Assembly: GCF_014490485.1 (NCBI RefSeq)
Contig: NZ_JACTVA010000001.1
Location: 62,001-126,000 of the forward strand
Length of the DNA stretch: 64,000 nt
Direction of reading: 5' to 3'
DNA from: Teichococcus aerophilus
GTDB taxonomy: Bacteria; Pseudomonadota; Alphaproteobacteria; Acetobacterales; Acetobacteraceae
In this document: piece by piece, positions 1-64,000 of the stretch
Position numbering within the stretch: the stretch's first letter is position 1
Layout of the letters: each line of letters starts with the position of its first letter
Notes under the pieces: model-generated
The model's input: the letters and a program-made list of their open reading frames with translations, nothing else
Told to the model about the DNA's origin: nothing
The model's database searches: none
Translations under genes and position numbers: made by a program

Positions 1-765
1 ATGCCGCACCGGGACGGCACCGATGGCTCCGGCGCCGACGCCGCCTACCTGAAGAACAGCCCGATCGAGATCACGGAATCCGAGGCGCCGGTCCGCATCC
101 TGCGCTACGGCCTGATGCCGGATACCGGCGGCCCCGGCGCGCATCGCGGCGGCATGGCGCAGGTGATGGAGTTCCGCACCACCGCGCCGGATGCCTTCGT
201 CACCGCGCGCAACCGCGACCGCTCGCTGTTCCAGCCCTGGGGCATCGGTGGCGGGCAGCCCGGCGCCGCCGGCTCCTTCACCCTCAACCCCGGCACCGCG
301 GGGGAGCAGGACCTCGGCAACACCGACGCTCTGCGCCTGACCGCCGCCGATACGCTACGCATCGTCTCCCCCGCCGGCGGCGGCCGCGGCGACCCCTTCA
401 CCCGCGACCCGGCCGCCGTGCTGCGCGACCACCGCGCCGGTCTGGTCTCCACCGCGGGCGCCGCCCGCGACTACGGCGTGGCGATCGTGCAGGACGCGGT
501 GGATGAGGCGGCCACCGCAAACCTCCGCGCCGGCCGGGTGGCGCCCCCCGCCTTCACCCCCGGCGCCTTCCGCGTCGCGCACGAGGCGCGCTGGACCCCC
601 GCCGCCTACGCCGCCATGCACGAGGGGCTGGCGACTCTGCCGCCTGGATGGCGCCCCGCCATGAAGGCGACGCTCTTCGCCGCCGTTCGCGCGGCGCCGG
701 AGGAGGCGGCGGAGGCGGTGATCCGGCGGATTCTCGCGGGGGAGCAGGCCCTGGCGGCGGAGTAG
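1..765 (+). CDS. hyuB: N-methylhydantoinase B / 5-oxoprolinase B subunit (HyuB), 3' part
   Basis: The 254 visible residues are the C-terminal part of a HyuB-family subunit; the family is usually about 500-600 residues, so the gene begins before the window and the ATG at base 1 need not be a start. HyuB pairs with HyuA in ATP-dependent opening of hydantoin or 5-oxoproline rings. Supporting features are the stretch PDTGGPGAHRGG near residue 41, the late motif AGGGRGDPFTRDP and the closing domain with ARDYGVAI, all typical of this family's C-terminus. HyuA is not in the window. A good terminator follows. It fits the amide- and cyclic-amide-degrading theme of the region. The substrate is unknown. 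Confidence 0.85.
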   Translation: MPHRDGTDGSGADAAYLKNSPIEITESEAPVRILRYGLMPDTGGPGAHRGGMAQVMEFRTTAPDAFVTARNRDRSLFQPWGIGGGQPGAAGSFTLNPGTAGEQDLGNTDALRLTAADTLRIVSPAGGGRGDPFTRDPAAVLRDHRAGLVSTAGAARDYGVAIVQDAVDEAATANLRAGRVAPPAFTPGAFRVAHEARWTPAAYAAMHEGLATLPPGWRPAMKATLFAAVRAAPEEAAEAVIRRILAGEQALAAE

Positions 766-796
766 GGGGGCGTCCCCCAGGCTAGCGGGGGAAAGG

Positions 797-832
797 TCAG
801 GGGATGAATTCCCCTGAGACCCCTTCTTTTTT
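797..832 (+). terminator. Rho-independent terminator after hyuB
   Basis: Perfect 8-bp stem TCAGGGGA (797-804) / TCCCCTGA (810-817) with a 5-base loop, followed by a C-rich stretch and a run of six T at 827-832. It lies between hyuB and the next same-strand gene, separating the two units. Confidence 0.75.
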
Positions 833-1015
833 CCGATGAGTTCTTGGGCGTGCGGGCGGTTCGGTGTCGCGTCACTCATCGGCAACAGCGTCGTTACCCC
901 AGCCGGTGGCGCTAGCGTGCCCGACGCGCCCGCAACAAAGATCAAATAGAAGATGGAGTTCGGGGAATTCTTTCCCCGACCTTCCCGCAACATCCCAGGA
1001 CAGGCGCCCCACCCG

Positions 1016-2329
1016 ATGAGCATCTTCACGGAGGATTTCTCGACCGACCCCTGGTGGTGGCAGGGTTTTCGTCCCCCCGAGGCGACGGGTGAACTGCCCG
1101 CCCGGGTCGGCACGCTGGTGATCGGCGCCGGCTATGCCGGCACCGCCTGCGCCCTGCGCCTGGCCGAGGCGGGGGAGGAGGTGCTGGTGGTCGAGGCCGG
1201 CGCGCTGGGCCAGGGGGCCAGCACGCGCTCGGGCGGGCAGGTCTCGGGTGGGGTCAATGTCGGCAAGGGGGCGTCGCGCAAGCCGGTGCCGGGGCACCGC
1301 AAGGCGGCGCTGCTACGGGACGCGGCGGCCGGGTTCACGCTGTTCGAGACGCTGCTGGAGCGGCACCAGATCCGCTGCGGCTACCACCGCACCGGCCGCA
1401 TCAACGGTTTCTGGACGCCGGCCCACGCCGCCGGCTGGGCCGCCCGCCTGCCGGAGCTGAACGAGCACGCGCGCAGCGACGCCCGGCTGCTGGACCGGGA
1501 GGAAGCGGCGGCGGATCTCGGCACTCGGTTCTACCATGGCGGCGTGCTGATCAACCGTGCCGGGCACATCCAGCCGGCGGAATTCTTCGGCGGGCTGCTG
1601 GCGGCGGCGATGCGGGCGGGCGCGTGCTTCGCGGGCGGCACGCCGGTGCTGCGGGTGCAGCGGCTGCCCGGCGGCTACCGGGTGGAGACGCCGCGCGGCA
1701 CCGTGCAGGCGGCGCGTGTGGTCTTCGCCACCAATGCCTATACCGGCGCGGCCGCGCGCGGGCTGGCGCCGGAGCTGCGGCGCAGCCTGGTGCCGGTGAC
1801 CACCCACATGATCGCCACGGAGGAACTGCCGGAGGCACTGGCGCGAACCGTGCTGCCGGCCAACCGCGGCGTGTCCGAGACGCGGCGGGTGATCAGCCAC
1901 TACCGGTTGTCGCCGGACGGGCGGCGGCTGCTATTCGGCGGCCGCGCCTCGTTCTTTCCGCTGGAGGAGCGGCGGACGGCGGCGCTGCTGCACCGGGCCA
2001 TGGTGGCGCGCTTCCCGCAGCTCGCCGGCGTGCGGATCAGCAACGCCTGGGGCGGCCGGGTGGCGATGACGCTGGACCGCCTGCCGCATCTCGGCGGCGG
2101 CGAGGGGCGCTTCTTCGTGGCCGGCTGCCAGGGCAGCGGCGTGACCATGATGACCTATCTGGGCCACAGCCTGGCGGAGAAGATCCTGTCCGGCCGGAGC
2201 GATCCGGTGAATGCCTACGACGACGGGCTGCCGCCGCACCACCCGCTGTATGACGGCACGCCCTGGTTCATGCCCGTGCTCGGGAGCTGGTACCAGTGGC
2301 AGGACCGGCGGGAGCGGATGCCGGCGTGA
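1016..2329 (+). CDS. FAD-dependent oxidoreductase, DAO family (gamma-glutamylputrescine oxidase-like)
   Basis: A 437-residue flavin amine/amino-acid oxidase of the D-amino-acid oxidase fold. The dinucleotide-binding motif VIGAGYAGTACALRLAEAG is near residues 30-48 and the second conserved FAD stretch, with WGGRVAMTLDRLPHLG, is in the last quarter. Arrangement and length resemble PuuB/OrdL-type oxidases that oxidise amines or N-substituted amino acids to imines. The start is set at 1016 because the Rossmann domain begins soon after it; an upstream in-frame ATG at 953 would add 21 residues unlike the family. The 3' end overlaps the converging LysR gene by 62 bp. The exact substrate cannot be read from sequence. 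Confidence 0.85.
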   Translation: MSIFTEDFSTDPWWWQGFRPPEATGELPARVGTLVIGAGYAGTACALRLAEAGEEVLVVEAGALGQGASTRSGGQVSGGVNVGKGASRKPVPGHRKAALLRDAAAGFTLFETLLERHQIRCGYHRTGRINGFWTPAHAAGWAARLPELNEHARSDARLLDREEAAADLGTRFYHGGVLINRAGHIQPAEFFGGLLAAAMRAGACFAGGTPVLRVQRLPGGYRVETPRGTVQAARVVFATNAYTGAAARGLAPELRRSLVPVTTHMIATEELPEALARTVLPANRGVSETRRVISHYRLSPDGRRLLFGGRASFFPLEERRTAALLHRAMVARFPQLAGVRISNAWGGRVAMTLDRLPHLGGGEGRFFVAGCQGSGVTMMTYLGHSLAEKILSGRSDPVNAYDDGLPPHHPLYDGTPWFMPVLGSWYQWQDRRERMPA

Positions 2330-3212
2330 TGCGATGCGCCTGCAGCGCGTCCGCGACATGCTGCAGGAAGCGGTTGGCGAGGCGTGAGGTAGGCCGCAGC
2401 GTGGAGGTCACGACATTGACCGGCAGCATCACCTGCGGCGCGAAGGGCCGCCACACCAGCCCGGGGAAGCCGGCGCCTTCCATGTAGCTGTCCACCAACG
2501 CCACGCCGGCGCCGCGCAGCACCAGCGCCGGTGCCTGAATGGCCGTGGCCAGCTCGATCATCACGCGCCGCTCGGCGCCGTCGGTGGCAAAGGCCTCGTC
2601 CAGCAACTGGCCAAAATAGGTGCTGCTGCTGAAGGAGATCAGCCGCTCCCCGCGCAGGTCCCGCGGGCGTACCACGCTGCGTGCCGCCAGGGCGTGGCCG
2701 GGCGGCAGGGCGCAGGCGATGGGCACGGTGGCCAGGCTGTGCAGCACCGTGCCCGGCGTGACGACCGGCGAGAGGCACAGCCCCACATCCACATGGTTGC
2801 CCGCCACCAGTTGCGCCGCCGCGCTGGCGGGCACGAAATGCGACACCACCTTCACCTTCGGCAGCACCTGCGCGAAGCTCGCGACGGCCTGCGGCACGAT
2901 GACGATGCCGATGGAGGAGGAGGCGGCCACCCGGAGCAATCCGCTCTCGCCGTCCCGCATCTCCGTCGCCGTGGTGCTGAGGCGGGCGATGTCCTGCATC
3001 AGCCGCGCGCTTTCGGGGAACAGGCTCTCCGCTTCCAGCGTCGGGTGCAGGCGGCCCTTGATGCGGCGGAACAGCGGCATCCGCAGCTTGTCCTCCAGCC
3101 GCTTCAGCGCTTTGCTGAGCGCCGGCTGCGATACGCCGAGCGATGCCGCCGCCTCCGTCAGCGAGCGTGACGACATGACGGCGTGAAAGATCTCCAGCTC
3201 GCGCGAAGTCAT
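2268..3212 (-). CDS. LysR-family transcriptional regulator
   Basis: 314 residues, normal for the family. The N-terminal winged helix-turn-helix (about residues 1-60) carries SLTEAAASLGVSQPALSKAL, a textbook LysR recognition helix, and is followed by the LysR substrate domain. The start at 3212 (MTSRELEIFHAV) gives the canonical N-terminus; a start at 3242 would add ten unrelated residues. It is divergent from the SBP gene at 3336, and a palindromic LysR-type box lies between them, so control of that SBP and of itself is likely. The 3' end overlaps the converging oxidoreductase, which could be a second target. Confidence 0.9.
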   Translation of the reverse strand: MTSRELEIFHAVMSSRSLTEAAASLGVSQPALSKALKRLEDKLRMPLFRRIKGRLHPTLEAESLFPESARLMQDIARLSTTATEMRDGESGLLRVAASSSIGIVIVPQAVASFAQVLPKVKVVSHFVPASAAAQLVAGNHVDVGLCLSPVVTPGTVLHSLATVPIACALPPGHALAARSVVRPRDLRGERLISFSSSTYFGQLLDEAFATDGAERRVMIELATAIQAPALVLRGAGVALVDSYMEGAGFPGLVWRPFAPQVMLPVNVVTSTLRPTSRLANRFLQHVADALQAHRITPASAPAGPATGTSSRARA

Positions 3213-3240
3213 CGGCCTGCCCCTCTGTTGCGCGCAGATC

Positions 3241-3255
3241 ATAACCGGATGTTAT
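3241..3255. promoter_or_regulatory. Candidate LysR binding site (ATAAC-N5-GTTAT)
   Basis: Perfect 15-bp interrupted palindrome ATAAC-CGGAT-GTTAT in the 123-bp gap between the divergent LysR and SBP genes. It satisfies the T-N11-A rule of LysR sites and is 29 bases from the LysR start and 81 from the SBP start. Function is inferred from position and symmetry. Confidence 0.6.
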
Positions 3256-3335
3256 CGGTCGTCGACGCATCGTTGCTCGACAGAGGCGAAGCCGGCGCTT
3301 GACACTGCGGAAGAACCTCGCCGGAGCCGCCGCGC

Positions 3336-4895
3336 ATGCCCGTCCGCGTCCTTCCCATCGCCCTCGCCCTCGCCGCCATGGTGGGGCTCGCCGGAGCGGC
3401 CCCCGCCGGCGCGGCGGATCTGCGGATCGGCACGCAGAATGTGCCGGTACTGGACCCGCACTTCCTGCTGCTGGACTCCAACATCGCCTACAACCAGCAT
3501 ATCTATGGTGCGCTGACCGAGACGGACGCGCAGGGCCGGCTGGTGCCGGATCTCGCGACCGAATGGCGGCCGCAGGGCGACAACGCGTGGCGCTTCACCC
3601 TGCGGCGCGGCGTCACCTTCCACGATGGCTCGCCCTTCACGGCGGACGACGTGGTGTTCAGCCTGAACCGCGTGCCGAACGTGCCGAACAATCCCTCGCC
3701 CTATAGCGGCCAGTTGCTCGGCGTCACCGAGGTCCGCAAGGTCGATGACTTCACGGTCGACATCGTCACCGATGGTTTCCTGCCGCTACTGCCGGCGCAG
3801 ATCGCCAAGCTGTCCATCCTGTCCGAGCGCGCCATGGCAGGGCGCACGACGGAGGACATGAACCAGGGCCGCGCCGCCATCGGCACCGGCCCCTACCGCG
3901 TCACGCGAGTGGAAGGGCGCGAGCGGATCTTCCTCTCGCGCTTCGAGAACTACCAGGGCCAGAAACCGGACTGGGAGAATGTCGAGTTCCGCGTCCTGCC
4001 GTCGGAGGGCGCGCGCAGCGCCGCGCTGCTCTCGGGCGACGTCGACCTGATCGAGTTCGTGCCGTTGCAGGACGCGGCGCGGCTGGCGAAGACGCCGGGC
4101 ATCACTGTGCATAGCGGCGGTTCGCCGCGCGTGATGTTCGTCGGCGTCAATGTCGATCCGAAGCTGGAAGCGGCGGGCGCGCCGATGCGCGACCCGCGGG
4201 TGCGGCAGGCCATCTCGCAGGCGCTGAACCGCGACGGGCTGGTGCGCAGCACGCTGGAGGGCTATGGCCGCGTCGCCACGCAGGTCGGCGTGCCGGGGAT
4301 GCTCGGCTATCTGGAGGACCTGCGCCCCGATCCCTACAATCCCGACGCAGCGCGCAAGCTGCTGGCGGAGGCGGGCTATCCGGACGGCTTTACCACCAGC
4401 CTGGTCTGCCCCAACGGCCGCTACGTGGCGGATGCGCAGACCTGCCAGGCAGTGGGGCAGATGCTGGCGCGGATCGGCATCAAGGCGAGCGTCGAGACGC
4501 TGCCGGCCTCGGTCTTCTTCAGCCGCATCCGCACGGGGGCGAATTCCGCGCCGCTGTTCCTGACCGCCTGGAGCAACGTGATGGGGGATGCCGGCTACAC
4601 CCTGAACAACCTGTACCACAGCTTCGACCGCGCGGCGAAGATGGGCAGTGCCAACCGCTCTGGCTACGCCGATGCCGAGACCGACCGGATGATCGATGCC
4701 GCGTTGCGCGAGGCGGATCCGGCGCGGCGGCTGGCGTTGCTGCAGGGTGCCGGGCAGCGCGGTATGGAATCCCGTGTGTTGCTGCCACTGTTCAGCGTTC
4801 CCGTGGTCCTCGCCTCCCGCAACGGCATCCGCTACGACGTCGGCACCAGCGGCAGTTCCGAGATGACCTCGGCGATGCGGGCACATCCGCGCTGA
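3336..4895 (+). CDS. Family-5 (Dpp/Opp-like) solute-binding protein, Sec-exported class
   Basis: 519 residues. A hydrophobic Sec signal (about residues 1-27, ending GAAPAGA) precedes the mature start ADLRIGTQNVPVLDPHFLLLDSN. Family-5 hallmarks follow: FTLRRGVTFHDGSPFTADDVVFS near residues 88-110, AAIGTGPYRV near 180, and DPRVRQAISQALNRDGL near 287. Such proteins deliver peptides, opines, glycosides or metals to an ABC importer. No permease or ATPase gene is nearby, so it is an orphan receptor here. It resembles the SBPs at 8704, 48047 and 55347 more than the Tat-type ones. It is probably controlled by the divergent LysR protein. A hairpin follows the stop. Confidence 0.88.
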   Translation: MPVRVLPIALALAAMVGLAGAAPAGAADLRIGTQNVPVLDPHFLLLDSNIAYNQHIYGALTETDAQGRLVPDLATEWRPQGDNAWRFTLRRGVTFHDGSPFTADDVVFSLNRVPNVPNNPSPYSGQLLGVTEVRKVDDFTVDIVTDGFLPLLPAQIAKLSILSERAMAGRTTEDMNQGRAAIGTGPYRVTRVEGRERIFLSRFENYQGQKPDWENVEFRVLPSEGARSAALLSGDVDLIEFVPLQDAARLAKTPGITVHSGGSPRVMFVGVNVDPKLEAAGAPMRDPRVRQAISQALNRDGLVRSTLEGYGRVATQVGVPGMLGYLEDLRPDPYNPDAARKLLAEAGYPDGFTTSLVCPNGRYVADAQTCQAVGQMLARIGIKASVETLPASVFFSRIRTGANSAPLFLTAWSNVMGDAGYTLNNLYHSFDRAAKMGSANRSGYADAETDRMIDAALREADPARRLALLQGAGQRGMESRVLLPLFSVPVVLASRNGIRYDVGTSGSSEMTSAMRAHPR

Positions 4896-4904
4896 CGCGG
4901 TTTC

Positions 4905-4925
4905 TGAGAGGGCGGTGTCCTCTCA
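4905..4925 (+). terminator. Possible terminator hairpin after the SBP gene
   Basis: Perfect 7-bp stem TGAGAGG (4905-4911) / CCTCTCA (4919-4925) with a 7-base loop, ten bases past the stop codon. No strong T run follows, so efficiency is uncertain. Confidence 0.45.
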
Positions 4926-5084
4926 AACTCTTCCGCAATTGACCATCTGCGGGGCTGGCACAGGTCGGCGGGTTGCCGGATGCGCATGCTGGTCAGCCTG
5001 GGAACATGGTCGTGGATGGAACCCCAGGCCAGGGTTTGATGCCGAGCGCGGTGATTGCCACACGGCACCGCCTCATGCCCGCGC
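4926..5084. other. Short non-coding stretch, no gene recognised
   Basis: Between the hairpin after the SBP and the arsenite-transporter relic I see no convincing reading frame, ribosome site or RNA. Given the decayed gene beside it, this may be further degraded sequence. Confidence 0.4.
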
Positions 5085-5368
5085 CTACCATTCCTTCGTC
5101 CGCATCACGATGGAGACCACCGCGAGCACGGCGGGCACTTCGACCAGGGTGCCCACCACCGTGGCCAGCGCGGCGCCGCTTTCGAACCCGGACAGGACAA
5201 TGGCGGCCGCGACTGCAACTTGAGGCGCCGATCAGGACGGTGGGGGCCGGCTACGCCGTGCGCCGAACCGCATTGGCGGTTCAGCGCATAGGCCAGCCCC
5301 GCTCTGAAGCAGGCCTGGATCAGGATAGGCACCGCCAGCAACAGGGATCTGTTCTCCCTGGAACGATA
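5085..5368 (-). pseudogene. Frameshifted 3' remnant of an ACR3-type arsenite efflux transporter
   Basis: Read in the minus direction, successive frames spell the C-terminal part of an ACR3 arsenite permease. FQGEQI is near 5366-5349, LLLAVPILIQACFRAGLAYALN is in another frame, then PTVLIGAS in a third, then [11 protein letters not shown] and the signature [20 protein letters not shown], closing with a stop at 5085-5087. The pieces occur in the order expected for the last membrane helices of ACR3 (family about 350 residues), but at least two or three frame changes are needed to join them and no N-terminal part or start is present. The gene is dead. No arsR or arsC lies nearby. The identification rests on recognised motifs; a translated search would confirm it. 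Confidence 0.75.
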
Positions 5369-5400
5369 CGCTGTGCGGTGCTGGACACGCGGCCGTGCGG

Positions 5401-6987
5401 TCAGGAACGCCGGCGGATACTCCAGAAGATTGGGAAGCCCGCCACCCGGTCCTGCAGGCTCTTCTGGAGTGCGGTGGATTTGTAGATGGCGCCGAGCGGT
5501 ATGCAGGGCAGCTCGTCCATGCCAACGACCTGCATCTCCCGCGCAAGACGCTTCTGGTCTTCCAGAGTGGTGGCACCCAGCCAGGCGTTTCGTAGTTCCT
5601 CCAGCTTCGGCACGTCCGGCCAGCCGAACCAGGCATCCCGGCCGTTGCCGCGCAGCAGGATATGCGTGCCCGGATTCTCGAACCACAGGCCGGGGAAGGA
5701 CCAGTTGGTGACGGACCAGCCACCCTTCTCCACCGGCTCCATCGAACGGCGGCGCTGCGTCACGCTGGCGGAATCCAGCAGGGTCGGCTCGAAGTTGAAG
5801 CCGAGGCGGGGGAAGAGGTCCGCCGTCACCTGTGCCATCGCCGCCGTGGCGACAGTGTCGGTGGGGCCCAGCAGCCGCACAGCTTCGTTGTTGTAGCCGG
5901 CTTCCTTGATCAGGCGTCGCGCCTTGTCGATGTCGCGGGGCCCCATCAACGGCTCCAGCCCGGCATCGCTCGCCATTGGGGAACCGGGCGGGAAGAAGCC
6001 GGTGCCGATGCGGAAGTTGCTTTCGTCTGTACCCGTGGCGGCCATGACGAAATCGGCCTGGTTGATGGCGGGCAGCAACGCCTGCCGCATCTTCTTGTTG
6101 TTGAACGGCGCGTGCAGCCAGTTCAGCCGCATGACGCAGACCAGCGGCAGCAGTTCCATCCGGCTGATATCGACATTGCGGTTCCGGCGCAGCAATTCCA
6201 GGATTTCCGCCGGCGGGTCGGAATACCAGTCCACCTCGTTCGTCTGCATCGCGGCGGCGGCGGTGGAGGCATCGGGGATGCGTCGCCATTCCACGCGGTC
6301 GAAATGCACCTGCTTCGCGCCGGCCGTCAGGCTGGCAGCGCCGTTGGCGGGCTTGTAGCCCGCGAACTTCTCATAGACGGAGATGTTGCCGAGCTGGAAC
6401 TCATCCTGCTTGAAGCGGAAAGGGCCGGAACCGGTCAGGTCGGTGATCTGCTTGCTGGGATCGGTCTGCGCCACGCGCTCCGGCATGATGAAGGGTACGG
6501 GCGCACTGACCTGTGCCAGTACCTGGATCAGCAGCGGGAAGGCGCGCTTCAGGCGGAAGCGGATGCGGCGGTCATCCAGCGCGGAGAGCTCGTCCGTCAG
6601 CGCGTTGAGCGTCTGGCCCATGGGCGCCACGGCCATCCAGCGCTTCAGGCTGGCGACGCAATCCTGCGCCCGCACCGGGGCCCCATCATGGAAGATGGGC
6701 CCAGTCCGGAGGGTGATGGTGCAGACGCGGTTATCCTGCTCGTAGACGAAGCCCTCCGCCAATTGCGGCTGCGGCTTGAAGTCGCTGTCCATGCCGAACA
6801 GCGTGTCATAGACCATGTATCCGTGGTCACGGACGATGTCCGCCGTTGTCCAGATCGGGTCGAAGATCGCGAGGTCGGTATATGGCACGAAGCGCAGCAC
6901 GCGCTGGCGCTCGGACTGCGCCAGGGCGGGGCGCTCCAGCACGGCACCGGCGGCCGCAGCGCCGGCGAGAAAGTGACGTCGTTGCAT
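5401..6987 (-). CDS. Family-5 solute-binding protein, Tat-like class
   Basis: 528 residues. The N-terminus MQRRHFLAGAAAAGA has a twin-arginine pattern (RRHFL) and a cleavage-like PALAQ near residue 24, so export by Tat is likely. The mature protein opens LRFVPYTDLAIFDPIWTTAD, shared with the SBPs at 18009, 29651 and 60879. Family-5 motifs include IFHDGAPVRAQDCVAS, TGSGPFRFKQDE and FNNKKMRQALLPAINQ; it ends with the class-specific GFPIFWSIRR. The start at 6987 is fixed by the signal; longer extensions are not protein-like. It lies 34 bp downstream of the M28-like gene at 7022-8707 and appears to be the last gene of an SBP, M28, SBP operon. No permease accompanies it. Confidence 0.88.
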   Translation of the reverse strand: MQRRHFLAGAAAAGAVLERPALAQSERQRVLRFVPYTDLAIFDPIWTTADIVRDHGYMVYDTLFGMDSDFKPQPQLAEGFVYEQDNRVCTITLRTGPIFHDGAPVRAQDCVASLKRWMAVAPMGQTLNALTDELSALDDRRIRFRLKRAFPLLIQVLAQVSAPVPFIMPERVAQTDPSKQITDLTGSGPFRFKQDEFQLGNISVYEKFAGYKPANGAASLTAGAKQVHFDRVEWRRIPDASTAAAAMQTNEVDWYSDPPAEILELLRRNRNVDISRMELLPLVCVMRLNWLHAPFNNKKMRQALLPAINQADFVMAATGTDESNFRIGTGFFPPGSPMASDAGLEPLMGPRDIDKARRLIKEAGYNNEAVRLLGPTDTVATAAMAQVTADLFPRLGFNFEPTLLDSASVTQRRRSMEPVEKGGWSVTNWSFPGLWFENPGTHILLRGNGRDAWFGWPDVPKLEELRNAWLGATTLEDQKRLAREMQVVGMDELPCIPLGAIYKSTALQKSLQDRVAGFPIFWSIRRRS

Positions 6988-7021
6988 AAGCCTGACTCCA
7001 GTTGCCAGTGGCGTCGCCGTT

Positions 7022-8707
7022 TCAGGAAGTCTGATTCTCGGGCAGCAGAGTTTCGATCTCGCGCGTGGCGAGGCGAAGTGCCTGCAAGGCACGGTTGGCC
7101 TGCCGGCGCAGCACGACTCTTGCCATCCGTGCCTCGTCGGCGGGAAGGGAGGCCAGGCGCAGGGCTGGAGCCAGGCCCGGCAACAGGCGGGTGGCCCGGC
7201 CGAGGTCATAGGTGAAGTCGCTGCCGGCATGATGCAGCACCGGGTTGAGGTGTCGGGCGATGCGCAGCAGGGTGTCGTTGAGCGCAGCGCTGGGGGCGGC
7301 CTGCCGCAAACGGGCGGCGGTTTGCTGGAACACTCGCGTCTGGGCGATCAGTTCCACGATGCCCGGCGCCTCCGGCGCCGCTTCTGCATACTCACGCAGG
7401 CTGGCCAGGATATCGGCGGCGGTGGCGGTGTAGTCGAAGGGCAGGGCTTCGGCGTTGACCAACCCTTCCACCAGATGTCGGTACACCAGCGTGTCCTGCG
7501 CCAGGATGGCGGGATCGCACCGCTCGGCGGTATCCTGCGCCGTCTGCCACCACCAGGGCAGCCCGCTCTGCGGCAGGTGCTCGGCGCTGGCGGCGGGCAG
7601 GAAGCTGCTGACCTGGGCGCCGGAGAGGCCGATGCCGCTGAAGCTCTGGTCCGACCCGCGGGAGGAACGCCGTGGGTCCACATACTTGTCCTGCCGCTTC
7701 AGTGCCAAGCGGACGAACGCCTCTTCCTCATCCGGCAATTTACCGGCGACTGACTCGACGACACTGGCAGAGTAATCGGCCAACTCACCCGTCACATTAC
7801 GCAGCGCCTTGGTGGTGGCCCCGCGCACACCGACGATATCGACATTCAGATAGGCGATGGCGTGGTCATACAGCGCCGCCCTGGCATGGTCGGCATACCA
7901 GGAGGAACCGGCATAGCCACCTTGCTCATGCCCGGTCCAGAAGGCGAAGCGGATGCCGTAGCGGGGCTTCTCGCCCTTCGCGTAGAGCCGCGCCAGTTCC
8001 AGTAGCAGCGCCACGCCGGCGAGGTTGTCGGTCGCGCCATCCTGCCAGGTACAGTAATGCGCGCCCAGCAGTACGAAGTGCGGCTCCCGACCAGCGATCT
8101 CGGCCACCGGCATGCGCACGTCGCGCCACTCGCGGCGCGTTTCCGCCAGCATATGCACCTCGGTGCCCAGCCGTGCGCGCAGGACCGCCCCGTCCCCGTG
8201 CGAGACCTGCACGGCGGGAATGGGCGGCAGCAACGCGACCTGCTCCGCCCCCGCAGGTGCGCCCCAGATGGGGGAGGCCTGAACAAAGTGCCGCTGCGGG
8301 CCAGTGGAAATGGCGATCAGCCCGACCGCGCCAGCCTTCGCCGCCGCCATGCAGGCATCGTAGCGCGCCAGCCCGTCGACCAGCACCACGCAACCCGTGA
8401 GGTCGCGCCCCGCCTTCAACTCGGCCAGACGACCGGTGACGCCGGCCGCGCCGGTATCGGCGGTAAAGGCCACGCCGGTCGCCTCCAGCACCGCGCCATC
8501 CAGCGTGACGGCGGAGCGGAAGGGCCAGCTGATATACGCCTCGAACCGGTGCACCTCATACGGTACGCCGTACCGGTCCAGCCGTGCGCCGATGGCGGCG
8601 CAGGCGGCTTCTTCCTCGGCCGAGCCAGGCAGCTTGCGGCCGAAGGCGCACAGCTCACGGACGGTGCCGTGCAGTTCGTCGGGGGAGATAGTGTGTTGCA
8701 TGTTCAT
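7022..8707 (-). CDS. M28-like metallopeptidase-fold protein with PA domain (altered active site)
   Basis: 561 residues, no signal peptide seen, so probably cytoplasmic. A protease-associated insert spans about 75-190 and the M28 aminopeptidase fold about 200-400. Visible metal-site positions are His217 (GAHYCT), Asp227 (GATDN), Glu261 (in GHEQGGYAGS) and Asp290 (LNVDIVG). Two expected residues differ: the Glu-Glu pair is His260-Glu261, and the late His of the HTxxDT motif is Gln388 (WWWQTAQDT). A C-terminal helical extension of about 120 residues follows. ATGA overlap with the SBP gene upstream implies coupled translation. It may be a peptidase or amidase of changed specificity, or a non-catalytic binder. 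A start at 8701 is also possible. Confidence 0.8.
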   Translation of the reverse strand: MNMQHTISPDELHGTVRELCAFGRKLPGSAEEEAACAAIGARLDRYGVPYEVHRFEAYISWPFRSAVTLDGAVLEATGVAFTADTGAAGVTGRLAELKAGRDLTGCVVLVDGLARYDACMAAAKAGAVGLIAISTGPQRHFVQASPIWGAPAGAEQVALLPPIPAVQVSHGDGAVLRARLGTEVHMLAETRREWRDVRMPVAEIAGREPHFVLLGAHYCTWQDGATDNLAGVALLLELARLYAKGEKPRYGIRFAFWTGHEQGGYAGSSWYADHARAALYDHAIAYLNVDIVGVRGATTKALRNVTGELADYSASVVESVAGKLPDEEEAFVRLALKRQDKYVDPRRSSRGSDQSFSGIGLSGAQVSSFLPAASAEHLPQSGLPWWWQTAQDTAERCDPAILAQDTLVYRHLVEGLVNAEALPFDYTATAADILASLREYAEAAPEAPGIVELIAQTRVFQQTAARLRQAAPSAALNDTLLRIARHLNPVLHHAGSDFTYDLGRATRLLPGLAPALRLASLPADEARMARVVLRRQANRALQALRLATREIETLLPENQTS

Positions 8708-10296
8708 TGTGCCGGGCGGATGCCAGTGGCCAGGGTGTACTGGTCGCCGCGTGGTTCCATGGTCAGTCCCTGGCGCAGGCCCCAGGCGCCTTTCAGGTAG
8801 AACACCGGGATGGTAGCGAGGTCCTGCTCAAACACGATGCGCGTCGCCTGTTCCAGCACCGCCTGCCGTTCTGCGGGGTCGAAGGTGGCGGCGGCCTTGT
8901 CGATCAGGGCGTCCAATTGCGGGTTGCTGAAGCGGCCGAGATTGGAGGTGCCGCGCCCGCGCGCCGGGTCGAATGTCTGGACCAGGGAGGTGAAGGCATT
9001 GTCGGGCAAGCCGGCGGCACTGCCGAAGATGCTCATGGAGGCGGAGAATTCAGGCTGGCCATTCGCACCGGTCAGGGCGCGGCGGAAGAAGATGGAGGAA
9101 GGCAGCGCCTCCACCGTCGTGCGGATACCGATGGCGGTGAACATTTGCCCCATGGCCTGGCACGTCTTGGAATCACCGTAGAAGCGGTCGTTCAGGCAGT
9201 GCAGGGTCAGGCCGAAGCCCTGCGGGTACCCGGCCTGCACCAGCAGGCGGCGGGAGAGGGCAGGGTCGTAGCTCGCCGGCTGCACATCTGGCACGTGGCC
9301 GAGGAAGCCCGGCGGCATGTATTGCCCGGCCGGCACGGCGCCGCCTTCCATGGCGCGCTCAGCGGTGGCGGTGCGGTTGATGGCATGGCTCATCGCCTGC
9401 CGCACTTCCCGCCGGGCCAGCGGGTTCTCGGCCATGGGCTTGCCGTCGGGACCGGTGACGAAGTTGGATCGCGCACGGCTGTCCAACGTCAGGTTCAGCG
9501 CGAAAAGGGACGTCGCTGCCTCCAAGTGCGTCTTTCCGCCGCTGTTCCGCACGCGGTCGTACAGCCCGGCGGGCACGGCATCGACGACATCGACATCGCC
9601 GGAGAGCAGCGCGGCGACCCGGGCGCTGTCATTGCCCAGGAAGCGGAAGCTGACGCGGGACCAGGGCTGCGGGCCGGCGCGGTAATCCTCGTTCCGCTCC
9701 AACGTCACGTCCTGGCCGGGTGTCCAGCGGCCCCATCGATAGGGGCCGGTGCCGATGGCGGCGCGACCGCCGTTGAAATCCTCGCCCGTGGCGCCCTGCG
9801 CCGCGCGGGCGGAAGCAATGCCGAAGGTCGAAAGATTGTTCGGCAGCAGGGGGGAGGGGACGCTGGTGCGGATCAGCACCGTGTGTGGCCCGGCAGACTC
9901 GACTGAGGCGATGTCTCGGATGTAGGCGCGGTAGGTTCGCACGCCCTCGATGGTCTGCGCCCGGCGGATGGAAAAGACCACGTCCTCCGCCGTCAGGGGC
10001 GAGCCATCGTGGAAGCGCGCGTCTTCCCGCAACTTGAATTCCCAGGTCGTTGCATCGACAGGACGCCAGGAATGGGCGAGGCCGGGCGTCGGCTTCACCT
10101 GCGCATCCTGCACCACCAGGGGTTCCCAGACATGCAGTTGCACGTTCCGGCTGGGGGTGAACAACAGATGCGGGTCGGCGCTGTCGATCGCCGCCTTCAT
10201 GCCGATCCGCAACTCCTGCGCCGCCGCCATGCAGGGCCAGGAGAGAACCGCCAGCAGAGCAGCCGAACGCAGGCTGCGGAAAGCGAGTGGGGCCAT
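8704..10296 (-). CDS. Family-5 solute-binding protein, Sec-exported class
   Basis: 530 residues from 10296, where GGAGG sits about nine bases upstream; an ATG 25 codons earlier lacks this. The Sec signal ends PCMAAAQ, followed by ELRIGMKAAIDSADPHLLFTPSRN. Family motifs include ARFHDGSPLTAEDVVFSIRR, AAIGTGPYRWGR and LARREVRQAMSHAINR. It is the first gene of an operon with the M28-like gene (4-bp overlap) and a Tat-type SBP. A GAACC-N3-GGTTC palindrome 67 bases upstream of the start is shared with the second M28-like gene, suggesting control by the IclR protein at 10486. Ligand unknown; a peptide or amide is suggested by the hydrolase partner. Confidence 0.88.
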   Translation of the reverse strand: MAPLAFRSLRSAALLAVLSWPCMAAAQELRIGMKAAIDSADPHLLFTPSRNVQLHVWEPLVVQDAQVKPTPGLAHSWRPVDATTWEFKLREDARFHDGSPLTAEDVVFSIRRAQTIEGVRTYRAYIRDIASVESAGPHTVLIRTSVPSPLLPNNLSTFGIASARAAQGATGEDFNGGRAAIGTGPYRWGRWTPGQDVTLERNEDYRAGPQPWSRVSFRFLGNDSARVAALLSGDVDVVDAVPAGLYDRVRNSGGKTHLEAATSLFALNLTLDSRARSNFVTGPDGKPMAENPLARREVRQAMSHAINRTATAERAMEGGAVPAGQYMPPGFLGHVPDVQPASYDPALSRRLLVQAGYPQGFGLTLHCLNDRFYGDSKTCQAMGQMFTAIGIRTTVEALPSSIFFRRALTGANGQPEFSASMSIFGSAAGLPDNAFTSLVQTFDPARGRGTSNLGRFSNPQLDALIDKAAATFDPAERQAVLEQATRIVFEQDLATIPVFYLKGAWGLRQGLTMEPRGDQYTLATGIRPAQ

Positions 10297-10353
10297 CAGA
10301 CACGCCTCCGGAAGAGGAATTGGTACCGTGCACCCAACAGGGCATTTCCCGGT

Positions 10354-10372
10354 AATGAACCGGTGGTTCATT
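10354..10372. promoter_or_regulatory. Candidate IclR operator, site 1 (AATGAACC-GGT-GGTTCATT)
   Basis: Perfect 19-bp interrupted palindrome, 8-bp arms around GGT, between the SBP gene (start 10296) and the IclR gene end. The core GAACC-N3-GGTTC recurs at 13116-13128 upstream of the second M28-like gene. The centre is 67 bases from the SBP start; the other centre is 68 bases from its start, so a common regulator is likely. The IclR protein encoded between them is the obvious candidate. Confidence 0.65.
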
Positions 10373-10485
10373 TTTGTCGTCGGGCAGATTGGTACCAGCC
10401 GGTAAGCGGGCCAGCAATCCGCTTTCAGTGATGGCGCATCGATTCTTTCAGACCGGACGCCGTCACCGTCCGGAGGGGTCCGCTA

Positions 10486-11301
10486 TTAGCCGTGGCCCAG
10501 TGCCTGGGAGAGCTTCTGGCTGCCTTCCCGTGCCAGGGCCAGCAACTCGGAGGCTCGTTCACCCGCCGCCCGCACTAGCGGTGCCGCGATCAGCAGCGCC
10601 GCGACGACCTGGCCGCCCGCATCCACCACGGGCACGCCAACGGAAAAGGCTTCGGGCGAGACCTCGCCCCGGCTGAAGCAGTGGCCGCTATCCCGGATGC
10701 GGTCCAACTCCCGCAGCAAGGCCGTGGCCTCGGTGGGGGTTTCGGTGGTGAAGCTGTGGCGCTGGCTCGCCAGCACCGCGCGTTGCACGGCGTCCGGTGC
10801 ATGCGCCAGCAGCACCTTGCTGGCACCGGCGTAAAGAGGCGAGGTGCCTCCCACCGTGGCGTGGTAGCGCACGATCCGGCTGGTTTCCCACTTGCTCAGG
10901 CACAGGCTCTCCAACTCCTGCCGCACGCGGATCTGCACGGTTTCGTCGCAGCGCTTGCCGATCTCCTCCAGCACCGGCTGGCCCAGCCGCACGAGGTCGA
11001 TCTGCTGCTCGGCCCGTGCCGCCAGTCGCACCGCCTGGTAGCTGAGCCAGTAGGTCGCCTCGCTGCCCTTGCGGCGCACGAAGCCGGTAGCCTCCAGGGT
11101 CTGCAACAGACGGAAGGTACGGGCCTTGCTGTTGCCCGAGGCGCGCGCAAGGTCCGACAAGCCCAGGCCGGGCGTGTCGCCGACCAGGATCAGCAACCGC
11201 AGGGCACGGTCGGCCGCGGCGATCAGGTAGCTGTGGGAGCCGTCCTCGCCGTTATCCGCGGGCTCGGGCGGCGCGCTGCGCGGCTGTGTCGTGGTCGCCA
11301 T
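10486..11301 (-). CDS. IclR-family transcriptional regulator
   Basis: 271 residues. The N-terminal winged helix (about 25-90) reads SYLIAAADRALRLLILVGDTPGLGLSDLARASGNSKARTFRLLQTLEATGF in two continuous parts, a standard IclR DNA-binding domain; the effector domain fills the rest, with GVPVVDAGGQVVAALLIAAPL near 225-245. The start at 11301 (MATTTQP) precedes the HTH by a short tail. It lies 61 bp downstream of the second M28-like gene, same strand, so the two may be co-transcribed. Shared palindromes in front of that gene and of the SBP operon downstream suggest it controls both units. The effector is unknown, possibly a product of the hydrolases. Confidence 0.88.
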   Translation of the reverse strand: MATTTQPRSAPPEPADNGEDGSHSYLIAAADRALRLLILVGDTPGLGLSDLARASGNSKARTFRLLQTLEATGFVRRKGSEATYWLSYQAVRLAARAEQQIDLVRLGQPVLEEIGKRCDETVQIRVRQELESLCLSKWETSRIVRYHATVGGTSPLYAGASKVLLAHAPDAVQRAVLASQRHSFTTETPTEATALLRELDRIRDSGHCFSRGEVSPEAFSVGVPVVDAGGQVVAALLIAAPLVRAAGERASELLALAREGSQKLSQALGHG

Positions 11302-11362
11302 GTCTCGTCGGCCCGTTCGTGGTTCCGCATGGGCGTAGCAGAGGCGGGCCGGCCTGTGGAGG

Positions 11363-13054
11363 TCAGGGGGCTTCCAGCGCCTCGATCGCAAGTCGCAGCG
11401 CATGGGCGGCGCGGTTGCTGGCCTGCAACGCGCTGACACGGCGGAACGGCGCCTCCGCCGTGCCTGCGGCATCCGCCAGGTGGCGCAGGGGCTGCAGGCT
11501 GGGCCAGGGGTGTTGCTCCAACGCCGGGTCGTGGCGGAAGCGGTCACCCTGCGTGTAATCCAGCGGCACCAGGGCGCGGGAGGCGCGCATCAACGCCGCG
11601 TTGAAACGGGACAGTTCCATGGCTCCGGCCGCGCTCGAGGCCAGTGCGGCAGCGGCATGCTCCAGAGCGTCGGTACGCTTCAGGAGCAGGGAGATATCGA
11701 GCAGATCCCCCAGCCGCGCCTGCAAGGATTGCAATTCGCCGCGCATCGCCCTGGCATGGTCCGCGTAATCCAGCGGCAGCAGCGGTGCCGTCAGCAGACG
11801 CCAGACGACATGCACGAAGACGCGCGTGTCCCGTGCCAGCCGCTCCGGGTCGATCTTGTCCAGCGTATCGGACGCCGTATGCCACCACCAGCCCAGGGCC
11901 ATATGGGCTTGCGGGTCCGTGCCTTCTGGCCGCGCATGCCGGCTCAGGCTGTTGAAAATGGCAGGGATGCCGATGCCCCAGAAGCTCTGGTCGCCATTGC
12001 GGCCCGAGCGGACGCGCGCATAGTCCTGCCTGGCCTGGGCCGAAACGGCTTCCGCCGCCAGTGCCCACAGTTCCGACCCCGCGCCGGAATGGGCGAGGTC
12101 GTCAGCGCCGCGGCCGCCGGTGGAATCGGTGTTCACATGCGCGACGCAGCGGCGGTCCAACTCGTCCCAATACGCGTCGGCATACCAGGCGGAGCCGGAA
12201 TAGCGGCCCTGGGAATGGCCGGACCAAAAGCAGAAGCGCAGGCCACGCTGCCATTCGCCGCGCCGCCCGGCGCAGAGACGCGCCACTTCCATCATGGTGG
12301 CGTTGGCGGCGCCATTGTCCATCACGCCCTGATGCCATGTGTCGTGATGGCCGGAGAACATCACGAAGGGAGCTTCCCCGCCTGCATCGGGACCGTCCAG
12401 CTCCGCGACCAGGAGAGGGGTTTCGCGCCAGCCGGTATCGACCTCGGCGAAGAGGGTGGCGTCCAGCGGGCCGCCTGCCCGAAGCCTGTCTCGCAGCGCC
12501 AGCCCGGCCTGCCGCTCCACCGTGACGGCGACGGTCGTCGGCAGATGCGCCCTCGTAACGTCCGAAGGGCTGCCCCAGACGGGGGAGATGCACATCTCGT
12601 GCAACTGGTCGTCGGGCGAGATGTGGAGCTGCCCAGCGGCACCGGCGCGGTTGGCCCGGGCCGTGGTGGCGGGCGTCGCCATCCCTTCGATCAGCACAAT
12701 CTTGCCGCGCACATCCTGCCCGGCGAAATCCGCCGGCCGCCCCGTGCCGAGATCGGCCAGCGGCGCCGTCAGCCCGTCCGGGCCGGAGGAGAGGGAGAAG
12801 GAGTGGGTGATGCAGGGCAGCGCCATGCCGCCGGCCGTGACGCGCGCGGCACCGGGCAGGCTGATATAGGCGGGGTGGTGCAGCACGGTGGTGCGGTAGC
12901 CGAAGCTCTGCATCCGTGCTTCGACGAAGCGCAGGCTTTCCAGTTCTTCCGGCGTGCCCGCCAGCTTCACGCGCTCTGCCATGACGCCGAGGTTCCGCAT
13001 CATCTCATCGGCGGAGACGGCTGAGGTCAGCTCGCACAGGCTGGCATGGGTCAC
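11363..13054 (-). CDS. M28-like metallopeptidase-fold protein, second paralogue (altered active site)
   Basis: 563 residues, same layout as the gene at 7022 but clearly diverged. PA-type insert about 75-200, M28 fold about 215-400, helical tail to the end. Seen are His236 (SGHHDTW), Asp246 (GVMDN), Asp310 (HVNTD) and His392 (WHTASDT). The usual Glu-Glu pair is His280-Ser281 in SGHSQGRYSGSAWY, so both the general base and one metal ligand are missing by simple alignment. No signal peptide is seen. The gene precedes the IclR gene on the same strand and carries the same upstream palindrome as the SBP operon. Possible roles are an atypical amidohydrolase or a binding or regulatory paralogue. Confidence 0.8.
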   Translation of the reverse strand: MTHASLCELTSAVSADEMMRNLGVMAERVKLAGTPEELESLRFVEARMQSFGYRTTVLHHPAYISLPGAARVTAGGMALPCITHSFSLSSGPDGLTAPLADLGTGRPADFAGQDVRGKIVLIEGMATPATTARANRAGAAGQLHISPDDQLHEMCISPVWGSPSDVTRAHLPTTVAVTVERQAGLALRDRLRAGGPLDATLFAEVDTGWRETPLLVAELDGPDAGGEAPFVMFSGHHDTWHQGVMDNGAANATMMEVARLCAGRRGEWQRGLRFCFWSGHSQGRYSGSAWYADAYWDELDRRCVAHVNTDSTGGRGADDLAHSGAGSELWALAAEAVSAQARQDYARVRSGRNGDQSFWGIGIPAIFNSLSRHARPEGTDPQAHMALGWWWHTASDTLDKIDPERLARDTRVFVHVVWRLLTAPLLPLDYADHARAMRGELQSLQARLGDLLDISLLLKRTDALEHAAAALASSAAGAMELSRFNAALMRASRALVPLDYTQGDRFRHDPALEQHPWPSLQPLRHLADAAGTAEAPFRRVSALQASNRAAHALRLAIEALEAP

Positions 13055-13103
13055 AGGAAGCCTCAGTCTTGACGGCCTCTACTGTCGGCGGAAGTCTTCC
13101 CGG

Positions 13104-13128
13104 TGTCAATATTCTGAACCGTCGGTTC
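13104..13128 (-). promoter_or_regulatory. Candidate promoter -35 and IclR operator, site 2, for the second M28-like gene
   Basis: On the minus strand a TTGACA box (13109-13104) lies about 50 bases before the start codon at 13054; its -10 partner is weak. Just upstream is GAACC-GTC-GGTTC (13116-13128), the same palindrome core as at 10357-10369. The operator lies upstream of the -35, which would suit activation rather than blocking. Confidence 0.55.
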
Positions 13129-13133
13129 TCTGT

Positions 13134-13766
13134 GCGATCCTGCGCGCGACGCTTAAGACGGCACTCCGGTCGAAGGGTCACTCGATCAACCATGGCGTGC
13201 CGCAGGCGGTGATCGACGGCGCCCTCGCCGCAGCCAGGCAATTCCATGACCAGCCGCTGGAGAAGAAGCTGGAATTGCGGATCAATACGCATAACCTCGG
13301 CTACCTGCCCATGCGTGGCAACACGATCCGCCATTCCGGCCTGAACAAGAACAACATGGAGGAGAATGAGTTCGGCCTAGCCCCGCATACCGACACCGGC
13401 TTCATGACCCTGTTGGCGCAGAACGATGTGCCGGGGCTGAACATCGGCACGCGGGATGGGCGTTGGATTGACGCGCCGGCCATTCCCGGCACCTTCATCG
13501 TCAACGGCGGAGACATGCTGCGGCGCTGGACGAATGACCGCTTCCTGGCCACACCGCACCGGGTGATCAACCGCTCGGGGAAGGAGCGATATTCCATTCC
13601 GTTGTTCTTCGACACGACGCTGGATGACCCGATGTCCTGCCTGCCCAATTGCAGCAGCCCGGATAATCCGCTGCGTTATGAGCCGATCACGCTCATGCAA
13701 TACATGCTGTGGCACCAGAAGAAGAACCTGGATGCCCTGGCGGCGGCCGATACGCCTGGCCGGTGA
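13134..13766 (+). pseudogene. Truncated, internally deleted Fe(II)/2-oxoglutarate oxygenase (isopenicillin N synthase family)
   Basis: The frame contains recognisable pieces of an IPNS-like dioxygenase of usually about 330 residues: NHGVPQAVIDGALAAARQF, then the iron site HTD in APHTDTGFM and the second His with RxS in ATPHRVINRSGKERYSIP. The N-terminus is degraded: the expected GFFxxxNHGVP reads SKGHSINHGVP with no plausible start. The link KNNMEENEFG (near 13347-13365) joins two regions normally separated by roughly 70-100 residues, including core strands and helices. The metal ligands survive but the fold should not. The gene is divergent from the second M28-like gene and may once have belonged to that module. 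Confidence 0.75.
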
Positions 13767-14141
13767 ATGACCCAACTCCGGCGGTCCTGGCAGGGTCACC
13801 GGCTGGTTTCCCACACAGCGGCTGCGGACAGGTGACGCCCGCACGCTGGCATCATGTGCCAGCCGGGACATCCCGCGGACAGGTTGGTGCGAAGGTCCTG
13901 TCCGCTGCTGCTATCTCAGATGATTTCAGACACTTGGCGCTGGCGGATCTGCTGTAAGTTCCGGTGGTTGCCGTGGACCGGATCGCGGTGGGCAGCAGCC
14001 CGATGCAGGCCGTATCGCCCTTCCGGAATGCGTCGAGGCCGGACTGGCGGGCGCGCATGCCCTGCCAGGCAGTGGAGGCCCCGCAGCTTGCGGAGATTAT
14101 TTTCAGTGATTAAGATCAAATAACTCAATTAAATCGTAAGA
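13767..14141. other. Intergenic region without recognised gene
   Basis: About 375 bases between the oxygenase relic and the metY leader. No frame gives a protein I recognise and no start with a ribosome site stands out; more gene decay is possible. The last 50 bases (14095-14140) are unusually AT-rich for this genome, as expected for the metY promoter, though I cannot fix the -35 and -10 boxes. Confidence 0.4.
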
Positions 14142-14176
14142 ATGTCGGGTGCCGGAGCCTTGCTCCCCCCGAACAT
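14142..14176 (+). promoter_or_regulatory. Leader stem-loop upstream of metY
   Basis: A nested hairpin just before the ribosome site: outer pairs ATGT/ACAT and CGGG/CCCG (14142-14149 with 14168-14176, one bulged A), inner pairs GGAGC/GCTCC (14154-14158 with 14162-14166). It ends 15 bases before the metY ATG. It could be an attenuator or a metabolite-sensing leader, as methionine genes in Alphaproteobacteria often have SAM-responsive leaders. It does not match a SAM riboswitch consensus I can recall. Confidence 0.45.
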
Positions 14177-14191
14177 CACAGGGGACGCAGC

Positions 14192-15493
14192 ATGACCCAG
14201 GGCCATCCCGAGACCATTGTTCTGCATGCCGGCTGGCGGCGGGACGAAGCCACCAAGGCCGTCGCGGTGCCGATCTACCAGACCACGTCCTACCAGTTCG
14301 ACGACACCGGCCAGGCGGCGCGTCTGTTCGCCTTGCAGGAGCTGGGGAACATCTATACCCGCATCGGCAACCCGACGAATGACGTGCTGGAGCAGCGCGT
14401 CGCGGCGCTGGAGGGCGGCTCGGCCGCGCTGGTCGTCGCATCGGGCCAGGCGGCTTCCGCGCTTTCCGTGCAGAACCTGGCGAGTGTGGGCGACAATATC
14501 GTTGCCTCCACCGACTTGTACGGTGGCACCTGGAATCTTTTCGCCAACACGCTGAAGGGCCAGGGTATCGAGGTACGCTTCGTCGACCCCACGGATCCGG
14601 AGAATTTCCGCCGCGCCACCGATGACCGCACCCGGGCCTATTACGCGGAGGCGCTGCCGAACCCGAAGCTGGAGGTCTTCCCCATCGCCGAGGTCGCGGC
14701 CATCGGCCGGCCGCTCGGTATTCCGCTGATCATCGACAACACCGCGGCACCGTTGCTGATCAGGCCCTTCGACCACGGCGCCGCCGTGGTGGTGCATTCG
14801 CTGACGAAGTATATCGGCGGCCATGGCAGCAGCATCGGCGGTATCATCGTCGATGGGGGCAATTTCGATTGGGAAGCCCATCCGGCGCGCCAGCCCGCCC
14901 TGCACCAGCCTGACCCGTCCTATCACGGCGCCAGATGGGTGGAAGCCGCCAAGCCGCTGGGCCCGGTGGCCTATGTGCTGAAGGCACGGACGACGCTGTT
15001 GCGGGACCTGGGCCCGGCCCTCAGCCCCTTCAACGCCTTCCTGATCCTGCAAGGTCTGGAGACGCTGCCGCTGCGCATCCGTGAGCACAGCCGCAACGCC
15101 GGGCTCGTGGCCGATGCGCTGGCGGCCCATGCGGCGGTGAGCCGCGTCATCCACCCGGCGCACCACCAGGGCGAGGCCGCCGCGCGCAGCGCCAGGTACC
15201 TGACGCGGGGCCATGGCGGTTTGGTGGGCTTCGAGTTGAAGGGAGGGGCGGAAGCCGGCCGGCGCTTCATCGATGCGCTGAAGCTGTTCTACCACGTCGC
15301 GAATATCGGCGATGCGCGTTCCCTGGCGATTCATCCTGCCAGTACCACGCATTCCCAGTTGAGCGAGACCGAGCAGAAGGCGACGGGCGTGACGCCGGGT
15401 TATGTCCGGCTCTCGGTCGGGCTGGAACACGCGGATGATATCCTGGCCGACCTGAGACAGGCGCTGGACGCCGCCGCGCAGTCCGCCGGGTAA
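14192..15493 (+). CDS. metY: O-acetylhomoserine sulfhydrylase (Cys/Met metabolism PLP enzyme)
   Basis: 433 residues, full length. It makes homocysteine from O-acetylhomoserine and sulfide in the methionine pathway, in the cytoplasm. Features: VPIYQTTSYQF near residue 26, YTRIGNPTNDVLEQRVAALEGG at 55-76, SGQAASALS near 84, IDNTAAPLLIRP near 181 and the PLP lysine Lys206 in HSLTKYIGGHG. The long insert between the lysine and the C-terminal domain, with HPARQPALHQPDPSYHG, is typical of MetY rather than of shorter MetB/MetC enzymes. It stands alone between decayed DNA and a converging gene. Its leader hairpin hints at methionine-linked control. It is the only biosynthetic housekeeping-type gene here. 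Confidence 0.92.
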   Translation: MTQGHPETIVLHAGWRRDEATKAVAVPIYQTTSYQFDDTGQAARLFALQELGNIYTRIGNPTNDVLEQRVAALEGGSAALVVASGQAASALSVQNLASVGDNIVASTDLYGGTWNLFANTLKGQGIEVRFVDPTDPENFRRATDDRTRAYYAEALPNPKLEVFPIAEVAAIGRPLGIPLIIDNTAAPLLIRPFDHGAAVVVHSLTKYIGGHGSSIGGIIVDGGNFDWEAHPARQPALHQPDPSYHGARWVEAAKPLGPVAYVLKARTTLLRDLGPALSPFNAFLILQGLETLPLRIREHSRNAGLVADALAAHAAVSRVIHPAHHQGEAAARSARYLTRGHGGLVGFELKGGAEAGRRFIDALKLFYHVANIGDARSLAIHPASTTHSQLSETEQKATGVTPGYVRLSVGLEHADDILADLRQALDAAAQSAG

Positions 15494-15720
15494 GCGGCGT
15501 GGCGGCCGGCCCCACCCAGTGGCGCGGCCTGCTGGCGGGGAGGTGGACCCACTGCTGACCGCTGCGGCACAGCAGATCCGGCGATCGACGGCCTGAACAG
15601 TTCCGGCATCACTCCACGCACCTCCGGCCGGATGATCCGGATTGCCAAGCCGCCAGCAGTGGCCGCAAGCCGGATCACGCGAGCGTCGTGCCGTACCAAC
15701 GCACACACGGCGCCCGTGGG

Positions 15721-18009
15721 TCAGGCGGGGGAGAGCCGCTGCGTGGTCGTCGCCGTTTGCCCGATCGCGGCCCAGTCGTAGCGCATCGGCACCATGCGGC
15801 AGGCTGCCCACTCACTGGCCTGGTCTGTGTAGTGCGGGCTGCCCGGTTGGCCGGACGCGCCGTGGAACACGGCCCAGCGGCAGTTCTCCCATCCACCGAC
15901 ATCGAAGACGTAGCGGCACAGCGCGCCATAGGTCGCGGCCGGGCCGGCGGTGGGGACAAGGCCGATCGCCATCACCGTATCGCCATCGCCGCCCAGTGGC
16001 ATGGCGGGCGGGTCCAGCAGCGCCGCCGCCTGCGGGAACAGCGGGGAGAGCGGGTGCTGGAAGGTGGGGCGGTGCATCTCGCCCCACGGGGTCGCGGGCG
16101 CTGCGGCGGTTTCTTCCAGCGCCGCCCGCAGCACGTCGTCCCAGCTCCAGCCATCCAGCATGGCGGCGTCGTCGTTCCGCAGCAGGGTCGGCAGCACCCA
16201 CCACAAATTCCCGACCGCCGAGATGCCGGGCGGCACCGCCGCCCAGGCATGCGCGGTCAGGCCTAGCAGGCCGGAGCGGCGGGCCAGGATCGCGGTCATC
16301 GCCCGGCGCAGCGTGTTGTAGCGCCCGGCGCCGACGGAGTTCGCTTCCATCCTGCGGTCCCAGGCCAGCAGCTCCTCGCGCAGCGAGGCCGCACGCGGGT
16401 CGGGCGGGGTGGCCAGCGCGCGCAGCCGGGCCTGGAACAGCGCGGCGTTGGGCGACAGCGCGTCGGCGTGGATGGCGGCGGCGTCCTCCACCCCGAAGCG
16501 CGGCAGGGCGTCCAGCAACTCGGCGATGCGGGCTGCGCGGTAGGGCGGGTGGCAATCGGTGCAGAGATACGGCTCGGCATCCGCGACGACGCGGTTATTG
16601 GCGGTGACGATGGTGCCGCCGGCGGGGTCGATCACTTCCGGCATGGCCTCGTGCGGGATGTAGCCGTCCCACTCGCCCTCGCCGGTCCAGCCCGGAACGG
16701 CGAACCAGCCATTGGCGCGGGGGCGGAGCGGCACCATGGCGCGCACGCGGTGGCCGATGCGGCCTTCCACGTCGCCGGCGACCAGATTGTGGTCGATTAG
16801 CCCCCAGCCCCGCGTCGCCTCGAACAGCTCGGGCACGCTGGTGGCGCGTAGCATGCGGGGCAGGCAGTCGAAGGACAGGTCCGTATCGGCGAACTGGACG
16901 GAGCGCAGCACCAGCGCGGCGCCGGAAGCCGGGTCCCCGGCCACGACCGGGCCGTGGCGGGTCTCCTGGATCGTGACGACGCGGTCGGCCCCGCCACGCA
17001 CATGGATGGTCTCGGTGCGGCTGCGCACGGGCTCACGGCCGTCGCGGAACAGGCAGTCGCCATCCTCGAAGCGTTCCAGGAACAGGTCGTGGATATCGAC
17101 GAAGGCGTGCGTCACGCAGCAGGCGACGCGCGCATTGTGCATGAAATGCGGGAAGGCGGGCACGCCCGGCACGGTCAGGCCGACCGCGTCCCACTCGTCG
17201 CAGGCCAAGTGGTGTTGCGTGTACATGCCAGGAATCTCGAACACCCGGTGCGGGTCGCCGGCCAGGATCGGCCGCCCGGTGGCGCTGCGGCCGGGGCCGA
17301 CGGCCCAGTTGTTGCTGCCGCCGCCCGTCTCGTCCGAACCCATGGCACCGAGCAGCGCCTCGATCGCCGGGCGGAGCGCGGCGAGGTCGGCCGCCATGCG
17401 GGCCCCCGTGGCACCGGGCGGGATGCAGAGCAGTTCGTTCTCGCCATCGTCGTAGCGCAGCTTGGCCGCGTTCTCGGCGCCCACCAGCGGCAGGGCCAGG
17501 ATGCGCGCCAGCTTGAACCAGACGGAGCCCATCAGCAGGCCCAACCGGCGCATCACCGCAATGGGGTGCCAGCCCTCCCACGGTTCCGGCGTGGCGCCGA
17601 GCAATGCGTACTCGACCGGAAGCGGCGGCTGGGCGCCGAGAAAGGCATTCACGCCCTCCGCATAGCGGTCGAGCATCGTCCGCGCCTCGTCGCCCAGGGC
17701 GGCGTAGTCGCGCCGGCAGGCGGCCTCCATGCCCAGGCGGCGGCACAGCGCGTCGCTGCCGGCCGCCTCCGCGCCGAGCCACTCGGCCGCCCGGCCCAGG
17801 GCGCGGCGGCGGGTCAGCTCCATCTGAAAGAGCCTGTCCTGCGCATGCACGAAGCCGAGCGCGAAATGCGCGTCCGCCGCCGTGCGGGCCTTGATGTGCG
17901 GGATGCCCCATTCGTCCCGCTGCACCGTGACGTCGTCCCGCAAGCCGGGAAGCATCTGCGTGCCACGGGTGTCGGAGAGCGCGGCGCGCAGCGTGGTGTC
18001 GTCGATCAT
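15721..18009 (-). CDS. Penicillin-acylase-family N-terminal-nucleophile amide hydrolase
   Basis: 762 residues. Members cleave side-chain amides (penicillins, N-acyl homoserine lactones, N-acyl amino acids) after self-cleavage into alpha and beta chains. The alpha part has VQRDEWGIPHIKARTAADAHFALGF near residues 29-53. The new beta N-terminus is Ser232 in GGGSNNWAVGPG, followed by ILAGDPH near 247-255, the canonical signature. Unlike many relatives, no signal peptide is visible from the start at 18009, which is coupled by TGATG to the SBP stop upstream; a longer start would add residues without a signal. So it is probably cytoplasmic and acts on imported amides delivered by that SBP. Substrate unknown. 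Confidence 0.87.
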   Translation of the reverse strand: MIDDTTLRAALSDTRGTQMLPGLRDDVTVQRDEWGIPHIKARTAADAHFALGFVHAQDRLFQMELTRRRALGRAAEWLGAEAAGSDALCRRLGMEAACRRDYAALGDEARTMLDRYAEGVNAFLGAQPPLPVEYALLGATPEPWEGWHPIAVMRRLGLLMGSVWFKLARILALPLVGAENAAKLRYDDGENELLCIPPGATGARMAADLAALRPAIEALLGAMGSDETGGGSNNWAVGPGRSATGRPILAGDPHRVFEIPGMYTQHHLACDEWDAVGLTVPGVPAFPHFMHNARVACCVTHAFVDIHDLFLERFEDGDCLFRDGREPVRSRTETIHVRGGADRVVTIQETRHGPVVAGDPASGAALVLRSVQFADTDLSFDCLPRMLRATSVPELFEATRGWGLIDHNLVAGDVEGRIGHRVRAMVPLRPRANGWFAVPGWTGEGEWDGYIPHEAMPEVIDPAGGTIVTANNRVVADAEPYLCTDCHPPYRAARIAELLDALPRFGVEDAAAIHADALSPNAALFQARLRALATPPDPRAASLREELLAWDRRMEANSVGAGRYNTLRRAMTAILARRSGLLGLTAHAWAAVPPGISAVGNLWWVLPTLLRNDDAAMLDGWSWDDVLRAALEETAAAPATPWGEMHRPTFQHPLSPLFPQAAALLDPPAMPLGGDGDTVMAIGLVPTAGPAATYGALCRYVFDVGGWENCRWAVFHGASGQPGSPHYTDQASEWAACRMVPMRYDWAAIGQTATTTQRLSPA

Positions 18010-19592
18010 CAGGCGTTCCCCAGCCGCACGCCCCAGAAGATGGGGTAGGAGGATGCCACCAGCCCTTGCAGCCGCGTGCGGTAGCCGGCCGGGCGGGAGA
18101 ACTGGCCCCACATCACCGAGGGCGTGGTGCGATAGGCATCTTCCTGGATGGCGGCGGCGATGCGCGCGCGGGCCGCGTCATCCGGCGCGGCGGCGAACTG
18201 GGTCAGCAGGGCGGACATCGGCTCGCTGCAGCTCCAGCCAGGGTAGTCGCCGCAATTGTTGGAGATGTAGAAATGGGTGAGCGGGGAGGCCATGTCGACG
18301 CCGTTGGAATAGACCGGGAAGATGCTCCAGCCCTCCTTCCGGCCCCGGCGCTGCAGGACCGTGCCCCAGTCCATCACCTGTTCGTCCACGGTGAAGCCGG
18401 CTTCGCGCATCCGCTGCGCCAGCATGCTGCCCGCCGCCTGGGAGATCGAGGCCGAGACCTGCAGCATCACCACCGGCTCGCCCTTGTAGCCGGTGCGGGC
18501 AAGGGCGGCCTTGCCGGCGGCGGGGTCGAAGGTGGCGGCCGCGGCGCCGGCATTGCTGCCCAGCGGGGCGTCGCACATGAAGAAGGCGGCGCAATGGTCC
18601 ATCCGCAGATCCGGCGCGATGCCGGCGGCCTGCAGCATCTCCTTCTGGTCCACCAGTTGCCACAGCACGGCGCGCACCGCCGGGTCTGCGAAGGGTCCGC
18701 TGGCGGCATTCACGCGGAAATTGCCCTGGAACATGTCCAGGCCCTTCAGCGTCATCACCTTCACGCCCTGCGAGCGCGCCAGCATCGGCACCAGGTCGAA
18801 GGGCAGGTACTGCATGTAGTCGATCTCGCCGGCGACCAGGGCATTGGCGCCGGTGGTGTCGTCGCCGATGGTCCGCAGCACCACCTCCGGCACCTGCACC
18901 GTCTTGCCGCCGGAGAGGAAGTCGGACGGTTCCGGCCGGGGCACGTAGCCGGCGAACCGCGCCAGCACCATGCTGTCGCCCACCCGCCAGCGGTCGGCGG
19001 CGAAGCGGAACGGGCCGGAGCCGATGACCTCCTTGATCCGCCCATCCCCCGCCGCGGCGGCCACGCGCGCCGGCATGATGGCCGGCAGCGGCGCGTTGGG
19101 CTTGCCCAGCACGTTGAGCATCAGCGGGAAGGGCTTGGTCAGCGTGATGGTGAACACGCGCTCGCCCTGCGCCGCCATGGTGGCGCCGGCGGCCAGCAGC
19201 ATGCGGCCCAGCGAGTCCCGCGGCGCCCACCGGGCCAGGGAGGCGATGCAATCCGCCGCCGTGACCGGCGTATCGTCATGGAAGCGCAGGCCGGGGCGCA
19301 GGGTGAACTGCCAGCGCAACTGGTCGGCGGAGACTTCCTGCGTCTCGACCATCTGCGGATGGATCTGCCCTTTGGCATCGCTGCCGTAGAGCATGTCGAA
19401 CACATGGTAGGCGAAGGTCCGCGTGATGGCGGCGGTGGTCATGTGCGGGTCGAGGATGACGACCTCGGATTCCAGCATGACGGTGAGTGGCTTCTGCTGG
19501 GCCGCCGCCGGGCGGGGCAGAAGTGCCGCCGGGAATGCGAGGGCGGTCATGCCGGCCAGAACGCCCCGCCTCGATGCCGTGATGGTGCTCAT
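18009..19592 (-). CDS. Family-5 solute-binding protein, Tat-like class
   Basis: 527 residues starting at 19592, where GGAGGGG lies just upstream. The N-terminus MSTITASRRGVLAGMTALAF has a Tat-like SRRGVLA core and ends RPAAAQQ. Mature features shared with the other Tat-type SBPs are LESEVVILDPHMTTAAI, FAYHVFDMLYGSDA, FHDDTPVTAADCIAS, IGSGPFRFAADR and the ending SSYPIFWGVRLG. The next gene on the strand is the penicillin-acylase-like hydrolase (1-bp overlap), so the receptor and the hydrolase form one transcript. The divergent amidase gene is 120 bp away, with a GATAT-N5-ATATC palindrome between them that probably binds the GntR protein. No transporter membrane genes are nearby. Confidence 0.88.
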   Translation of the reverse strand: MSTITASRRGVLAGMTALAFPAALLPRPAAAQQKPLTVMLESEVVILDPHMTTAAITRTFAYHVFDMLYGSDAKGQIHPQMVETQEVSADQLRWQFTLRPGLRFHDDTPVTAADCIASLARWAPRDSLGRMLLAAGATMAAQGERVFTITLTKPFPLMLNVLGKPNAPLPAIMPARVAAAAGDGRIKEVIGSGPFRFAADRWRVGDSMVLARFAGYVPRPEPSDFLSGGKTVQVPEVVLRTIGDDTTGANALVAGEIDYMQYLPFDLVPMLARSQGVKVMTLKGLDMFQGNFRVNAASGPFADPAVRAVLWQLVDQKEMLQAAGIAPDLRMDHCAAFFMCDAPLGSNAGAAAATFDPAAGKAALARTGYKGEPVVMLQVSASISQAAGSMLAQRMREAGFTVDEQVMDWGTVLQRRGRKEGWSIFPVYSNGVDMASPLTHFYISNNCGDYPGWSCSEPMSALLTQFAAAPDDAARARIAAAIQEDAYRTTPSVMWGQFSRPAGYRTRLQGLVASSYPIFWGVRLGNA

Positions 19593-19647
19593 AACGCCCC
19601 TCCGGTCTTGCGGCGCCCTGCTTGATCGCGGCCCGCTGTTGATACAC

Positions 19648-19662
19648 GATATATCCGATATC
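19648..19662. promoter_or_regulatory. Candidate GntR operator, site 1 (GATAT-ATCCG-ATATC)
   Basis: Interrupted palindrome with perfect 5-bp arms, placed centrally in the 120-bp gap between the divergent SBP/acylase and amidase genes. Its first 11 bases, GATATATCCGA, recur exactly at 22003-22013 between the GntR and aminotransferase genes, in a genome where AT-rich 11-mers are rare. Confidence 0.6.
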
Positions 19663-19712
19663 AGGCAGGGCAAGACATTTCCGCGCCCTCCGCCCGCAGG
19701 AGGCTTCCCACG

Positions 19713-21149
19713 ATGTCCGACGACGACCTTTCGTTCATGCCAGCCACCCAGGCGGCGGCCCTGATCCGCAGCGGCGCGCTCTCGCCCGTCGAGCTGACGC
19801 AGGCGGTGCTGGCGGCGGCCAGGCGGGTACAGCCACGGCTCAACCCCTTCGTCGTGCTGTTGGAGGAACAGGCGCTGGCCGATGCGCGCGCGGCGGAGGC
19901 GGCGGTGCGGCAGGGCACGCCGCTCGGCCCGCTGCACGGCGTGCCGGTCAGTATCAAGGACCAGGTGGATGTGCGCGGCGTGCGCACCACCAATGGTTCC
20001 GCCATCTTCGCCGGCAGTGCCGAGGCGGCGGCGGATGACGTCACCGTCGCCCGGCTGCGCGCGGCGGGGGCCATCATCTTCGCCAAGACCACGCTGCCGG
20101 AATTCGGCCACAAGGCGCTGACGGACGGGCCCGCCTTCGGCACCACGCGCAATCCGTGGGACCCGTCGCGCACCGCCGGCGGGTCCAGCGGCGGGGCTGC
20201 GGTGGCGCTGGCCACCGGCGTGGGGCCGATCGCGCTGGGGATGGACGGCGCCGGCTCCATCCGCATCCCCGCCGCCTGCTGCGGCGTGGTGGGGCTGAAG
20301 CCGACGCTGGGCTCCATTCCCTGGCAGCAGGGGGCGGATGCCTTCGGCAACTATACCTATGCAGGGCCGATGGCGCGCAGCGTCTCGGACCTCGCCGCCA
20401 TGCGGGCGGTACTGACCGGGCCCGATGCCTCCGACCCCTGGAGCCTGGGCGCAGCGGACCTGCCGCTCTCGCCCGTCCTGGCGGGGCGTGACCTGCATGG
20501 GCTGCGGATTGGCGTGATCGAGCATGCGGCCAATGCGCGGTTGCAGCGGGAGATGGCGGCGAACCTCCACGTCTCCATCGCGGTGTTCGAGGCACTAGGC
20601 GCCCGTGCCGAGGCCGCCGGCAGCGAGATTGACTGGATGGAGATGCCGGGCCGCGTGATGTACCAGGCCAACTTCGCGATCTCCCAGCGCCGCCACCTGG
20701 CGGAATGGCGGGACCGCATGGACCCGACGTTGCTGGCCTTCATGGAGCGCGGCGAGGGCTTCAGCCTGACCGAGTTCCGCGAGGGCCAGTATGCCCGCAC
20801 GCGGCTGTTCCACGCCGTTCAGCGCCTGTTCGGGCAGTTCGACGTACTGGTCACGCCGACGCTGAGCCGCACCGCCCTGCCGGCCGATTTCGACGCCGCG
20901 CATGACGAGGTGGAGGTCGAGGGCGAGTTGTGCGGCATCACGCGGCAGGGCTGGAGCAGCTACGTCTACCCCTTCAACCTGACCGGCCACCCGGCGCTGA
21001 CGGTACCCAGCGGCTTCGACGATGCCGGGCTGCCGACCGGCGTGCAGCTGGTCGGCCGCTGGGGTGCGGAGCTGGACCTGCTGCGGCTGGGCGCGGTGTT
21101 GGAGGAGGCGCGCCCCTGGGCCGGCCGGCGCCCGCCGGAAGCCGCCTGA
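19713..21149 (+). CDS. Amidase signature family hydrolase
   Basis: 478 residues, complete, with an AGGAGG ribosome site before the ATG. Amidase-signature enzymes hydrolyse linear amides or act in related amidotransfer. The Ser-cisSer-Lys triad is visible: Lys82 in VSIKDQ, the cis-Ser in TAGGSSGGAA (158-159) and nucleophile Ser182 in DGAGSIRIPA, where the usual TGGS is AGS. The C-terminal half has the usual LVTPTLSRTALP near 375-390. No signal peptide, so cytoplasmic. It is divergent from the SBP-acylase unit and converges on the GntR gene. It lacks gatB/gatC neighbours, which argues against GatA. It likely works on an amide made or imported by the neighbouring unit. Confidence 0.88.
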   Translation: MSDDDLSFMPATQAAALIRSGALSPVELTQAVLAAARRVQPRLNPFVVLLEEQALADARAAEAAVRQGTPLGPLHGVPVSIKDQVDVRGVRTTNGSAIFAGSAEAAADDVTVARLRAAGAIIFAKTTLPEFGHKALTDGPAFGTTRNPWDPSRTAGGSSGGAAVALATGVGPIALGMDGAGSIRIPAACCGVVGLKPTLGSIPWQQGADAFGNYTYAGPMARSVSDLAAMRAVLTGPDASDPWSLGAADLPLSPVLAGRDLHGLRIGVIEHAANARLQREMAANLHVSIAVFEALGARAEAAGSEIDWMEMPGRVMYQANFAISQRRHLAEWRDRMDPTLLAFMERGEGFSLTEFREGQYARTRLFHAVQRLFGQFDVLVTPTLSRTALPADFDAAHDEVEVEGELCGITRQGWSSYVYPFNLTGHPALTVPSGFDDAGLPTGVQLVGRWGAELDLLRLGAVLEEARPWAGRRPPEAA

Positions 21150-21193
21150 CCCCCCGCGCGCGCCGCTGGCCGGCTGGGCGGGACGCGCCCCTG

Positions 21194-21934
21194 CTAGGCC
21201 ACAGCCTGCAGAGGATCGGGGTCCGGCCCATCGGTGAAGGGGGCCTCGCTAAGCCGCCCGGCATCCAGGTCCTGCAGCAGGCGCAGCAGGGCCGTGCCGC
21301 CCTCGATCATGTCCGCCTGGATGGCGGCGCGGACCCCGGCGCCGTCCCGCGCCCGCAGCGCGTCCAGCACGTCCAGGTGCCGGTGGCGGCCGGGATAGCG
21401 GGGCGCCGCGTGCGGGTAGAGGTAGGTCAGCAGCGGGCCGTTGCGCAGCCACAGGCCCTGGATCAGGTGGAACAACTCCGGCATCGCCGCGGCCTCGTAC
21501 AGCCGGGCGTGGAAGTGCCAGTTGCTGCGCACCGCCTCGGCCGCGTTGCCGGTCTCCTCCGCCTTCAGCAGCCGGTCATGCAGCTTGGCGAGGGCCGCGA
21601 TGTCTCGCGCCGAGACCTGCGTGGCGGCGCGGGCGGCGGCCAGGCCTTCCAGCTCCAGCCGGATCTGTCGCAGCTCCAGGTACTGGGTGGCGGACAGGCG
21701 CGGCACGGTGAGGGAGCGGCTGGTCTGCAACGTCAGGGCGCGCTCCCGCACCAGCTGCATCACCGCCTCCCGCACCGGGGTCTCGGAGACGCCCATGGCC
21801 GCGGCGAGGTCGCGGATCTTGAGGCGCTGGTGCGGCCGCAGCCGGCCTTCCAGCAAAGCGGCGCGCAGGGTCTCGTAGACCCGGTCGTTCAGGCTGGTGC
21901 GGGTCAGGACGGGCAGAGAGACGGTCGGGGACAT
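21194..21934 (-). CDS. GntR-family regulator, FadR/FCD subgroup
   Basis: 246 residues. The winged helix (about 8-75) includes LNDRVYETLRAALLEGRLRPHQRLKIRDLAAAMGVSETPVREAV in two continuous parts, the classic GntR pattern, then an all-helical FCD ligand domain with NWHFHARLYEAAAMPEL near 145-160 whose histidines often bind metal and ligand. The start at 21934 (MSPTVSLPV) fits the family although no strong ribosome site is seen. It is divergent from the aminotransferase-FMO pair and converges on the amidase. The motif GATATATCCGA occurs in both flanking promoter regions, so it probably governs the set from the acylase to the FMO. Confidence 0.88.
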   Translation of the reverse strand: MSPTVSLPVLTRTSLNDRVYETLRAALLEGRLRPHQRLKIRDLAAAMGVSETPVREAVMQLVRERALTLQTSRSLTVPRLSATQYLELRQIRLELEGLAAARAATQVSARDIAALAKLHDRLLKAEETGNAAEAVRSNWHFHARLYEAAAMPELFHLIQGLWLRNGPLLTYLYPHAAPRYPGRHRHLDVLDALRARDGAGVRAAIQADMIEGGTALLRLLQDLDAGRLSEAPFTDGPDPDPLQAVA

Positions 21935-22002
21935 GGCGGCCAGGATATCCCACCACACCCCCGCAAAACTAGGCGTTGGCGCCACCCAGATGCTTTCTAT
22001 AT

Positions 22003-22013
22003 GATATATCCGA
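22003..22013. promoter_or_regulatory. Candidate GntR operator, site 2 (GATATATCCGA)
   Basis: Exact 11-base repeat of the core of the site at 19648, here 25-35 bases before the aminotransferase start and about 70 bases upstream of the GntR start. Nearby TATATGATATA adds dyad symmetry. The position suits repression of the aminotransferase operon and autoregulation. Confidence 0.55.
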
Positions 22014-22037
22014 ATAGCCCAGCAAAGGAGGCGCGGA

Positions 22038-23276
22038 ATGACTGACAGCCACGTGGTCCCGCAGCCGAACAGCGCCGACCAGGCCCTGCGCGCCCGGGCA
22101 GAACGCGTCATTCCCGGCGGCCTCTGGGGGCACATGACAGCGCGCATCCTGCCCGAAGGCTACCCGCAATTCTTCGACCGTGCCGAGGGCTGCCACCTGG
22201 TCGATGCCGATGGCCGGCGCTTCGTCGACATGATGTGCTCCTGGGGTCCCATCGTGCTCGGCCACCACCACCCGGCGGTGGATGCGGCCGTGGCGGCGCA
22301 GGCGGCGCGGGGCGACTGCATGAACGGCCCGGCCCCGGTGCTGGTGGAACTGGCGGAGCTGGTGGTCGCCACCATCCCGCATGCCGACTGGTGCCAGTTC
22401 GGCAAGAACGGCACGGACGCCACCACCACCTGCGTCACCGTCGCCCGCGCCGCCACCGGCCGGCGCAAGGTGCTGGTGGCGCGCGGCGCCTATCACGGCG
22501 CGGTGCCCTGGTGCTCGCCCAGCGTGGCGGGCGTGACGGCGGAGGACCGCGCGCACCTGCTGTTCTACGACTACGACGACGTCGCCAGCCTGCATGCGGC
22601 GGCGGAGCAGGCGGGCGATGACCTCGCTGCCATCATGGCCTCCGCCTTCCGCCACGACATGGGGCAACCGCAGGTCATGCCGACGCCGGAATTCGCCCGT
22701 GCCGCCCGCGCGCTGTGCGACGAAACGGGCGCGGCGCTGGTGCTGGACGACGTGCGCGCCGGCTTCCGCATCGACCTCGGCGGCTCCTGGGAACCGCTCG
22801 GCGTGCAGCCGGACCTGTCGGCCTGGAGCAAGGCCATCGCCAACGGCCACCCGCTTTCCGCCGTGACGGGGCGCGAGCGATTCCGAGAGGCGGCGTCACG
22901 GGTGTTCTCCACCGGCTCCTTCTGGTGCGGCGCGGCGCCGATGGCGGCGGCGGTGGCGACGCTGACGGAGTTGCGCCGCGTCGATGGCCCGGGGCGGATG
23001 CGCGCCCTCGGACAGCGCCTGCGGGACGGCATGGCGGAGCGCGCGGCGCGGCACGGGCTGCGGATCGACCAGAGCGGCCCACCGCAGATGCCGACCATCC
23101 TGTTCGCCGACGACCCCGAGTGGAAGCGCGGCTTCGCCTTCTGCGCCGAAGCGCTGCGCCAAGGCGCCTACCTGCACCCCAAGCACAACATGTTCCTCTC
23201 CTGCGCCCATACCGAGGCGGATATCGACCGGGTGCTCGATGCCGCCGATGCGGGGTTCCGTCATGTCGCACGCTGA
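22038..23276 (+). CDS. Class-III PLP aminotransferase (glutamate-1-semialdehyde aminotransferase-like)
   Basis: 412 residues, with AAAGGAGG before the start. It is of the HemL-like subgroup: RVIPGGLWGHMTA near 23-35, DADGRRFVDMMCSWGPIVLGHHHP at 56-79, NGTDATTTCVTVARA near 124-138 and the PLP Lys265 in WSKAIANGHPLSA. The usual DEVxTGFR metal/PLP motif reads DDVRAGFR (237-244). It could be an omega-aminotransferase or aminomutase on an amine or beta-amino acid rather than true GSA mutase, since no heme genes are near. Its 3' end overlaps the FMO gene by 14 bp, so the two are made together, and the operon is next to the GntR gene. Confidence 0.85.
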   Translation: MTDSHVVPQPNSADQALRARAERVIPGGLWGHMTARILPEGYPQFFDRAEGCHLVDADGRRFVDMMCSWGPIVLGHHHPAVDAAVAAQAARGDCMNGPAPVLVELAELVVATIPHADWCQFGKNGTDATTTCVTVARAATGRRKVLVARGAYHGAVPWCSPSVAGVTAEDRAHLLFYDYDDVASLHAAAEQAGDDLAAIMASAFRHDMGQPQVMPTPEFARAARALCDETGAALVLDDVRAGFRIDLGGSWEPLGVQPDLSAWSKAIANGHPLSAVTGRERFREAASRVFSTGSFWCGAAPMAAAVATLTELRRVDGPGRMRALGQRLRDGMAERAARHGLRIDQSGPPQMPTILFADDPEWKRGFAFCAEALRQGAYLHPKHNMFLSCAHTEADIDRVLDAADAGFRHVAR

Positions 23277-25068
23277 GATCACCGGGATCATGCCGGCCAC
23301 CGCCGCGTTGCAGCACTGGGTGGAGCGCTTCGGCGCGGCGCTGGCGGCGGGGGATGCGCGCGGCACCGCCGCGCTGTTCGGCGCCGAGTGCTACTGGCGG
23401 GACCTGGTCGCCTTCACCTGGACGCTGTGCACCCTGGAAGGCCGCGAGGCCATCGGCGCGATGGTGGCGCGGCAGGCCGGGTTGGTTCGCCCTGCCGCCA
23501 TCGCGGTCGAGGGCGAGGCGAAGCAGGGCGTGGATGGTGGCATCGAGGGCTGGATGACCTTCGAGACCGCCACGATGCGCGGCCGTGGCTATGTGCGGCT
23601 GCGGGACGGGCTGTGCTGGACCTTGCTGACCGCCGCCCGCGAGCTGAAAGGGTTCGAGGAGCGGGAGGGCCACCGCCGCGAACGTGGCGCCCCATCGCCC
23701 GACGAACGTGGCGGGCCGAGCTGGCTGGAGCGGCGCCAACGGCAGGCCGAAGCCCTGGGGCGCTCGGAACAGCCGGAGGTGCTGATCGTCGGTGGCGGCC
23801 AGGGCGGGCTTGGGCTGGGCGCGCGGCTGAAGCGGCTGGGCGTGCCCACCCTGATCGTCGATACGCATGAGCGGCCCGGCGACAACTGGCGCAAGCGCTA
23901 CAAGTCGCTCTGCCTGCATGACCCGGTCTGGTACGACCACATGCCGTACCTGCCCTTCCCGGCGCACTGGCCGGTGTTCACGCCGAAGGACAAGCTGGGC
24001 GACTGGCTGGAGATGTACGCGACCGTCATGGAACTGGATTGCTGGAACCGGACACGCTGCACCCACGCCGCCTTCGACGACGCAGCCGGGCGCTGGACAG
24101 TGACGCTGGACCGCGATGGCGAGGCGGTGACGCTGCACCCCCGGCAACTGGTGCTGGCCACCGGCATGGCCGGCCTGCCGCAGCTGCCCAGCTTTCCCGG
24201 CATGGAGACCTTCCGGGGCCAGCAGCACCATTCCAGCCGCCACGCCGGCGGCGGCGACTATCGCGGCCAGCGCGTGGTGGTGATCGGGGCCAACAACTCC
24301 GCCCACGACATCTGTGCCGATCTGTGGGAGCACGGCGCGAAGGTGACGATGGTGCAGCGTTCCTCTACCCTGGTGGTGCGGACGGACACGATGCTGCGCC
24401 GTGGCTGGGGCGCCCTGTATTCCGAGGAAGCCACCGAGGCCGGGATCGACACCGACACGGCGGATCTGCTGGCGGCCTCCATGCCCTACCGCGTGCAGCC
24501 GGCGCTGCAACGCCCGGTCTGGGACGACATCGCACAGGAAGACGCGCCGTTCTACGACCGCCTGCGCGCGGCGGGCTTCCTGCTGGATTTTGGCGAGGAC
24601 GGCTCGGGCCTCTCGCAGAAGTACCTTCGCCGCGGTTCCGGCTACTATATCGATGTCGGTACGTCCGAACTCATCGCGGACGGCCACATCAAGCTGGCGC
24701 AGGGCGCGGTCGAGGCGATCGTGCCGGAGGGCGTGCGGCTGGCCGATGGCACCGTTTTGCCGACCGATGTTATCATCTACGCGACCGGCTACGGTTCGAT
24801 GAATGGCTGGGCGGAACTGCTGATTTCCAAAGAGGTCGCCGACCGGGTCGGGCCGTGCTGGGGCCTGGGCAGCGGCACCACCCGCGACCCGGGGCCCTGG
24901 CAGGGCGAGTTACGCAACATGTGGAAGCCCACCGCGCAGCCGAACCTTTGGTTCCACGGGGGTAACCTGGCGCAGTCGCGCCATTACTCCCGCTACCTGG
25001 CCCTGCAACTGAAGGCGCGGTTCGAGGGGATGGCCACGCCCGTCTATGAGCCTGCGCCCGAAGCGTAG
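23263..25068 (+). CDS. Flavin-containing monooxygenase with N-terminal NTF2/SnoaL-like domain
   Basis: 601 residues. About residues 14-125 form an NTF2/SnoaL-like cup domain (WVERFGAALAAGDARGTAALF). An FMO follows: FAD motif VLIVGGGQGGLGLGARL at 173-190, DNWRKRYKSLCLHDP near 207-221, the FMO/BVMO fingerprint FRGQQHHSSRH at 317-327, NADPH site VVVIGANNSAHD near 338-349, and late ATGYGS. Such enzymes oxygenate amines, sulfur or ketones. The start at 23263 overlaps the aminotransferase stop and places the first domain at the N-terminus. The pair suggests processing of one nitrogenous or ketone substrate. This fusion is also seen in indolepyruvate-monooxygenase-like proteins, so the exact role is open. 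Confidence 0.85.
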   Translation: MSHAEITGIMPATAALQHWVERFGAALAAGDARGTAALFGAECYWRDLVAFTWTLCTLEGREAIGAMVARQAGLVRPAAIAVEGEAKQGVDGGIEGWMTFETATMRGRGYVRLRDGLCWTLLTAARELKGFEEREGHRRERGAPSPDERGGPSWLERRQRQAEALGRSEQPEVLIVGGGQGGLGLGARLKRLGVPTLIVDTHERPGDNWRKRYKSLCLHDPVWYDHMPYLPFPAHWPVFTPKDKLGDWLEMYATVMELDCWNRTRCTHAAFDDAAGRWTVTLDRDGEAVTLHPRQLVLATGMAGLPQLPSFPGMETFRGQQHHSSRHAGGGDYRGQRVVVIGANNSAHDICADLWEHGAKVTMVQRSSTLVVRTDTMLRRGWGALYSEEATEAGIDTDTADLLAASMPYRVQPALQRPVWDDIAQEDAPFYDRLRAAGFLLDFGEDGSGLSQKYLRRGSGYYIDVGTSELIADGHIKLAQGAVEAIVPEGVRLADGTVLPTDVIIYATGYGSMNGWAELLISKEVADRVGPCWGLGSGTTRDPGPWQGELRNMWKPTAQPNLWFHGGNLAQSRHYSRYLALQLKARFEGMATPVYEPAPEA

Positions 25069-25180
25069 CGTGCACAGGGCCAGGGCCTGCCGCGCACCGG
25101 GTGCGGACAGCGGCGGCTGGGGCGCGCGTCACTGGTGAAATGGGCAGGGAAGCGGTGCCCGCGGGCAAAGGCGCGGCGGA

Positions 25181-26125
25181 TTACTGCGTGCGGAGTGCTT
25201 TGACGAAACGTTGTTCCATCACCTCCTTGCCCCATTGCTGGCCCGTCCGCTCCTCCACCAGTTGAAAGCCCTGCGCCTCGTAGAGGCGCCGGGCGGTGTG
25301 CAGGCCTTGGAAGGTCCAGAGGTGGATGGAATCGAAGCCTTGCGCTTCGCAGAACCTGAGCGCGGCCGACAGCAGCCGCGTCCCGGCCCCGCTACCCCGC
25401 GCCCCGTCGTCGACGATGAACCAGCGCAGATGCGCGATGCCGTTCCCCATGTCCTCGCCATCGATCGCCACGGTGCCGACGATCCGGTCGCCCCGCCGCG
25501 CCAGCCACAGGCCGTTGCAGGGGCGGTCGAGCCGGGCGGAGAACTCGGCGAGGCCGGACGCCACCAGAGCCTCGAAGGATGCGCCGAACCCGGCCTCGCG
25601 TGCGTAGTAGCGGGCATGCATCTCCGCGCAGCGCCCCAGGGCGCCGGGGCGGTATCCGGCGTCGATGCTGATGGAAGCAGGCGCTGGAGCCGCGCCCCGG
25701 CTGGCGGCGAGGGCATCCGCGTAGAGCCGCAGCCCCTCCACGATTACCCGGTGCTGGGCCGGGGGCAGATGTTCCAACGCCCCCGCCACCTGGCGGCGGG
25801 CGAAGCCGTTGATGGCGGCAACCGTGGCGCGACCCTGCGGCGTCAGGGAGAGCAGCTTGGCCCGGCCATCGTTGCCGGCCGGCGCTTCGGCCACCTCTCC
25901 GGCCTCCACCAGCTTTCGCGCCATGCGGCTGACGCTGGATTTCTCCAGGCCGAGAAGGCCTGACAGTGCGGCGGCGGTGACGTCGTCGCGCGCTTCGATC
26001 TCCAGCAAGGCATGGACGGCGGAAGGGGGCAGGTCCACGCCGGCCAGGCCCTCCCGCATGAAGCCAAGCTCACGGACCAGGCGGCGCGAGGCGTCGCGGA
26101 TGGGCTCGACCGACGTGATAGCCAC
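25181..26125 (-). CDS. MarR regulator fused to GNAT acetyltransferase
   Basis: 314 residues. N-terminal MarR winged helix (about 25-100: LSGLLGLEKSSVSRMARKLVEAG, then DGRAKLLSLTPQG) joined to a GNAT domain (about 155-310) with IAHLRWFIVDDGARGSGAGTRLL, containing the acetyl-CoA loop R-G-S-G-A-G. Fusions of this type are known as bifunctional HTH/GNAT proteins. I choose GTG at 26125, preceded by AAGGGGA; no in-frame ATG precedes the conserved region. The divergent Bug SBP gene is 225 bp away, and an imperfect palindrome 24 bases upstream of the start suggests autoregulation. Substrate of the acetyltransferase is unknown. Confidence 0.85.
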   Translation of the reverse strand: MAITSVEPIRDASRRLVRELGFMREGLAGVDLPPSAVHALLEIEARDDVTAAALSGLLGLEKSSVSRMARKLVEAGEVAEAPAGNDGRAKLLSLTPQGRATVAAINGFARRQVAGALEHLPPAQHRVIVEGLRLYADALAASRGAAPAPASISIDAGYRPGALGRCAEMHARYYAREAGFGASFEALVASGLAEFSARLDRPCNGLWLARRGDRIVGTVAIDGEDMGNGIAHLRWFIVDDGARGSGAGTRLLSAALRFCEAQGFDSIHLWTFQGLHTARRLYEAQGFQLVEERTGQQWGKEVMEQRFVKALRTQ

Positions 26126-26148
26126 GATACCATCCCCTTGGCAATAAA

Positions 26149-26163
26149 GTTGCACGATACAAC
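26149..26163. promoter_or_regulatory. Candidate MarR operator (GTTG-N7-CAAC)
   Basis: Imperfect 15-bp palindrome with perfect 4-bp arms in an AT-rich patch of the gap between the MarR-GNAT gene and the Bug SBP gene. MarR proteins typically bind short palindromes close to their own start, as here. Confidence 0.5.
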
Positions 26164-26350
26164 TATTAAAGAGGGCCGCCAAGCGATGTGATTGCCACAG
26201 GGGTGGGGCAGGACGCTGGCGCCCGCGATTGCCCAATCGGGCCCGCGGTGGCCCTGTTCCGTGGGAAAGCGACTAGCCATGCGGGTCAAAGCTCCGCATT
26301 CTTTCGCCTCCAAGAAAGAACTGGACAAACAGGTCCGGGAGGAACGTCGC

Positions 26351-27328
26351 ATGATCACACGTCGCACCGCGTTCGCAGCGCTCGCCGGCGCCAGCGGGCT
26401 GTTGCCGGCCGGCCTTCGGGCGCAGGACGCCTATCCCAGCCGCAGCGTGACCATGCTGGTCGGCTTCGCTCCAGGCGGTGGCACGGACATCATCGCGCGG
26501 CTGCTGGCGCCATCGCTGCAGGCCGAGCTCGGCCAGGCCGTCGCGGTGGACAACCGGGCCGGCGCCAGCGGCACCCTGGCCGCCGCGGCGGTCGCCCGCG
26601 CGCGGCCCGATGGCTACACGCTGCTGATGGGCACGGTGTCGACCCAGGCCGTGGTGGCGCCGCTGATGCGCAACCCGCCCTATGACCAGAACAACGACTT
26701 CACGCCGATCGGCCTGGCCGGAACGGTGCCCCTGGCGGCGGTGGTGCCGGCGCGGGCGCCGTACCAGGACCTGAAGGGCCTGATCGAGTTCGCCCGGCAG
26801 AATCCCGGCAAGCTGAACTACGCGTCCTCCGGCATCGCCACGCAGCAGCATCTGGCGGCCGAGATGCTGTGCCAGGCTGCCGGCATCCAGATGACGCATG
26901 TGCCCTATCGCGGCACCGGCCCGGTCCTGAACGACCTGATGGCCGGTACGCTGGACCTGGCGATCGACACCCTGCCGACGCACCTGCCGCATCTGCGCAG
27001 CGGCAGCACGCGCGCCCTGGCCGTGACCACCGCCCAGCGCGTGCAGGCCCTGCCGGATATCCCCACCGTGGCGGAAAGCGGCTTCCCGGGCTTCGAGATT
27101 ACCGTCTGGTACATGATGCTCGGGCCGGCCGGCCTGCCGCCGCAGGTGACGCAACGCTGCGTGCAGGCGCTGAACAAGGCGTTGCAGGAGCCTGCCAACC
27201 GCTCCCGGCTGGAAGAGGCCGGCTTCCTGCCCGGTGGCGGCAGCGCCGCCGACGCGGCGGATCTGGTGCGGCGCGAGGCAGCGCGCTACGGCGCCCTGGT
27301 GCAACGCGCCGGCATCCGCGTCGACTGA
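26351..27328 (+). CDS. Bug/TctC-family solute-binding protein
   Basis: 325 residues. Signal MITRRTAFAALAGASGLLPAG with a twin-arginine pattern, cut after GLRAQ. The family core reads SRSVTMLVGFAPGGGTDIIARLLAP, NRAGASGTLAA, YRGTGPVLNDLMAGTLDLAIDTLPT and the late GFPGFEITVWYMMLGPAGLP. Bug proteins bind carboxylates, amides or pyridine acids in the periplasm and some serve TctAB permeases, which are absent here. The start at 26351 follows GGAGGAAC. It is divergent from the MarR-GNAT gene, its likely regulator. Ligand unknown. Confidence 0.88.
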   Translation: MITRRTAFAALAGASGLLPAGLRAQDAYPSRSVTMLVGFAPGGGTDIIARLLAPSLQAELGQAVAVDNRAGASGTLAAAAVARARPDGYTLLMGTVSTQAVVAPLMRNPPYDQNNDFTPIGLAGTVPLAAVVPARAPYQDLKGLIEFARQNPGKLNYASSGIATQQHLAAEMLCQAAGIQMTHVPYRGTGPVLNDLMAGTLDLAIDTLPTHLPHLRSGSTRALAVTTAQRVQALPDIPTVAESGFPGFEITVWYMMLGPAGLPPQVTQRCVQALNKALQEPANRSRLEEAGFLPGGGSAADAADLVRREAARYGALVQRAGIRVD

Positions 27329-27349
27329 GCGGAGGCCGGGCACGGGGGC

Positions 27350-27377
27350 GGGAGGGCTGCGCCTTTCTGCCCCTCCC
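27350..27377. terminator. Possible hairpin between convergent genes
   Basis: GGGAGGG (27350-27356) can pair with CCCTCCC (27371-27377) across a 14-base loop, in the 87-bp gap between the converging Bug SBP and aldo/keto reductase genes. No T run, so only a possible terminator. Confidence 0.35.
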
Positions 27378-27415
27378 TGCCGTCAGAGTGCGATGGATTC
27401 AAACGGGAAGCGGGC

Positions 27416-28525
27416 TCACGTGCGGATGTCGGCACCCCCGAACACGATCTGGTTGCGGAGCTGCGGCTGAAACAGGTTGTAGAGGAAATTACGGCCGCCC
27501 CCGCTCGCCGTGTCGAGCAGCTCCAGATGCTGGGGTGAAAGGGCGAGGCCGAGCGCGGCCACATTGTCCGTCACCTGCCCGGCACGGCTCACACCCATCA
27601 GGGTGGAGGCGACGCCGGGCCGTCCCACCACCCAGGCCAGCGCGACGCGGGCCGGGCTTTCGCCCATCTCGTCCGCCACCTGCTTGAGGCCGGCGACGAT
27701 GGTCCAGTTGCGCTCGGTGAACAGGCTGTCGCCGAAGGGGTTGTCGCCATCCAGCCGCTTGTCGTCCTCGGCGCGCGCGCGGCCGCCCGCCTCCGCCTGG
27801 TTCGGCACACCGCCCTGGCGCGGCTCGGCGGCTTCGACGGCGGCGCGGTCGTACTTGCCGGTCAGCAGGCCGTAGGCCAGCGGGCTCCACGGCACCAGGC
27901 CCATGCCCATCGCCTGGCCCAGGGGCACGTGCTCGTTCTCCACGCCACGCTCGACCAGCGAGTAGAAGTACTGCAGCCCGACGGGGGCGGGCAGCCCACG
28001 CAGCCGCGCCAGCGTGGCCAGCTGCGCGGCATACCAGGCCGGGGTGTTGGAAATGCCCCAGTAGCGGATCTTCCCCGCCTGGATCAGCGCCGCCATCGTC
28101 TGTAGCAGCTCCTCCGCGGGGGTGATGCCATCCCAGATATGGACCCAGTAGAGATCGATGAAGTCGGTCCGCAGCCGCTGGAGCGAGCGCCCGACCGCCG
28201 CGTGGATGTGCCGCGCGCCGTTGCCGCCCTGGTGGAACCCCTGGCCGGTCGCGAAGCCGGATTTGGTGGCGATCACCATCCGGTCGCGCAAGCCTTGCTC
28301 GGCGACGAACTGGCCAACCAGCTCCTCCGACCTTCCGGCGGAATAGGCGTCGGCGGTGTCGATGAAATTGCCGCCCAGCTCGGCATAGCGCTGGAAGATG
28401 GTGCGGCTGCCGGCCTCGTCCGCGCCCCAGCGCGCGGTACCGAAGGTCATCGTACCCAGGGCCAGCGGGCTGACCAGCAGGCCCGAGTGGCCGAGCGGGC
28501 GGTAGGTCTGAAGGTTCATCGGCAT
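27416..28525 (-). CDS. Aldo/keto reductase
   Basis: 369 residues, a TIM-barrel NADPH-dependent carbonyl reductase. Catalytic tetrad positions are readable: Asp and Tyr in IDTADAYSAGRSEELVG (near residues 55-71), Lys in VIATKSGF and His in LYWVHIWD. The NADPH-binding end has GVSRAGQVTDNVAALGL near 315-331. Of several close starts (GTG 28528, ATG 28525, ATG 28519) I take 28525, five bases after GGGAGAG. It is divergent from a LysR gene 93 bp away, the usual arrangement for LysR-regulated reductases. The substrate, probably an aldehyde or ketone, cannot be read from sequence. Confidence 0.87.
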   Translation of the reverse strand: MPMNLQTYRPLGHSGLLVSPLALGTMTFGTARWGADEAGSRTIFQRYAELGGNFIDTADAYSAGRSEELVGQFVAEQGLRDRMVIATKSGFATGQGFHQGGNGARHIHAAVGRSLQRLRTDFIDLYWVHIWDGITPAEELLQTMAALIQAGKIRYWGISNTPAWYAAQLATLARLRGLPAPVGLQYFYSLVERGVENEHVPLGQAMGMGLVPWSPLAYGLLTGKYDRAAVEAAEPRQGGVPNQAEAGGRARAEDDKRLDGDNPFGDSLFTERNWTIVAGLKQVADEMGESPARVALAWVVGRPGVASTLMGVSRAGQVTDNVAALGLALSPQHLELLDTASGGGRNFLYNLFQPQLRNQIVFGGADIRT

Positions 28526-28618
28526 CACATCTCTCCCGGATACGCCGCAAAGATGGACTGTGGCCGGAGGGTCGATTAGTGCCTGAACGGCGCATGGGTT
28601 GCTGAAGGATTTTCACCA

Positions 28619-29506
28619 ATGGACCGCGAGCTTTGGTCGGGCCTGGCCGTGTTCGCCGAGATCGTGGCAGCCGGCAGTTTCGCGAAGGCGGCGACGCGCC
28701 TTGGGCTTTCGGCATCGGCGCTGAGCCATGCCATGCGCGCTCTGGAGGGCCGGCTGGGCATCCGCCTGCTGGACCGGACCACCCGCTCGCTCTCACCCAC
28801 CCGCGCCGGCGAGCAGTTGCTGCTGCGGCTGCGCCCGGCCATGGCCTCGGTGGAGGATATGCTGGCCGAGCTGGACCTGGCGCGCGACCGCCCGGTGGGG
28901 CTGGTCCGCGTCAATGCGCATCGGTCGGCCGCCGTCCACGCGGTGCTGCCTCGTCTTACGACGCTCGCGCGGCGCTGCCCGGACGTCGCGGTGGACCTCG
29001 TCGTCAGCGACGGGTTGGTGGACATCGTGGCCGAGCGGTTCGATTGCGGCGTGCGGCATTCCGGCGGGCTGCAGGCGGACATGATCTCGGTCCGGATCAG
29101 CGAACCCATGGAACTCGTCTTCGCGGCATCGCCGTCCTATCTCGACGCGCATGGCGCGCCGGCGACGCCGGATGACCTCGGTGCCCACCGGTGCATCAGC
29201 TACCGCCATACCTCCTCTGGCGCGCTCCATCGCTGGGATTTCGTGCGGGAGGGCGAGATGTTCGGGCGCGCGGTGCCCGAGACCTTCATCACCAACGATG
29301 TAGACGTGATGCGGGACGCGGCGCTGAGCGGGCTTGGCATCGTGTGCCTCCTGCGGGTGCAGGCCGCCCCCTATCTGGCGGACGGGTCGCTGACCGAAGT
29401 GCTGGCGGGATGGGCACCGATGCTGGCCCCCAACCACCTGTACTATCCCAGCCGCCGCCAGCCGAGCGCGGCGTTCCGCGCCTTCCTGGAGGTGATGCGG
29501 GCCTGA
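28619..29506 (+). CDS. LysR-family transcriptional regulator
   Basis: 295 residues. DNA-binding domain in the first 60 residues with SFAKAATRLGLSASALSHAMRALE, then a substrate domain with RVNAHRSAAVHAVLPRL near 98-114 and GLGIVCLLRVQAAPYLADG near 237-255. The layout resembles the CrgA/AaeR-like group that often controls oxidoreductases. It is divergent from the aldo/keto reductase gene, the probable target. I see no clear T-N11-A palindrome in the 93-bp gap. Confidence 0.88.
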   Translation: MDRELWSGLAVFAEIVAAGSFAKAATRLGLSASALSHAMRALEGRLGIRLLDRTTRSLSPTRAGEQLLLRLRPAMASVEDMLAELDLARDRPVGLVRVNAHRSAAVHAVLPRLTTLARRCPDVAVDLVVSDGLVDIVAERFDCGVRHSGGLQADMISVRISEPMELVFAASPSYLDAHGAPATPDDLGAHRCISYRHTSSGALHRWDFVREGEMFGRAVPETFITNDVDVMRDAALSGLGIVCLLRVQAAPYLADGSLTEVLAGWAPMLAPNHLYYPSRRQPSAAFRAFLEVMRA

Positions 29507-29552
29507 GGGCGCGGCCCTGCCTCACAGTGCGCGCCTGCAGGCCGATGCGCCG

Positions 29553-29630
29553 ATGAACGTGCCGGACCATGCCACCTACTATGGCGGCACGGCCAACGGT
29601 TACACCGACTACCCGGCCCTGAGCGCCTGA
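29553..29630 (+). pseudogene. Possible C-terminal gene remnant
   Basis: A short frame ending MNVPDHATYYGGTANGYTDY plus PALSA and a stop looks protein-like in composition (Tyr, Asn, Asp rich, unlike random frames here), but it has no ribosome site and no family I can name. It may be the tail of a lost gene between the LysR gene and the converging SBP gene. Low confidence. Confidence 0.2.
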
Positions 29631-29650
29631 CCTCGCCGCGCGTCCGTCAA

Positions 29651-31240
29651 TCAGGCCCGGCGGACGTTCCAGAACACCGGGAAGCCCGGCAGCACGCCGG
29701 TCAGGTCCTTGCGGTAGGACGTGGCGTAGAAATACTGGCCTAGCGGGATGTAGGGCACATCCTGGAAGGCCTGGCGCTGGATGTCCGCCGCGATGCGCTG
29801 TTGCGCGGCGACGTCCGGCGCATCCAGCCACTGGCCGCGCAACTCCTCGATACGGGGGCTGTCGGGCCAGCCATAGGAGGCATTCTCCCCGTTGCTCCAC
29901 AGCAGCGCATGCGTGGCGGGGGTCGCCTGGTCCAGCCCGCCCCAGAAATTGCTCAGCACGCTCCAGCCGCCCTTGGCCGGCGCTTCCTTGCTGACCCGGC
30001 GCTGGACGACGCTGCCCCAGTCCGTCGGCTGGTAGTCGACGGTGAAGCCGAGCCTGGTCATCAGGTCCGCGGTGACGTCGCCGGCGGCCTTCAGGATGGG
30101 CAGGTCCGTGGCGCCGAGGACGACGACCGGCTCTCCCTTGTAGCCGGCGGCGAGGATGGCGGCCTTGGCGGCGGCCAGGTCACGCGGGCTGGTGAGGGCC
30201 TCGAGGCTGGCATCGGTCGCCATGGGCGTCTTGGGGCAAAAGATGCCGACGCCCTCGCCCCACAGGTCGGGATCGGTCCCCGCGGCGGCCTGCATGAAAT
30301 CGGACTGCGTGACGGCGGAGAGCACCGCGCGGCGGATGGCTGGATTGTTGAACGGAGCTTGCAGATGGTTCATCCGCATGCAGCCGATATAGCCGGACTT
30401 GTCCAGCACCTCGACGGCGATGCGGCGGTCCCGCTTCAGCAGCGGCAGCAGGTCCGGCGGCGGCAGCTCGTACCAGTCCACCTCGCCGGCCTGCAGGGCG
30501 GAGACGGCGGAGGACGGTTCCGGCATCACCAGCCATTCCACCCGCTCGAAACTCGCCCGCTTGGGGCCAGCGGTGCCGGAGGGGGTGCCCTCCTCGCGCG
30601 GTACGTAGCCATCGAAGCGGGCATAGGCCACGCGGGCGCCGGGCACCCGCTCATCCGCCAGGAAGCGGTAGGGGCCGCTGCCCACCATCTCCGTCACCTG
30701 CTTGAAGGGATCGGTGCGCGCCAGCCGCTCCGGCATCATCGCCGCCATGTTGTTGGCGGTCTTGGCCAGCGCGGCGGGCAGTTGCGGGAAGGGGCGCTTC
30801 AGGCGGAACAGGATGGTCTTGTCGTCGGGGGCGGAGAGTTCCTCGGTCGCCGCCATCAGGGTGCGGCCGTAGGTGTCCCGCTTGCTCCAGCGCTCGATAC
30901 TGGCGACGCAGTCCCGGGCCAGCACCGGGGTGCCGTCGTGCCACTTGAGGCCGGGGCGCAACGTCAGCGTCCAGCGCAGCCCGTCCGCCGCCACCTGGTG
31001 GCCGACGAGCATCTGCGGCACGGGGCGCAACTGCTCGTCCTGCCCATACAGGGTGTCGAACACCATGTAGGCGTGGTGGCGGGTGACGTAGGCGGGGGTC
31101 CAGACCGGGTCGAGCACGGCGAGGTCGGCCTGCGGCACGAAGCGCAGCGGCTTCGCCGCCTGGGCGCGGGCAAGGCGCGGCGCGGCCAGGGGTGCGGCCA
31201 GCAGCGCGGCGGAAGCGCCGATGAGGTCACGCCGTTTCAT
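29651..31240 (-). CDS. Family-5 solute-binding protein, Tat-like class
   Basis: 529 residues. N-terminus MKRRDLIGASAALLAAP with a Tat-like RRDLI, signal end RLARAQA. Mature part starts LRFVPQADLAVLDPVWTPAY and has HHAYMVFDTLYG, WHDGTPVLARDCVASIERW, MVGSGPYRFLADE and the class ending GFPVFWNVRRA. It is closest in pattern to the SBPs at 5401 and 60879. The ATGA overlap with the amidohydrolase gene upstream shows co-translation, and both could be the tail of the TRAP/RuBisCO-like operon or a separate unit starting near 32200. It has no ABC partners here. Ligand unknown; the amidohydrolase hints at a lactone, amide or carboxylate. Confidence 0.88.
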   Translation of the reverse strand: MKRRDLIGASAALLAAPLAAPRLARAQAAKPLRFVPQADLAVLDPVWTPAYVTRHHAYMVFDTLYGQDEQLRPVPQMLVGHQVAADGLRWTLTLRPGLKWHDGTPVLARDCVASIERWSKRDTYGRTLMAATEELSAPDDKTILFRLKRPFPQLPAALAKTANNMAAMMPERLARTDPFKQVTEMVGSGPYRFLADERVPGARVAYARFDGYVPREEGTPSGTAGPKRASFERVEWLVMPEPSSAVSALQAGEVDWYELPPPDLLPLLKRDRRIAVEVLDKSGYIGCMRMNHLQAPFNNPAIRRAVLSAVTQSDFMQAAAGTDPDLWGEGVGIFCPKTPMATDASLEALTSPRDLAAAKAAILAAGYKGEPVVVLGATDLPILKAAGDVTADLMTRLGFTVDYQPTDWGSVVQRRVSKEAPAKGGWSVLSNFWGGLDQATPATHALLWSNGENASYGWPDSPRIEELRGQWLDAPDVAAQQRIAADIQRQAFQDVPYIPLGQYFYATSYRKDLTGVLPGFPVFWNVRRA

Positions 31241-32166
31241 GATGTCAGGTCCTGTTCCGGGAAGTTGTAGATGCGGGCCGCATTGTCGTGGAACACCGCG
31301 CGCTGCTCAGCGGCGGTGAAGGGCTGCAGGATGGTGCGGATGCTGTCGCAGATGGCGGCATAGGTCATGGTGCGGCGGGCAACGGGGAAGTCGGTGCCGA
31401 ACAGGCAGCGCGCGGGGCCGAAGATCTCCAGGATAGGCAGCACCACCTGCCGCAGCGCCTCCACGCTCGTGTCCGGAGCGTAGGCGCTGGCGTTGGAGAG
31501 CTTGATGGCGATGTTGGGCCGTGCCGCCATCGCCCGCAGGCCGTCCCGCCACCTTGCCAGCCCCTCGGCGTCCCGGTCGAGCGGCGAGCCGCAATGGTTG
31601 ACGATGAAGCGCTGCTCGGGATGCTCGGCGGCGAGGGCCGCGAGGTCCTGCGCCTGATAGGGGTTCATCAGCAGCTCCAGCACCAGGCCGTGGCGGCGCA
31701 GCAGCGCCAGGCCCCGGCGCCAGGCGGGGTCGGCCAGTACCTGATGCTCGGTCCAGCGGCGGGCGGGGTCGGGGTGCCAGCGGATGGTTTCCCGCACGCC
31801 GATGACGCGGGGCGATGCGGCGAGCTGGCGTTCCAGCGTGGCCTCGGCATTCGCCGCCGCCAGAGGCACGGAGGCGATGTAGCGCCCGGCGATCTGGCCC
31901 GGGCGATCCAGCCCTTCCAGCCAGGCGGTTTCCTCAGCGGGGTCGCGCGAGCGGTCCCACAGCGCCTCGACATGCACGGAGCCGGTGACGCCCTGTCCCG
32001 CCATGTCGGCCAACAGGTCGGCGATCAGGTAGTCCCGCCGCAGGTAGCCGATATCGCCCAGCGCGCCGATGCCCTGGCCGGCGAGCCAGGGATGCCGCCC
32101 GAGCGAGAGGTCCCAGAGGTGGTGGTGGGCGTCGATGATCGGCCCTGCGTAGCGGCGCTCGCCCAT
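31237..32166 (-). CDS. Amidohydrolase_2-type TIM-barrel hydrolase
   Basis: 309 residues of the metal-dependent amidohydrolase family that includes lactonases and decarboxylases. The HxH motif is in IIDAHHHLWD (about 10-19), a further conserved His lies in FIVNHCGSPLDRD and the late Asp in CLFGTDFPVARR (near 258-269). Such genes sit in sugar-acid lactone and aromatic pathways, for example L-fuconolactonase-like or 2-pyrone-4,6-dicarboxylate lactonase-like proteins. It overlaps the SBP gene by 4 bp downstream and lies 113 bp below the acid-sugar kinase gene, so it may belong to that pathway. Exact substrate unknown. Confidence 0.83.
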   Translation of the reverse strand: MGERRYAGPIIDAHHHLWDLSLGRHPWLAGQGIGALGDIGYLRRDYLIADLLADMAGQGVTGSVHVEALWDRSRDPAEETAWLEGLDRPGQIAGRYIASVPLAAANAEATLERQLAASPRVIGVRETIRWHPDPARRWTEHQVLADPAWRRGLALLRRHGLVLELLMNPYQAQDLAALAAEHPEQRFIVNHCGSPLDRDAEGLARWRDGLRAMAARPNIAIKLSNASAYAPDTSVEALRQVVLPILEIFGPARCLFGTDFPVARRTMTYAAICDSIRTILQPFTAAEQRAVFHDNAARIYNFPEQDLTS

Positions 32167-32279
32167 GCTGTTCCTGCGGCTGCTGCGGAAGCATGCATGA
32201 TTGCGCCGCTGGCCACGGTTGTCGCCCCGCGAATCGCGCCATTGGCGGAAAGGCCGGCGCGTGTCCCGCCTCCGGCTGC

Positions 32280-33551
32280 CTAGGCCCGGAACTGCGCCAG
32301 CAGGTCGGGCGCGCCCATCTGCCCGCCCTTGAGCATGATCTCGACGCCGTGCAGCGCCGGGTCGTCGCTATGGCCGTGGCACAGCGCGACGCCGGGGGCG
32401 ATCGTCCCCGCGTGGGACAGGCCCCACAGATCCAGCGCCTGGACGCCGATGCTGGAGGTATCGCCGCCCGCGATGCCCAGGCGCCGTACCGGCCGCTCAC
32501 GCATGGCGGCGGCAAGCAGCCGGGCGGTTGCCGCCGCGGCCTCGCCCGGGGGCAGGGGGGTGTCGCGCGGGGTCTCTGTCAGCAGCAGGACGTCCTGGCC
32601 GGCATCCAGCAGCCGGCCGGCCTCCCGCACCAGGGCCTGGATCGCGCCGGCATCCGCGGCCAGCCGCGCCGGGTCTAAGGTCAGGTGGCGGTAGCCCGAG
32701 GCCGCCTCCACCTGCGCGCGGGTGACGGGCGACAGGCTACCCGCCAGCACCAGCACCGGCCCGGGCTTCGGGCCCAGCGCCGGGCGGCCGGGCAGCCTGG
32801 CCCGGTCGGCGCACCAGGCCTGCGCCACGCTGCTCGGCCCCACCGCCAGCAGCGGGGCCCGCGCCGCCTGCCGGCGCAGCAGCGCGCCGATCGCGGCCAG
32901 GTCATCCTCGCGGCTGACATCCATCAGCACGGCCTGCGGGGCAGATTCCAGCAACCGCTCCAGCGCCTGCTCCAGCGCCGCCCCGTCCTGCTGGTAGGCG
33001 GGATAGGGCAGGTGCGCGGCGGTGAGCCCCTGGGCCGCCAGATGCAGCCGCAGGTCCGCCTCCCCCATAGGAGTCACGGGATGGCGGCTCATGGTCGGGT
33101 GGCGGTCTATGCGGTGCACGGCGCCGCCGGTGCCGGCGGCGGCGAACAGGTTGGCGAACAGCAGATAGCGGCCGAGGTTCGGCTGGCCGCCAATGACCGG
33201 CCGGAAGCCGTGCGGGAAGCCGGGCGCCAGTGCCGCCATGGCGGCAGCGAGATTGCCGACCTGCGGCGCGCTGTCGAAGGTCGAGCAGCATTTGTAGTGC
33301 ATCAGCCGCACGCCGAGCGCCCGGAAGAAGGCGCCCGCCGGCCGCAGCGCCGCCGCCATGGCGTCCGGCGCCATGGTGCGGGTTGCACCGGCGATGCCCA
33401 CCGCATCCAGCGCCCCGGCGCGTTCCAGCCGTGCCGCATCGGGCAGGCCGAGGAACAACAATGCGCGCATTCCGCGGGCGGCGAGTTCCGCCAGCGTGTC
33501 CGTCGCGCCGGTGAAATCGTCCCCGAACCAGCCGTATTCAGGCGCGGTCAT
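32280..33551 (-). CDS. Four-carbon acid sugar kinase family protein (DUF1537, OtnK/OiaK-like)
   Basis: 423 residues. The N-terminal sugar-binding domain begins with GDDFTGATDTLAELAARG (10-27), the family signature, with MHYKCCSTFDSAPQVGN near 109-125. The nucleotide-binding C-terminal domain has the late RLGIAGGDTSS and APGVALCHG stretches. Relatives phosphorylate four-carbon or branched acid sugars: threonate, erythronate, 3-oxo-isoapionate. It overlaps the RuBisCO-like gene by 4 bp (ATGA). Kinase plus RuBisCO-like protein is the known pairing of the oxidised-isoapionate branch of D-apionate catabolism (OiaK/OiaX), so phosphorylation of a beta-keto acid sugar before carbon-carbon cleavage is a reasonable inference. 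Confidence 0.82.
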   Translation of the reverse strand: MTAPEYGWFGDDFTGATDTLAELAARGMRALLFLGLPDAARLERAGALDAVGIAGATRTMAPDAMAAALRPAGAFFRALGVRLMHYKCCSTFDSAPQVGNLAAAMAALAPGFPHGFRPVIGGQPNLGRYLLFANLFAAAGTGGAVHRIDRHPTMSRHPVTPMGEADLRLHLAAQGLTAAHLPYPAYQQDGAALEQALERLLESAPQAVLMDVSREDDLAAIGALLRRQAARAPLLAVGPSSVAQAWCADRARLPGRPALGPKPGPVLVLAGSLSPVTRAQVEAASGYRHLTLDPARLAADAGAIQALVREAGRLLDAGQDVLLLTETPRDTPLPPGEAAAATARLLAAAMRERPVRRLGIAGGDTSSIGVQALDLWGLSHAGTIAPGVALCHGHSDDPALHGVEIMLKGGQMGAPDLLAQFRA

Positions 33552-34816
33552 CGGCCACCGAAGAAGCCGAGCGCCTCGCGCAGTGCCGGATGCCCGGCGG
33601 CGGCCCGTTCCAGCGGCTCGCCGCGCGCCGTGGCGTCCCAGGCCTCGCGGATGCTGGCAACGCCGGCGGCGGGGCCGGACGGATGCGCCATGATGCCGCC
33701 GCCCGCCATGAACAGCAGGTCCTCATGTCCGATGGCGGCGAAGGTGGCGGGCGCCGTGCCGGCCCACTGGCCGGAGGAGAAGGCGGGCATCACCCGGTCG
33801 TCCACCTCGCCCGCGAGCGGCGTGACGCAGTCATGGGCCGATTCGACGACCTCGCTGTCCTCCTGGGCGAACTTCCCTTGCAGGCCGTGCACGTGCATGT
33901 GGTCCACGCCCGCCAGCCGCCACAGCACCTGGTAGGCCTGGAAGCCGATGCCGAGCAACGCGTGCCGCGACATCGCGCCATAGCCGTTGCGGTGGCCGTG
34001 CAGCGCCAGGTCGGTGGAGCGGCGCAGCGTCTCGATGCCGGAAAAGCCGCACCAGTTCAGGCTGGCCATGACGCAGGAGCCGCCTTCGCGCGCCACCAGG
34101 TCGGCGTGCCGGCGCATGGCGTCCGTCTCATCGGTGATGTTGAAGGCGACCATGACGTGCTTGCCGGTACGGTCCTGGTGCCGGCGCACCGCCGCCATCA
34201 CCGCGGGGACGCGCTCGCGCAACGGTGCGTGGTCCGGGTCGGCGTTGATCTCGTCGTCCTTGATGAAGTCGAGGCCCGCGTCGCACAGCCGGCCGACCAG
34301 CTCCGCGGTCTCGGCGGCACTCAGCCCTACATTCGGCTTGATGATGGAGCCGACCAGCACACCCTGCGGCACGCCCGCCAGCCGCCGCGTGCCGGCCAGC
34401 CCCTGCGCCGGCATGGCGAAGCGGCGGCGATAGGGGGGTGGCAGGTCGATCCGCTCCAGCCGCATGCCGGTGACCTCGCCCAGGTCGAACAGGTTGCCGG
34501 CGACGATGGAGGCCAGCGCCGGCAGGTTGGCGCCCACATTGGCCACGGGGAAGTCCAGCACGATGCGGGCGCGCTGCCAGGGGCCCGGCACGCCGCGCCG
34601 CTCCAGCCAGGCGTTGGAGAGGGACGGCGCCTCCGCCGCTTCCAGCCGCTCGACCGAGACGACGGTCGCGCGGGCGCGCTCGCGCAGCGCGTCCGTCTCG
34701 CCTTCCACGCGGGTGAAGGTGCCGCAGGACTGCTCGCCCGCCATGACCTCCGCCACCTTGGCGGGGTCCAGCGGCGTCTCGATCAGGTAGGTCGCCTGGA
34801 AGCGGTCGTCGCGCAT
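33548..34816 (-). CDS. RuBisCO-like protein (form IV, OiaX-like)
   Basis: 422 residues with the RuBisCO large-subunit fold. Counterparts of active-site residues are present: Lys160 in GSIIKPNVGLS, the Mg-site segment Lys186-Asp-Asp-Glu189 in LDFIKDDEI (carbamylated Lys plus two acids in RuBisCO), HGHRNGYGAMSRH, MHVHGLQGKF, SSGQWAGTAP and GGGIMAHPSG. No small subunit or phosphoribulokinase is near, so it does not fix CO2. Form IV relatives act as enolases, isomerases or, in apionate catabolism, on 3-oxo-acid-sugar phosphates. Its position between the acid-sugar kinase (overlap) and a VOC protein under a TRAP importer supports the last. Retention of the Lys-Asp-Asp-Glu set predicts Mg-dependent enolate chemistry. 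Confidence 0.85.
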   Translation of the reverse strand: MRDDRFQATYLIETPLDPAKVAEVMAGEQSCGTFTRVEGETDALRERARATVVSVERLEAAEAPSLSNAWLERRGVPGPWQRARIVLDFPVANVGANLPALASIVAGNLFDLGEVTGMRLERIDLPPPYRRRFAMPAQGLAGTRRLAGVPQGVLVGSIIKPNVGLSAAETAELVGRLCDAGLDFIKDDEINADPDHAPLRERVPAVMAAVRRHQDRTGKHVMVAFNITDETDAMRRHADLVAREGGSCVMASLNWCGFSGIETLRRSTDLALHGHRNGYGAMSRHALLGIGFQAYQVLWRLAGVDHMHVHGLQGKFAQEDSEVVESAHDCVTPLAGEVDDRVMPAFSSGQWAGTAPATFAAIGHEDLLFMAGGGIMAHPSGPAAGVASIREAWDATARGEPLERAAAGHPALREALGFFGGR

Positions 34817-34820
34817 CGGT

Positions 34821-35360
34821 TCAGAGCTTCGACAGGTCGGGGAAGGGGCGCACCGGGTCGCTGCCGTCCCAGCCCTCGGACGCCTCGCGGATCAGGCGGA
34901 ACATCTCGCCCTTGGGCCCCGCAACCTCGGACAGCTCGATCACCGTGCCCGGGTGATAGTAGGTGTCGAAATACACGAAGCGGCCGCGCGTGCCGACCTC
35001 GCCGCTCATCACCGGCTTGAAGCCCTCGGCGGTCAGGCGCGCCAGGTCCGCATCATAGTCGCTGGTCCAGTAGGCGACATGCTGTAGCCCGCTATGCCCG
35101 GCGTCGGTGAAGTCCTTGTACATGGACGGCACCGCGTTGCGGCACTGGATCAGCTCCACCTGCAAGGCGCCGGAATTGGCCAGCGCCACCGAGTTGTGCG
35201 GCTCGTAGCTCTCGCCCTTGTAGCGGTAGTTCTCGATGGGCACGCGCGGGTTGTAGAAAAAGGGCCCGACGCCCAGCTCGCGGGTCCAGTAATCCATGGC
35301 GGCCTCGATATCGGGCACCACGTAGCCAAGCTGGCGAATCTCGCCGAAGAAGCGACTCAT
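34821..35360 (-). CDS. VOC (glyoxalase/bleomycin-resistance fold) family protein
   Basis: 179 residues from 35360 (MSRFFGEIRQLGYVV). Paired beta-alpha-beta modules: IRQLGYVVPDIEAAMDYWTRELGVGPFF at 8-35 and a second with GLQHVAYWTSDYDADLARLTAEGF near 90-113. Possible metal ligands are the His of LQHVAYW and the Glu of GTVIELSEV; the first-module ligand is unclear. It ends 4 bp before the RuBisCO-like start, in the same transcript. Known VOC roles include isomerase, epimerase and ring-cleaving dioxygenase. Here an epimerase, decarboxylase or lyase step on the sugar acid is plausible, but no specific function can be assigned. Confidence 0.8.
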   Translation of the reverse strand: MSRFFGEIRQLGYVVPDIEAAMDYWTRELGVGPFFYNPRVPIENYRYKGESYEPHNSVALANSGALQVELIQCRNAVPSMYKDFTDAGHSGLQHVAYWTSDYDADLARLTAEGFKPVMSGEVGTRGRFVYFDTYYHPGTVIELSEVAGPKGEMFRLIREASEGWDGSDPVRPFPDLSKL

Positions 35361-35394
35361 CGTTCGTGTCTCGCTTGCGGAAGGAGGAAACGGC

Positions 35395-37272
35395 TTAGAG
35401 GAAGCCGATGGAGAACCAGGGAATGGCGGCGACCAGCACCAGCCCGACCAGCAGCGCGGCCATGTAGCCCCAGATGTAGCGGAGCCCCTCGTCCGGGTTG
35501 ACCTTGCTGGTGGCGCAGGCACCGTAGTAGCCAACCCCGAAGGGCGGCGCGAAAAGCCCGATGCCCATCGCGAAGATCACCACCATCGCATAGTGCACTT
35601 CGTGCACCCCCGCCGCCTTGGCCAGCGGGAAGACCAGCGGGCCGAACAGCACGATGGCGGGAATGCCTTCCAGCACCGAGCCGAGGATGATGAAGGCGAC
35701 GATGGACACCGCCAGGAAGCCATAGGCGCCGCCGGGGATGGCGCCCATCATGCGTGCCAGGCTCTGGCTGAAGCCGGATTGCGTCAGGCCCCAGGCCATC
35801 GCCGTCGCGCAGCCGACGATGAAAATGATGGCGCCGGTCAGCGCCGCGGTATCCGCCAGCATGGGGCCAAGGCGCCGCCAGTCGAACTGCCGGTATACGA
35901 ACAGCCCCATCAGCGTGGCGTAGCCGATGCCGATGGTGGAGACCTCGGTCGCGGTCGCGACGCCTTCCACCACCGCCGCGCGGATGATGAAGGGCAGCGC
36001 GATGGCCGGCAGCGCCACGATGGCCAACCGCCCCACCTGCGGCCAGGACGGCCTGGTGACGTGGCTGAGGTCCTCGTGCCGGTAGCGGCGCCAGACCACG
36101 AAGCAGAGGCAGGCGCCCAGCACCAGCGCCGGCACCATGCCGCCGGTGAACAGCGCCGCGATGGACACGCCGGTGACGGAGCCAATGGTGATCAGCACGA
36201 TCGACGGCGGGATGGTCTCGGTCTGCGCCCCGGTGGCGGACAGCAGCGCCACCAGGTCACCCGGCTTGGCACCGCGCGCCTTCATTTCCGGGAACAGCAC
36301 CGGGGCCACCGCCGCCATGTCGGCGATCTTGGAGCCGGAAATGCCGGAGACCAGGTACATCGCGCCGATCAGCACGTAGGACAGGCCGCCGCGCACATGG
36401 CCGAGCAGGCCTGCCAGCACGCCGATCATGGCGCGCGCCATGCCCGTCATCTCGATCAGCGCGCCGAGGAAGACGAACAGCGGCACCGCCAGCAGGATGA
36501 GGTGCGACATTCCCTCGTCCAGCCGCCCCACCACCACCAGCAGTGGCGTGGAGGTGGTGCAGGCGAGATAGGCGAAGGTGGCGAGCGCGAAGGAGAAGGC
36601 GATGGGCACGCCGGCGAAGACGTTCACCGCCACCAGGCCGACGAAGAAGATGATGAGGTTCACTTGCCCCAGCGGCTTCAGCGTCGGCCCCAGCAGCCAG
36701 AAGGCCAGCACGGTGCCCGCCGTCAGCGCCACCGCCAGCAGCACGGCCAGCGGCTGTCCGAGACGCAGCAGGCGCACCAGCCCCACCGGGATCATCAGCG
36801 CCAGGCCGACCGGCAGCGCCGAGGCGCGCCAGGCGTTGCTGATTTCCAGCGCCGGCGTGACGATGAAGGATTCTTCGCTGGCGTATTCCATCGCGTGGTG
36901 CAGCACCAGCAACACGAAGGCGAGCGAGGCGGTCAGCGCCAGCGCCTCCAGCACCGCGCGGGTGCCGGGGCCGACGCGGCTGACCAGCCCGGTCATCCGC
37001 ATGTGCTCGCCCCGCCGCAGCGCCACCACGGCGCCGAGCATGGACAGCCACAGGAAGAGGATGGAGGCCAGCTCATCGGTCCAGATGATCGGCGCGTGGA
37101 ACACGTAGCGCGCGGTGACGCCGGCGCCGAGGATCAGGATCTCGGCCAGCACCAGGGCCGCGGCGGTGGCTTCCAGCACGCCGCCCAGCGCGCGGTCGAA
37201 GCCGAAGGCGGCGCGCGCGAGCATGCCGCTGGGCAGCGCCACGGGATCGACGGCGGTGAGCTGGCCGGCCAT
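35395..37272 (-). CDS. TRAP transporter fused small (DctQ) and large (DctM) permease subunits
   Basis: 625 residues. About 20-190 is the four-helix DctQ domain (FDRALGGVLEATAAALVLAEILILG, later EESFIVTPALEISNAW), and about 195-620 is the DctM permease with some twelve hydrophobic segments, PIAFSFALATFAYLAC, VSGISGSKIADMAAVAPVLFP and the late GIGLFAPPFGVGYYGACATS. Fused DctQM proteins are a recognised form. It lies in the inner membrane and imports a carboxylate using an ion gradient, receiving it from the DctP protein encoded 10 bp upstream. This is the only transport system in the window with its membrane part present. Confidence 0.92.
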   Translation of the reverse strand: MAGQLTAVDPVALPSGMLARAAFGFDRALGGVLEATAAALVLAEILILGAGVTARYVFHAPIIWTDELASILFLWLSMLGAVVALRRGEHMRMTGLVSRVGPGTRAVLEALALTASLAFVLLVLHHAMEYASEESFIVTPALEISNAWRASALPVGLALMIPVGLVRLLRLGQPLAVLLAVALTAGTVLAFWLLGPTLKPLGQVNLIIFFVGLVAVNVFAGVPIAFSFALATFAYLACTTSTPLLVVVGRLDEGMSHLILLAVPLFVFLGALIEMTGMARAMIGVLAGLLGHVRGGLSYVLIGAMYLVSGISGSKIADMAAVAPVLFPEMKARGAKPGDLVALLSATGAQTETIPPSIVLITIGSVTGVSIAALFTGGMVPALVLGACLCFVVWRRYRHEDLSHVTRPSWPQVGRLAIVALPAIALPFIIRAAVVEGVATATEVSTIGIGYATLMGLFVYRQFDWRRLGPMLADTAALTGAIIFIVGCATAMAWGLTQSGFSQSLARMMGAIPGGAYGFLAVSIVAFIILGSVLEGIPAIVLFGPLVFPLAKAAGVHEVHYAMVVIFAMGIGLFAPPFGVGYYGACATSKVNPDEGLRYIWGYMAALLVGLVLVAAIPWFSIGFL

Positions 37273-37282
37273 GGTGCGGTCC

Positions 37283-38296
37283 TCAGGCCAGCTTGCCGAC
37301 GGCGTTTTCGAGCAGGCCCCAGGCCTCGTCGCCGAAGCGCGTTTTCCATTCGCCGTAGAAGCCGGCAGCACGCAGCTTCGCGCGGAAGCTGTCCGGGTCC
37401 GTGCGGTTGAAGGCCAGGCCCTTGGATTGCAGGTCGGCCTGCACGGTGGCATTCAGCCCCGCGATGTCGCCGCGCTGGGCGAGTCCGGCCTCGTTGATGG
37501 CGTTGGACACGATCGCCTGCAGGTCCGCCGGCACACCGCGCCACACGCGGCCGCTGGCGATGAACCAGTAGCCGTCCCAGATGTGGTTGGTCAGCGCACA
37601 GCTCTTCTGCACTTCGTAGAGCTTGGCGACCTGGATGATCGGCAGCGGGTTTTCCTGCGCGTCGACGATCTTGGTCTGGAGCGCCGAATAGACCTCGCTG
37701 AATTGCAGGCTGGCCGGGGAGGCGCCGAGGCCGCGGAACATCGAGATCGACAGGGGGGAGACCGGTACGCGGATCTTCAGCCCGTCCATCGCGGCGGCGT
37801 CGGTGATGGCGCGGCCGCTGGTGGTCATCTGGCGGAAGCCGTTGTCCCACATCTTCTCGAAGGCGTGCAGGTTGACCTTGCTGATCGCCTGCCGCACCGC
37901 GGCGCCGACCCCGCCATCCATCGCCTTCCAGACCTGGTCGTAGTCCGCGAAGGCGAAGCCCACCGCGTTGATGGCGGCCACAGGTACCAGCGTGGCGATG
38001 ACCAGCGCGGAGGGGGTGAAGAAGGTGATGCCGCCGCTGCGCACCTGCGACAGCATGTCGGTATCGCCGCCGAGCTGGTTGTTGGGGAAGATCTTGATGT
38101 CCACGCGGCCGTTGGTCTCACGCGCGATGCGCTCGACCGCCTCCTGCGCGCGGATGTGCAGCGGGTGGGTTACGGGCAGGTTGTGCCCGTATTTCCACTC
38201 GAACTCCGCCGCGCGGGCGAGGCGCGGCGTGGCGAGCAGGGCTGCCGGAATGCCGGCGGCGAGGCCGAGTGCTGCCCGGCGGGTGATGATCGTCAT
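37283..38296 (-). CDS. TRAP transporter solute-binding protein (DctP)
   Basis: 337 residues. Signal MTIITRRAALGLAAGIPAAL with a Tat-like TRRAALG, cut near RLARAAE. DctP features: WKYGHNLPVTHPLHIRAQEAVERI, NGRVDIKIFPNNQLGGDTDM, the carboxylate-binding arginine region MDGLKIRVPVSPLSISMFRGLGASP and VYSALQTKIVDAQENPL. GGGGAGG precedes the start by about nine bases. It is the first gene of the operon and is divergent from the LacI gene. The ligand is probably the sugar acid metabolised by the kinase and RuBisCO-like protein that follow. Confidence 0.92.
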   Translation of the reverse strand: MTIITRRAALGLAAGIPAALLATPRLARAAEFEWKYGHNLPVTHPLHIRAQEAVERIARETNGRVDIKIFPNNQLGGDTDMLSQVRSGGITFFTPSALVIATLVPVAAINAVGFAFADYDQVWKAMDGGVGAAVRQAISKVNLHAFEKMWDNGFRQMTTSGRAITDAAAMDGLKIRVPVSPLSISMFRGLGASPASLQFSEVYSALQTKIVDAQENPLPIIQVAKLYEVQKSCALTNHIWDGYWFIASGRVWRGVPADLQAIVSNAINEAGLAQRGDIAGLNATVQADLQSKGLAFNRTDPDSFRAKLRAAGFYGEWKTRFGDEAWGLLENAVGKLA

Positions 38297-38326
38297 GTCC
38301 TGAACCTCCCCTCATTTTTTGATATG

Positions 38327-38374
38327 ATTTGATGCGTTTTGAGGTGACCCCACGCTATATGCATCAAATATGCA
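38327..38374. promoter_or_regulatory. Candidate LacI operator region
   Basis: The 107-bp gap between dctP and the LacI gene is AT-rich and holds an exact inverted repeat ATTTGATGC (38327-38335) / GCATCAAAT (38361-38369), 25 bases apart, plus an overlapping palindrome TGCAT-CAAAT-ATGCA (38360-38374). Either could be a LacI-family operator acting on both divergent promoters. Confidence 0.55.
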
Positions 38375-38403
38375 GCGTCAAACCCGTTTTCTGATGGATT
38401 CTG

Positions 38404-39441
38404 ATGGATAAGCCCCTGGCTCGGATGCGCGTGGCCGATGTGGCGCGGGAGGCCGGCGTTTCGACCGCGACGGTGGACCGCGTGCTGCACGGCCGTACCG
38501 GCGTGCGCGCCATGACGGTGGAACGCGTGGTGCGCGCGGCGGCGGCTCTCGGCTACATCCTGGACAGCAGCCCCTACATCGCGCAGGCGCGGCGGCCACA
38601 GCGGCTGGTGTTCCTGCTGCCGGAAGGCTCCAACCGCTTCCTCGCCATGCTCGGGCAGCTGGTGACGGAGACGCGGGCGCGGTTCGAGGCTTTCGGCTTC
38701 ACCGCCCGGGTGGAGTTCATCCGCTCCTTCAACCCGGCGCTGCTGGCGCGCGCGTTGCGCGATGCGGGGCGGGAGGCCGATGGCGTCGCGTTCATGGCGC
38801 TGGAACATCCGGCGGTGCGGGAAGCGGTGGATGCGCTGGCGGAAGCCGGTACGCCCACCGTGACGCTGATCTCCGACATCGCCAACACGCGGCGCGCAGC
38901 CTATGTCGGGTTGGACAACCGCTCCACCGGCCGGACTGCCGGCTCCCTGATGGCGCGCTTCATCGGCCCCCGCCCCGCCAAGGTGGCGATGATCGCCGGC
39001 AGCCTCAGCTACCGCGCGCATGAGGAGCGGGAGATGGGCTTCCTGCACCTGTTCACCGAGCTATTCCCGTCCATCGAGGTGCTGGGGCTGCGCGAAGGCC
39101 ATGACGACGAGGCGGAGAATTACCGCCAGGCCAAGACGCTGCTGATGCGCCACCCGGACCTGGCGGGCCTGTACAATATCGGCGGTGCCGCGGCCGGCAT
39201 CGCCCGCGCTTTGCGGGAGGCGCGGCGGGACCAGGATGTGGTGTTCATCGGCCACGGCCTGACGCCGGATACCCGCGCCCTGCTGATCGACGGCACGATG
39301 GACGTGGTGATCACGCAGAACCCGCGCGCCCTGCTGATGGATTGCGCGGCGATCTTCGACAACATCCGCGCCGGCAACGCCCCCGACCTGAATATTGGCC
39401 GGCCCGTCGGGGAAATTATCCTGCGGGAGAACCTGCCGTGA
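38404..39441 (+). CDS. LacI-family transcriptional regulator
   Basis: 345 residues. N-terminal LacI helix-turn-helix and hinge (about 8-60): RVADVAREAGVSTATVDRVLHGRTGVRAMTVERV read in overlapping parts. The rest is a periplasmic-binding-protein-like sensor with AAYVGLDNRSTGRTAGSLMARFI near 160-182, typical of sugar-sensing members. The DRVLHG motif in place of SRVLNG resembles members that sense sugar acids. It is divergent from the TRAP/RuBisCO-like operon, its evident target. A short GC hairpin with three T follows the stop. Confidence 0.9.
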   Translation: MDKPLARMRVADVAREAGVSTATVDRVLHGRTGVRAMTVERVVRAAAALGYILDSSPYIAQARRPQRLVFLLPEGSNRFLAMLGQLVTETRARFEAFGFTARVEFIRSFNPALLARALRDAGREADGVAFMALEHPAVREAVDALAEAGTPTVTLISDIANTRRAAYVGLDNRSTGRTAGSLMARFIGPRPAKVAMIAGSLSYRAHEEREMGFLHLFTELFPSIEVLGLREGHDDEAENYRQAKTLLMRHPDLAGLYNIGGAAAGIARALREARRDQDVVFIGHGLTPDTRALLIDGTMDVVITQNPRALLMDCAAIFDNIRAGNAPDLNIGRPVGEIILRENLP

Positions 39442-39447
39442 GGCCTG

Positions 39448-39464
39448 GGCGGTCGGCCGCCTTT
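39448..39464 (+). terminator. Possible terminator after the LacI gene
   Basis: GGCGG (39448-39452) and CCGCC (39457-39461) form a 5-bp stem with a TCGG loop, followed by TTT, seven bases after the stop codon. Short, so uncertain. Confidence 0.4.
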
Positions 39465-39716
39465 CGCCGTTGATCGTGGGAGGGCACCCAAAAGGCCGCC
39501 TCGGGGATCATGGCGGCGTCCGGAGGATGGGCAGGCGGCCGGGACCTCCGGGCCGTTCCGGAACCACCCTGCCGGGCCAGCGCCGCAGCACGCTTACGGT
39601 TGCGGGGTGTAGCGTGCGGTGCAATACAGAGGCCGGGTGTTCGTTCCGATCCGGACGGGCAGGGTTAATCGTTGGTCGGGCCGCCAGCGTGGACACACCT
39701 GTCGACAGGCCCATTG

Positions 39717-40916
39717 ATGGTTCAGCACCCGCACGCCCGCCCCAACGTCTTTCGCCGTTTTCTGGATGGCCAGTCCTCCGGTGGCCTGGTCCTGATGGCC
39801 GTGGCGCTGCTCGCCATCGTCACCGCCAACTCGCCGGTGTCCGGCAGCTATTTCGGCGCGCTCCACGCCTATATCGGCCCGCTCAGCCTCCAGCATTGGA
39901 TCAATGATGCGCTGATGGCCGTCTTCTTCCTGATGGTCGGGCTGGAGATCAAGCGGGAGATGCTGGACGGCCAGCTCTCCACCTGGGGGCGGCGCGTCTT
40001 GCCGGGCGTCGCGGCGGCTGGCGGCATGCTGGCGCCGGCGCTGATCTATGTTGCCTTCAATAGCGGCGATCCGGCGGCACTGCGCGGCTGGGCCATTCCC
40101 GCCGCCACGGATATCGCCTTCGCGCTGGGCGTCTTGTCGTTGCTGGGGCCGCGTGTCCCTGTCTCGCTCAAGGTGTTCCTGGCGGCGCTGGCCATCATCG
40201 ACGATTTGGGCGCCGTGGTCATCATCGCGATCTTCTACACCAGCGACCTTTCGTTGCCGGACCTGGCGGGCGCGGCGGCGCTGCTGGTGGTGCTGATGGC
40301 GCTGAACCGGCGGGGCGTGCGCAGCCTGCTGCCCTACATGGCGCTGGGCGCGGTGCTGTGGGTGCTGATGCTACGCTCGGGTGTGCATGCGACCCTGGCG
40401 GGCGTGCTGCTGGCGCTGACCATCCCGATCCGCCTGACGCCCGGGAAGCCGGAAGCCGCGCCGGTCGATTCGCCGCTGCACCGGCTGGAGCATGCGCTGC
40501 ATCTGCCCGTGGCCTTCTTGGTGGTGCCGATCTTCGGCTTCGCCAATGCCGGCGTGTCCTTCTCCGGCGTCAGCGCATCGGTGCTGACGGAGCCGTTGAC
40601 GCTCGGCGTGGCCGGCGGGCTGGTGCTGGGCAAGGTGCTGGGCGTGTTCGGCGCGGCGGCCGTGATGGTCCGGCTCGGTGCCGCGGACCTGCCGGCGGGT
40701 GCCAGCTGGGGGCAGATGTTCGGTGTGTCGCTGCTTTGCGGCATCGGCTTCACCATGAGTCTGTTCATCGGCCTGCTGGCCTTCGACGCGCCCGCGATGC
40801 AGGACCGCGTCAAGTTCGGCATCCTGGCCGGCTCCCTGGTCGCCGGGGTGGCCGGGTATGCCGTGCTGCGGATGAGCCGGCGCGAAGGCAAGGCGCCGGG
40901 GACCGCCGCGAGCTGA
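39717..40916 (+). CDS. nhaA: Na+/H+ antiporter NhaA
   Basis: 399 residues, inner-membrane, exchanging sodium for protons to control pH and salt. Hallmarks: [18 protein letters not shown] near 70-87, [24 protein letters not shown] near 118-141, and the ion-binding Asp-Asp pair in [21 protein letters not shown]. Further helices include [18 protein letters not shown] and [19 protein letters not shown]. The start at 39717 matches the family; an ATG 15 codons earlier adds unrelated residues. It stands alone, with a strong hairpin after the stop shared with the converging IclR gene. I see no regulatory site upstream. Confidence 0.95.
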
Positions 40917-40923
40917 TGTGGGC

Positions 40924-40946
40924 GGGGAGGGGCATGTCCCCTCCCC
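40924..40946. terminator. Strong bidirectional hairpin between nhaA and the IclR gene
   Basis: Perfect 9-bp GC stem GGGGAGGGG / CCCCTCCCC with loop CATGT, eight bases after the nhaA stop and before the end of the converging IclR gene. Its symmetry suits termination from both sides, though no T run follows. Confidence 0.6.
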
Positions 40947-40998
40947 AACGTCCGGCGGAACGTCCTTTCGGCTGGCGGCCCGACCGAGGCGGCCGCCG

Positions 40999-41718
40999 CT
41001 AACTGAACAGATGCGGCAGGCCGCCGAGGCGTTGCGTGAGGTCCAGGGCCGCCGTCCGCACCGCTGCCTGGTGCGAAGGGTGGCTGCGGGTGGTCGGCAT
41101 GATCAGCGTCAGCGCACCCACCAGTTGCCCGGCGGCGTCGAAGACCGGGGCGGAGGCGCCCGCCAGGTCCGGCACCCGGTCGGCGCTGATCATCACGGAT
41201 TTGTCCCGGCGGATACGGTCGTAGATCTCGCCCTCCGCGCCGCTGAAGGCCATCAGCACGCGCCCGCCGGAGCCGCGGTCCAGCGGGAACAGGTCCCCAA
41301 CCCGGCCGTGATCGCGCAGGGGCTGGGGCGAGTCGACCCGGTAAAGGCACAGCCGCTGCTCGCCCTGGCGCACATGCAGCGCAGCGCTCTCCCGCGTCTC
41401 CGCGCTCAGGCGGCGGAGCACGGGCATCACCGCTTCCCCCAGGTTGAACGACGCAGCATGGACTGCGTGCAGGCGGCTGACCTCGTTGCCCAGCGCGTAG
41501 CCCTGGCCCTGCTTCCGCAGGAACCCGGCATGCACCAGCGAGGCCAGCAGCCGCAGCGCCGTGCTTTTGACCAGCCCGGTCCGGGCCGCGAGTTCCGCGA
41601 GGCCCAGCACGCTATCCCCCGCGCCGAACGCCTTGAGCAGCATCAGCGCCCGGTCGACGGCCGCGACGCCGCCATCGGCGGCGGGCTGGGGCAGCTGGCG
41701 GGACTGGTAACGCGGCAT
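40999..41718 (-). CDS. IclR-family transcriptional regulator
   Basis: 239 residues from 41718, preceded by GAGGAG. DNA-binding region about 15-75 with VAAVDRALMLLKAFG and LAARTGLVKSTALRLLASL; effector domain after 85 with RLCLYRVDSPQPLRDH and PVFDAAGQLVGALTLIMP. It is divergent from the HMG-CoA-lyase-like operon. Two perfect TTCTAT/ATAGAA palindromes in the shared promoter, one overlapping the likely -10, make it a probable repressor of that operon relieved by a pathway intermediate. Confidence 0.9.
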   Translation of the reverse strand: MPRYQSRQLPQPAADGGVAAVDRALMLLKAFGAGDSVLGLAELAARTGLVKSTALRLLASLVHAGFLRKQGQGYALGNEVSRLHAVHAASFNLGEAVMPVLRRLSAETRESAALHVRQGEQRLCLYRVDSPQPLRDHGRVGDLFPLDRGSGGRVLMAFSGAEGEIYDRIRRDKSVMISADRVPDLAGASAPVFDAAGQLVGALTLIMPTTRSHPSHQAAVRTAALDLTQRLGGLPHLFS

Positions 41719-41745
41719 GGCGAGGCTCCTCGGCCACCTTTCCGG

Positions 41746-41774
41746 TTGACAGGACACGGCAAGGCTTATTCTAT
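41746..41774 (+). promoter_or_regulatory. Candidate promoter of the CoA-lyase operon
   Basis: TTGACA (41746-41751), a 17-base spacer and a weak -10 TTCTAT (41769-41774) point toward the lyase operon. The -10 forms the left arm of the first palindrome, so a bound regulator would block polymerase. Confidence 0.5.
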
Positions 41775-41803
41775 CAATAGAAATAGCGTTCTATTAGATA
41801 GAA
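41769..41803. promoter_or_regulatory. Tandem palindromes, candidate IclR double operator
   Basis: Two perfect palindromes with the same arms: TTCTAT-CA-ATAGAA (41769-41782) and TTCTAT-TAG-ATAGAA (41789-41803). Their centres are about 20.5 bp apart, two helical turns, so both would face the same side of DNA. They lie 52-86 bases from the IclR start at 41718 and 38-72 from the first lyase start. Confidence 0.75.
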
Positions 41804-41840
41804 TTGCAAGACGCCGATGGGCAGGAGGGAAACAAGGCCG

Positions 41841-42842
41841 ATGGATGTCCTGGTCAGCGAAGTCGGCCCGCGCGACGGCCTGCAAAGCATCAGCCGCACC
41901 ATGCCCACCACCGCCAAGCAGCGCTGGGTACGCGCCCTGGCCGCCGCTGGCCTGCGGGAGATCGAGGTCGGCTCCTTCGTCCACCCCAAGCTGCTGCCGC
42001 AGATGGCCGATGCGGCGGAGGTGGTGCGGGACGCCATCCAGATCCCCGGCCTGACCGTGCTGGCGCTGGCCCCCAACATGAAGGGGGTGATGCGGGCGGT
42101 GGAGGCCGGGACGCGCAAGATCACCATGCCGGTCTCGGCGTCCCACCTGCACAGCCTCGCCAATATCCGCATGAGCTGCGACGAGGCGATCGAGGAAGTG
42201 GCGCGGGTCTGTGCCTGGCGCGACAGCCTGCCGGAGGCGCAGCGGCCGGAGATCGAGATCGGTATCTCCACCGCCTTCGGCTGCACCATCCAGGGTGTGG
42301 TGGAGGAGGACTGGGTATTCACCATGGCGGCGCGGCTGGCGCGGGCGGGGGCGGACAGCATCGGCCTCTCGGACGGCGTGGGCTATGCAAACCCGGCGCA
42401 GGTGAAGCGCATGTTCACCCGCCTGCGCGCCGAGCTGGGGGAGCGCGCGGGCGGCGCGCACCTGCACAACACGCGCGGCCAGGGCCTGGCCAATGTCGCC
42501 GCGGCGCTGGAGGCGGGGGTGACGACCTTCGACTCCTCGCAGGGCGGCATCGGCGGCTGCCCTTACTCGCCAGGGGCGACCGGCAACATCGTCACCGAGG
42601 ACCTAGTCTGGATGCTGGAGGCCATGGGCCTCGACACCGGCATCGACCTCGACCTGCTGGCCGAGGCGCGGCGCGTGTTGGCCGAGGGCCTGCCGGGCGA
42701 GGCGCTGTACGGCTATCTGCCGGATGTCGGTACGGAGAAGGGGTTCCGCTACGCCCGGCGTGGCGAGGCGCCGGAAGGCACCGGCCGCGCGCGCGGCAGC
42801 GCCGCCTGCCAGCCCGCCGATTCAGTGGCGGCAGCCGGATAA
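41841..42842 (+). CDS. HMG-CoA-lyase-like (DRE-TIM) acyl-CoA lyase 1
   Basis: 333 residues. Retro-Claisen lyases of this family split 3-hydroxyacyl-CoAs, for example HMG-CoA to acetyl-CoA and acetoacetate. Features: SEVGPRDGLQS with the catalytic Arg and metal Asp near residues 6-16, GLREIEVGSFVHPKLLPQMAD, ISTAFGCTIQG, the metal HxH in AHLHNTRGQG, and the active-site Cys loop GGIGGCPYSPGATGN near 242-256. The start at 41841 follows GGAGGG by about 13 bases; an ATG at 41817 is an alternative. First gene of the operon under the IclR operators. A second, divergent lyase lies downstream, so the two probably act on different CoA esters. Confidence 0.85.
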   Translation: MDVLVSEVGPRDGLQSISRTMPTTAKQRWVRALAAAGLREIEVGSFVHPKLLPQMADAAEVVRDAIQIPGLTVLALAPNMKGVMRAVEAGTRKITMPVSASHLHSLANIRMSCDEAIEEVARVCAWRDSLPEAQRPEIEIGISTAFGCTIQGVVEEDWVFTMAARLARAGADSIGLSDGVGYANPAQVKRMFTRLRAELGERAGGAHLHNTRGQGLANVAAALEAGVTTFDSSQGGIGGCPYSPGATGNIVTEDLVWMLEAMGLDTGIDLDLLAEARRVLAEGLPGEALYGYLPDVGTEKGFRYARRGEAPEGTGRARGSAACQPADSVAAAG

Positions 42843-42907
42843 CCGGCCCGCGCAGAAGACAGGCCAGCGACCCCGGCAGAGGGCGCGGCGGGAGGAGGAG
42901 AACGGAC

Positions 42908-43894
42908 ATGATTGCGAAGGCACCCTGGCGGCGAGGAATGTGGCTGCTGGCCGGCCTGGCCGCGTTGGCCACGCCTCTCTCGGCACGGGCGGCGGACCTG
43001 CCGAACAAGCCGATCAAGCTGGTGGTGATCGCATCCGCCGGCGGGCCGACCGATCTGGTGGCGCGGCTGCTGGCCGATGGGCTCAGCCGGCGCCTGCCGC
43101 AGCGCGTCCTGGTGGAGAACCGCACCGGCGCGGGCGGCAATATCGCCGCCTCCGCCGTGGCGCATGCGGAGGCGGATGGCGCCACGCTGCTGTTCACCAA
43201 CACCAGCCACGCGGTGAACCGGGTGCTCTACAACAACCTGGATTACGACCCGGTGGCGGACCTGGTGCCGGTGACGGTGGTGGCGGAAAGCCCGATGGTG
43301 CTGCTGGTGCCGCCCAACTCGCCGGACCGCAGCGTCGCGGACCTGGTGGCGCGGGCGAAGCGGGAGCCGGGGCGGCTGCGCTATGCCAGTGCCGGCAATG
43401 GCGGCGCTTTGCAGTTGGTCAGCCTGCTGTTCCTCCGCGCCGCGGGCGTGAAGATGGAGGAAGTGGCCTATCGCGGCAGCGCCCCCGCCGTGCTGGATAT
43501 CGCCGCCGGGCGCATCGACATGCTCTACGACGCCGGCATCACCGCCTTCGCCAGCGCGCAGGGTGGGCAGGCGCGGGCGCTGGTGGTCTCCGCCCCGAAC
43601 CGCAGCCCCGTCGCGCCCGATGTGCCCACCGTGGCCGAGGCCGGCCTGCCGGACGCGACCTTCAGCGTCTGGCAGGTGATGATGGCCCCGGCGCGCACGC
43701 CGCCCGCCGTCATCACCACCCTCCAATCCGCCACGGCGGCGGTGCTGGCGGAGGATGCGGTGCGCCGGCAACTCGCCACGCTCGGCGTCGACCGCATCGT
43801 TGGCAACAATCCGGCCGAGGCGCGGGATTACGTGGCGGCGGAAGTGGCACGCTGGGAAGGCGTGCTGCGCGAAGCCGGGGTTTCCGTGCAGTGA
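42908..43894 (+). CDS. Bug/TctC-family solute-binding protein
   Basis: 328 residues. Signal MIAKAPWRRGMWLLAGLAAL, cut near LSARAAD; more Sec-like than its relatives. Core motifs: IKLVVIASAGGPTDLVARLLADGL, NRTGAGGNIAAS, YRGSAPAVLDIAAGRIDMLYD. GGAGGAGG precedes the start. It lies 65 bp after the first lyase and overlaps the lactonase gene by one base (TGATG), so it is embedded in the catabolic operon and likely binds its carboxylate substrate in the periplasm. No TctA/TctB permease is nearby. Confidence 0.88.
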   Translation: MIAKAPWRRGMWLLAGLAALATPLSARAADLPNKPIKLVVIASAGGPTDLVARLLADGLSRRLPQRVLVENRTGAGGNIAASAVAHAEADGATLLFTNTSHAVNRVLYNNLDYDPVADLVPVTVVAESPMVLLVPPNSPDRSVADLVARAKREPGRLRYASAGNGGALQLVSLLFLRAAGVKMEEVAYRGSAPAVLDIAAGRIDMLYDAGITAFASAQGGQARALVVSAPNRSPVAPDVPTVAEAGLPDATFSVWQVMMAPARTPPAVITTLQSATAAVLAEDAVRRQLATLGVDRIVGNNPAEARDYVAAEVARWEGVLREAGVSVQ

Positions 43895-44805
43895 TGGGCC
43901 TGTTTCCGCTGCCGGTCATCACCGACACCACCGTGCTGACCGAGATGCCGCCGGCGCTGCGGCGGACGGTGGTCAGCGAGTGGTCGCGCGCCAACAAGCG
44001 CGGGCAGGCGGTGGAGAGCTTCATCGAAGGCCCATGCTACGACGCGCGCGGGCGGCTGCATGTCACGGATATCCCGCATGGCCGCATCTTCCGCATCGAC
44101 GCGGGGGAGTGGCACTGCATCGCCGAGTATGACGGCGAGCCCAACGGCCTGGCCCTGGCGCCGGATGGCCGCCTCTACATCGCCGACTACAAGAACGGCA
44201 TCCTGGCGCTCGATGGCGAGAGCGGGCGGATCGAGCCCATCCTGACCCGCTGCAACAGCGAGCGGTTCAAGGGCGTCAACGACCTGACCTTCGCCACGAA
44301 TGGCGACCTGTTCTTCACCGACCAGGGCCAGACCGGGCTGCATGACCCGACCGGCCGGGTGTTCCGCCTGACACGGGACGGGCGCCTGGATTGCCTGATC
44401 GGCAACGGCCCCAGCCCCAACGGTCTCGCCCTCTCGCCAGAGGAGGATATTCTCTACGTCGCCATGACGCGTGACAACGCGGTGTGGCGCGTGCCGCTGC
44501 TGCCGCAGGGCGGCACGGCCAAGGTGCACCGCTTCGCATTCTTCCATGGCGCGACGGGGCCGGACGGCATGGCGGTGGATGCACGGGGCAACCTGCTGAT
44601 CGCGCATGCCGGGCTGGGCCATGTGCTGGTGCTGGGCGGGCAGGGCCAGCTCATCGCCGCGCTGCGCTCCTGCCGGGGCAGCTTCACCACCAATGTGGCG
44701 TTCCGCCCGGAAGGCGGCGTCGTGATAACCGATTCCACCACGGGAACCATCCTCCAGGCGGCGTGGGACCACCCCGCCGCCCAGACCAGTGAGAGAGCAG
44801 CATGA
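43894..44805 (+). CDS. SMP-30/gluconolactonase-family lactonase
   Basis: 303 residues, a six-bladed beta-propeller. Metal-site candidates are Glu in SFIEGPCYDARG near residue 44, Asn in GEPNGLAL, Asn/Asp in GVNDLTFATNGDLFFTDQ and Asp in GPDGMAVDARGN. The family hydrolyses sugar-acid and related lactones; it has no signal here, so it is cytoplasmic. Its coupling to both neighbours (1-bp overlap before, 4-bp after) puts it firmly in the pathway, suggesting the substrate passes through a lactone that is opened before CoA activation. An unusual N-terminal extension of about 35 residues precedes the first blade. Confidence 0.85.
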   Translation: MGLFPLPVITDTTVLTEMPPALRRTVVSEWSRANKRGQAVESFIEGPCYDARGRLHVTDIPHGRIFRIDAGEWHCIAEYDGEPNGLALAPDGRLYIADYKNGILALDGESGRIEPILTRCNSERFKGVNDLTFATNGDLFFTDQGQTGLHDPTGRVFRLTRDGRLDCLIGNGPSPNGLALSPEEDILYVAMTRDNAVWRVPLLPQGGTAKVHRFAFFHGATGPDGMAVDARGNLLIAHAGLGHVLVLGGQGQLIAALRSCRGSFTTNVAFRPEGGVVITDSTTGTILQAAWDHPAAQTSERAA

Positions 44806-45767
44806 GCGATTTGCCGGAGAGCGTCGACATCACCGAGGAAGGCCCGCGCGAGGGCTTCCAGATCGAGCCAGGCCCTATCAGCACGGAACGCAAGATCGCG
44901 CTGATCGACGCACTCTCCGCCACCGGGCTGAAGCGCATCCAGGTGGCGTCCTTCGTCAATCCGAAGATGGTACCGGGCTGGGCGGATGCGGAAGCGGTGG
45001 TGGCGGGCTTCACGCCTCGCGAGGGCGTCGAGTACATCGCGCTCTGGTTCAACCCGGCCGGGCTGCAGCGTACTCTGGCGTTCAAGGACCGGCTGACGGT
45101 GAAAGGCTCCATCACCGTCAGTGCTTCCGAGGCGTTCTCGCTGAAGAACCTCAACCGCGACCATGCCGGGCAGATAGAGGCCATGCGCAAGCACGTGGCC
45201 GCGCACCAGGCGGCGGGCGTGCCGGTCAACCGCATCAGCCTGATGGCGGCCTTCGGCTGCAATTTCTCCGGCGATGTCACCGTGGCCCAGTCGCTCGCCG
45301 CGCTCGCGGGCGCCATGGCGCTGGCCAAGGAGACGGGCTGCACCATCGAGAAGATCGCCATCGCGGATTCCATGGGCTGGGCCAATCCGGCACAGGTGGA
45401 ACGCGTGGTAGGCGCGGTGCGGGAACGCTACCCGGACCAGCGCATCGGGCTGCACCTGCATGACACGCGCGGCATGGCGGTGGCCTGCGCCCATGCCGGG
45501 CTGCGCCTCGGCGTGCGGGAATACGATGCCACGGCGGGCGGCCTTGGCGGTTGCCCCTTCGCGGCGCATCCCGGCGCGCCGGGCAACATCGCCACGGAGG
45601 AACTGGTGTTTTTGTGTGAGGAGCTGGGCGTGCGCACCGGCGTCGATGTCGAGGCATTGCTGGCGGCCTCCGCCCTGGCGGAGGAGATCGTCGGCCACGC
45701 CCTGCCAAGCGCCATGCTGCGCGGCGGCGGGCTGGGTTCCTACCGTGCCCGGGCACGCGCGGCATGA
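44802..45767 (+). CDS. HMG-CoA-lyase-like (DRE-TIM) acyl-CoA lyase 2
   Basis: 321 residues, diverged from the first lyase. Arg of the DRE motif is kept in EEGPREGFQIE, but the next residue is Glu where the family usually has metal-binding Asp. Other parts: LKRIQVASFVNPKMVPGWAD, LMAAFGCNFSGDV, HLHDTRGMA (HxH) and the Cys loop GGLGGCPFAAHPGAPGN. The EEGPREGFQ variant recurs in citramalyl-CoA- or other 2-methyl-acyl-CoA-lyase-like annotations, but that assignment is inference. Overlaps of 4 bp with the lactonase and the CoA-transferase genes make the three a coupled set, so its substrate is likely the CoA ester made by the transferase. Confidence 0.83.
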   Translation: MSDLPESVDITEEGPREGFQIEPGPISTERKIALIDALSATGLKRIQVASFVNPKMVPGWADAEAVVAGFTPREGVEYIALWFNPAGLQRTLAFKDRLTVKGSITVSASEAFSLKNLNRDHAGQIEAMRKHVAAHQAAGVPVNRISLMAAFGCNFSGDVTVAQSLAALAGAMALAKETGCTIEKIAIADSMGWANPAQVERVVGAVRERYPDQRIGLHLHDTRGMAVACAHAGLRLGVREYDATAGGLGGCPFAAHPGAPGNIATEELVFLCEELGVRTGVDVEALLAASALAEEIVGHALPSAMLRGGGLGSYRARARAA

Positions 45768-46924
45768 ACACCGAACGCGACCCGTTGCCGCTGGACGGCA
45801 TCCGCATCGTCGAATTCTCCCACATGGTCATGGGGCCGAGCTGCGGCATGGTACTGGCCGACCTGGGTGCCGAGGTCATCAAGGTCGAGCCACCGGGCGT
45901 GGGGGACCGCACCCGCGTGCTGACCAATTCCGGCACCGGCTTCTTCGCCGCCTTCTCCCGCAACAAGAAGAGCGTGCAGGTCGATATCAAGGACAAGGAG
46001 GAACTGGCAGCGTTGCTGCGGCTGATCGACACCGCCGACGTGCTGATCGAGAATTTCCGCCCGGGTGGGCTGGAGGCGCAGGGGCTGGGCTATGCCGCGC
46101 TGTCCGCCCGCAATCCGCGGCTGGTCTATTGCTCGTTGAAGGGCTTCCTGACCGGGCCTTACGAGAACCGCACGGCGCTGGACGAGGTGGTGCAGATGAT
46201 GACCGGCCTGGCCTACATGACCGGGCCGGAGGGGCGGCCGCTGCGGGCGGGTGCGCCGGTCAACGACATGATGGGAGGCCTGTTCGGCTCCGTCGCCATC
46301 ATGGCGGCGCTGCGGCAGCGGGAGATGACGGGGCGCGGCCAGCATGTGCAGTCCGGCCTGTTCGAGACCTCGGCCTACCTCGTCTCCACCCACATGCTGC
46401 AGGAGGCTATCTCGGGCAAGGAGCCGCTGCCGATGCCGTCGGGCAAGCGGGCCTGGGGCGTCTACGATGTGTTCGAATCCAGCGACGGCGTGCAATTGTT
46501 CATCGGCGTGGTGACGGACCGGCAGTGGCAGATCTTCACCGAGCGGCTGAACGAGCCGGAACTGGGCGATGCGCGTTGGGCCAGCAACACGCTGCGCTCC
46601 CAGGGGCGGCCGGAGCTGATACCGCTGGTGGGGCGGCTATTGCGCAAGCACAGCATCGCGGAGCTGGAGGCGATGTGCGAGGAAGCGGGCCTGCCCTTCG
46701 CGCGCATCACCAAGCCCTGGGACCTGTTCGAGGACCCGCATATGCGCCACGCGGGCGGGCTGGTACCGTTGACCCTGCCCGATGGCATGGAAACCGCGAC
46801 GCCGGCCCTGCCGATCCAGTTCGGCGATGCCCGCCTCGGCAAGCGGAGCGACCCGCCGCAGGCGGGGGCGCATACCCAGGAGATCCTCGGCCCGTTCAGG
46901 AAGGTTGCTGACGCCGCCGAATAG
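45764..46924 (+). CDS. Class III (CaiB/BaiF/Frc) acyl-CoA transferase
   Basis: 386 residues. Moves CoA from a donor such as succinyl-CoA or acetyl-CoA to a carboxylate through an aspartyl-CoA anhydride. Seen: IRIVEFSHMVMGPSCGMVLADLGAEVIKVE in two parts near 13-42, the family motif, NFRPGGLEAQGLGY near 97-110, and catalytic Asp140 in TALDEVVQMMTGL. The C-terminal part has MRHAGGLVPL and the usual linker. It follows lyase 2 with an ATGA overlap. Together: transferase activates an organic acid, lyase cleaves it. Candidate substrates are citramalate-, malate- or 3-hydroxy-3-methylglutarate-like acids. Confidence 0.87.
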   Translation: MNTERDPLPLDGIRIVEFSHMVMGPSCGMVLADLGAEVIKVEPPGVGDRTRVLTNSGTGFFAAFSRNKKSVQVDIKDKEELAALLRLIDTADVLIENFRPGGLEAQGLGYAALSARNPRLVYCSLKGFLTGPYENRTALDEVVQMMTGLAYMTGPEGRPLRAGAPVNDMMGGLFGSVAIMAALRQREMTGRGQHVQSGLFETSAYLVSTHMLQEAISGKEPLPMPSGKRAWGVYDVFESSDGVQLFIGVVTDRQWQIFTERLNEPELGDARWASNTLRSQGRPELIPLVGRLLRKHSIAELEAMCEEAGLPFARITKPWDLFEDPHMRHAGGLVPLTLPDGMETATPALPIQFGDARLGKRSDPPQAGAHTQEILGPFRKVADAAE

Positions 46925-46993
46925 TTCGCGTGCCTGCAGAAGCCATCAACGACCCGCCGGGCATGAACCGGCGGGCGCAGGGAGAGCACAGGG

Positions 46994-47980
46994 ATGACCA
47001 TCAACCTCAGCCGGCGCGGCCTGATCGGCGCCGGGGCCGCCTTGGCGGCGCCGTTCCTGGCCGGGCAGGCCCGCGCGGCCACGTGGCCGGACCGGCCGCT
47101 GCGCCTTATCATTCCCTATCCGCCGGCGGGTGGCACCGACGCCATCTCGCGCGAGGTGGCGCACCGCATCACCGAGATCGCGGGCTGGACGGTGGTGACG
47201 GAGAACCGCTCCGGCGCCGGCGGCAATATCGGGTTGGACCTCGTCGCCAAGTCGGACCCGGATGGCTACACGATCGGGATGGGGCAGACGGCGAACCTCG
47301 CCATCAACCCCAGCCTCTATCCATCCATGCCCTTCAACCCGTTGCGAGACCTGGCGCCGATTTCCACCGTGGCGCAGCAGCCGAACCTGCTGATCGTCCG
47401 CAAGGAGGCGCCATGGCAAGACCTGGCAGCGCTGGTGGCCGATGCGCGCAAGCGGCCGGGCGTGCTGAATGTCGGCCATTCCGGCGCGGGGACGACCGGG
47501 CATCTCTCCGGCGAGATGTTCGCCGTGCAGGCGGGGATCGAGATGGTGGTGGTGCCCTATGTCGGTGCCGCGCCGGTGCTGACGGACCTCCTCGCCGGAC
47601 GGATCGACCTGTTCTTCGCCAACCCGCTGGCATCGCGCGGCGTGCTGGAGGCGGGCTCGGTGCGCGTGCTGGCGGTGACATCGCCGCAGCGGATGCGCGC
47701 CATGCCCTCCGTGCCCACCGTCGCCGAGCTGGGATTCCCGGGCTACGAGGCGGTGAACTGGACCGGGCTGGTGGCGCCCGCCAACACGCCGCCCGCGCAG
47801 ATCATGGCGCTGAACAAGGTGATCCGGCAGGTGCTGCAGCACCCGGCCGTCGTCGCCCGGCTGGCGACCGAGGGCAGCGAGCCCCTCGGCTCGACGCCCG
47901 AGGATTTCGCCACCTTCCTGCGGGCCGAGAACATCAAGTGGGCCAAGGTGGTGAAGGAAGCCAAGGTCGTCGTGACCTGA
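46994..47980 (+). CDS. Bug/TctC-family solute-binding protein
   Basis: 328 residues. Tat-like signal MTINLSRRGLIGAGAALAAP, cut near GQARAAT. Motifs: LRLIIPYPPAGGTDAISREVAHRI, NRSGAGGNIGLDLVAKSDPDGYT, VPYVGAAPVLTDLLAGRIDLFFAN and GFPGYEAVNWTGLVAPANTP. It is the last gene of the lyase operon, 69 bp after the CoA-transferase, and is followed by a strong hairpin. A second Bug receptor in the same operon suggests the pathway accepts two related substrates or uses one receptor for sensing. Confidence 0.88.
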   Translation: MTINLSRRGLIGAGAALAAPFLAGQARAATWPDRPLRLIIPYPPAGGTDAISREVAHRITEIAGWTVVTENRSGAGGNIGLDLVAKSDPDGYTIGMGQTANLAINPSLYPSMPFNPLRDLAPISTVAQQPNLLIVRKEAPWQDLAALVADARKRPGVLNVGHSGAGTTGHLSGEMFAVQAGIEMVVVPYVGAAPVLTDLLAGRIDLFFANPLASRGVLEAGSVRVLAVTSPQRMRAMPSVPTVAELGFPGYEAVNWTGLVAPANTPPAQIMALNKVIRQVLQHPAVVARLATEGSEPLGSTPEDFATFLRAENIKWAKVVKEAKVVVT

Positions 47981-47984
47981 GCCG

Positions 47985-48016
47985 GGTGGGGGAGCGCCGA
48001 TGCGCGTTCCCCCACC
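47985..48016. terminator. Bidirectional terminator hairpin
   Basis: Perfect 9-bp stem GGTGGGGGA (47985-47993) / TCCCCCACC (48008-48016) in the 66-bp gap between the converging Bug SBP and family-5 SBP genes; the loop contains a smaller GCGC pairing. It likely ends both transcripts. Confidence 0.6.
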
Positions 48017-48046
48017 GCGACCGCCGGCGCAATGCGACGGATGGCG

Positions 48047-49582
48047 TCAGCGGGGCTTGATCTCGACCGCCAGGACTTCCTCGTCGGCCCGTGCCTGATA
48101 GCTGAGGCGGGCCTGCCCCGCATTCACCGAACGCAGCAGGCCGACGCCGATGATCAGGCTTTCATCCACGGTGCGCTGCATCAGTTCGCGCAGTTGCTGC
48201 CCGCGCGAGGCATCGTCCAGCGTCGCGCGCGCGCGCTGGATCAGCGCATCCGTCTCCGGCGTCCCGAGCCCGGTGAAATTCAGCGTCCCAAGGCCCGGCA
48301 CCACGCCCGCCGAGTGCAACTGCGAGCCGAGCAGATACGAGGTCTCGCCGGTCAAGGACCCGAAGCCGGTGACGAAGGCGCCGTATTCGCGCTTGTTGCG
48401 GCGGGTCAGGAACGTGGCCTGCGGCACGATCTCGACCGTGGTGCGGATACCGATGCGCGTCCAGGCGGCGGCCATGGCCTGGCAGATCCTCGGCGTGCGG
48501 CTTGGCGAGCAGAACAGGTTCAGGCCGAAGCCCTGCGGATAGCCGGCCTCGGCCAGCAGCGCCTTGGCGGCGTTCGGGTCCGCGGCCGGGACCGTGCGGT
48601 CAGGGATGGCGCCGAAGATGAAGGGCGGCGCCGGCTGGTCGGTCGGGTCGGCATAGCCTTCCATGATCTGGCGCGCGATCCCGTCCCGGTTCAGGGCGAG
48701 GGACATGGCACGGCGGACGCGGACATCCCGCATCGGGTTGCGGCCCTCTGCCTCGACGCCCGGCGGGTTCGGCCGCTCCACGTCCAGGTACAGGTTGGCG
48801 GCGTAGACGGAGGGGCCGTCGAACAGCGCGAAGCGGCGGTCGCCCTTGATGCGCGGCGCGTCCTGCAACGGAACGTTGTTGATGAAATCGACATCGCCCG
48901 CCAGCAGCGCGGCGACGCGGGCGCTGTCCACCGGGATCGGCACCAGGCTGGCCGTTTCCCACGGCACGGTGCCGCCCCACCAGGCCTCGTTGCGGCGCAT
49001 CACCAGCGGCGCGCTGGTGGACCAGCTGGTGACGCGGAAGGGCCCGGTGCCGATGGCGGCCGCGCCGCTGTTGAACTCGGCATTGCCCTTCTCCGCAACC
49101 GAGCGGGGCACGATGGAGATCTGCGTCAGGTTGGTCGGCAGGATCGGTAGCGGGCCGCTGGTGCGGATGCGCAGCGTCAGGTCGTCCACCACCTCCACGC
49201 CCGCCACGCCGGCCAGGTAGATGGTGTACGGGTTCGGGTTGCCCGGCACGTTCGGCACGCGCTGGAAGGAGGCCGCGACATCCGCCGAGGTCAGCGGCGC
49301 GCCATCGTGGAAGCGGACGCCGGGGCGCAGCTTGAACTCCCAGGTGGTGTCGTCCACCACGCGCCAGGACTGCGCCAGCCCGGGCTTGAGCTGCATCTGC
49401 GCATCGCGCGTGACCAGCGTCTCGTAGATGTTGCGCAGGGCGCCGGTGTTGGACAGGTTGAGCAGCCAGTGCGGGTCCAGCGTGCTGGGTGGCGCCTGGA
49501 TGCCGATGCGCAGGTCCTGCGCCATGGCCGGTGCGGATAGCAGCATGGACAGGCCCAGGGCCAGTCTCGGCAGCAGCTTCAT
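48047..49582 (-). CDS. Family-5 solute-binding protein, Sec-exported class
   Basis: 511 residues from 49582 (MKLLPRLALGLSMLLSAPAM), preceded by AAGGAAA; a start 13 codons earlier would spoil the signal. Mature start AQDLRIGIQAPPSTLDPHWLLNLSN matches the Sec-type SBPs at 3336 and 8704. Motifs: FKLRPGVRFHDGAPLTSADVAASF, AAIGTGPFRVTSW, MRDVRVRRAMSLALNRDGIA. It lies 57 bp downstream of the 2-hydroxyacid dehydrogenase gene, same strand, and the IclR gene is upstream of that, so the three may be one unit. No ABC membrane genes. Ligand unknown. Confidence 0.88.
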   Translation of the reverse strand: MKLLPRLALGLSMLLSAPAMAQDLRIGIQAPPSTLDPHWLLNLSNTGALRNIYETLVTRDAQMQLKPGLAQSWRVVDDTTWEFKLRPGVRFHDGAPLTSADVAASFQRVPNVPGNPNPYTIYLAGVAGVEVVDDLTLRIRTSGPLPILPTNLTQISIVPRSVAEKGNAEFNSGAAAIGTGPFRVTSWSTSAPLVMRRNEAWWGGTVPWETASLVPIPVDSARVAALLAGDVDFINNVPLQDAPRIKGDRRFALFDGPSVYAANLYLDVERPNPPGVEAEGRNPMRDVRVRRAMSLALNRDGIARQIMEGYADPTDQPAPPFIFGAIPDRTVPAADPNAAKALLAEAGYPQGFGLNLFCSPSRTPRICQAMAAAWTRIGIRTTVEIVPQATFLTRRNKREYGAFVTGFGSLTGETSYLLGSQLHSAGVVPGLGTLNFTGLGTPETDALIQRARATLDDASRGQQLRELMQRTVDESLIIGVGLLRSVNAGQARLSYQARADEEVLAVEIKPR

Positions 49583-49639
49583 GCCATCATTTCCTTGTTC
49601 ATGGCGCCGGTCTCCTCGCATCGTGCCTCTGCCGTCCGG

Positions 49640-50677
49640 TCAATAGAGCTGGCCGGGGGCGAGGATGTTGCGCATGTCGTCCGGCCGCCGGTCGAGCCAG
49701 CACAGCAGGTTCTCACGGAAGATCGCCGCGATGCGCGCATTTTCACGCGCGACAGTGCTGGCGGAATGTGGGCTGATCAGCACGTTGGGCATGGCCCAGA
49801 GCGGGTCCTCCGGCGGCAGCGGCTCGGGGTCCGTCACGTCCAGCGCGGCGAAGCCGACTTGCCCGGCGGTCAGCGCCGCGCGCAGCGCCGAGTGATCCAC
49901 AACGGGGCCGCGGCCGATATTCACGAAGGCCGCGCCTGGCCGCATGGCGGCGAAGGCGGCGGCGCCGAACATCCCCTCCGTCTCCGGCGTATGCGGCACG
50001 GTGATCACCACCGCATCCGCCGCCGCCAGCTGTTCCAGCAGGTCGGAGACCGGGGCGATCTGGTCGAACAGCCCGGCATGGGACCGCTCCAGCCCCGGGC
50101 GGCGGGCCAGGGCGACGACGCGCATGTCCAGCGCCTTGCCGATGCGGGCGCAGCCGCGCGCCAGGTCGCCGGCGCCGACCAGCAGCAGGGTGCGGCCGGC
50201 CAGATCCTCCCCGCAATAGCGTACCCAGCGACGTGCCGCCTGTTCCTGCCGCAGGTGGTCCAGGCCACGGACATGCTGCAGCAGCGCCATGAACACCCAT
50301 TCGGCCAGCGGCCCGGCATGCACGCCGCGCGCGGTGGTGACGGTGACGCCCCGCTCCGCCAGGCGCAGCTTCTCCGCCAGCGGGCCGACGCCGGTGCTCG
50401 TCGCCTGGATCCAGCGCAGCTTCGGCATGGTGTCCAGCAACTCGGCCGGCGGGAAGTCCCACAGGATGTCGGCCCGGGCCAGCAGCGCACGCCACGCCTG
50501 CTCCTGCGCCGCATCACGCGTGAAGGGCGCCCCCTTGTGGTCGGCGGTGTAGCGGACCGGCGGCAGCAGGGCGGGCTCGTGCAGCACCTCCAGGCGGTCC
50601 GGTGCGATCTGTCGCAGGGCGGCGACGTGCTCCGCCTCCACCGGGCTGGCAATGACGATGGTCTGCCGCTCGCTCAT
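49640..50677 (-). CDS. D-isomer-specific 2-hydroxyacid dehydrogenase
   Basis: 345 residues, cytoplasmic NAD(P)-linked reduction of 2-keto acids or glyoxylate-type acids. Rossmann motif LLLVGAGDLARGCARIG near 168-184 (GAGxxxxG form), catalytic Arg in NIGRGPVVD, Glu in DVTDPEPLP and His in LISPHSAST. The start at 50677 follows GGAGG by eight bases. The gene lies between an IclR gene upstream and an SBP gene downstream on the same strand. It may process a keto acid released after uptake by that SBP. Glyoxylate/hydroxypyruvate reductase-like enzymes share this pattern, so exact substrate is unassigned. Confidence 0.88.
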   Translation of the reverse strand: MSERQTIVIASPVEAEHVAALRQIAPDRLEVLHEPALLPPVRYTADHKGAPFTRDAAQEQAWRALLARADILWDFPPAELLDTMPKLRWIQATSTGVGPLAEKLRLAERGVTVTTARGVHAGPLAEWVFMALLQHVRGLDHLRQEQAARRWVRYCGEDLAGRTLLLVGAGDLARGCARIGKALDMRVVALARRPGLERSHAGLFDQIAPVSDLLEQLAAADAVVITVPHTPETEGMFGAAAFAAMRPGAAFVNIGRGPVVDHSALRAALTAGQVGFAALDVTDPEPLPPEDPLWAMPNVLISPHSASTVARENARIAAIFRENLLCWLDRRPDDMRNILAPGQLY

Positions 50678-50882
50678 GCCGCCACCTCCGCCTGACGGCC
50701 GCGGCAGAGGGGCAGAACCGTCCGGCTGAGGGTGTGCGGGGCCGGGGGTGTCACCGCCGTGCAGCGGCGGCGTGGGGCAAATGTCTCGGCCATGGCTGAT
50801 TCCTTCGTCATCGCGGCGTGCGATCCGCGCCCGCATAGTCTGCCTGGCCGTGGGGCTACGGAAGGGGCGCGCAGCGCCAATT

Positions 50883-50900
50883 CTTCCCACTATGTGGAAG
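50883..50900. promoter_or_regulatory. Candidate operator (CTTCC-N8-GGAAG)
   Basis: Interrupted palindrome in the 254-bp gap between the IclR gene end and the dehydrogenase start. TTCC/GGAA arms of this spacing resemble IclR-family sites, so the neighbouring IclR protein may act here on the dehydrogenase-SBP unit. The remainder of the gap shows no gene. Confidence 0.4.
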
Positions 50901-50931
50901 GAAGCACCGTGGCGGAGATGGGCGGCATGGC

Positions 50932-51708
50932 TCAACTGCCGCAGGCGGCGGCGACCTCCCGCGCGGTGCGCTGCATCTCGGCGATCAGACGGTCCGGCCG
51001 GCCGGCATCGATGCCGGGGCCGACCAGGCCGAGCGAAAGTTCCTCCCGCCCCGCCGCCGCCGGGATGACGAGGCCGAGGGCGTGGACGCCGGGATGGCGG
51101 AAGCTCTCCGTCACGGCGAAGCCGTCCTGGCGTGCCCGATCCAGCCGGCGGCGCAGCAGGTCCGGCGCATGGCGATGGAAGCGGCGGTAGCGGCGGTCAT
51201 TGGCCTGCAGCAGTTCCTCGGCCTTTCCGGCCTCCATGCTCGCCAGCAGGGCGATGCCGCCGGCGCCGATGCCGATGGGCAGGCGCGTGCCGACCGCGCC
51301 CCGGATGGTGATGCCAGGGTCCGGGCAGGACACCCGCTTCAGGTAGATGGTTTCCCACGCGCTGCGCTGATTGAGCGCGGCGATGGTACCGGTGCGGGCG
51401 ACGAGGGCGCGCAGCGGTTCCTCCGCCGCCGCGTGGCGGTCCATTCGCACGGCGGAGACGAGGCCGAGCTCGAACATTTGCGGGCCCAGCATGTAGCGCT
51501 TGCTGTCCAGCTTCTGCAGGAAGCCTTCCTCGACCAGGCAGGCGAGCAGGCGATGCGCCGTCGATGTCTCCAGCCCGGTGCGGCTGACCAACTCTGTCAG
51601 CCGGAGCCCGGCCTCGTCGGCTGAGCCGAGCTCCCTCAACAGAGCCAGGGCGCGCCGCAGGCTGGCTGTGCCCTCCTGGCGCGGAGGGCACGATAGGTTC
51701 TTGGGCAT
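50932..51708 (-). CDS. IclR-family transcriptional regulator
   Basis: 258 residues from 51708 (MPKNLSCPP). DNA-binding region about 12-75: TASLRRALALLREL and LVSRTGLETSTAHRLLACLVEEGF; effector domain with VSCPDPGITIRGAVGTRLPIG and HALGLVIPAAAGREELSLGLVGPG near the end. It is upstream of the dehydrogenase and family-5 SBP genes on the same strand and downstream of a Bug SBP gene, so it could control either. A 17-bp palindrome at 51742-51758 lies 34 bases before its start. Confidence 0.88.
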   Translation of the reverse strand: MPKNLSCPPRQEGTASLRRALALLRELGSADEAGLRLTELVSRTGLETSTAHRLLACLVEEGFLQKLDSKRYMLGPQMFELGLVSAVRMDRHAAAEEPLRALVARTGTIAALNQRSAWETIYLKRVSCPDPGITIRGAVGTRLPIGIGAGGIALLASMEAGKAEELLQANDRRYRRFHRHAPDLLRRRLDRARQDGFAVTESFRHPGVHALGLVIPAAAGREELSLGLVGPGIDAGRPDRLIAEMQRTAREVAAACGS

Positions 51709-51741
51709 TATCGCGACCCGTGGGCGTATGGGACGAACCAC

Positions 51742-51758
51742 CCTGGCGCCCCGCCAGG
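51742..51758. promoter_or_regulatory. Perfect palindrome upstream of the IclR gene
   Basis: CCTGGCG-CCC-CGCCAGG, 17 bases, 34 bp before the IclR start at 51708. It may be an autoregulatory operator; as a GC hairpin it could instead act as a terminator for the Bug SBP transcript entering from 51996. The rest of 51709-51995 shows no gene. Confidence 0.45.
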
Positions 51759-51995
51759 ATGGAACAGGAGGATTTAGGACTACGCCGGTGCCGCGCCGGA
51801 AATATCAGGTCCCGCGTGAATCGTGCCGGGAAGGGCCTCCACATGGACCTGACACGCACTGCGCGCCACCCGGCTGGACGTTGGGATGGGCCCGGCGTGG
51901 CGCTTCCGGCCTTGCTATGCCTGTACCGTGTAGGGGACATGCTGGAAGCAATCCGTCCGCTGCCGGCAGGGCTAGAGACCGCCGGCCGGGAGTGG

Positions 51996-52970
51996 CTACT
52001 CCATCCGGGCGCCGGAGAGCTCCACCATCTCCTTCCACATCGGCCGCTCCTGGTCCATGCGGGCGCGGGCGCCGGCGGGTGTGGTGGCCAGCGCCTGGCC
52101 GCCGGCGGTGAGGAAGCGCTGGCGGACCGCCGCGTCGGCAGCGACGTTCTTCACCGCCGTGGCAAGCCGTTCCTGGATCGGGGCCGGAAGCCCGGCGGGG
52201 CCGATCAGCGCGGACCAGGCCGTGACCACGAAATCCGGAACGCCGGCTTCCGCCATGGTGGGAATCTCAGGCATCGTCGGCCAGCGCTGGGCGGTGGTGA
52301 TGCCCAGCGCCGTCATCTGTCCCTGCTGGATGATGCCCGCATAGGAAGCCAGGTTGTCGATGGCGAAATCCACGTCGCCGGACAGCATGGCCGGGATGAC
52401 CTGGGCGGCGCTGCGGAACGGCACGTGGGTGCAGGCGACGCCGGCGCGCTTGAACAGCAGCTCCGAACACAGATGCGCAGAGGTGCCGACGCCTGAAGTG
52501 CCGTACACCACCCCGCCCGGCTTCGCTTTGGCCCAGGCAAGGAACTCGCTCATCGACTTGGCAGGCACGAACTTGCCGGCCACGACCGCGACGTTCGGCA
52601 CTTCCCAGGTGAGCGACACGGCGGTGAGGTCGCGCACCGGATCATACGGCATGTCCCGGTACAGGAAGGGATTGATGACGAAGTTCCCGACGGGCGCGGT
52701 GCCCAGCACGTAGCCATCGGGCGTGGACTTCGCCACCGCATCCACCCCGATATTGCCCCCGGCGCCGGACCGGTTCTCGACCACAACGGGCTGGCCCAGC
52801 TGCTCCCGCAGCCCTTCCGCCAGGATGCGTGTCAGCACGTCCGTCGCGCCGCCCGCGGGGTAGGGGCAGATCAGGCGAACAGGGCGGTTGGGATAGGCGC
52901 CCTGGGCGCTGGCCGCACCCGAAAGGGCGGCGGCACCGGCGGACCCGAGCAGAAGACGACGGGAGAGCAT
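51996..52970 (-). CDS. Bug/TctC-family solute-binding protein
   Basis: 324 residues. Tat-like signal MLSRRLLLGSAGAAALSGAA, cut after SAQ. Motifs: VRLICPYPAGGATDVLTRILAEGL, NRSGAGGNIGVDAVAKSTPDGYV, VPFRSAAQVIPAMLSGDVDFAIDN and GVPDFVVTAWSALIGPAGLP. It stands between the XRE-cupin gene and the IclR gene, all on the minus strand, with 111 bp upstream and 287 bp downstream, so it may be a single-gene unit. No TctA/TctB. Ligand unknown. Confidence 0.87.
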   Translation of the reverse strand: MLSRRLLLGSAGAAALSGAASAQGAYPNRPVRLICPYPAGGATDVLTRILAEGLREQLGQPVVVENRSGAGGNIGVDAVAKSTPDGYVLGTAPVGNFVINPFLYRDMPYDPVRDLTAVSLTWEVPNVAVVAGKFVPAKSMSEFLAWAKAKPGGVVYGTSGVGTSAHLCSELLFKRAGVACTHVPFRSAAQVIPAMLSGDVDFAIDNLASYAGIIQQGQMTALGITTAQRWPTMPEIPTMAEAGVPDFVVTAWSALIGPAGLPAPIQERLATAVKNVAADAAVRQRFLTAGGQALATTPAGARARMDQERPMWKEMVELSGARME

Positions 52971-53081
52971 TCAACGTTCCTCAGTGTGTTCGTGACGCGA
53001 TCATGAGCGTGGTGGAATCGTCTCACGAATGCGGAGCGGCGGCTAGGTCGGCGCCGGCAATTCCAGAGCGCCCGGACCGCC

Positions 53082-53696
53082 TCATGCCTTCATGCTGAAC
53101 CAGAGCATTCTTCCAGTCTCCCGGCCGGGATTGTCGAACATGTAGGGCATGGTTCCCGGGAACAGGAAACTATCGCCGGGTTCGAGACTATGCGGGGACT
53201 GATCCAGCCACAGCCTGATTCGTCCCGCCAGGATGTAGCCCGCCTTCCAGCCTTCATGGGTCAGGAAGTCCGAGCCGGATGAACCGTCCGGGGAAATCGT
53301 CAACTCGTACATCTCGACCGACCCGGCGTCCTTGGGCGAGAGCAGTTCCTTGAGCACGCCGCTCGACGTCAGGCGCAGGAAATGACGTTCGCCGCGCCGG
53401 ACGATGTGGGGGTTGGGCGCCTGCACCGGCTCCGGGTCGAAAAAATGCGAAATCGGCACTAGCAGCGCCTGACTCATCAGCCGCAGGGACCTGACGGAGG
53501 GGGTGGTGAGGCCACGCTCCAGCTGGCTGACCATGCCGTTGGACAGGCCGGTACGGCGGCTCAGCTCCTGGATGGACATGTTCCTGCTGAGCCGGATGGC
53601 ACGGATGCACTCGCCAAGGCGGCGGTCGCTGTCGCGCCCGTCGTCGAACTCGGCCGTGCCTGGTGAATCAACTCCATCCGACGGTCCTGCCACCAA
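53082..53696 (-). CDS. XRE-family regulator with C-terminal cupin domain
   Basis: 204 residues. HTH about 28-85 (LGECIRAIRLSRNMSIQELSRR, TGLSNGMVSQLERGLTTPSV) and cupin about 115-200 (GYILAGRIRLWLDQSPHSLEPGDSFLFPG). This SinR/PuuR-like layout is common in regulators of amine and amino-acid catabolism; the cupin part senses the ligand. It is divergent from the Bug, RidA, SBP, GGT and oxidase operon, matching PuuR-like control of gamma-glutamyl or polyamine pathways. An exact 12-bp palindrome in the shared 149-bp gap could be its operator. Confidence 0.88.
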   Translation of the reverse strand: MVAGPSDGVDSPGTAEFDDGRDSDRRLGECIRAIRLSRNMSIQELSRRTGLSNGMVSQLERGLTTPSVRSLRLMSQALLVPISHFFDPEPVQAPNPHIVRRGERHFLRLTSSGVLKELLSPKDAGSVEMYELTISPDGSSGSDFLTHEGWKAGYILAGRIRLWLDQSPHSLEPGDSFLFPGTMPYMFDNPGRETGRMLWFSMKA

Positions 53697-53730
53697 GCTG
53701 TCTCCTCATTTAGGTTCGCTGTTCGCGCCT

Positions 53731-53742
53731 CGTGATATCACG
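53731..53742. promoter_or_regulatory. Candidate XRE-cupin operator (CGTGATATCACG)
   Basis: Perfect 12-bp palindrome, 35-46 bases from the XRE-cupin start and about 104 bases upstream of the divergent Bug SBP start. The length and symmetry suit an XRE dimer. Confidence 0.5.
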
Positions 53743-53785
53743 TCCCGAAGCCGCCGGGCTTTCAAGCACCCCACCCGGAACGTTG

Positions 53786-53815
53786 TTGACATGATCATTT
53801 AGTTGCAGTGACTAT
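53786..53815 (+). promoter_or_regulatory. Possible promoter of the GGT-RidA operon
   Basis: TTGACA at 53786-53791 is followed, after 18 bases, by GACTAT (53810-53815), a poor -10. It sits about 30 bases before the Bug SBP start in an AT-richer stretch. Confidence 0.35.
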
Positions 53816-53845
53816 CGAGGCAAGCATATTAATGCAGGTGAAACC

Positions 53846-54916
53846 ATGGCGTGTATGCGCGAGTCCTCCGAGCCAGCGCTCCGGGATGAGGAAACGCTTC
53901 CGGGGAGTGCCGGAGCCCTGCACCGCCGTGCAGCGCCGGGCGCGGACCGGCGGCGGTTCCTGCTACTCTCCATGCTGGGCGTTGCGGGTATGCCCCGAGG
54001 GGCTCTGTCCCAAACCACCCGCAGCCTGACCAAGCTGATCGTTCCCTACGGGGCCGGCAATATCACCGATCAGGTCGCGCGGGTCTTCGTCGATGCCTTC
54101 GCGGCCCGCAGCGGCAAGCACCTTGTGGTCGATAACCAGCCTGGCGCGGGCGGCATGCTGGGTACCTACAACCTCATCCGCGGGCCAGCCGATGGCAGCA
54201 CGCTGGGCATGGTGTCCGTCGCCGCGCTGGCCATCGCGCCGCACGCCGCCAAGCAGGCCGTGCAGTACGACCCCTTTACCGACCTCGTTCCCGTGGCGGG
54301 CGTCTCGGTGTCCAGCGCCTTCCTGGCGGTCAATGCGTCGCTGCCGGTACGGACACTTGCGGAACTTGTGGCATATGCGCGGGCACGCCCGGCGAATGAT
54401 CCCCTATTCTATTGCTCGCCCGGCAATGCGACGGTGCCGCACCTGAATATCGAGACCTTGCGCCGGTCGCTGGATTTTCCGCTGCAGCATATTCCGTATC
54501 GCACCAGCGCCGCAGCCAATACCGACCTGCTGGCCGGCCGCGTTCAGGTGACGATGGATTCCGCCAGCATCACCGTGCCGCATATGAAAGCGGGCACCCT
54601 GCGCCCCATCGCCTTCAACAGTGTACGTCGCAGCGCCGATTTTCCGGACGTTCCCACGTTCCGCGAAGTCGCGCCGGACGTGCAACTACTCAACGCCTGG
54701 TCGGCGACCTTCTTTCCGAAGGGGACGTCGGCCGCAGTGACCCAGGCCGCCGCTGAGGAGATCCAGGCGACGGTCAATGATCCGCGCTTCGCCGACCTGC
54801 TGCCGCTGGGCGTCGCGCCGTTTCCGCTGGGCGCGACGCAGCTCACGGCACAGATTCGCCAGGACCACGAACGGCTCGGCAAGCTCATCGCCGCGATCGG
54901 CCTGACGCAGGACTGA
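53846..54916 (+). CDS. Bug/TctC-family solute-binding protein
   Basis: 356 residues, longer than its relatives because about 35 residues precede the twin-arginine core ADRRRFLLLSMLGVAG; the export signal is thus internal to a long n-region, and an inner start cannot be excluded. Mature motifs: LTKLIVPYGAGNITDQVARVFVDAF, NQPGAGGMLGTYNLIRG, IPYRTSAAANTDLLAGRVQVTMDS. The usual GGGTD loop reads GAGNITD. It is the first gene of an operon with RidA (23 bp gap), family-5 SBP, GGT and oxidase, divergent from the XRE-cupin gene. Confidence 0.87.
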   Translation: MACMRESSEPALRDEETLPGSAGALHRRAAPGADRRRFLLLSMLGVAGMPRGALSQTTRSLTKLIVPYGAGNITDQVARVFVDAFAARSGKHLVVDNQPGAGGMLGTYNLIRGPADGSTLGMVSVAALAIAPHAAKQAVQYDPFTDLVPVAGVSVSSAFLAVNASLPVRTLAELVAYARARPANDPLFYCSPGNATVPHLNIETLRRSLDFPLQHIPYRTSAAANTDLLAGRVQVTMDSASITVPHMKAGTLRPIAFNSVRRSADFPDVPTFREVAPDVQLLNAWSATFFPKGTSAAVTQAAAEEIQATVNDPRFADLLPLGVAPFPLGATQLTAQIRQDHERLGKLIAAIGLTQD

Positions 54917-54939
54917 ACCGGAAAAGAAAAGAGGAAGCC

Positions 54940-55335
54940 ATGGCCAGAGAGATCATCACCTCGGCGCGAGTGACGCCGATGCGTTCCGCGGTCAATCACG
55001 CGGTCAAGGCAGGTGGCTTTGTCTTCGTCACCGGCGTCACGCCGTTCAAGGGAAGTGAGCGGATGAAGGCCGAGATCGCGAAGGGCGATCTGGTCGCGCA
55101 GATCCATCAGGTCATGCAGAATATGCAGGCGATTTTGGCAGAAGCAGGCAGTTCGCTCGACCGCGCGGTGAAGATGAATGTCGCACTGACCGACATGACC
55201 CGCTACGCGGAATTCGACGCGACGTTCCGTACCTATTTCGATGAAGACAACTTCCCGGCGCGGCAGACCACGGAATCCGCCCGCCTGGCGCATCCGGATT
55301 TCCTGGTCTCCATCGACTGCATCGCCGAAGCCTGA
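54940..55335 (+). CDS. RidA-family enamine/imine deaminase
   Basis: 131 residues, full length, cytoplasmic. Rid proteins hydrolyse reactive enamines and imines to keto acids and ammonia. The conserved Arg is in FPARQTTESARLAHPDFLVSIDCIAE near residues 104-131 and the Glu of that segment matches the family; GGFVFVTGVTPF near 25-36 corresponds to the usual G-x-x-F-x-S-G loop. The gene is 11 bp before the SBP and in the same operon as an FAD oxidase, whose product would be an imine. This makes a direct link: oxidase produces, RidA clears. Confidence 0.88.
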   Translation: MAREIITSARVTPMRSAVNHAVKAGGFVFVTGVTPFKGSERMKAEIAKGDLVAQIHQVMQNMQAILAEAGSSLDRAVKMNVALTDMTRYAEFDATFRTYFDEDNFPARQTTESARLAHPDFLVSIDCIAEA

Positions 55336-55346
55336 GGATACCCATC

Positions 55347-56969
55347 ATGCACCGATTTCCAGGCTTCAGGGCGTTCTTCCTCGGCACGGCCCTGGGGGCC
55401 GGAATGCTGCTGCAGCCGGGTCCGGTGCAGGCGGCCTCGCCGCCCGGCACGCTGACGGTCGCGGTGGAGGCGCCTTTCGGGGTCGATCCGCATTTCCTCT
55501 TCGTTGGCCCCAACATGGCCGCAGCGCGCCAGATCTACGACAGCGTCATCAACCGCGATGCCGAGAGCCGCTTCATCCCCGGCCTGGTGCAATCCTGGGA
55601 AGCGACGGATGCCACCACTTGGGTGCTGAAGCTGCGCGAGGGCGTGCAGTTCCAGGACGGCAGCCCGTTCACGGCTGAGGATATCGCCTTCTCCATCGCC
55701 CGCGTGTCAGCGGTCCCGAATAATCCAGGTCCCTACATCTCCAATCTCCGTACCATTGCCGCGGTGGAGGTGGTTGATTCCCATACCGTCCGCATCAAGA
55801 CGGACCGGCCCAACCCGACGCTGATGGGCCAGCTGACCAATATCTTCGTCGTCTCCCATATCGCTGCGCGGGGAGATGGCTCGGCCGCCGGGTCCAGCAC
55901 CGCCGATTTCAACAGTGGCAAGGCCGCCATCGGCACCGGCCCCTTCCGGCTGGTGGCCCTGCATGGCTCGGAAGGCATGTCGCTCGTGCGCAACCCGACC
56001 TATTGGGGCGTCGCGCCGGGCTTTGAGAAGGTCGAGATCCGCGTCATCGGCAGCGATGCCTCCCGGCTCGCCGCCTTGCTCTCTGGCGATGTGGATGTGA
56101 TCGAGAGCGTGCCGCCCGGCGATGTCGCCCGGCTGGAGCGTGACAACCGCGTCAGCGTCTTCCGGCGCAACTCGGACCGGATCATGTTCCTGATCCCGCA
56201 TGTCGGCGCCGAGAGGTTGGCGATGCTGACGGACGCGGATGGCAAGCCGCTGCCCAATAACCCGCTGCGCGACGTGCGCGTGCGCCGGGCGCTATCCATG
56301 GCGCTGGACCGCACGGCTTTGGCCGAACGGGCACTGGACGGCCAGGCGGTGCCGACGGGGCAGATGGTGCCGCAGCAATTCGGCGCCTTCGACCCCAGCT
56401 TCATGCCCCCCGCCGCCGACCCTGAGGGTGCGCGCCGCCTGCTGGCAGAAGCCGGCTATCCGCGCGGGTTCGGCCTCACCGTCGGCTGTTCCAACAACCG
56501 CTTCGTCAATGATGCGCGCGTCTGCCAGGTGGTAGGTCAGATGTTCACCCGCGCCGGCTTCCAGGCGAAGGTGGAGACCATGCCGGGCAGTGTCTTCTTT
56601 CCCCGCACGGTCGAAGGCAGGAACGACTTTCCGGTCATGCTCTATGGCCTGTCGCTCTCATCCTCGCGCGATGCCAGCTATATCCTCTCCACGTCGGTGC
56701 ATTCTCGCAACGTGCGGGAAGCCTATGGCCAGGGCAATCGTGGCAGCTTCTCGCAGCCGGAGATGGACAGGGCCATCCAGGCCGCCGTGTCCTATTCCGG
56801 GCCGGACCGCGAAGACAGGCTGCGCCAAGTGATGCGGCGCGCGATCGACGAGGTGCCGATCATCCCGATGTATAATCAGGTCACCGTCGTCGCCGCCCGC
56901 AGGGGCGTGGTCTATGAACCGCGCATGGACGAACAACTGGTGGCGCAGAACGCGAGGCCGGCCCAATGA
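55347..56969 (+). CDS. Family-5 solute-binding protein, Sec-exported class
   Basis: 540 residues. Sec signal MHRFPGFRAFFLGTALGAGM, cut near GPVQAAS. Mature start LTVAVEAPFGVDPHFLFVGPN follows the Sec-type class. Motifs: LREGVQFQDGSPFTAEDIAFSIAR, AAIGTGPFRLVALHGSEG, LRDVRVRRALSMALDRTALAER. GAGGATA lies before the start. Its stop overlaps the GGT start (ATGA). In context it probably captures a gamma-glutamyl compound or glutathione-like peptide. Glutathione importers such as GsiB belong to this family, but the ligand here is inference. Confidence 0.88.
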   Translation: MHRFPGFRAFFLGTALGAGMLLQPGPVQAASPPGTLTVAVEAPFGVDPHFLFVGPNMAAARQIYDSVINRDAESRFIPGLVQSWEATDATTWVLKLREGVQFQDGSPFTAEDIAFSIARVSAVPNNPGPYISNLRTIAAVEVVDSHTVRIKTDRPNPTLMGQLTNIFVVSHIAARGDGSAAGSSTADFNSGKAAIGTGPFRLVALHGSEGMSLVRNPTYWGVAPGFEKVEIRVIGSDASRLAALLSGDVDVIESVPPGDVARLERDNRVSVFRRNSDRIMFLIPHVGAERLAMLTDADGKPLPNNPLRDVRVRRALSMALDRTALAERALDGQAVPTGQMVPQQFGAFDPSFMPPAADPEGARRLLAEAGYPRGFGLTVGCSNNRFVNDARVCQVVGQMFTRAGFQAKVETMPGSVFFPRTVEGRNDFPVMLYGLSLSSSRDASYILSTSVHSRNVREAYGQGNRGSFSQPEMDRAIQAAVSYSGPDREDRLRQVMRRAIDEVPIIPMYNQVTVVAARRGVVYEPRMDEQLVAQNARPAQ

Positions 56970-58672
56970 CCACGACCACCCGCCCCCTTGTCGGCGGCCC
57001 TCGGCACGCGATCAGCGCCGGGCATTACCTTGCATCCGCCGCCGGGCTCGCCATCCTGGAAGCCGGCGGCAATGCTATCGATGCCGGCGTCGCGGCCGGC
57101 CTCGTCCTGGGTGTCGTGCAGCCGGATATCGTAAATTTCGGCGGTGTCGCGCCTATTCTGATCCGCCGCGCTGATGGCCGTATCGAGAGCATCGCGGGCC
57201 TGGGCCACTGGCCGATGTCGCTGCCGCCGGACCTCTTCATGCGTGAGCATGGTGGCAAGATGCCCAAGGGCGTGCTGCGCACCGTGGTGCCGGCCGCGCC
57301 CGATGCCTGGATCACGGCGCTGCGCCGCCATGGCACCATGGGGTTCGCCGAAGTCGCCGAGGCCGCCATCCGTTTCGCCGCCGAAGGCTTCCCGGTGTAT
57401 CCCATGTTCGCCGAGAGCATCGAGCTGCACCGGAAGGACTATGCTTCCTGGCCATCCAACCGCCCGATCTTCCTGCCCGGCGGCAAGCCGCACCCGGTTG
57501 GTGCATTGTTCATCCAGTCCGACCTGGCGGCGTCCATCCGCTACATGGCGGATGAAGATCGCAGCGCCCGTGCCAAGGGCGGCCGTGAGGTCGGGCTGGA
57601 GGCCGCGCATTCTGCATTCTACCGGGGCGATATCGCGCAGAAGATCGTCGCCTTCATGCAACAGGAAGGCGGCTATCTCTCCGCCGAGGATCTCGCGAAT
57701 TTCCGCTCGCGGATCGAGCCGGCGGTCACGCGGGAGTGGCAGGGGCATCAGGTGACGACCTCCGGCCCCTGGTGCCAGGGCCCGGCCTTGTTGGAAGCGC
57801 TCCTGTTGATGGAGCAGGCCGGGTTCCAGGACATGGCGCATAACAGCGCCGACTACCTGCACCTCGTCGCCGAATGCCTGAAGGTCGCGATGGCGGATCG
57901 GGAATACCATTTCGGCGACCCCGCCTTCACGGATGTGCCGCTGGACGCGCTACTCGGCGCGTCGCATCTCGCCGCTCGCGTGGCGGAGATCGACCCGGCG
58001 CGCGCGCATGCTGGCATGCCCCCGCCGCGGCTGAACCGTGGCACCGGCCCGCACGACCCCAGCGAGCGGCTGGTCGCGGCCATCGAGCCTGACACTTCCT
58101 ATGTCGCGGTGGTGGATCGGGAGGGCAATGCCTTCTCCGCCACGCCCAGCGACGGCAGTTGGAACGTGCCGGTCATTCCTGGCCTTGGCTTCGTCGCCTC
58201 CGGCCGCGGGTCGCAGTCGCGCCCCGATCCGGCGCATCCCAGCGGCGTGCGGCCTGGTGGCCGGCCGCGGCTGACGCCCAACCCCGCCCTGGCGGTGACG
58301 CGGGAGGGCGCCATCATTCCCTTCGGCACGCCGGGTGGCGATGTCCAGATCCAGGCGATGATGCAGGTTCTGCTGAACCACCTGCATTTCGGCATGGACC
58401 TGCAGGAAGCGATCGAGGCGCCCCGCGTCGCCACCTACTCCTTCCCCTCCTCCTTCGCGCCCTACGACTACTTCCCGGCGCGGCTGGCGGTGGAGGCCCG
58501 CATCCCCGCCTCGGTCCGCGACGACCTGCGGGCCCGTGGCCACGACATCCAGGACTGGCCCGACTGGACCTACCTGGCCGGCAGTGTCGAGGCCGTGCGC
58601 TACGACCCGGTGACCGGGACGAAGATGGCCGGCGCCGACCCGCGCCGCCCTGCCTACGCCCTGGCGATGTAG
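56966..58672 (+). CDS. Gamma-glutamyltransferase / glutathione hydrolase family
   Basis: 568 residues. An Ntn hydrolase that matures by self-cleavage. The alpha part has ILEAGGNAIDAGVAAGLVLGVVQP near 30-53 and GVLRTVVPAAPDAW; nucleophile Thr377 is in EPDTSYVAVVDREGNAFS, followed by RPRLTPNPALAV and PFGTPGGDVQIQAM. Unlike secreted GGTs it shows no signal peptide, so cleavage probably happens in the cytoplasm after uptake. The canonical TTH(F/Y) reads DTSY. It overlaps the SBP gene and precedes the FAD oxidase by 25 bp. It should release glutamate and an amine or amino acid from a gamma-glutamyl donor, the latter being a fit substrate for the oxidase. Cephalosporin-acylase-like activity is an alternative. 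Confidence 0.88.
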   Translation: MTTTTRPLVGGPRHAISAGHYLASAAGLAILEAGGNAIDAGVAAGLVLGVVQPDIVNFGGVAPILIRRADGRIESIAGLGHWPMSLPPDLFMREHGGKMPKGVLRTVVPAAPDAWITALRRHGTMGFAEVAEAAIRFAAEGFPVYPMFAESIELHRKDYASWPSNRPIFLPGGKPHPVGALFIQSDLAASIRYMADEDRSARAKGGREVGLEAAHSAFYRGDIAQKIVAFMQQEGGYLSAEDLANFRSRIEPAVTREWQGHQVTTSGPWCQGPALLEALLLMEQAGFQDMAHNSADYLHLVAECLKVAMADREYHFGDPAFTDVPLDALLGASHLAARVAEIDPARAHAGMPPPRLNRGTGPHDPSERLVAAIEPDTSYVAVVDREGNAFSATPSDGSWNVPVIPGLGFVASGRGSQSRPDPAHPSGVRPGGRPRLTPNPALAVTREGAIIPFGTPGGDVQIQAMMQVLLNHLHFGMDLQEAIEAPRVATYSFPSSFAPYDYFPARLAVEARIPASVRDDLRARGHDIQDWPDWTYLAGSVEAVRYDPVTGTKMAGADPRRPAYALAM

Positions 58673-58697
58673 CCCGACTGACGAAGAGAGAAAGCAC

Positions 58698-60038
58698 ATG
58701 GCCCTTCCGCCGATTATGCCGGTGCAGAACGATGCCGCCCTTCCGGACGCTGTGGATGTCGCCGTTATCGGCGGCGGCATCGCGGGCGTTGCCGCCGCCT
58801 ACTATCTGGCCAAGGCGGGCCAGTCCGTCGCCGTGTTGGAGAAGGGTGTGATCGCCGGCGAGCAATCCAGCCGCAACTGGGGCTGGTGCCGCGTGCAGAA
58901 CCGCGACGAGCGGGAAATCCCGCTGATGCAGCGCAGCTTGGAACTGTGGGATGGGCTGCGCGCCGAGACCGGCGGCGATTACGGCTTCCGCCGCGACGGG
59001 CTGGTCTACGTCACCCGCTCCCAGGCTGATATGGACCGTTGGCAGGGCTGGGTCGACATGGCTCGCCAGTACCAGGTTCACAGCCGTATGCTGACGGCGC
59101 AGGAGGCCCGCGCCGCCACACCCGGCAATGACGGGGCCTGGATCGGCGGCGTCGCCTCGCCAACGGATGGGATGGCGGATCCCTTCATCGCGGTGCCGAC
59201 CCTGGCGAAGGCCGCGCGACGCGCCGGTGCCACCATTCACCAGCGTTGCGCCGTGCGAGGCCTGGATATGACCGCCGGCCGCGTCGCCGGCGTCATTACC
59301 GAGAAGGGGCGCATCCGTGCCGGCGCGGTGCTGCTGGCCGGCGGCGCCTGGTCCTCCATGATGCTACGGCGGCACGGCGTGGACCTGCCACAGGCCAGCA
59401 TCCGCTCCACCGTCTTCCTGACCCAGGAAGCCCCCAACGTAACGGCGGGTGGCATGAACACGCCCGAGATCACCATCAGCCGGCGGGAGAATGGTGGCTA
59501 CATCGTCGCTGCCAATAACCGCGGCCGGATCGAGCTGACGCCGGCCGGCCTCCGGCATGCCCGCAAGTTCTGGCCGACGCTGGTGAGCCGCTGGAACAGC
59601 GTATCCTTCGGCATGGGAGCTTCCTTTTTCCGTGGGCCGGACGCGCATATGGGGCGGTGGTCCTTCGACCGGCCAACGCTGTTCGAGGCAGAGGACATGC
59701 GCATCCTCGACCCGAAGCCGAGCCAGGGCGTGGAGGAGCCCGCTCTGGCGCAGCTCGCCCGTTCCTGGCCCGCGCTGGCGGGGACGCGGGCGCAGGCCAC
59801 CTGGGGGGGATGGATCGATTCCACACCAGACGCCGTGCCGGTAATCGCGCCGATCGATGCCTTGCCGGGCCTGTTCCTCTCCACCGGCTTCAGCGGGCAC
59901 GGCTTCGGCATCGGGCCAGGGGCGGGCAGGCTGGCGGCGGACCTGATCCTCGGCGTTTCGCCCATCGTCGCGCCGGAGGAGTTTCGCCTGGACCGGCTCA
60001 TCGATGGATCGCCGATCCGGCAGCCCGGCATGATTTGA
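58698..60038 (+). CDS. FAD-dependent amine/amino-acid oxidase, DAO family
   Basis: 446 residues. FAD motif DVAVIGGGIAGVAAAYYLAKAG near 16-37, SRNWGWCRVQNRDEREIPLM near 58-77, substrate/FAD stretch GMNTPEITISRRENGGYIVAANNRG, and the late ATWGGWIDSTPDAVPVIAP with GLFLSTGFSGHGFGIGPGAG. The pattern matches the glycine/D-amino-acid oxidase group including gamma-glutamylputrescine oxidase-like enzymes. It produces an imine plus hydrogen peroxide, or reduces quinone. Last gene of the operon, ending with a hairpin. RidA in the same operon would hydrolyse its product. Confidence 0.87.
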   Translation: MALPPIMPVQNDAALPDAVDVAVIGGGIAGVAAAYYLAKAGQSVAVLEKGVIAGEQSSRNWGWCRVQNRDEREIPLMQRSLELWDGLRAETGGDYGFRRDGLVYVTRSQADMDRWQGWVDMARQYQVHSRMLTAQEARAATPGNDGAWIGGVASPTDGMADPFIAVPTLAKAARRAGATIHQRCAVRGLDMTAGRVAGVITEKGRIRAGAVLLAGGAWSSMMLRRHGVDLPQASIRSTVFLTQEAPNVTAGGMNTPEITISRRENGGYIVAANNRGRIELTPAGLRHARKFWPTLVSRWNSVSFGMGASFFRGPDAHMGRWSFDRPTLFEAEDMRILDPKPSQGVEEPALAQLARSWPALAGTRAQATWGGWIDSTPDAVPVIAPIDALPGLFLSTGFSGHGFGIGPGAGRLAADLILGVSPIVAPEEFRLDRLIDGSPIRQPGMI

Positions 60039-60067
60039 TCGGCGATTGGTAAGGGCGCCGCTAGCAC

Positions 60068-60102
60068 CTTCGGCGGGACGGCCATCGCCCATCCCACCGA
60101 AG
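60068..60102. terminator. Hairpin between convergent genes
   Basis: CTTCGG-C-GGGA (60068-60078) pairs with TCCC-A-CCGAAG (60092-60102), ten pairs with one mismatch and a 13-base loop, in the 80-bp gap between the oxidase and KDPG-aldolase genes. Likely terminates one or both. Confidence 0.55.
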
Positions 60103-60118
60103 CACTTCGCGTGTCGCC

Positions 60119-60850
60119 CTACTGAGCGCCCGCCTGCATCGCCGCCTTGGCCAGCGTGCGGATGCCGGCCCAGTCCCTGTCCTGGATGCTCTGCCGTGGT
60201 GCCATGAAGACGCCGCCGGCGGCGAAGACATTGGGCAGGCCGAGATACTCGCGCAGGTTGGCGGTGGAGACGCCGCCGGTGGGGCAGAAGCGGATATCGG
60301 GAAACAGCGGCTGCATGTGGCGCAGCCAGGCGGGGCCGCCATGCAACTCGGCCGGGAAGAACTTCAGTTCCAGGAAGCCGTGCTCGCGGGCCGCCAGGAC
60401 CTCGCCCGGCGTCACGGCGCCGGGGATGAAGGGGAGCCTGACCTCCTGCGCGGCCTGCGCCAGGGCGGGCGTGAAGCCGGGGCTGACCAGGAAGCGGGCG
60501 CCGGCATCCCGGGCGGCGGTGAAATGCGCCGGGCGGGTCAGCGTGCCGGCGCCAATGACGGCGCGGGTGGCGCGCTGGCACATGGCCTCGATCACCGGCA
60601 AGGCCTGCGGCGTGCGCAGCGTCACCTCGATGGCGGGAATGCCGGCATCTTCCAACGCATCCAGCAGCGGCGCGGCATCTTCCAGCCGGTCCACCTGCAG
60701 GATGGCGATGAGCGGCGTGCTGTGCTGCAGCAACGCGCTTACCGAAGGCTGGGGCGGTGACGTTTCCTGAGTCTGATCTTGCAGCACGGGCTGATCCTGG
60801 CTGAGAGAGGGCGATGAGGAGACGCTGGCATCAAACAGCGCCTCCGTCAC
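60119..60850 (-). CDS. KDPG/KHG aldolase-family protein
   Basis: 243 residues: a TIM barrel with an extra N-terminal tail of about 45 residues that is Ser/Gln rich and unlike the family (usual length about 210). Class I aldolase residues are present: Glu75 in IPAIEVTLRTPQAL and Schiff-base Lys163 in LELKFFPAE, with GAGTL near 101, FLVSPGFTP, IPGAVTPGEVL and CPTGGV near 189. It splits 2-keto-3-deoxy-6-phosphogluconate or 4-hydroxy-2-oxoglutarate into pyruvate plus an aldehyde. No Entner-Doudoroff partners are nearby; it lies 28 bp below a Tat-type SBP gene, so it may serve a special 2-keto-3-deoxy acid. Confidence 0.87.
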   Translation of the reverse strand: MTEALFDASVSSSPSLSQDQPVLQDQTQETSPPQPSVSALLQHSTPLIAILQVDRLEDAAPLLDALEDAGIPAIEVTLRTPQALPVIEAMCQRATRAVIGAGTLTRPAHFTAARDAGARFLVSPGFTPALAQAAQEVRLPFIPGAVTPGEVLAAREHGFLELKFFPAELHGGPAWLRHMQPLFPDIRFCPTGGVSTANLREYLGLPNVFAAGGVFMAPRQSIQDRDWAGIRTLAKAAMQAGAQ

Positions 60851-60878
60851 TGGAACAAGAGTGAACGCCCGGCCTGCG

Positions 60879-62465
60879 CTACGTCTTCTCCGCCCCCCAG
60901 AAGACCGGGAAGCCGTCGACGATGTTGCGGATATTCGCCCGGAATGCAGTGGGCTGGTAGTAGAAGCCGGTGGGAATGTACGGCAGGTCCTGGAAGGCCT
61001 GGCGCTGCATCTCGGTGGCGATGCGCTTCTGCTCGGCCTCGTCCGTTGCCACCAGGAAGCTGTCGCGCAGTTGCTCGATCCGCTCGCTGGTGGGCCAGCC
61101 GACCGGGCCGCGCTGGCCGATGCCGCGCATGAAGGAATTGCCCGCCGGGTTCACCGCCACCACGCCGGGCAGGTAGTTGCACCACACGCTCCAACCCCCC
61201 TTGTCCGGTGCGTTGCGGGAAGACAGGCGCGGCAGCACCGTGCCCCAATCCAGCGGCTGGTAGTCCAGGTTGATGCCGGTGCGGCGGAACATGTCGGCGG
61301 TGATCTCGCTCATCGCATTCAGTGCCGGCAGGTCGCTGGGGACGATGAACACCACTTTCTCGCCCTTGTAGCCTGCTTCTTCCAGCGCGCGCTTTACGCG
61401 GTCCAGGCTGCGGGCCGAGGTCAGCGCCTCCATCCCGGCATCGTTCGCCAACGGGGAACCGGGGGTGAAGAAGCCGACCTTGTCCTGCCAAAGGCTGGTG
61501 TCGTCGCCCATGGTGGCGGTCATGTAGTCCGACTGGTTGATCCCGGCGAGGAAGGCGCGGCGGATGGCCGGGTTGTCGAATGGCGGATGCAACTGGTTGA
61601 ACCGGATCATGCCGAGGTAGCCGCCCTTGTCCTTCACCGCGACGGTAATGTTTCGGCTGCGCTTCAGCATGGGCAGCAGATCGGGAATCGGCTGTTCCCA
61701 CCAGTCCATCTCGCCCGATTGCAACGCGGCGGCGGCGGTGGAGGCGTCGGGGATGGTGTGCCATGCCACCCGGTCCAGCTTCACCACCTTGCCGCCGGCC
61801 ATGAAGCTTGGCGGCTCGCTGCGCGGCACGTAGCCGGTGAACTTTTCGTACACCGCGCGCTGGCCGGCCATGCGTTCCCCCGCCAGGAAGCGGAAGGGGC
61901 CGCTGCCCACCATCTCCGTCACCTGGATGGAGATATCGGTGCGCGCCAGGCGCTCCGGCATGATGAAGCAGACGCTGGAGGCCTTGCCGAGCGCGAAGGG
62001 CAATTGCGGGAAGGGCTTCTTCAGGCGGATGCGAATCACGCTGTCCGAGGCTGCGGTGATCTCATCCGCCGTCGCGCGCAGCGTCTGGCCCAGCGCGTCG
62101 TTGCGGCACCAGCGTTCGATGCTGGCGGCGGCGTCCCGCGCCAGGACGGGGGTGCCGTCATGGAAGGTCAGGCCCGGCCGCAGCGTGATCAGCCAGGTGA
62201 GGCCGTTATCCTCCACCGTATGGCCCGCCACCATCTGCGGCTGCGGCACGAAGTTGCCGTCCAGGCCATAGAGCGTGTCGAACACCATGGCGCCGTGGTT
62301 GCGGGTGGTGAGGCCGGTGGTCTGCACCGGGTCCAGCAGGGCGAGGTCCGATTGCGGGATGAATTTCAGGACCGAGCGGGCCTGTGCGTGGCTGATGGCT
62401 GGCCTGAAGAGCGGCGCCGCGGCGGCGGCGAGGGCGGATGTCAGCACGGTTCGGCGTTGTGGCAT
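60879..62465 (-). CDS. Family-5 solute-binding protein, Tat-like class
   Basis: 528 residues. N-terminus MPQRRTVLTSALAAAAAPLF with QRRTVL, cut near ISHAQA. Mature part begins LKFIPQSDLALLDPVQTTGL, with MVFDTLYGLDG, FHDGTPVLARDAAASIERW, MVGSGPFRFLAGE and the class ending GFPVFWGAEKT. It is paired with the KDPG-aldolase-like gene, the only family-5 SBP here not clearly linked to an amide hydrolase, which suggests the class also covers sugar acids or that the link is indirect. The AT-rich upstream region carries an inverted pair of similar 18-mers. Confidence 0.88.
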   Translation of the reverse strand: MPQRRTVLTSALAAAAAPLFRPAISHAQARSVLKFIPQSDLALLDPVQTTGLTTRNHGAMVFDTLYGLDGNFVPQPQMVAGHTVEDNGLTWLITLRPGLTFHDGTPVLARDAAASIERWCRNDALGQTLRATADEITAASDSVIRIRLKKPFPQLPFALGKASSVCFIMPERLARTDISIQVTEMVGSGPFRFLAGERMAGQRAVYEKFTGYVPRSEPPSFMAGGKVVKLDRVAWHTIPDASTAAAALQSGEMDWWEQPIPDLLPMLKRSRNITVAVKDKGGYLGMIRFNQLHPPFDNPAIRRAFLAGINQSDYMTATMGDDTSLWQDKVGFFTPGSPLANDAGMEALTSARSLDRVKRALEEAGYKGEKVVFIVPSDLPALNAMSEITADMFRRTGINLDYQPLDWGTVLPRLSSRNAPDKGGWSVWCNYLPGVVAVNPAGNSFMRGIGQRGPVGWPTSERIEQLRDSFLVATDEAEQKRIATEMQRQAFQDLPYIPTGFYYQPTAFRANIRNIVDGFPVFWGAEKT

Positions 62466-63002
62466 GGGAAGGCGCTCCTGTGGAAACGCGCGGGCCGAGC
62501 CAGGGGCCAGACGCTATTATCGTATATCAAACTAAAGCCATTATGGGCGCAAGTGCGATTAAATGGCCGGATTCGCGCAGAATGCTGTCAAATTTGATAT
62601 ATTGTAATGGCCTACTGCGTACATCTTGGGAGGCCAGGGATGTGGCAGATGGACGTCCGTGCAGTGCGCGGACGTTTTGGCCCGTGACGGCCGGGGGGTG
62701 CCGACAGGTGCGCTTGGCGGTGTGTCGGCACCGACGCAGCCCTGTGCCGTCGGAGCCGCAGATGGAACAAGTGCTGGAGCAGATGCTGCGGCTGCATCAC
62801 GGACAGGCGCCGAGCTTGGATACGGTGCCGGATCGTGCGGAGCGCCGTTCGGCCTGACGCCGATCGACACACAATGGCTTATTTGCCGCGTATCGTGCTG
62901 GCTGCCGGCACCGGGATGACCCAGGCTAGCGCCGGGGTGCGCGGACAATCCGTTTGCCGGTGCGGGGAGTAGCGCGGCCAGGCGCCGCGCCAGGCTGCCC
63001 GC
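62466..63002. other. Intergenic region with AT-rich inverted motif pair, no gene recognised
   Basis: 537 bases between the SBP start and the end of the GNAT gene. The first 150 bases are AT-rich and hold ATTATCGTATATCAAACT (62516-62533) and, in inverted orientation, AATTTGATATATTGTAAT (62591-62608), 14 of 18 positions alike. The rest (about 62620-63002) is GC-rich with no convincing gene; it may contain decayed sequence. Confidence 0.45.
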
Positions 63003-63893
63003 TCAGCCCAGCGCCTGGCTGGCCAGGGCGAAGCGCCGCGCCTCGCCCGGTATCGGGGCCGGCAGGGGCGGGCCGTGCAGGCCCATGGCAGTCACGGAAT
63101 CATAGATCGGCAGGCCGCAAAGGTGGATTTCGGCGGCGAAGGCCTTGGCGGTGGCCGGCACGTCGACGCGCAGGAAGCGGCCCTCATGCGCCCGCACATG
63201 CGGCAGCGTCACCGCAATCGCATCCTGTTGCGTGGCCGCGATCACCGGCCCGACCAGATGCCCGCGCCCGAAGGGGCGGCAGAGGGCGTAGGCGACGACC
63301 TGCCCCTCCCGCTCCAGCACGCGACCCGCCGATTCCGCCAGCAGCCGCGCCAGCACCTCCGACCGGTCGCAGCCCATGGCCGTCTGGTCGAGGCGCAGCA
63401 GGCTGGGCAGGTCGGCGGGGGTCATGTCGCGCAGGCCGGCATCGTCCGCGTCCGCGTCCGAGCCGGGCGGGCGCTGCGCGATGCCCTGGCACTGCCAGAC
63501 TTCTTGCCCAAAGCCGTAATGCAGGGACCGGTACAGGCGGCGCGCGGCGCGGGTGGCGGTCAGGCCCAGCCGGCGGCCCGGGTTGCGGCGGTGCACCTCC
63601 GCCATCAGCCAATGCCCGGCGCCCTGCTCCTGCAACCGTGGGGAGGTGACCAGCATGCCGACCATGCTGAAGGCCGGGCCGTAATGCCACCACATCACGG
63701 AACTGACGACGCGGCCGATCTCATCGACCAGCACCAGGCCCTGGCCGAGCTCGCGCAGCATCTGCCAGTCGCCCGCACGGTGGGGCCAGGAGACGCCGAC
63801 GGTGAGCGCATGCAGCTGCGCCAGTTCCACCTCGGCGATGTCCCGCAGACTCAGCTCGAAGGGGTCGAGCCGGAAATGTACATCGCCCGTCAC
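63003..63893 (-). CDS. Tandem GNAT-family N-acetyltransferase
   Basis: 296 residues if started at the GTG at 63893. First GNAT module about 1-140: VSSVMWWHYGPAFSMVGMLVTSPRLQEQGAGHWLM with acetyl-CoA loop positions Q-x-x-G-A-G, then RRLYRSLHYGFG. Second half about 150-290 has LRDMTPADLPSLLRLDQTAMGCDRSEVLARLL and QVVAYALCRPFGRGHLVGPVIA, like Acetyltransf_18. A longer reading to 63971 (GTG) crosses a TATAAT at 63956-63951, better read as the promoter -10. Substrate unknown. It is separate from the SBP modules. Confidence 0.8.
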   Translation of the reverse strand: MTGDVHFRLDPFELSLRDIAEVELAQLHALTVGVSWPHRAGDWQMLRELGQGLVLVDEIGRVVSSVMWWHYGPAFSMVGMLVTSPRLQEQGAGHWLMAEVHRRNPGRRLGLTATRAARRLYRSLHYGFGQEVWQCQGIAQRPPGSDADADDAGLRDMTPADLPSLLRLDQTAMGCDRSEVLARLLAESAGRVLEREGQVVAYALCRPFGRGHLVGPVIAATQQDAIAVTLPHVRAHEGRFLRVDVPATAKAFAAEIHLCGLPIYDSVTAMGLHGPPLPAPIPGEARRFALASQALG

Positions 63894-63950
63894 GTCCTGG
63901 TCCCTTTCGGCGGCGGCGCGGCAAGCCTGCCGTCCCACCCGGTTGGCGCC

Positions 63951-63956
63951 ATTATA
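63951..63956 (-). promoter_or_regulatory. Possible -10 box for the GNAT gene
   Basis: TATAAT on the minus strand, about 58 bases before the chosen GTG start, an exact -10 match; the expected -35 position carries only GCTTCA, a weak match. Confidence 0.35.
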
Positions 63957-64000
63957 CCGGCACCGCCCCACATGAAGCGTCGTTTTGCCCGGCCGATTCG

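Follow-up and report, generated by a model that had tools for sequence, protein, structure and literature searches.

A receptor-linked operon of Teichococcus aerophilus encodes a GGT-fold hydrolase that seems to have lost its gamma-glutamyl-binding pocket

The gamma-glutamyltransferase (GGT)-fold hydrolase encoded within a five-gene cluster of T. aerophilus seems, from its sequence, to have lost the gamma-glutamyl-binding pocket. Scavenging of gamma-glutamyl compounds by this operon, as put forward in a preliminary description of the 64-kb stretch of DNA analyzed here (the window), is unlikely, because the glutamate-binding residues are replaced and a canonical GGT is encoded elsewhere in the same genome. 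An uptake-coupled amidohydrolase of non-gamma-glutamyl specificity is the likelier role.

Organization of the operon

The five-gene cluster and the divergent XRE-cupin gene that had been described were borne out by Pfam matches, coordinates, and spacing (Table 1). The first two gaps measure 23 and 11 bases, SBP5 and GGT overlap by 4 bases (ATGA), and 25 bases separate the last pair; as all genes lie on the same strand with gaps of no more than 25 bases, they likely form one operon and are predicted to be cotranscribed. The module had also been called self-contained, which could not be upheld, as no match to the permease families BPD_transp_1 (PF00528) or TctA (PF01970) was found within the window, the search covering these two families.

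Table 1. Features of the operon and its surroundings (positions in the window)
Feature	Position	Strand	Evidence or remark
XRE-cupin regulator (HTH_3 + Cupin_2)	53082-53696	-	Pfam; divergent from operon
Perfect 12-base palindrome CGTGATATCACG	53731-53742	none	between regulator gene and operon
TctC/Bug periplasmic receptor	53846-54916	+	Pfam TctC, 2.1e-48
Rid-family protein	54940-55335	+	Pfam Ribonuc_L-PSP, 2e-24
Family-5 periplasmic receptor (SBP5)	55347-56969	+	Pfam SBP_bac_5, 6.3e-81
GGT-fold Ntn hydrolase	56966-58672	+	Pfam G_glu_transpept (PF01019), 3.2e-103
DAO-family flavoenzyme	58698-60038	+	Pfam DAO, 2.9e-72
KDPG aldolase gene	60119-60850	-	

Active site and location of the hydrolase

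The predicted nucleophile of the window enzyme is Thr377, directly after Asp376, and both Thr377 and the first oxyanion glycine (Gly457) are invariant in all 47 aligned rows. The second oxyanion glycine is kept in the window enzyme and replaced in some rows (e.g., L076, L085, and L087), and the Asp-Thr processing site (Asp376-Thr377) is likewise not invariant across the clade, being Gly-Thr in L076, for example.

The residues that bind the gamma-glutamyl group in characterized GGTs have been described (PMC6769717 and PMC8062742). In the alignment, Leu79 of the window enzyme occupies the position of Arg114, Asp396/Gly397 that of Asn411/Glu, Arg414 that of Gln430/Glu, Gln417 that of Asp433, and Leu436-Thr437 that of Ser462-Ser463. 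Both the carboxylate ligands of the glutamyl group (Arg, Ser, and Ser) and its amino ligands (Gln and Asp) are replaced, several of them by clade-conserved residues, and the gamma-glutamyl specificity claimed earlier was not confirmed. Replacement of the Arg alone left no detectable activity in EcGGT (R114L) and 5% of hydrolysis in BlGGT (R109L) (PMC8062742). Loss of these residues is nevertheless no proof against GGT activity, since GtGGT and PtGGT also lack the Arg, and GtGGT in addition Ser-Ser, and are still named GGTs (PMC8062742).

The hydrolase had been noted to lack a signal peptide, and this was found to hold: the conserved fold starts approximately 13 residues past the start codon, and in 35 of the 47 rows, the window enzyme included, the motif starts 11 to 21 residues in. 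The other 12 rows are neutral on this point, comprising six overlong open reading frame calls, one row (L073) spanning an assembly gap, and five in which the motif pattern was unmatched or the start was called late. An apparent SBP5-GGT fusion of 1,090 aa in L073, which would imply a periplasmic GGT, was discarded as an artifact of an N-run assembly gap and a frameshift; the GGT there has its own ATG.

Relatives of the hydrolase

In a tree in which LmbA itself is absent and is represented by L094 and five similar rows, the window clade was placed as sister to the LmbA-like clade and not within it, and the two split from the other own-genome GGTs at 100/100. The canonical GGT found elsewhere in the genome (L097) has kept RETAP, NNELTDF, and SSMSP, has an N terminus judged by eye to be signal-like, and scores 340 bits to Bacillus licheniformis GGT, versus 171.5 for the window enzyme. 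The closest solved chain to the window enzyme is 6j3a (266 bits), which bears the published LmbA small-subunit start TCHLDVVDRW, which suggests that this chain is LmbA itself or closely related to it. In contrast, 5hft, which we take to be HpxW, gave only 55 and 52 bits per subunit. GPWxQGP, ATPS, Arg414, Arg435, and Thr437 are common to the window and LmbA-like clades, and the clade-conserved Asp396, Gln417, and Ala464 set the window clade apart from eight LmbA-like rows. The clade is frequent in Acetobacteraceae, and close relatives of the window enzyme carry the annotation gamma-glutamyltransferase. A scan of viral contigs for close relatives identified no GGT relative.

The sister position and the common residues would fit an oxalyl-type hydrolase that, like HpxW and LmbA, forms an oxalyl-Thr intermediate; its substrate would be oxamate-like, N-oxalylated, or an alpha-keto compound. 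Oxalate is released by LmbA/Ant6 (PMC5519988), and HpxW converts oxamate to oxalate and ammonium (PMC5270733). Moreover, downstream of the GGT orthologue in L053 (genome G016) come genes for AtzH-like, GntR, and amidase proteins and for an allophanate-hydrolase C domain, a context reminiscent of hpxWXYZ. However, the AtzH context was observed in that one locus and the clade departs from the LmbA-like rows at the three residues given above, and we consider such a specificity doubtful. Similarly tentative is the broader suggestion that the clade acts on amino acid derivatives taken up by the cell, removing oxalyl or similarly short acyl groups, with a few strains adding the flavoenzyme and Rid to convert an acyl-amino acid to an oxo acid without a free imine; that it would constitute an undescribed clade of uptake-coupled amidohydrolases, sister to the C-C-cleaving LmbA group, is part of the same suggestion and is held with equally low confidence.

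Receptors and gene neighborhoods

Of 54 fetched GGT neighborhoods, 20 have a receptor gene directly upstream of GGT (same strand, <300 bases; SBP5 in 16 and TctC in 4), as does the window, and 34 do not; SBP_bac_5 is the commonest upstream partner in this GGT clade. The recurrent core of the system is the receptor and GGT only. Homologues of all five genes were found within 6.2 kb of a metagenome contig (L187), in a different order. TctC and Rid, both present in L187, are also paired in L192; in this genome (G168), the Bug-Rid and SBP5-GGT (L044) genes lie on separate contigs. XRE-SBP5-GGT occurs without the other operon genes in L041 (G011).

A DAO gene is located directly upstream of SBP5-GGT in L053, L059, and L197, an adjacency that is suggestive of a link between the two. 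Four DAO genes were present within 4.5 kb of GGT, in 3 of the 54 loci, versus two in 439 kb of far flanks; as this is no clear excess, it is the adjacent arrangements that speak for the link. At an E cutoff of 1e-60, flavoenzyme relatives turned up in 79 of the 200 family genomes, and GGT was not seen in 48 of 49 flavoenzyme loci, some of them on short contigs.

It is conceivable, though improbable, that SBP5-GGT, Bug-Rid, and the flavoenzyme are three units that act on different substrates and came under one promoter, as the solitary XRE-SBP5-GGT of L041, the separate contigs of G168, and the 48 flavoenzyme loci could suggest. Such an assembly is at odds with the gathering of all five homologues in L187, reordered and despite the rarity of the Rid orthologue, and with the three loci in which DAO adjoins SBP5-GGT.

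Flavoenzyme, Rid protein, and regulator

The flavoenzyme is predicted to have its whole-chain fold in common with Proteus L-amino acid deaminases (LAADs), the best Foldseek matches to its model (5fjm and 5hxw; TM 0.89 to 0.90), with the next-best family at a TM of ~0.76. It differs from Proteus LAAD in sequence (27 to 29% identity), in having no N-terminal membrane helix (model residues 1 to 17 are coil, followed by a Rossmann strand), and in active-site residues, with LAAD Arg316 and Trp438 matching other residues here. Opposite the substrate-carboxylate Arg of LAAD stands an Asn, and an Arg lies two positions further along.

The catalytic Arg105 of Rid is kept, within PARQT, in the window, L187, and L192, and the usual Glu120 is replaced by Ser in the window and by Ser or Ala among the three; the window protein scored 79.9 bits against TIGR00004, under the cutoff of 106.25. 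The orthologue is rare. None of the 54 fetched GGT neighborhoods yielded a Rid homologue, Rid lies beside this GGT in two loci only (the window and L187), and plasmids yielded no relative at E 1e-25. Given the LAAD-like model and the kept Arg, deamination by the flavoenzyme followed by imine hydrolysis by Rid is plausible.

The regulator had been described as a PuuR-like XRE-cupin protein. The latter assignment stands, but with 55.9 bits to the PuuR model, far under the cutoff of 211, "PuuR-like" can mean XRE-cupin only. An orthologue (74%) occupies the same position ahead of SBP5-GGT in L041, and relatives (52 to 61%) precede SBP5...flavoenzyme operons without GGT in L204, L183, and L184. The palindrome had been offered as the operator of this regulator. 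With up to one mismatch allowed, CGTGATATCACG has a sole match in the window, a match also found in 9 of 100 shuffles, and it was not found in the intergenic stretches adjoining the XRE relatives of L041, L204, L183, and L184. A conserved Puu-like operator was rejected because the palindrome is missing beside these four. The resemblance to the Escherichia coli Puu pathway drawn earlier is limited to the XRE-cupin regulator and an FAD oxidase; the operon encodes neither a ligase nor an aldehyde dehydrogenase nor a hydrolase of the PuuD type (the PuuA, PuuC, and PuuD families are absent from its Pfam matches), and the PuuD fold differs from the GGT fold.

Proposed pathway

We give about even weight, for and against, to the proposal that the operon serves to import a small compound, an amide or something peptide-like, and to catabolize it via a non-glutamyl GGT-fold hydrolase, the flavoenzyme, and Rid. 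The TctC- and SBP5-type periplasmic receptors would capture the compound and pass it to permeases encoded elsewhere. The Ntn hydrolase would self-activate between Asp376 and Thr377 in the cytoplasm and cut an acyl bond via an acyl-Thr intermediate, the acyl group probably not being gamma-glutamyl. The LAAD-like flavoenzyme would oxidize the released amino acid or amine to an imine, which Rid would hydrolyze to an oxo acid and ammonia. Of the previously suggested flow from capture and uptake through release and oxidation to imine hydrolysis, the uptake link and the fit of flavoenzyme and Rid are retained, and the release of glutamate is not, the ligands being replaced. Gene order, families, the retained nucleophile and oxyanion Gly, the ligand replacements, the LAAD-like predicted fold, the retained Rid Arg, and the lack of any peptide-type ABC permease or TctA match in the window are read from sequence or model, whereas the class of substrate, the succession of steps, cotranscription, and the cytoplasmic location are predicted.

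Several observations weigh against this pathway: no Rid homologue in the 54 GGT neighborhoods, 34 of which have no receptor upstream; XRE relatives that also head GGT-less SBP5-flavoenzyme operons; flavoenzyme relatives that are common and mostly seen without GGT; the differing residues at LAAD Arg316 and Trp438; and the naming of GtGGT and PtGGT as GGTs although both lack the Arg and GtGGT also the Ser-Ser pair. Import of gamma-glutamyl amines or peptides, with release of glutamate and an amine that is oxidized and its imine hydrolyzed, is highly improbable given the replaced ligands, the effects of the Arg substitutions in EcGGT and BlGGT, and L097, although PF01019 is matched, GGTs without Arg or Ser-Ser are named among thermophiles (PMC8062742), and matches, both below cutoff, were obtained to TIGR00066 (gamma-glutamyltransferase; 267.2 bits versus 357.85) and, for SBP5, to the glutathione receptor model GsiB (123.6 versus 594).

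Comparison with known systems

LmbA/Ant6 of 4-alkyl-proline biosynthesis (PMC5519988) has, like the window enzyme, an Asp-Thr processing site and none of the GGT glutamyl ligands; the window enzyme differs in its catabolic-looking operon with receptors and at clade-conserved sites. HpxW, too, is an amidohydrolase with the GGT fold, and its gene is frequently misannotated as ggt (PMC3560190); one orthologue of the window enzyme (L053) adjoins AtzH-like and amidase genes; among the Pfam matches of the window operon, no hpxXYZ-type genes were found. The ong cluster of Pseudoalteromonas is of similar design, combining transporters, an N-acyl amino-acid hydrolase, an amino acid deaminase, and RidA, which is required in vivo, but its acylase is of the D-aminoacylase family and its substrate, GlcNAc1A, is known (PMC9537276). 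The nearby KDPG aldolase gene was set aside as a candidate member of an ong-like (KDG) pathway, with a homologue in only one (L093, LmbA-like) of 60 fetched loci. Clusters of Rid and FAD amine oxidase genes, with imine assays, have been published (PMC4433059) and likewise combine a gene of the flavin amine oxidase family with a neighboring Rid gene whose product carries the catalytic Arg, whereas the window Rid lacks the usual Glu and scores below the TIGR00004 cutoff. Searches of the open-licence literature, which are no proof of absence in print, returned nothing on gamma-glutamyltransferase with a substrate-binding protein in Roseomonas, on 6J3A, or linking gamma-glutamyltranspeptidase with oxamate amidohydrolase.

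The annotation of relatives as gamma-glutamyltransferase would predict a glutathione-type metabolism that this enzyme probably does not perform. If the oxalyl reading were true, one chemistry would unite the odd GGT relatives LmbA and HpxW. The pairing of receptor and hydrolase offers a direct route to the substrate of the clade, by way of ligand screens on the receptors.

Operon organization and regulator

Five closely spaced genes on the plus strand, with intergenic gaps of 23, 11, −4 and 25 bases, make up the probable operon reported in the preliminary description, with an XRE-cupin gene in the divergent orientation.

Genes of the operon and the divergent regulator
Gene	Position	Strand or orientation
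TctC/Bug receptor	53846-54916	+
Rid	54940-55335	+
SBP5 receptor	55347-56969	+
GGT family enzyme	56966-58672	+
DAO flavoenzyme	58698-60038	+
XRE-cupin gene	53082-53696	divergent to five-gene operon

The regulator had been called PuuR-like; as it scored 55.9 bits against the PuuR model, compared with a cutoff of 211, it can be assigned as an XRE-cupin protein but no further. Orthologs were found in 3 of 200 family genomes, the window's own included (E 1e-40). The ortholog in genome G011 heads an SBP5-GGT pair alone (L041), while a relative in G016 (61%) heads an SBP5 and a flavoenzyme (51%) without a GGT (L204). Two further relatives (52 to 53%; L183 and L184) appear to share the arrangement of L204, with transporter genes in between.

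The GGT family enzyme has an apparently divergent pocket

The GGT family enzyme is a strong match to PF01019 but, at 267.2 bits, falls below the curated gamma-glutamyltransferase cutoff of 357.85. Structures of E. coli GGT are reported to place Arg114, Ser462 and Ser463 at the glutamyl carboxylate, Asn411, Gln430 and Asp433 at the amino group, and Gly483-Gly484 at the oxyanion (PMC6769717, PMC8062742). These positions were mapped using an alignment to Bacillus licheniformis GGT and a family alignment of 47 rows, made up of the window and all but one of the 47 neighborhoods fetched from the family-genome search (the exception, L075, had no gene call). The ligand Arg aligns with Leu79 (Leu or Val across the clade), Gln/Glu with Arg414, Asp with Gln417, and Ser-Ser with Leu436-Thr437, with Thr377 and Gly457 retained in all 47 rows. 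As Arg414, Gln417 and Thr437 are retained in 46 of 47 rows, this looks like a different conserved pocket rather than decay. The equivalent Arg-to-Leu replacement reportedly left activity undetectable in E. coli GGT (R114L) and 5% of hydrolysis in Bacillus GGT (R109L) (PMC8062742). Ligand replacement argues strongly against the gamma-glutamyl specificity previously proposed, although not finally, as this Arg is described as absent from GtGGT and PtGGT as well, and the Ser pair from GtGGT (PMC8062742).

Ten PF01019 matches were identified in the genome, two of which are fragments of a single frame on contig 67. The paralog L097 keeps RETAP, NNELTDF and RSSMSP, has a signal-like N terminus (by eye) and scored 340 bits against Bacillus GGT. 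The window enzyme scored 266 bits against 6j3a, its closest solved chain, versus 171.5 bits against the Bacillus GGT chain; another paralog, L094, reached 630 bits against 6j3a. No paper naming this entry was found in the open-licence literature. Because the chain contains TCHLDVVDRW, the reported start of the small subunit of LmbA, a GGT homolog of 4-alkyl-proline biosynthesis (PMC5519988), it was taken as LmbA itself or a protein close to it. A 27-row tree, from which LmbA was absent, placed the window clade (15 rows; support 99/99) as sister to an LmbA-like clade (6 rows) and separated both together at 100/100 from six other GGTs of the same genome, including L096 on a long branch. At four loci (L090, L091, L095 and L094, the genome's own copy) the LmbA-like paralog adjoins what appears to be a C-P lyase operon for phosphonates; only in L090 did Pfam confirm PhnI, PhnJ and DUF1045.

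The absence of a signal peptide from the window enzyme was upheld, as the protein starts 13 residues ahead of the conserved fold. The motif lay 11 to 21 residues from the start in 35 of 47 rows, none of which showed a convincing signal peptide by inspection. The remaining rows were over-long ORF calls (L050, L061, L063, L065, L068 and L070), an assembly-gap artifact (L073), or cases in which the pattern was unmatched or the start called late (L069, L081, L083, L084 and L086). The enzyme is thus probably cytoplasmic.

Uptake receptors and transporters

Some match to the window GGT was present in 198 of 200 sampled family genomes (E 0.001), with 64 of at least 45% identity among the matches listed, the window excluded. 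From 47 of these (L041 to L087) and seven from a genus search (L193 to L199), 54 neighborhoods were obtained. Directly upstream of GGT on the same strand, 16 had an SBP5 gene, 4 a TctC receptor and 34 neither; one of the latter (L082) has SBP5 directly downstream, and at least 14 adjoin apparent phosphate-uptake (pst) genes (by eye). A total of 81 plasmid records matched the GGT (E 1e-60). Among four inspected, the relative adjoins a tripartite tricarboxylate transporter set in Sulfitobacter (46%), precedes a sugar ABC transporter in Neorhizobium (42%), follows SBP5 in Roseomonas marmotae and lies near a divergent TctC in Pseudoroseomonas cervicalis (41%). The recurrent theme is a hydrolase close to an uptake receptor of varying class.

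Other arrangements were also observed. In L041, whose GGT is 89% like that of the window, apparent 5-oxoprolinase PxpABC genes (11321-13724; by eye) are convergent to the SBP5-GGT pair. Some GGT relatives (L088, L089, L209 and L212) have a small neighbor, a GAF-domain protein according to the plasmid records; a gene of similar appearance in L088 matched no Pfam family at E 1e-4. At 15721-19592 of the window, a penicillin-amidase-family Ntn hydrolase adjoins a further SBP5, again pairing a receptor with a hydrolase, here of another kind. In L053 (G016; 5772-8796), the genes after the GGT ortholog encode AtzH-like, GntR, amidase and allophanate-hydrolase C-domain proteins, a set reminiscent of the hpxWXYZ/atz ureide clusters.

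The genome, including window positions 3336-62465, shows a very large receptor expansion, with 103 SBP_bac_5 and 75 TctC matches. There are 138 BPD_transp_1 matches, and only 4 of TctA against the 75 of TctC; for 67 of the 103 SBP5 matches, no BPD_transp_1 match lay within 5 kb (without correction for contig ends). Eight SBP5 matches fall within the window and none of BPD_transp_1; the closest BPD_transp_1 matches lie 7.7 kb past the right end of the window, next to a further SBP5 and a paralog of the flavoenzyme (49%). None of the TctA matches lies on the window's contig. The module can therefore not be called self-contained, as had been suggested.

Assembly of the operon

A DAO flavoenzyme lay within 4.5 kb of GGT in 3 of 54 neighborhoods (L053, L059 and L197), each with a DAO gene directly upstream of SBP5. 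L059 and L197 are arranged alike, both carrying a gene that resembles LysR (by eye) and a DAO from a different subfamily; further upstream, L197 contains an additional DAO, 51% like the window's. The L053 copy is truncated by the contig end. As the far flanks also hold two DAO genes in 439 kb, this density proves little by itself. Relatives of the flavoenzyme are common, occurring in 79 of the 200 family genomes (E 1e-60), and 48 of 49 loci found with the flavoenzyme as query, some on short contigs, had no GGT. The exception, a Roseomonas metagenome contig (L187), carries homologs of all five genes (TctC 57%, Rid 75%, GGT 70%, SBP5 61%, flavoenzyme 61%) within 6.2 kb, in a different order and orientation.

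Rid orthologs are rare, occurring in 2 of 200 family genomes, one being the window's own, in 1 of 385 class genomes (again its own) and in none of the 54 GGT neighborhoods. In G168, Rid is paired with TctC (L192), separate from that genome's SBP5-GGT. This pair (8858-10253), from a different genus, shares 95% (Rid) and 73% (TctC) identity with the window's, perhaps through recent transfer. Since the Rid/TctC, flavoenzyme and XRE genes occur in other combinations, the operon looks like an SBP5-GGT core joined by parts found elsewhere.

Proposed pathway

The AlphaFold2 model of the flavoenzyme (28 sequences; pLDDT 88.2, pTM 0.92) best matched Proteus L-amino acid deaminases in Foldseek (TM 0.89 to 0.90 to query), followed by sarcosine oxidase beta (TM about 0.76), and contains no N-terminal membrane helix. 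The Arg on which imine hydrolysis depends is retained in the Rid protein, and Ser occupies the position of the RidA Glu; replacing the corresponding Glu in S. enterica RidA reportedly had little effect (PMC4433059). The same source describes Rid genes next to those for FAD amine oxidases, and the hydrolysis by Rid of imines that an amino acid oxidase produces.

An oxalyl-type activity for the GGT-fold enzyme is a lead rather than a result, suggested by the sister relationship to the LmbA-like clade, the reported precedent of the oxamate amidohydrolase HpxW (PMC5270733, PMC3560190) and the one AtzH/amidase neighborhood (L053). The published ong cluster is laid out comparably to the pathway proposed for the window operon but uses another acylase; deamination is shown there, and the role of RidA is not (PMC9537276).

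Overall, the operon described in the preliminary description was confirmed, but its interpretation was borne out only in part. In the best-supported reading, a substrate would be imported, its acyl group hydrolyzed by a nonglutamyl GGT-fold enzyme, the product deaminated by the flavoenzyme and the resulting imine hydrolyzed by Rid.
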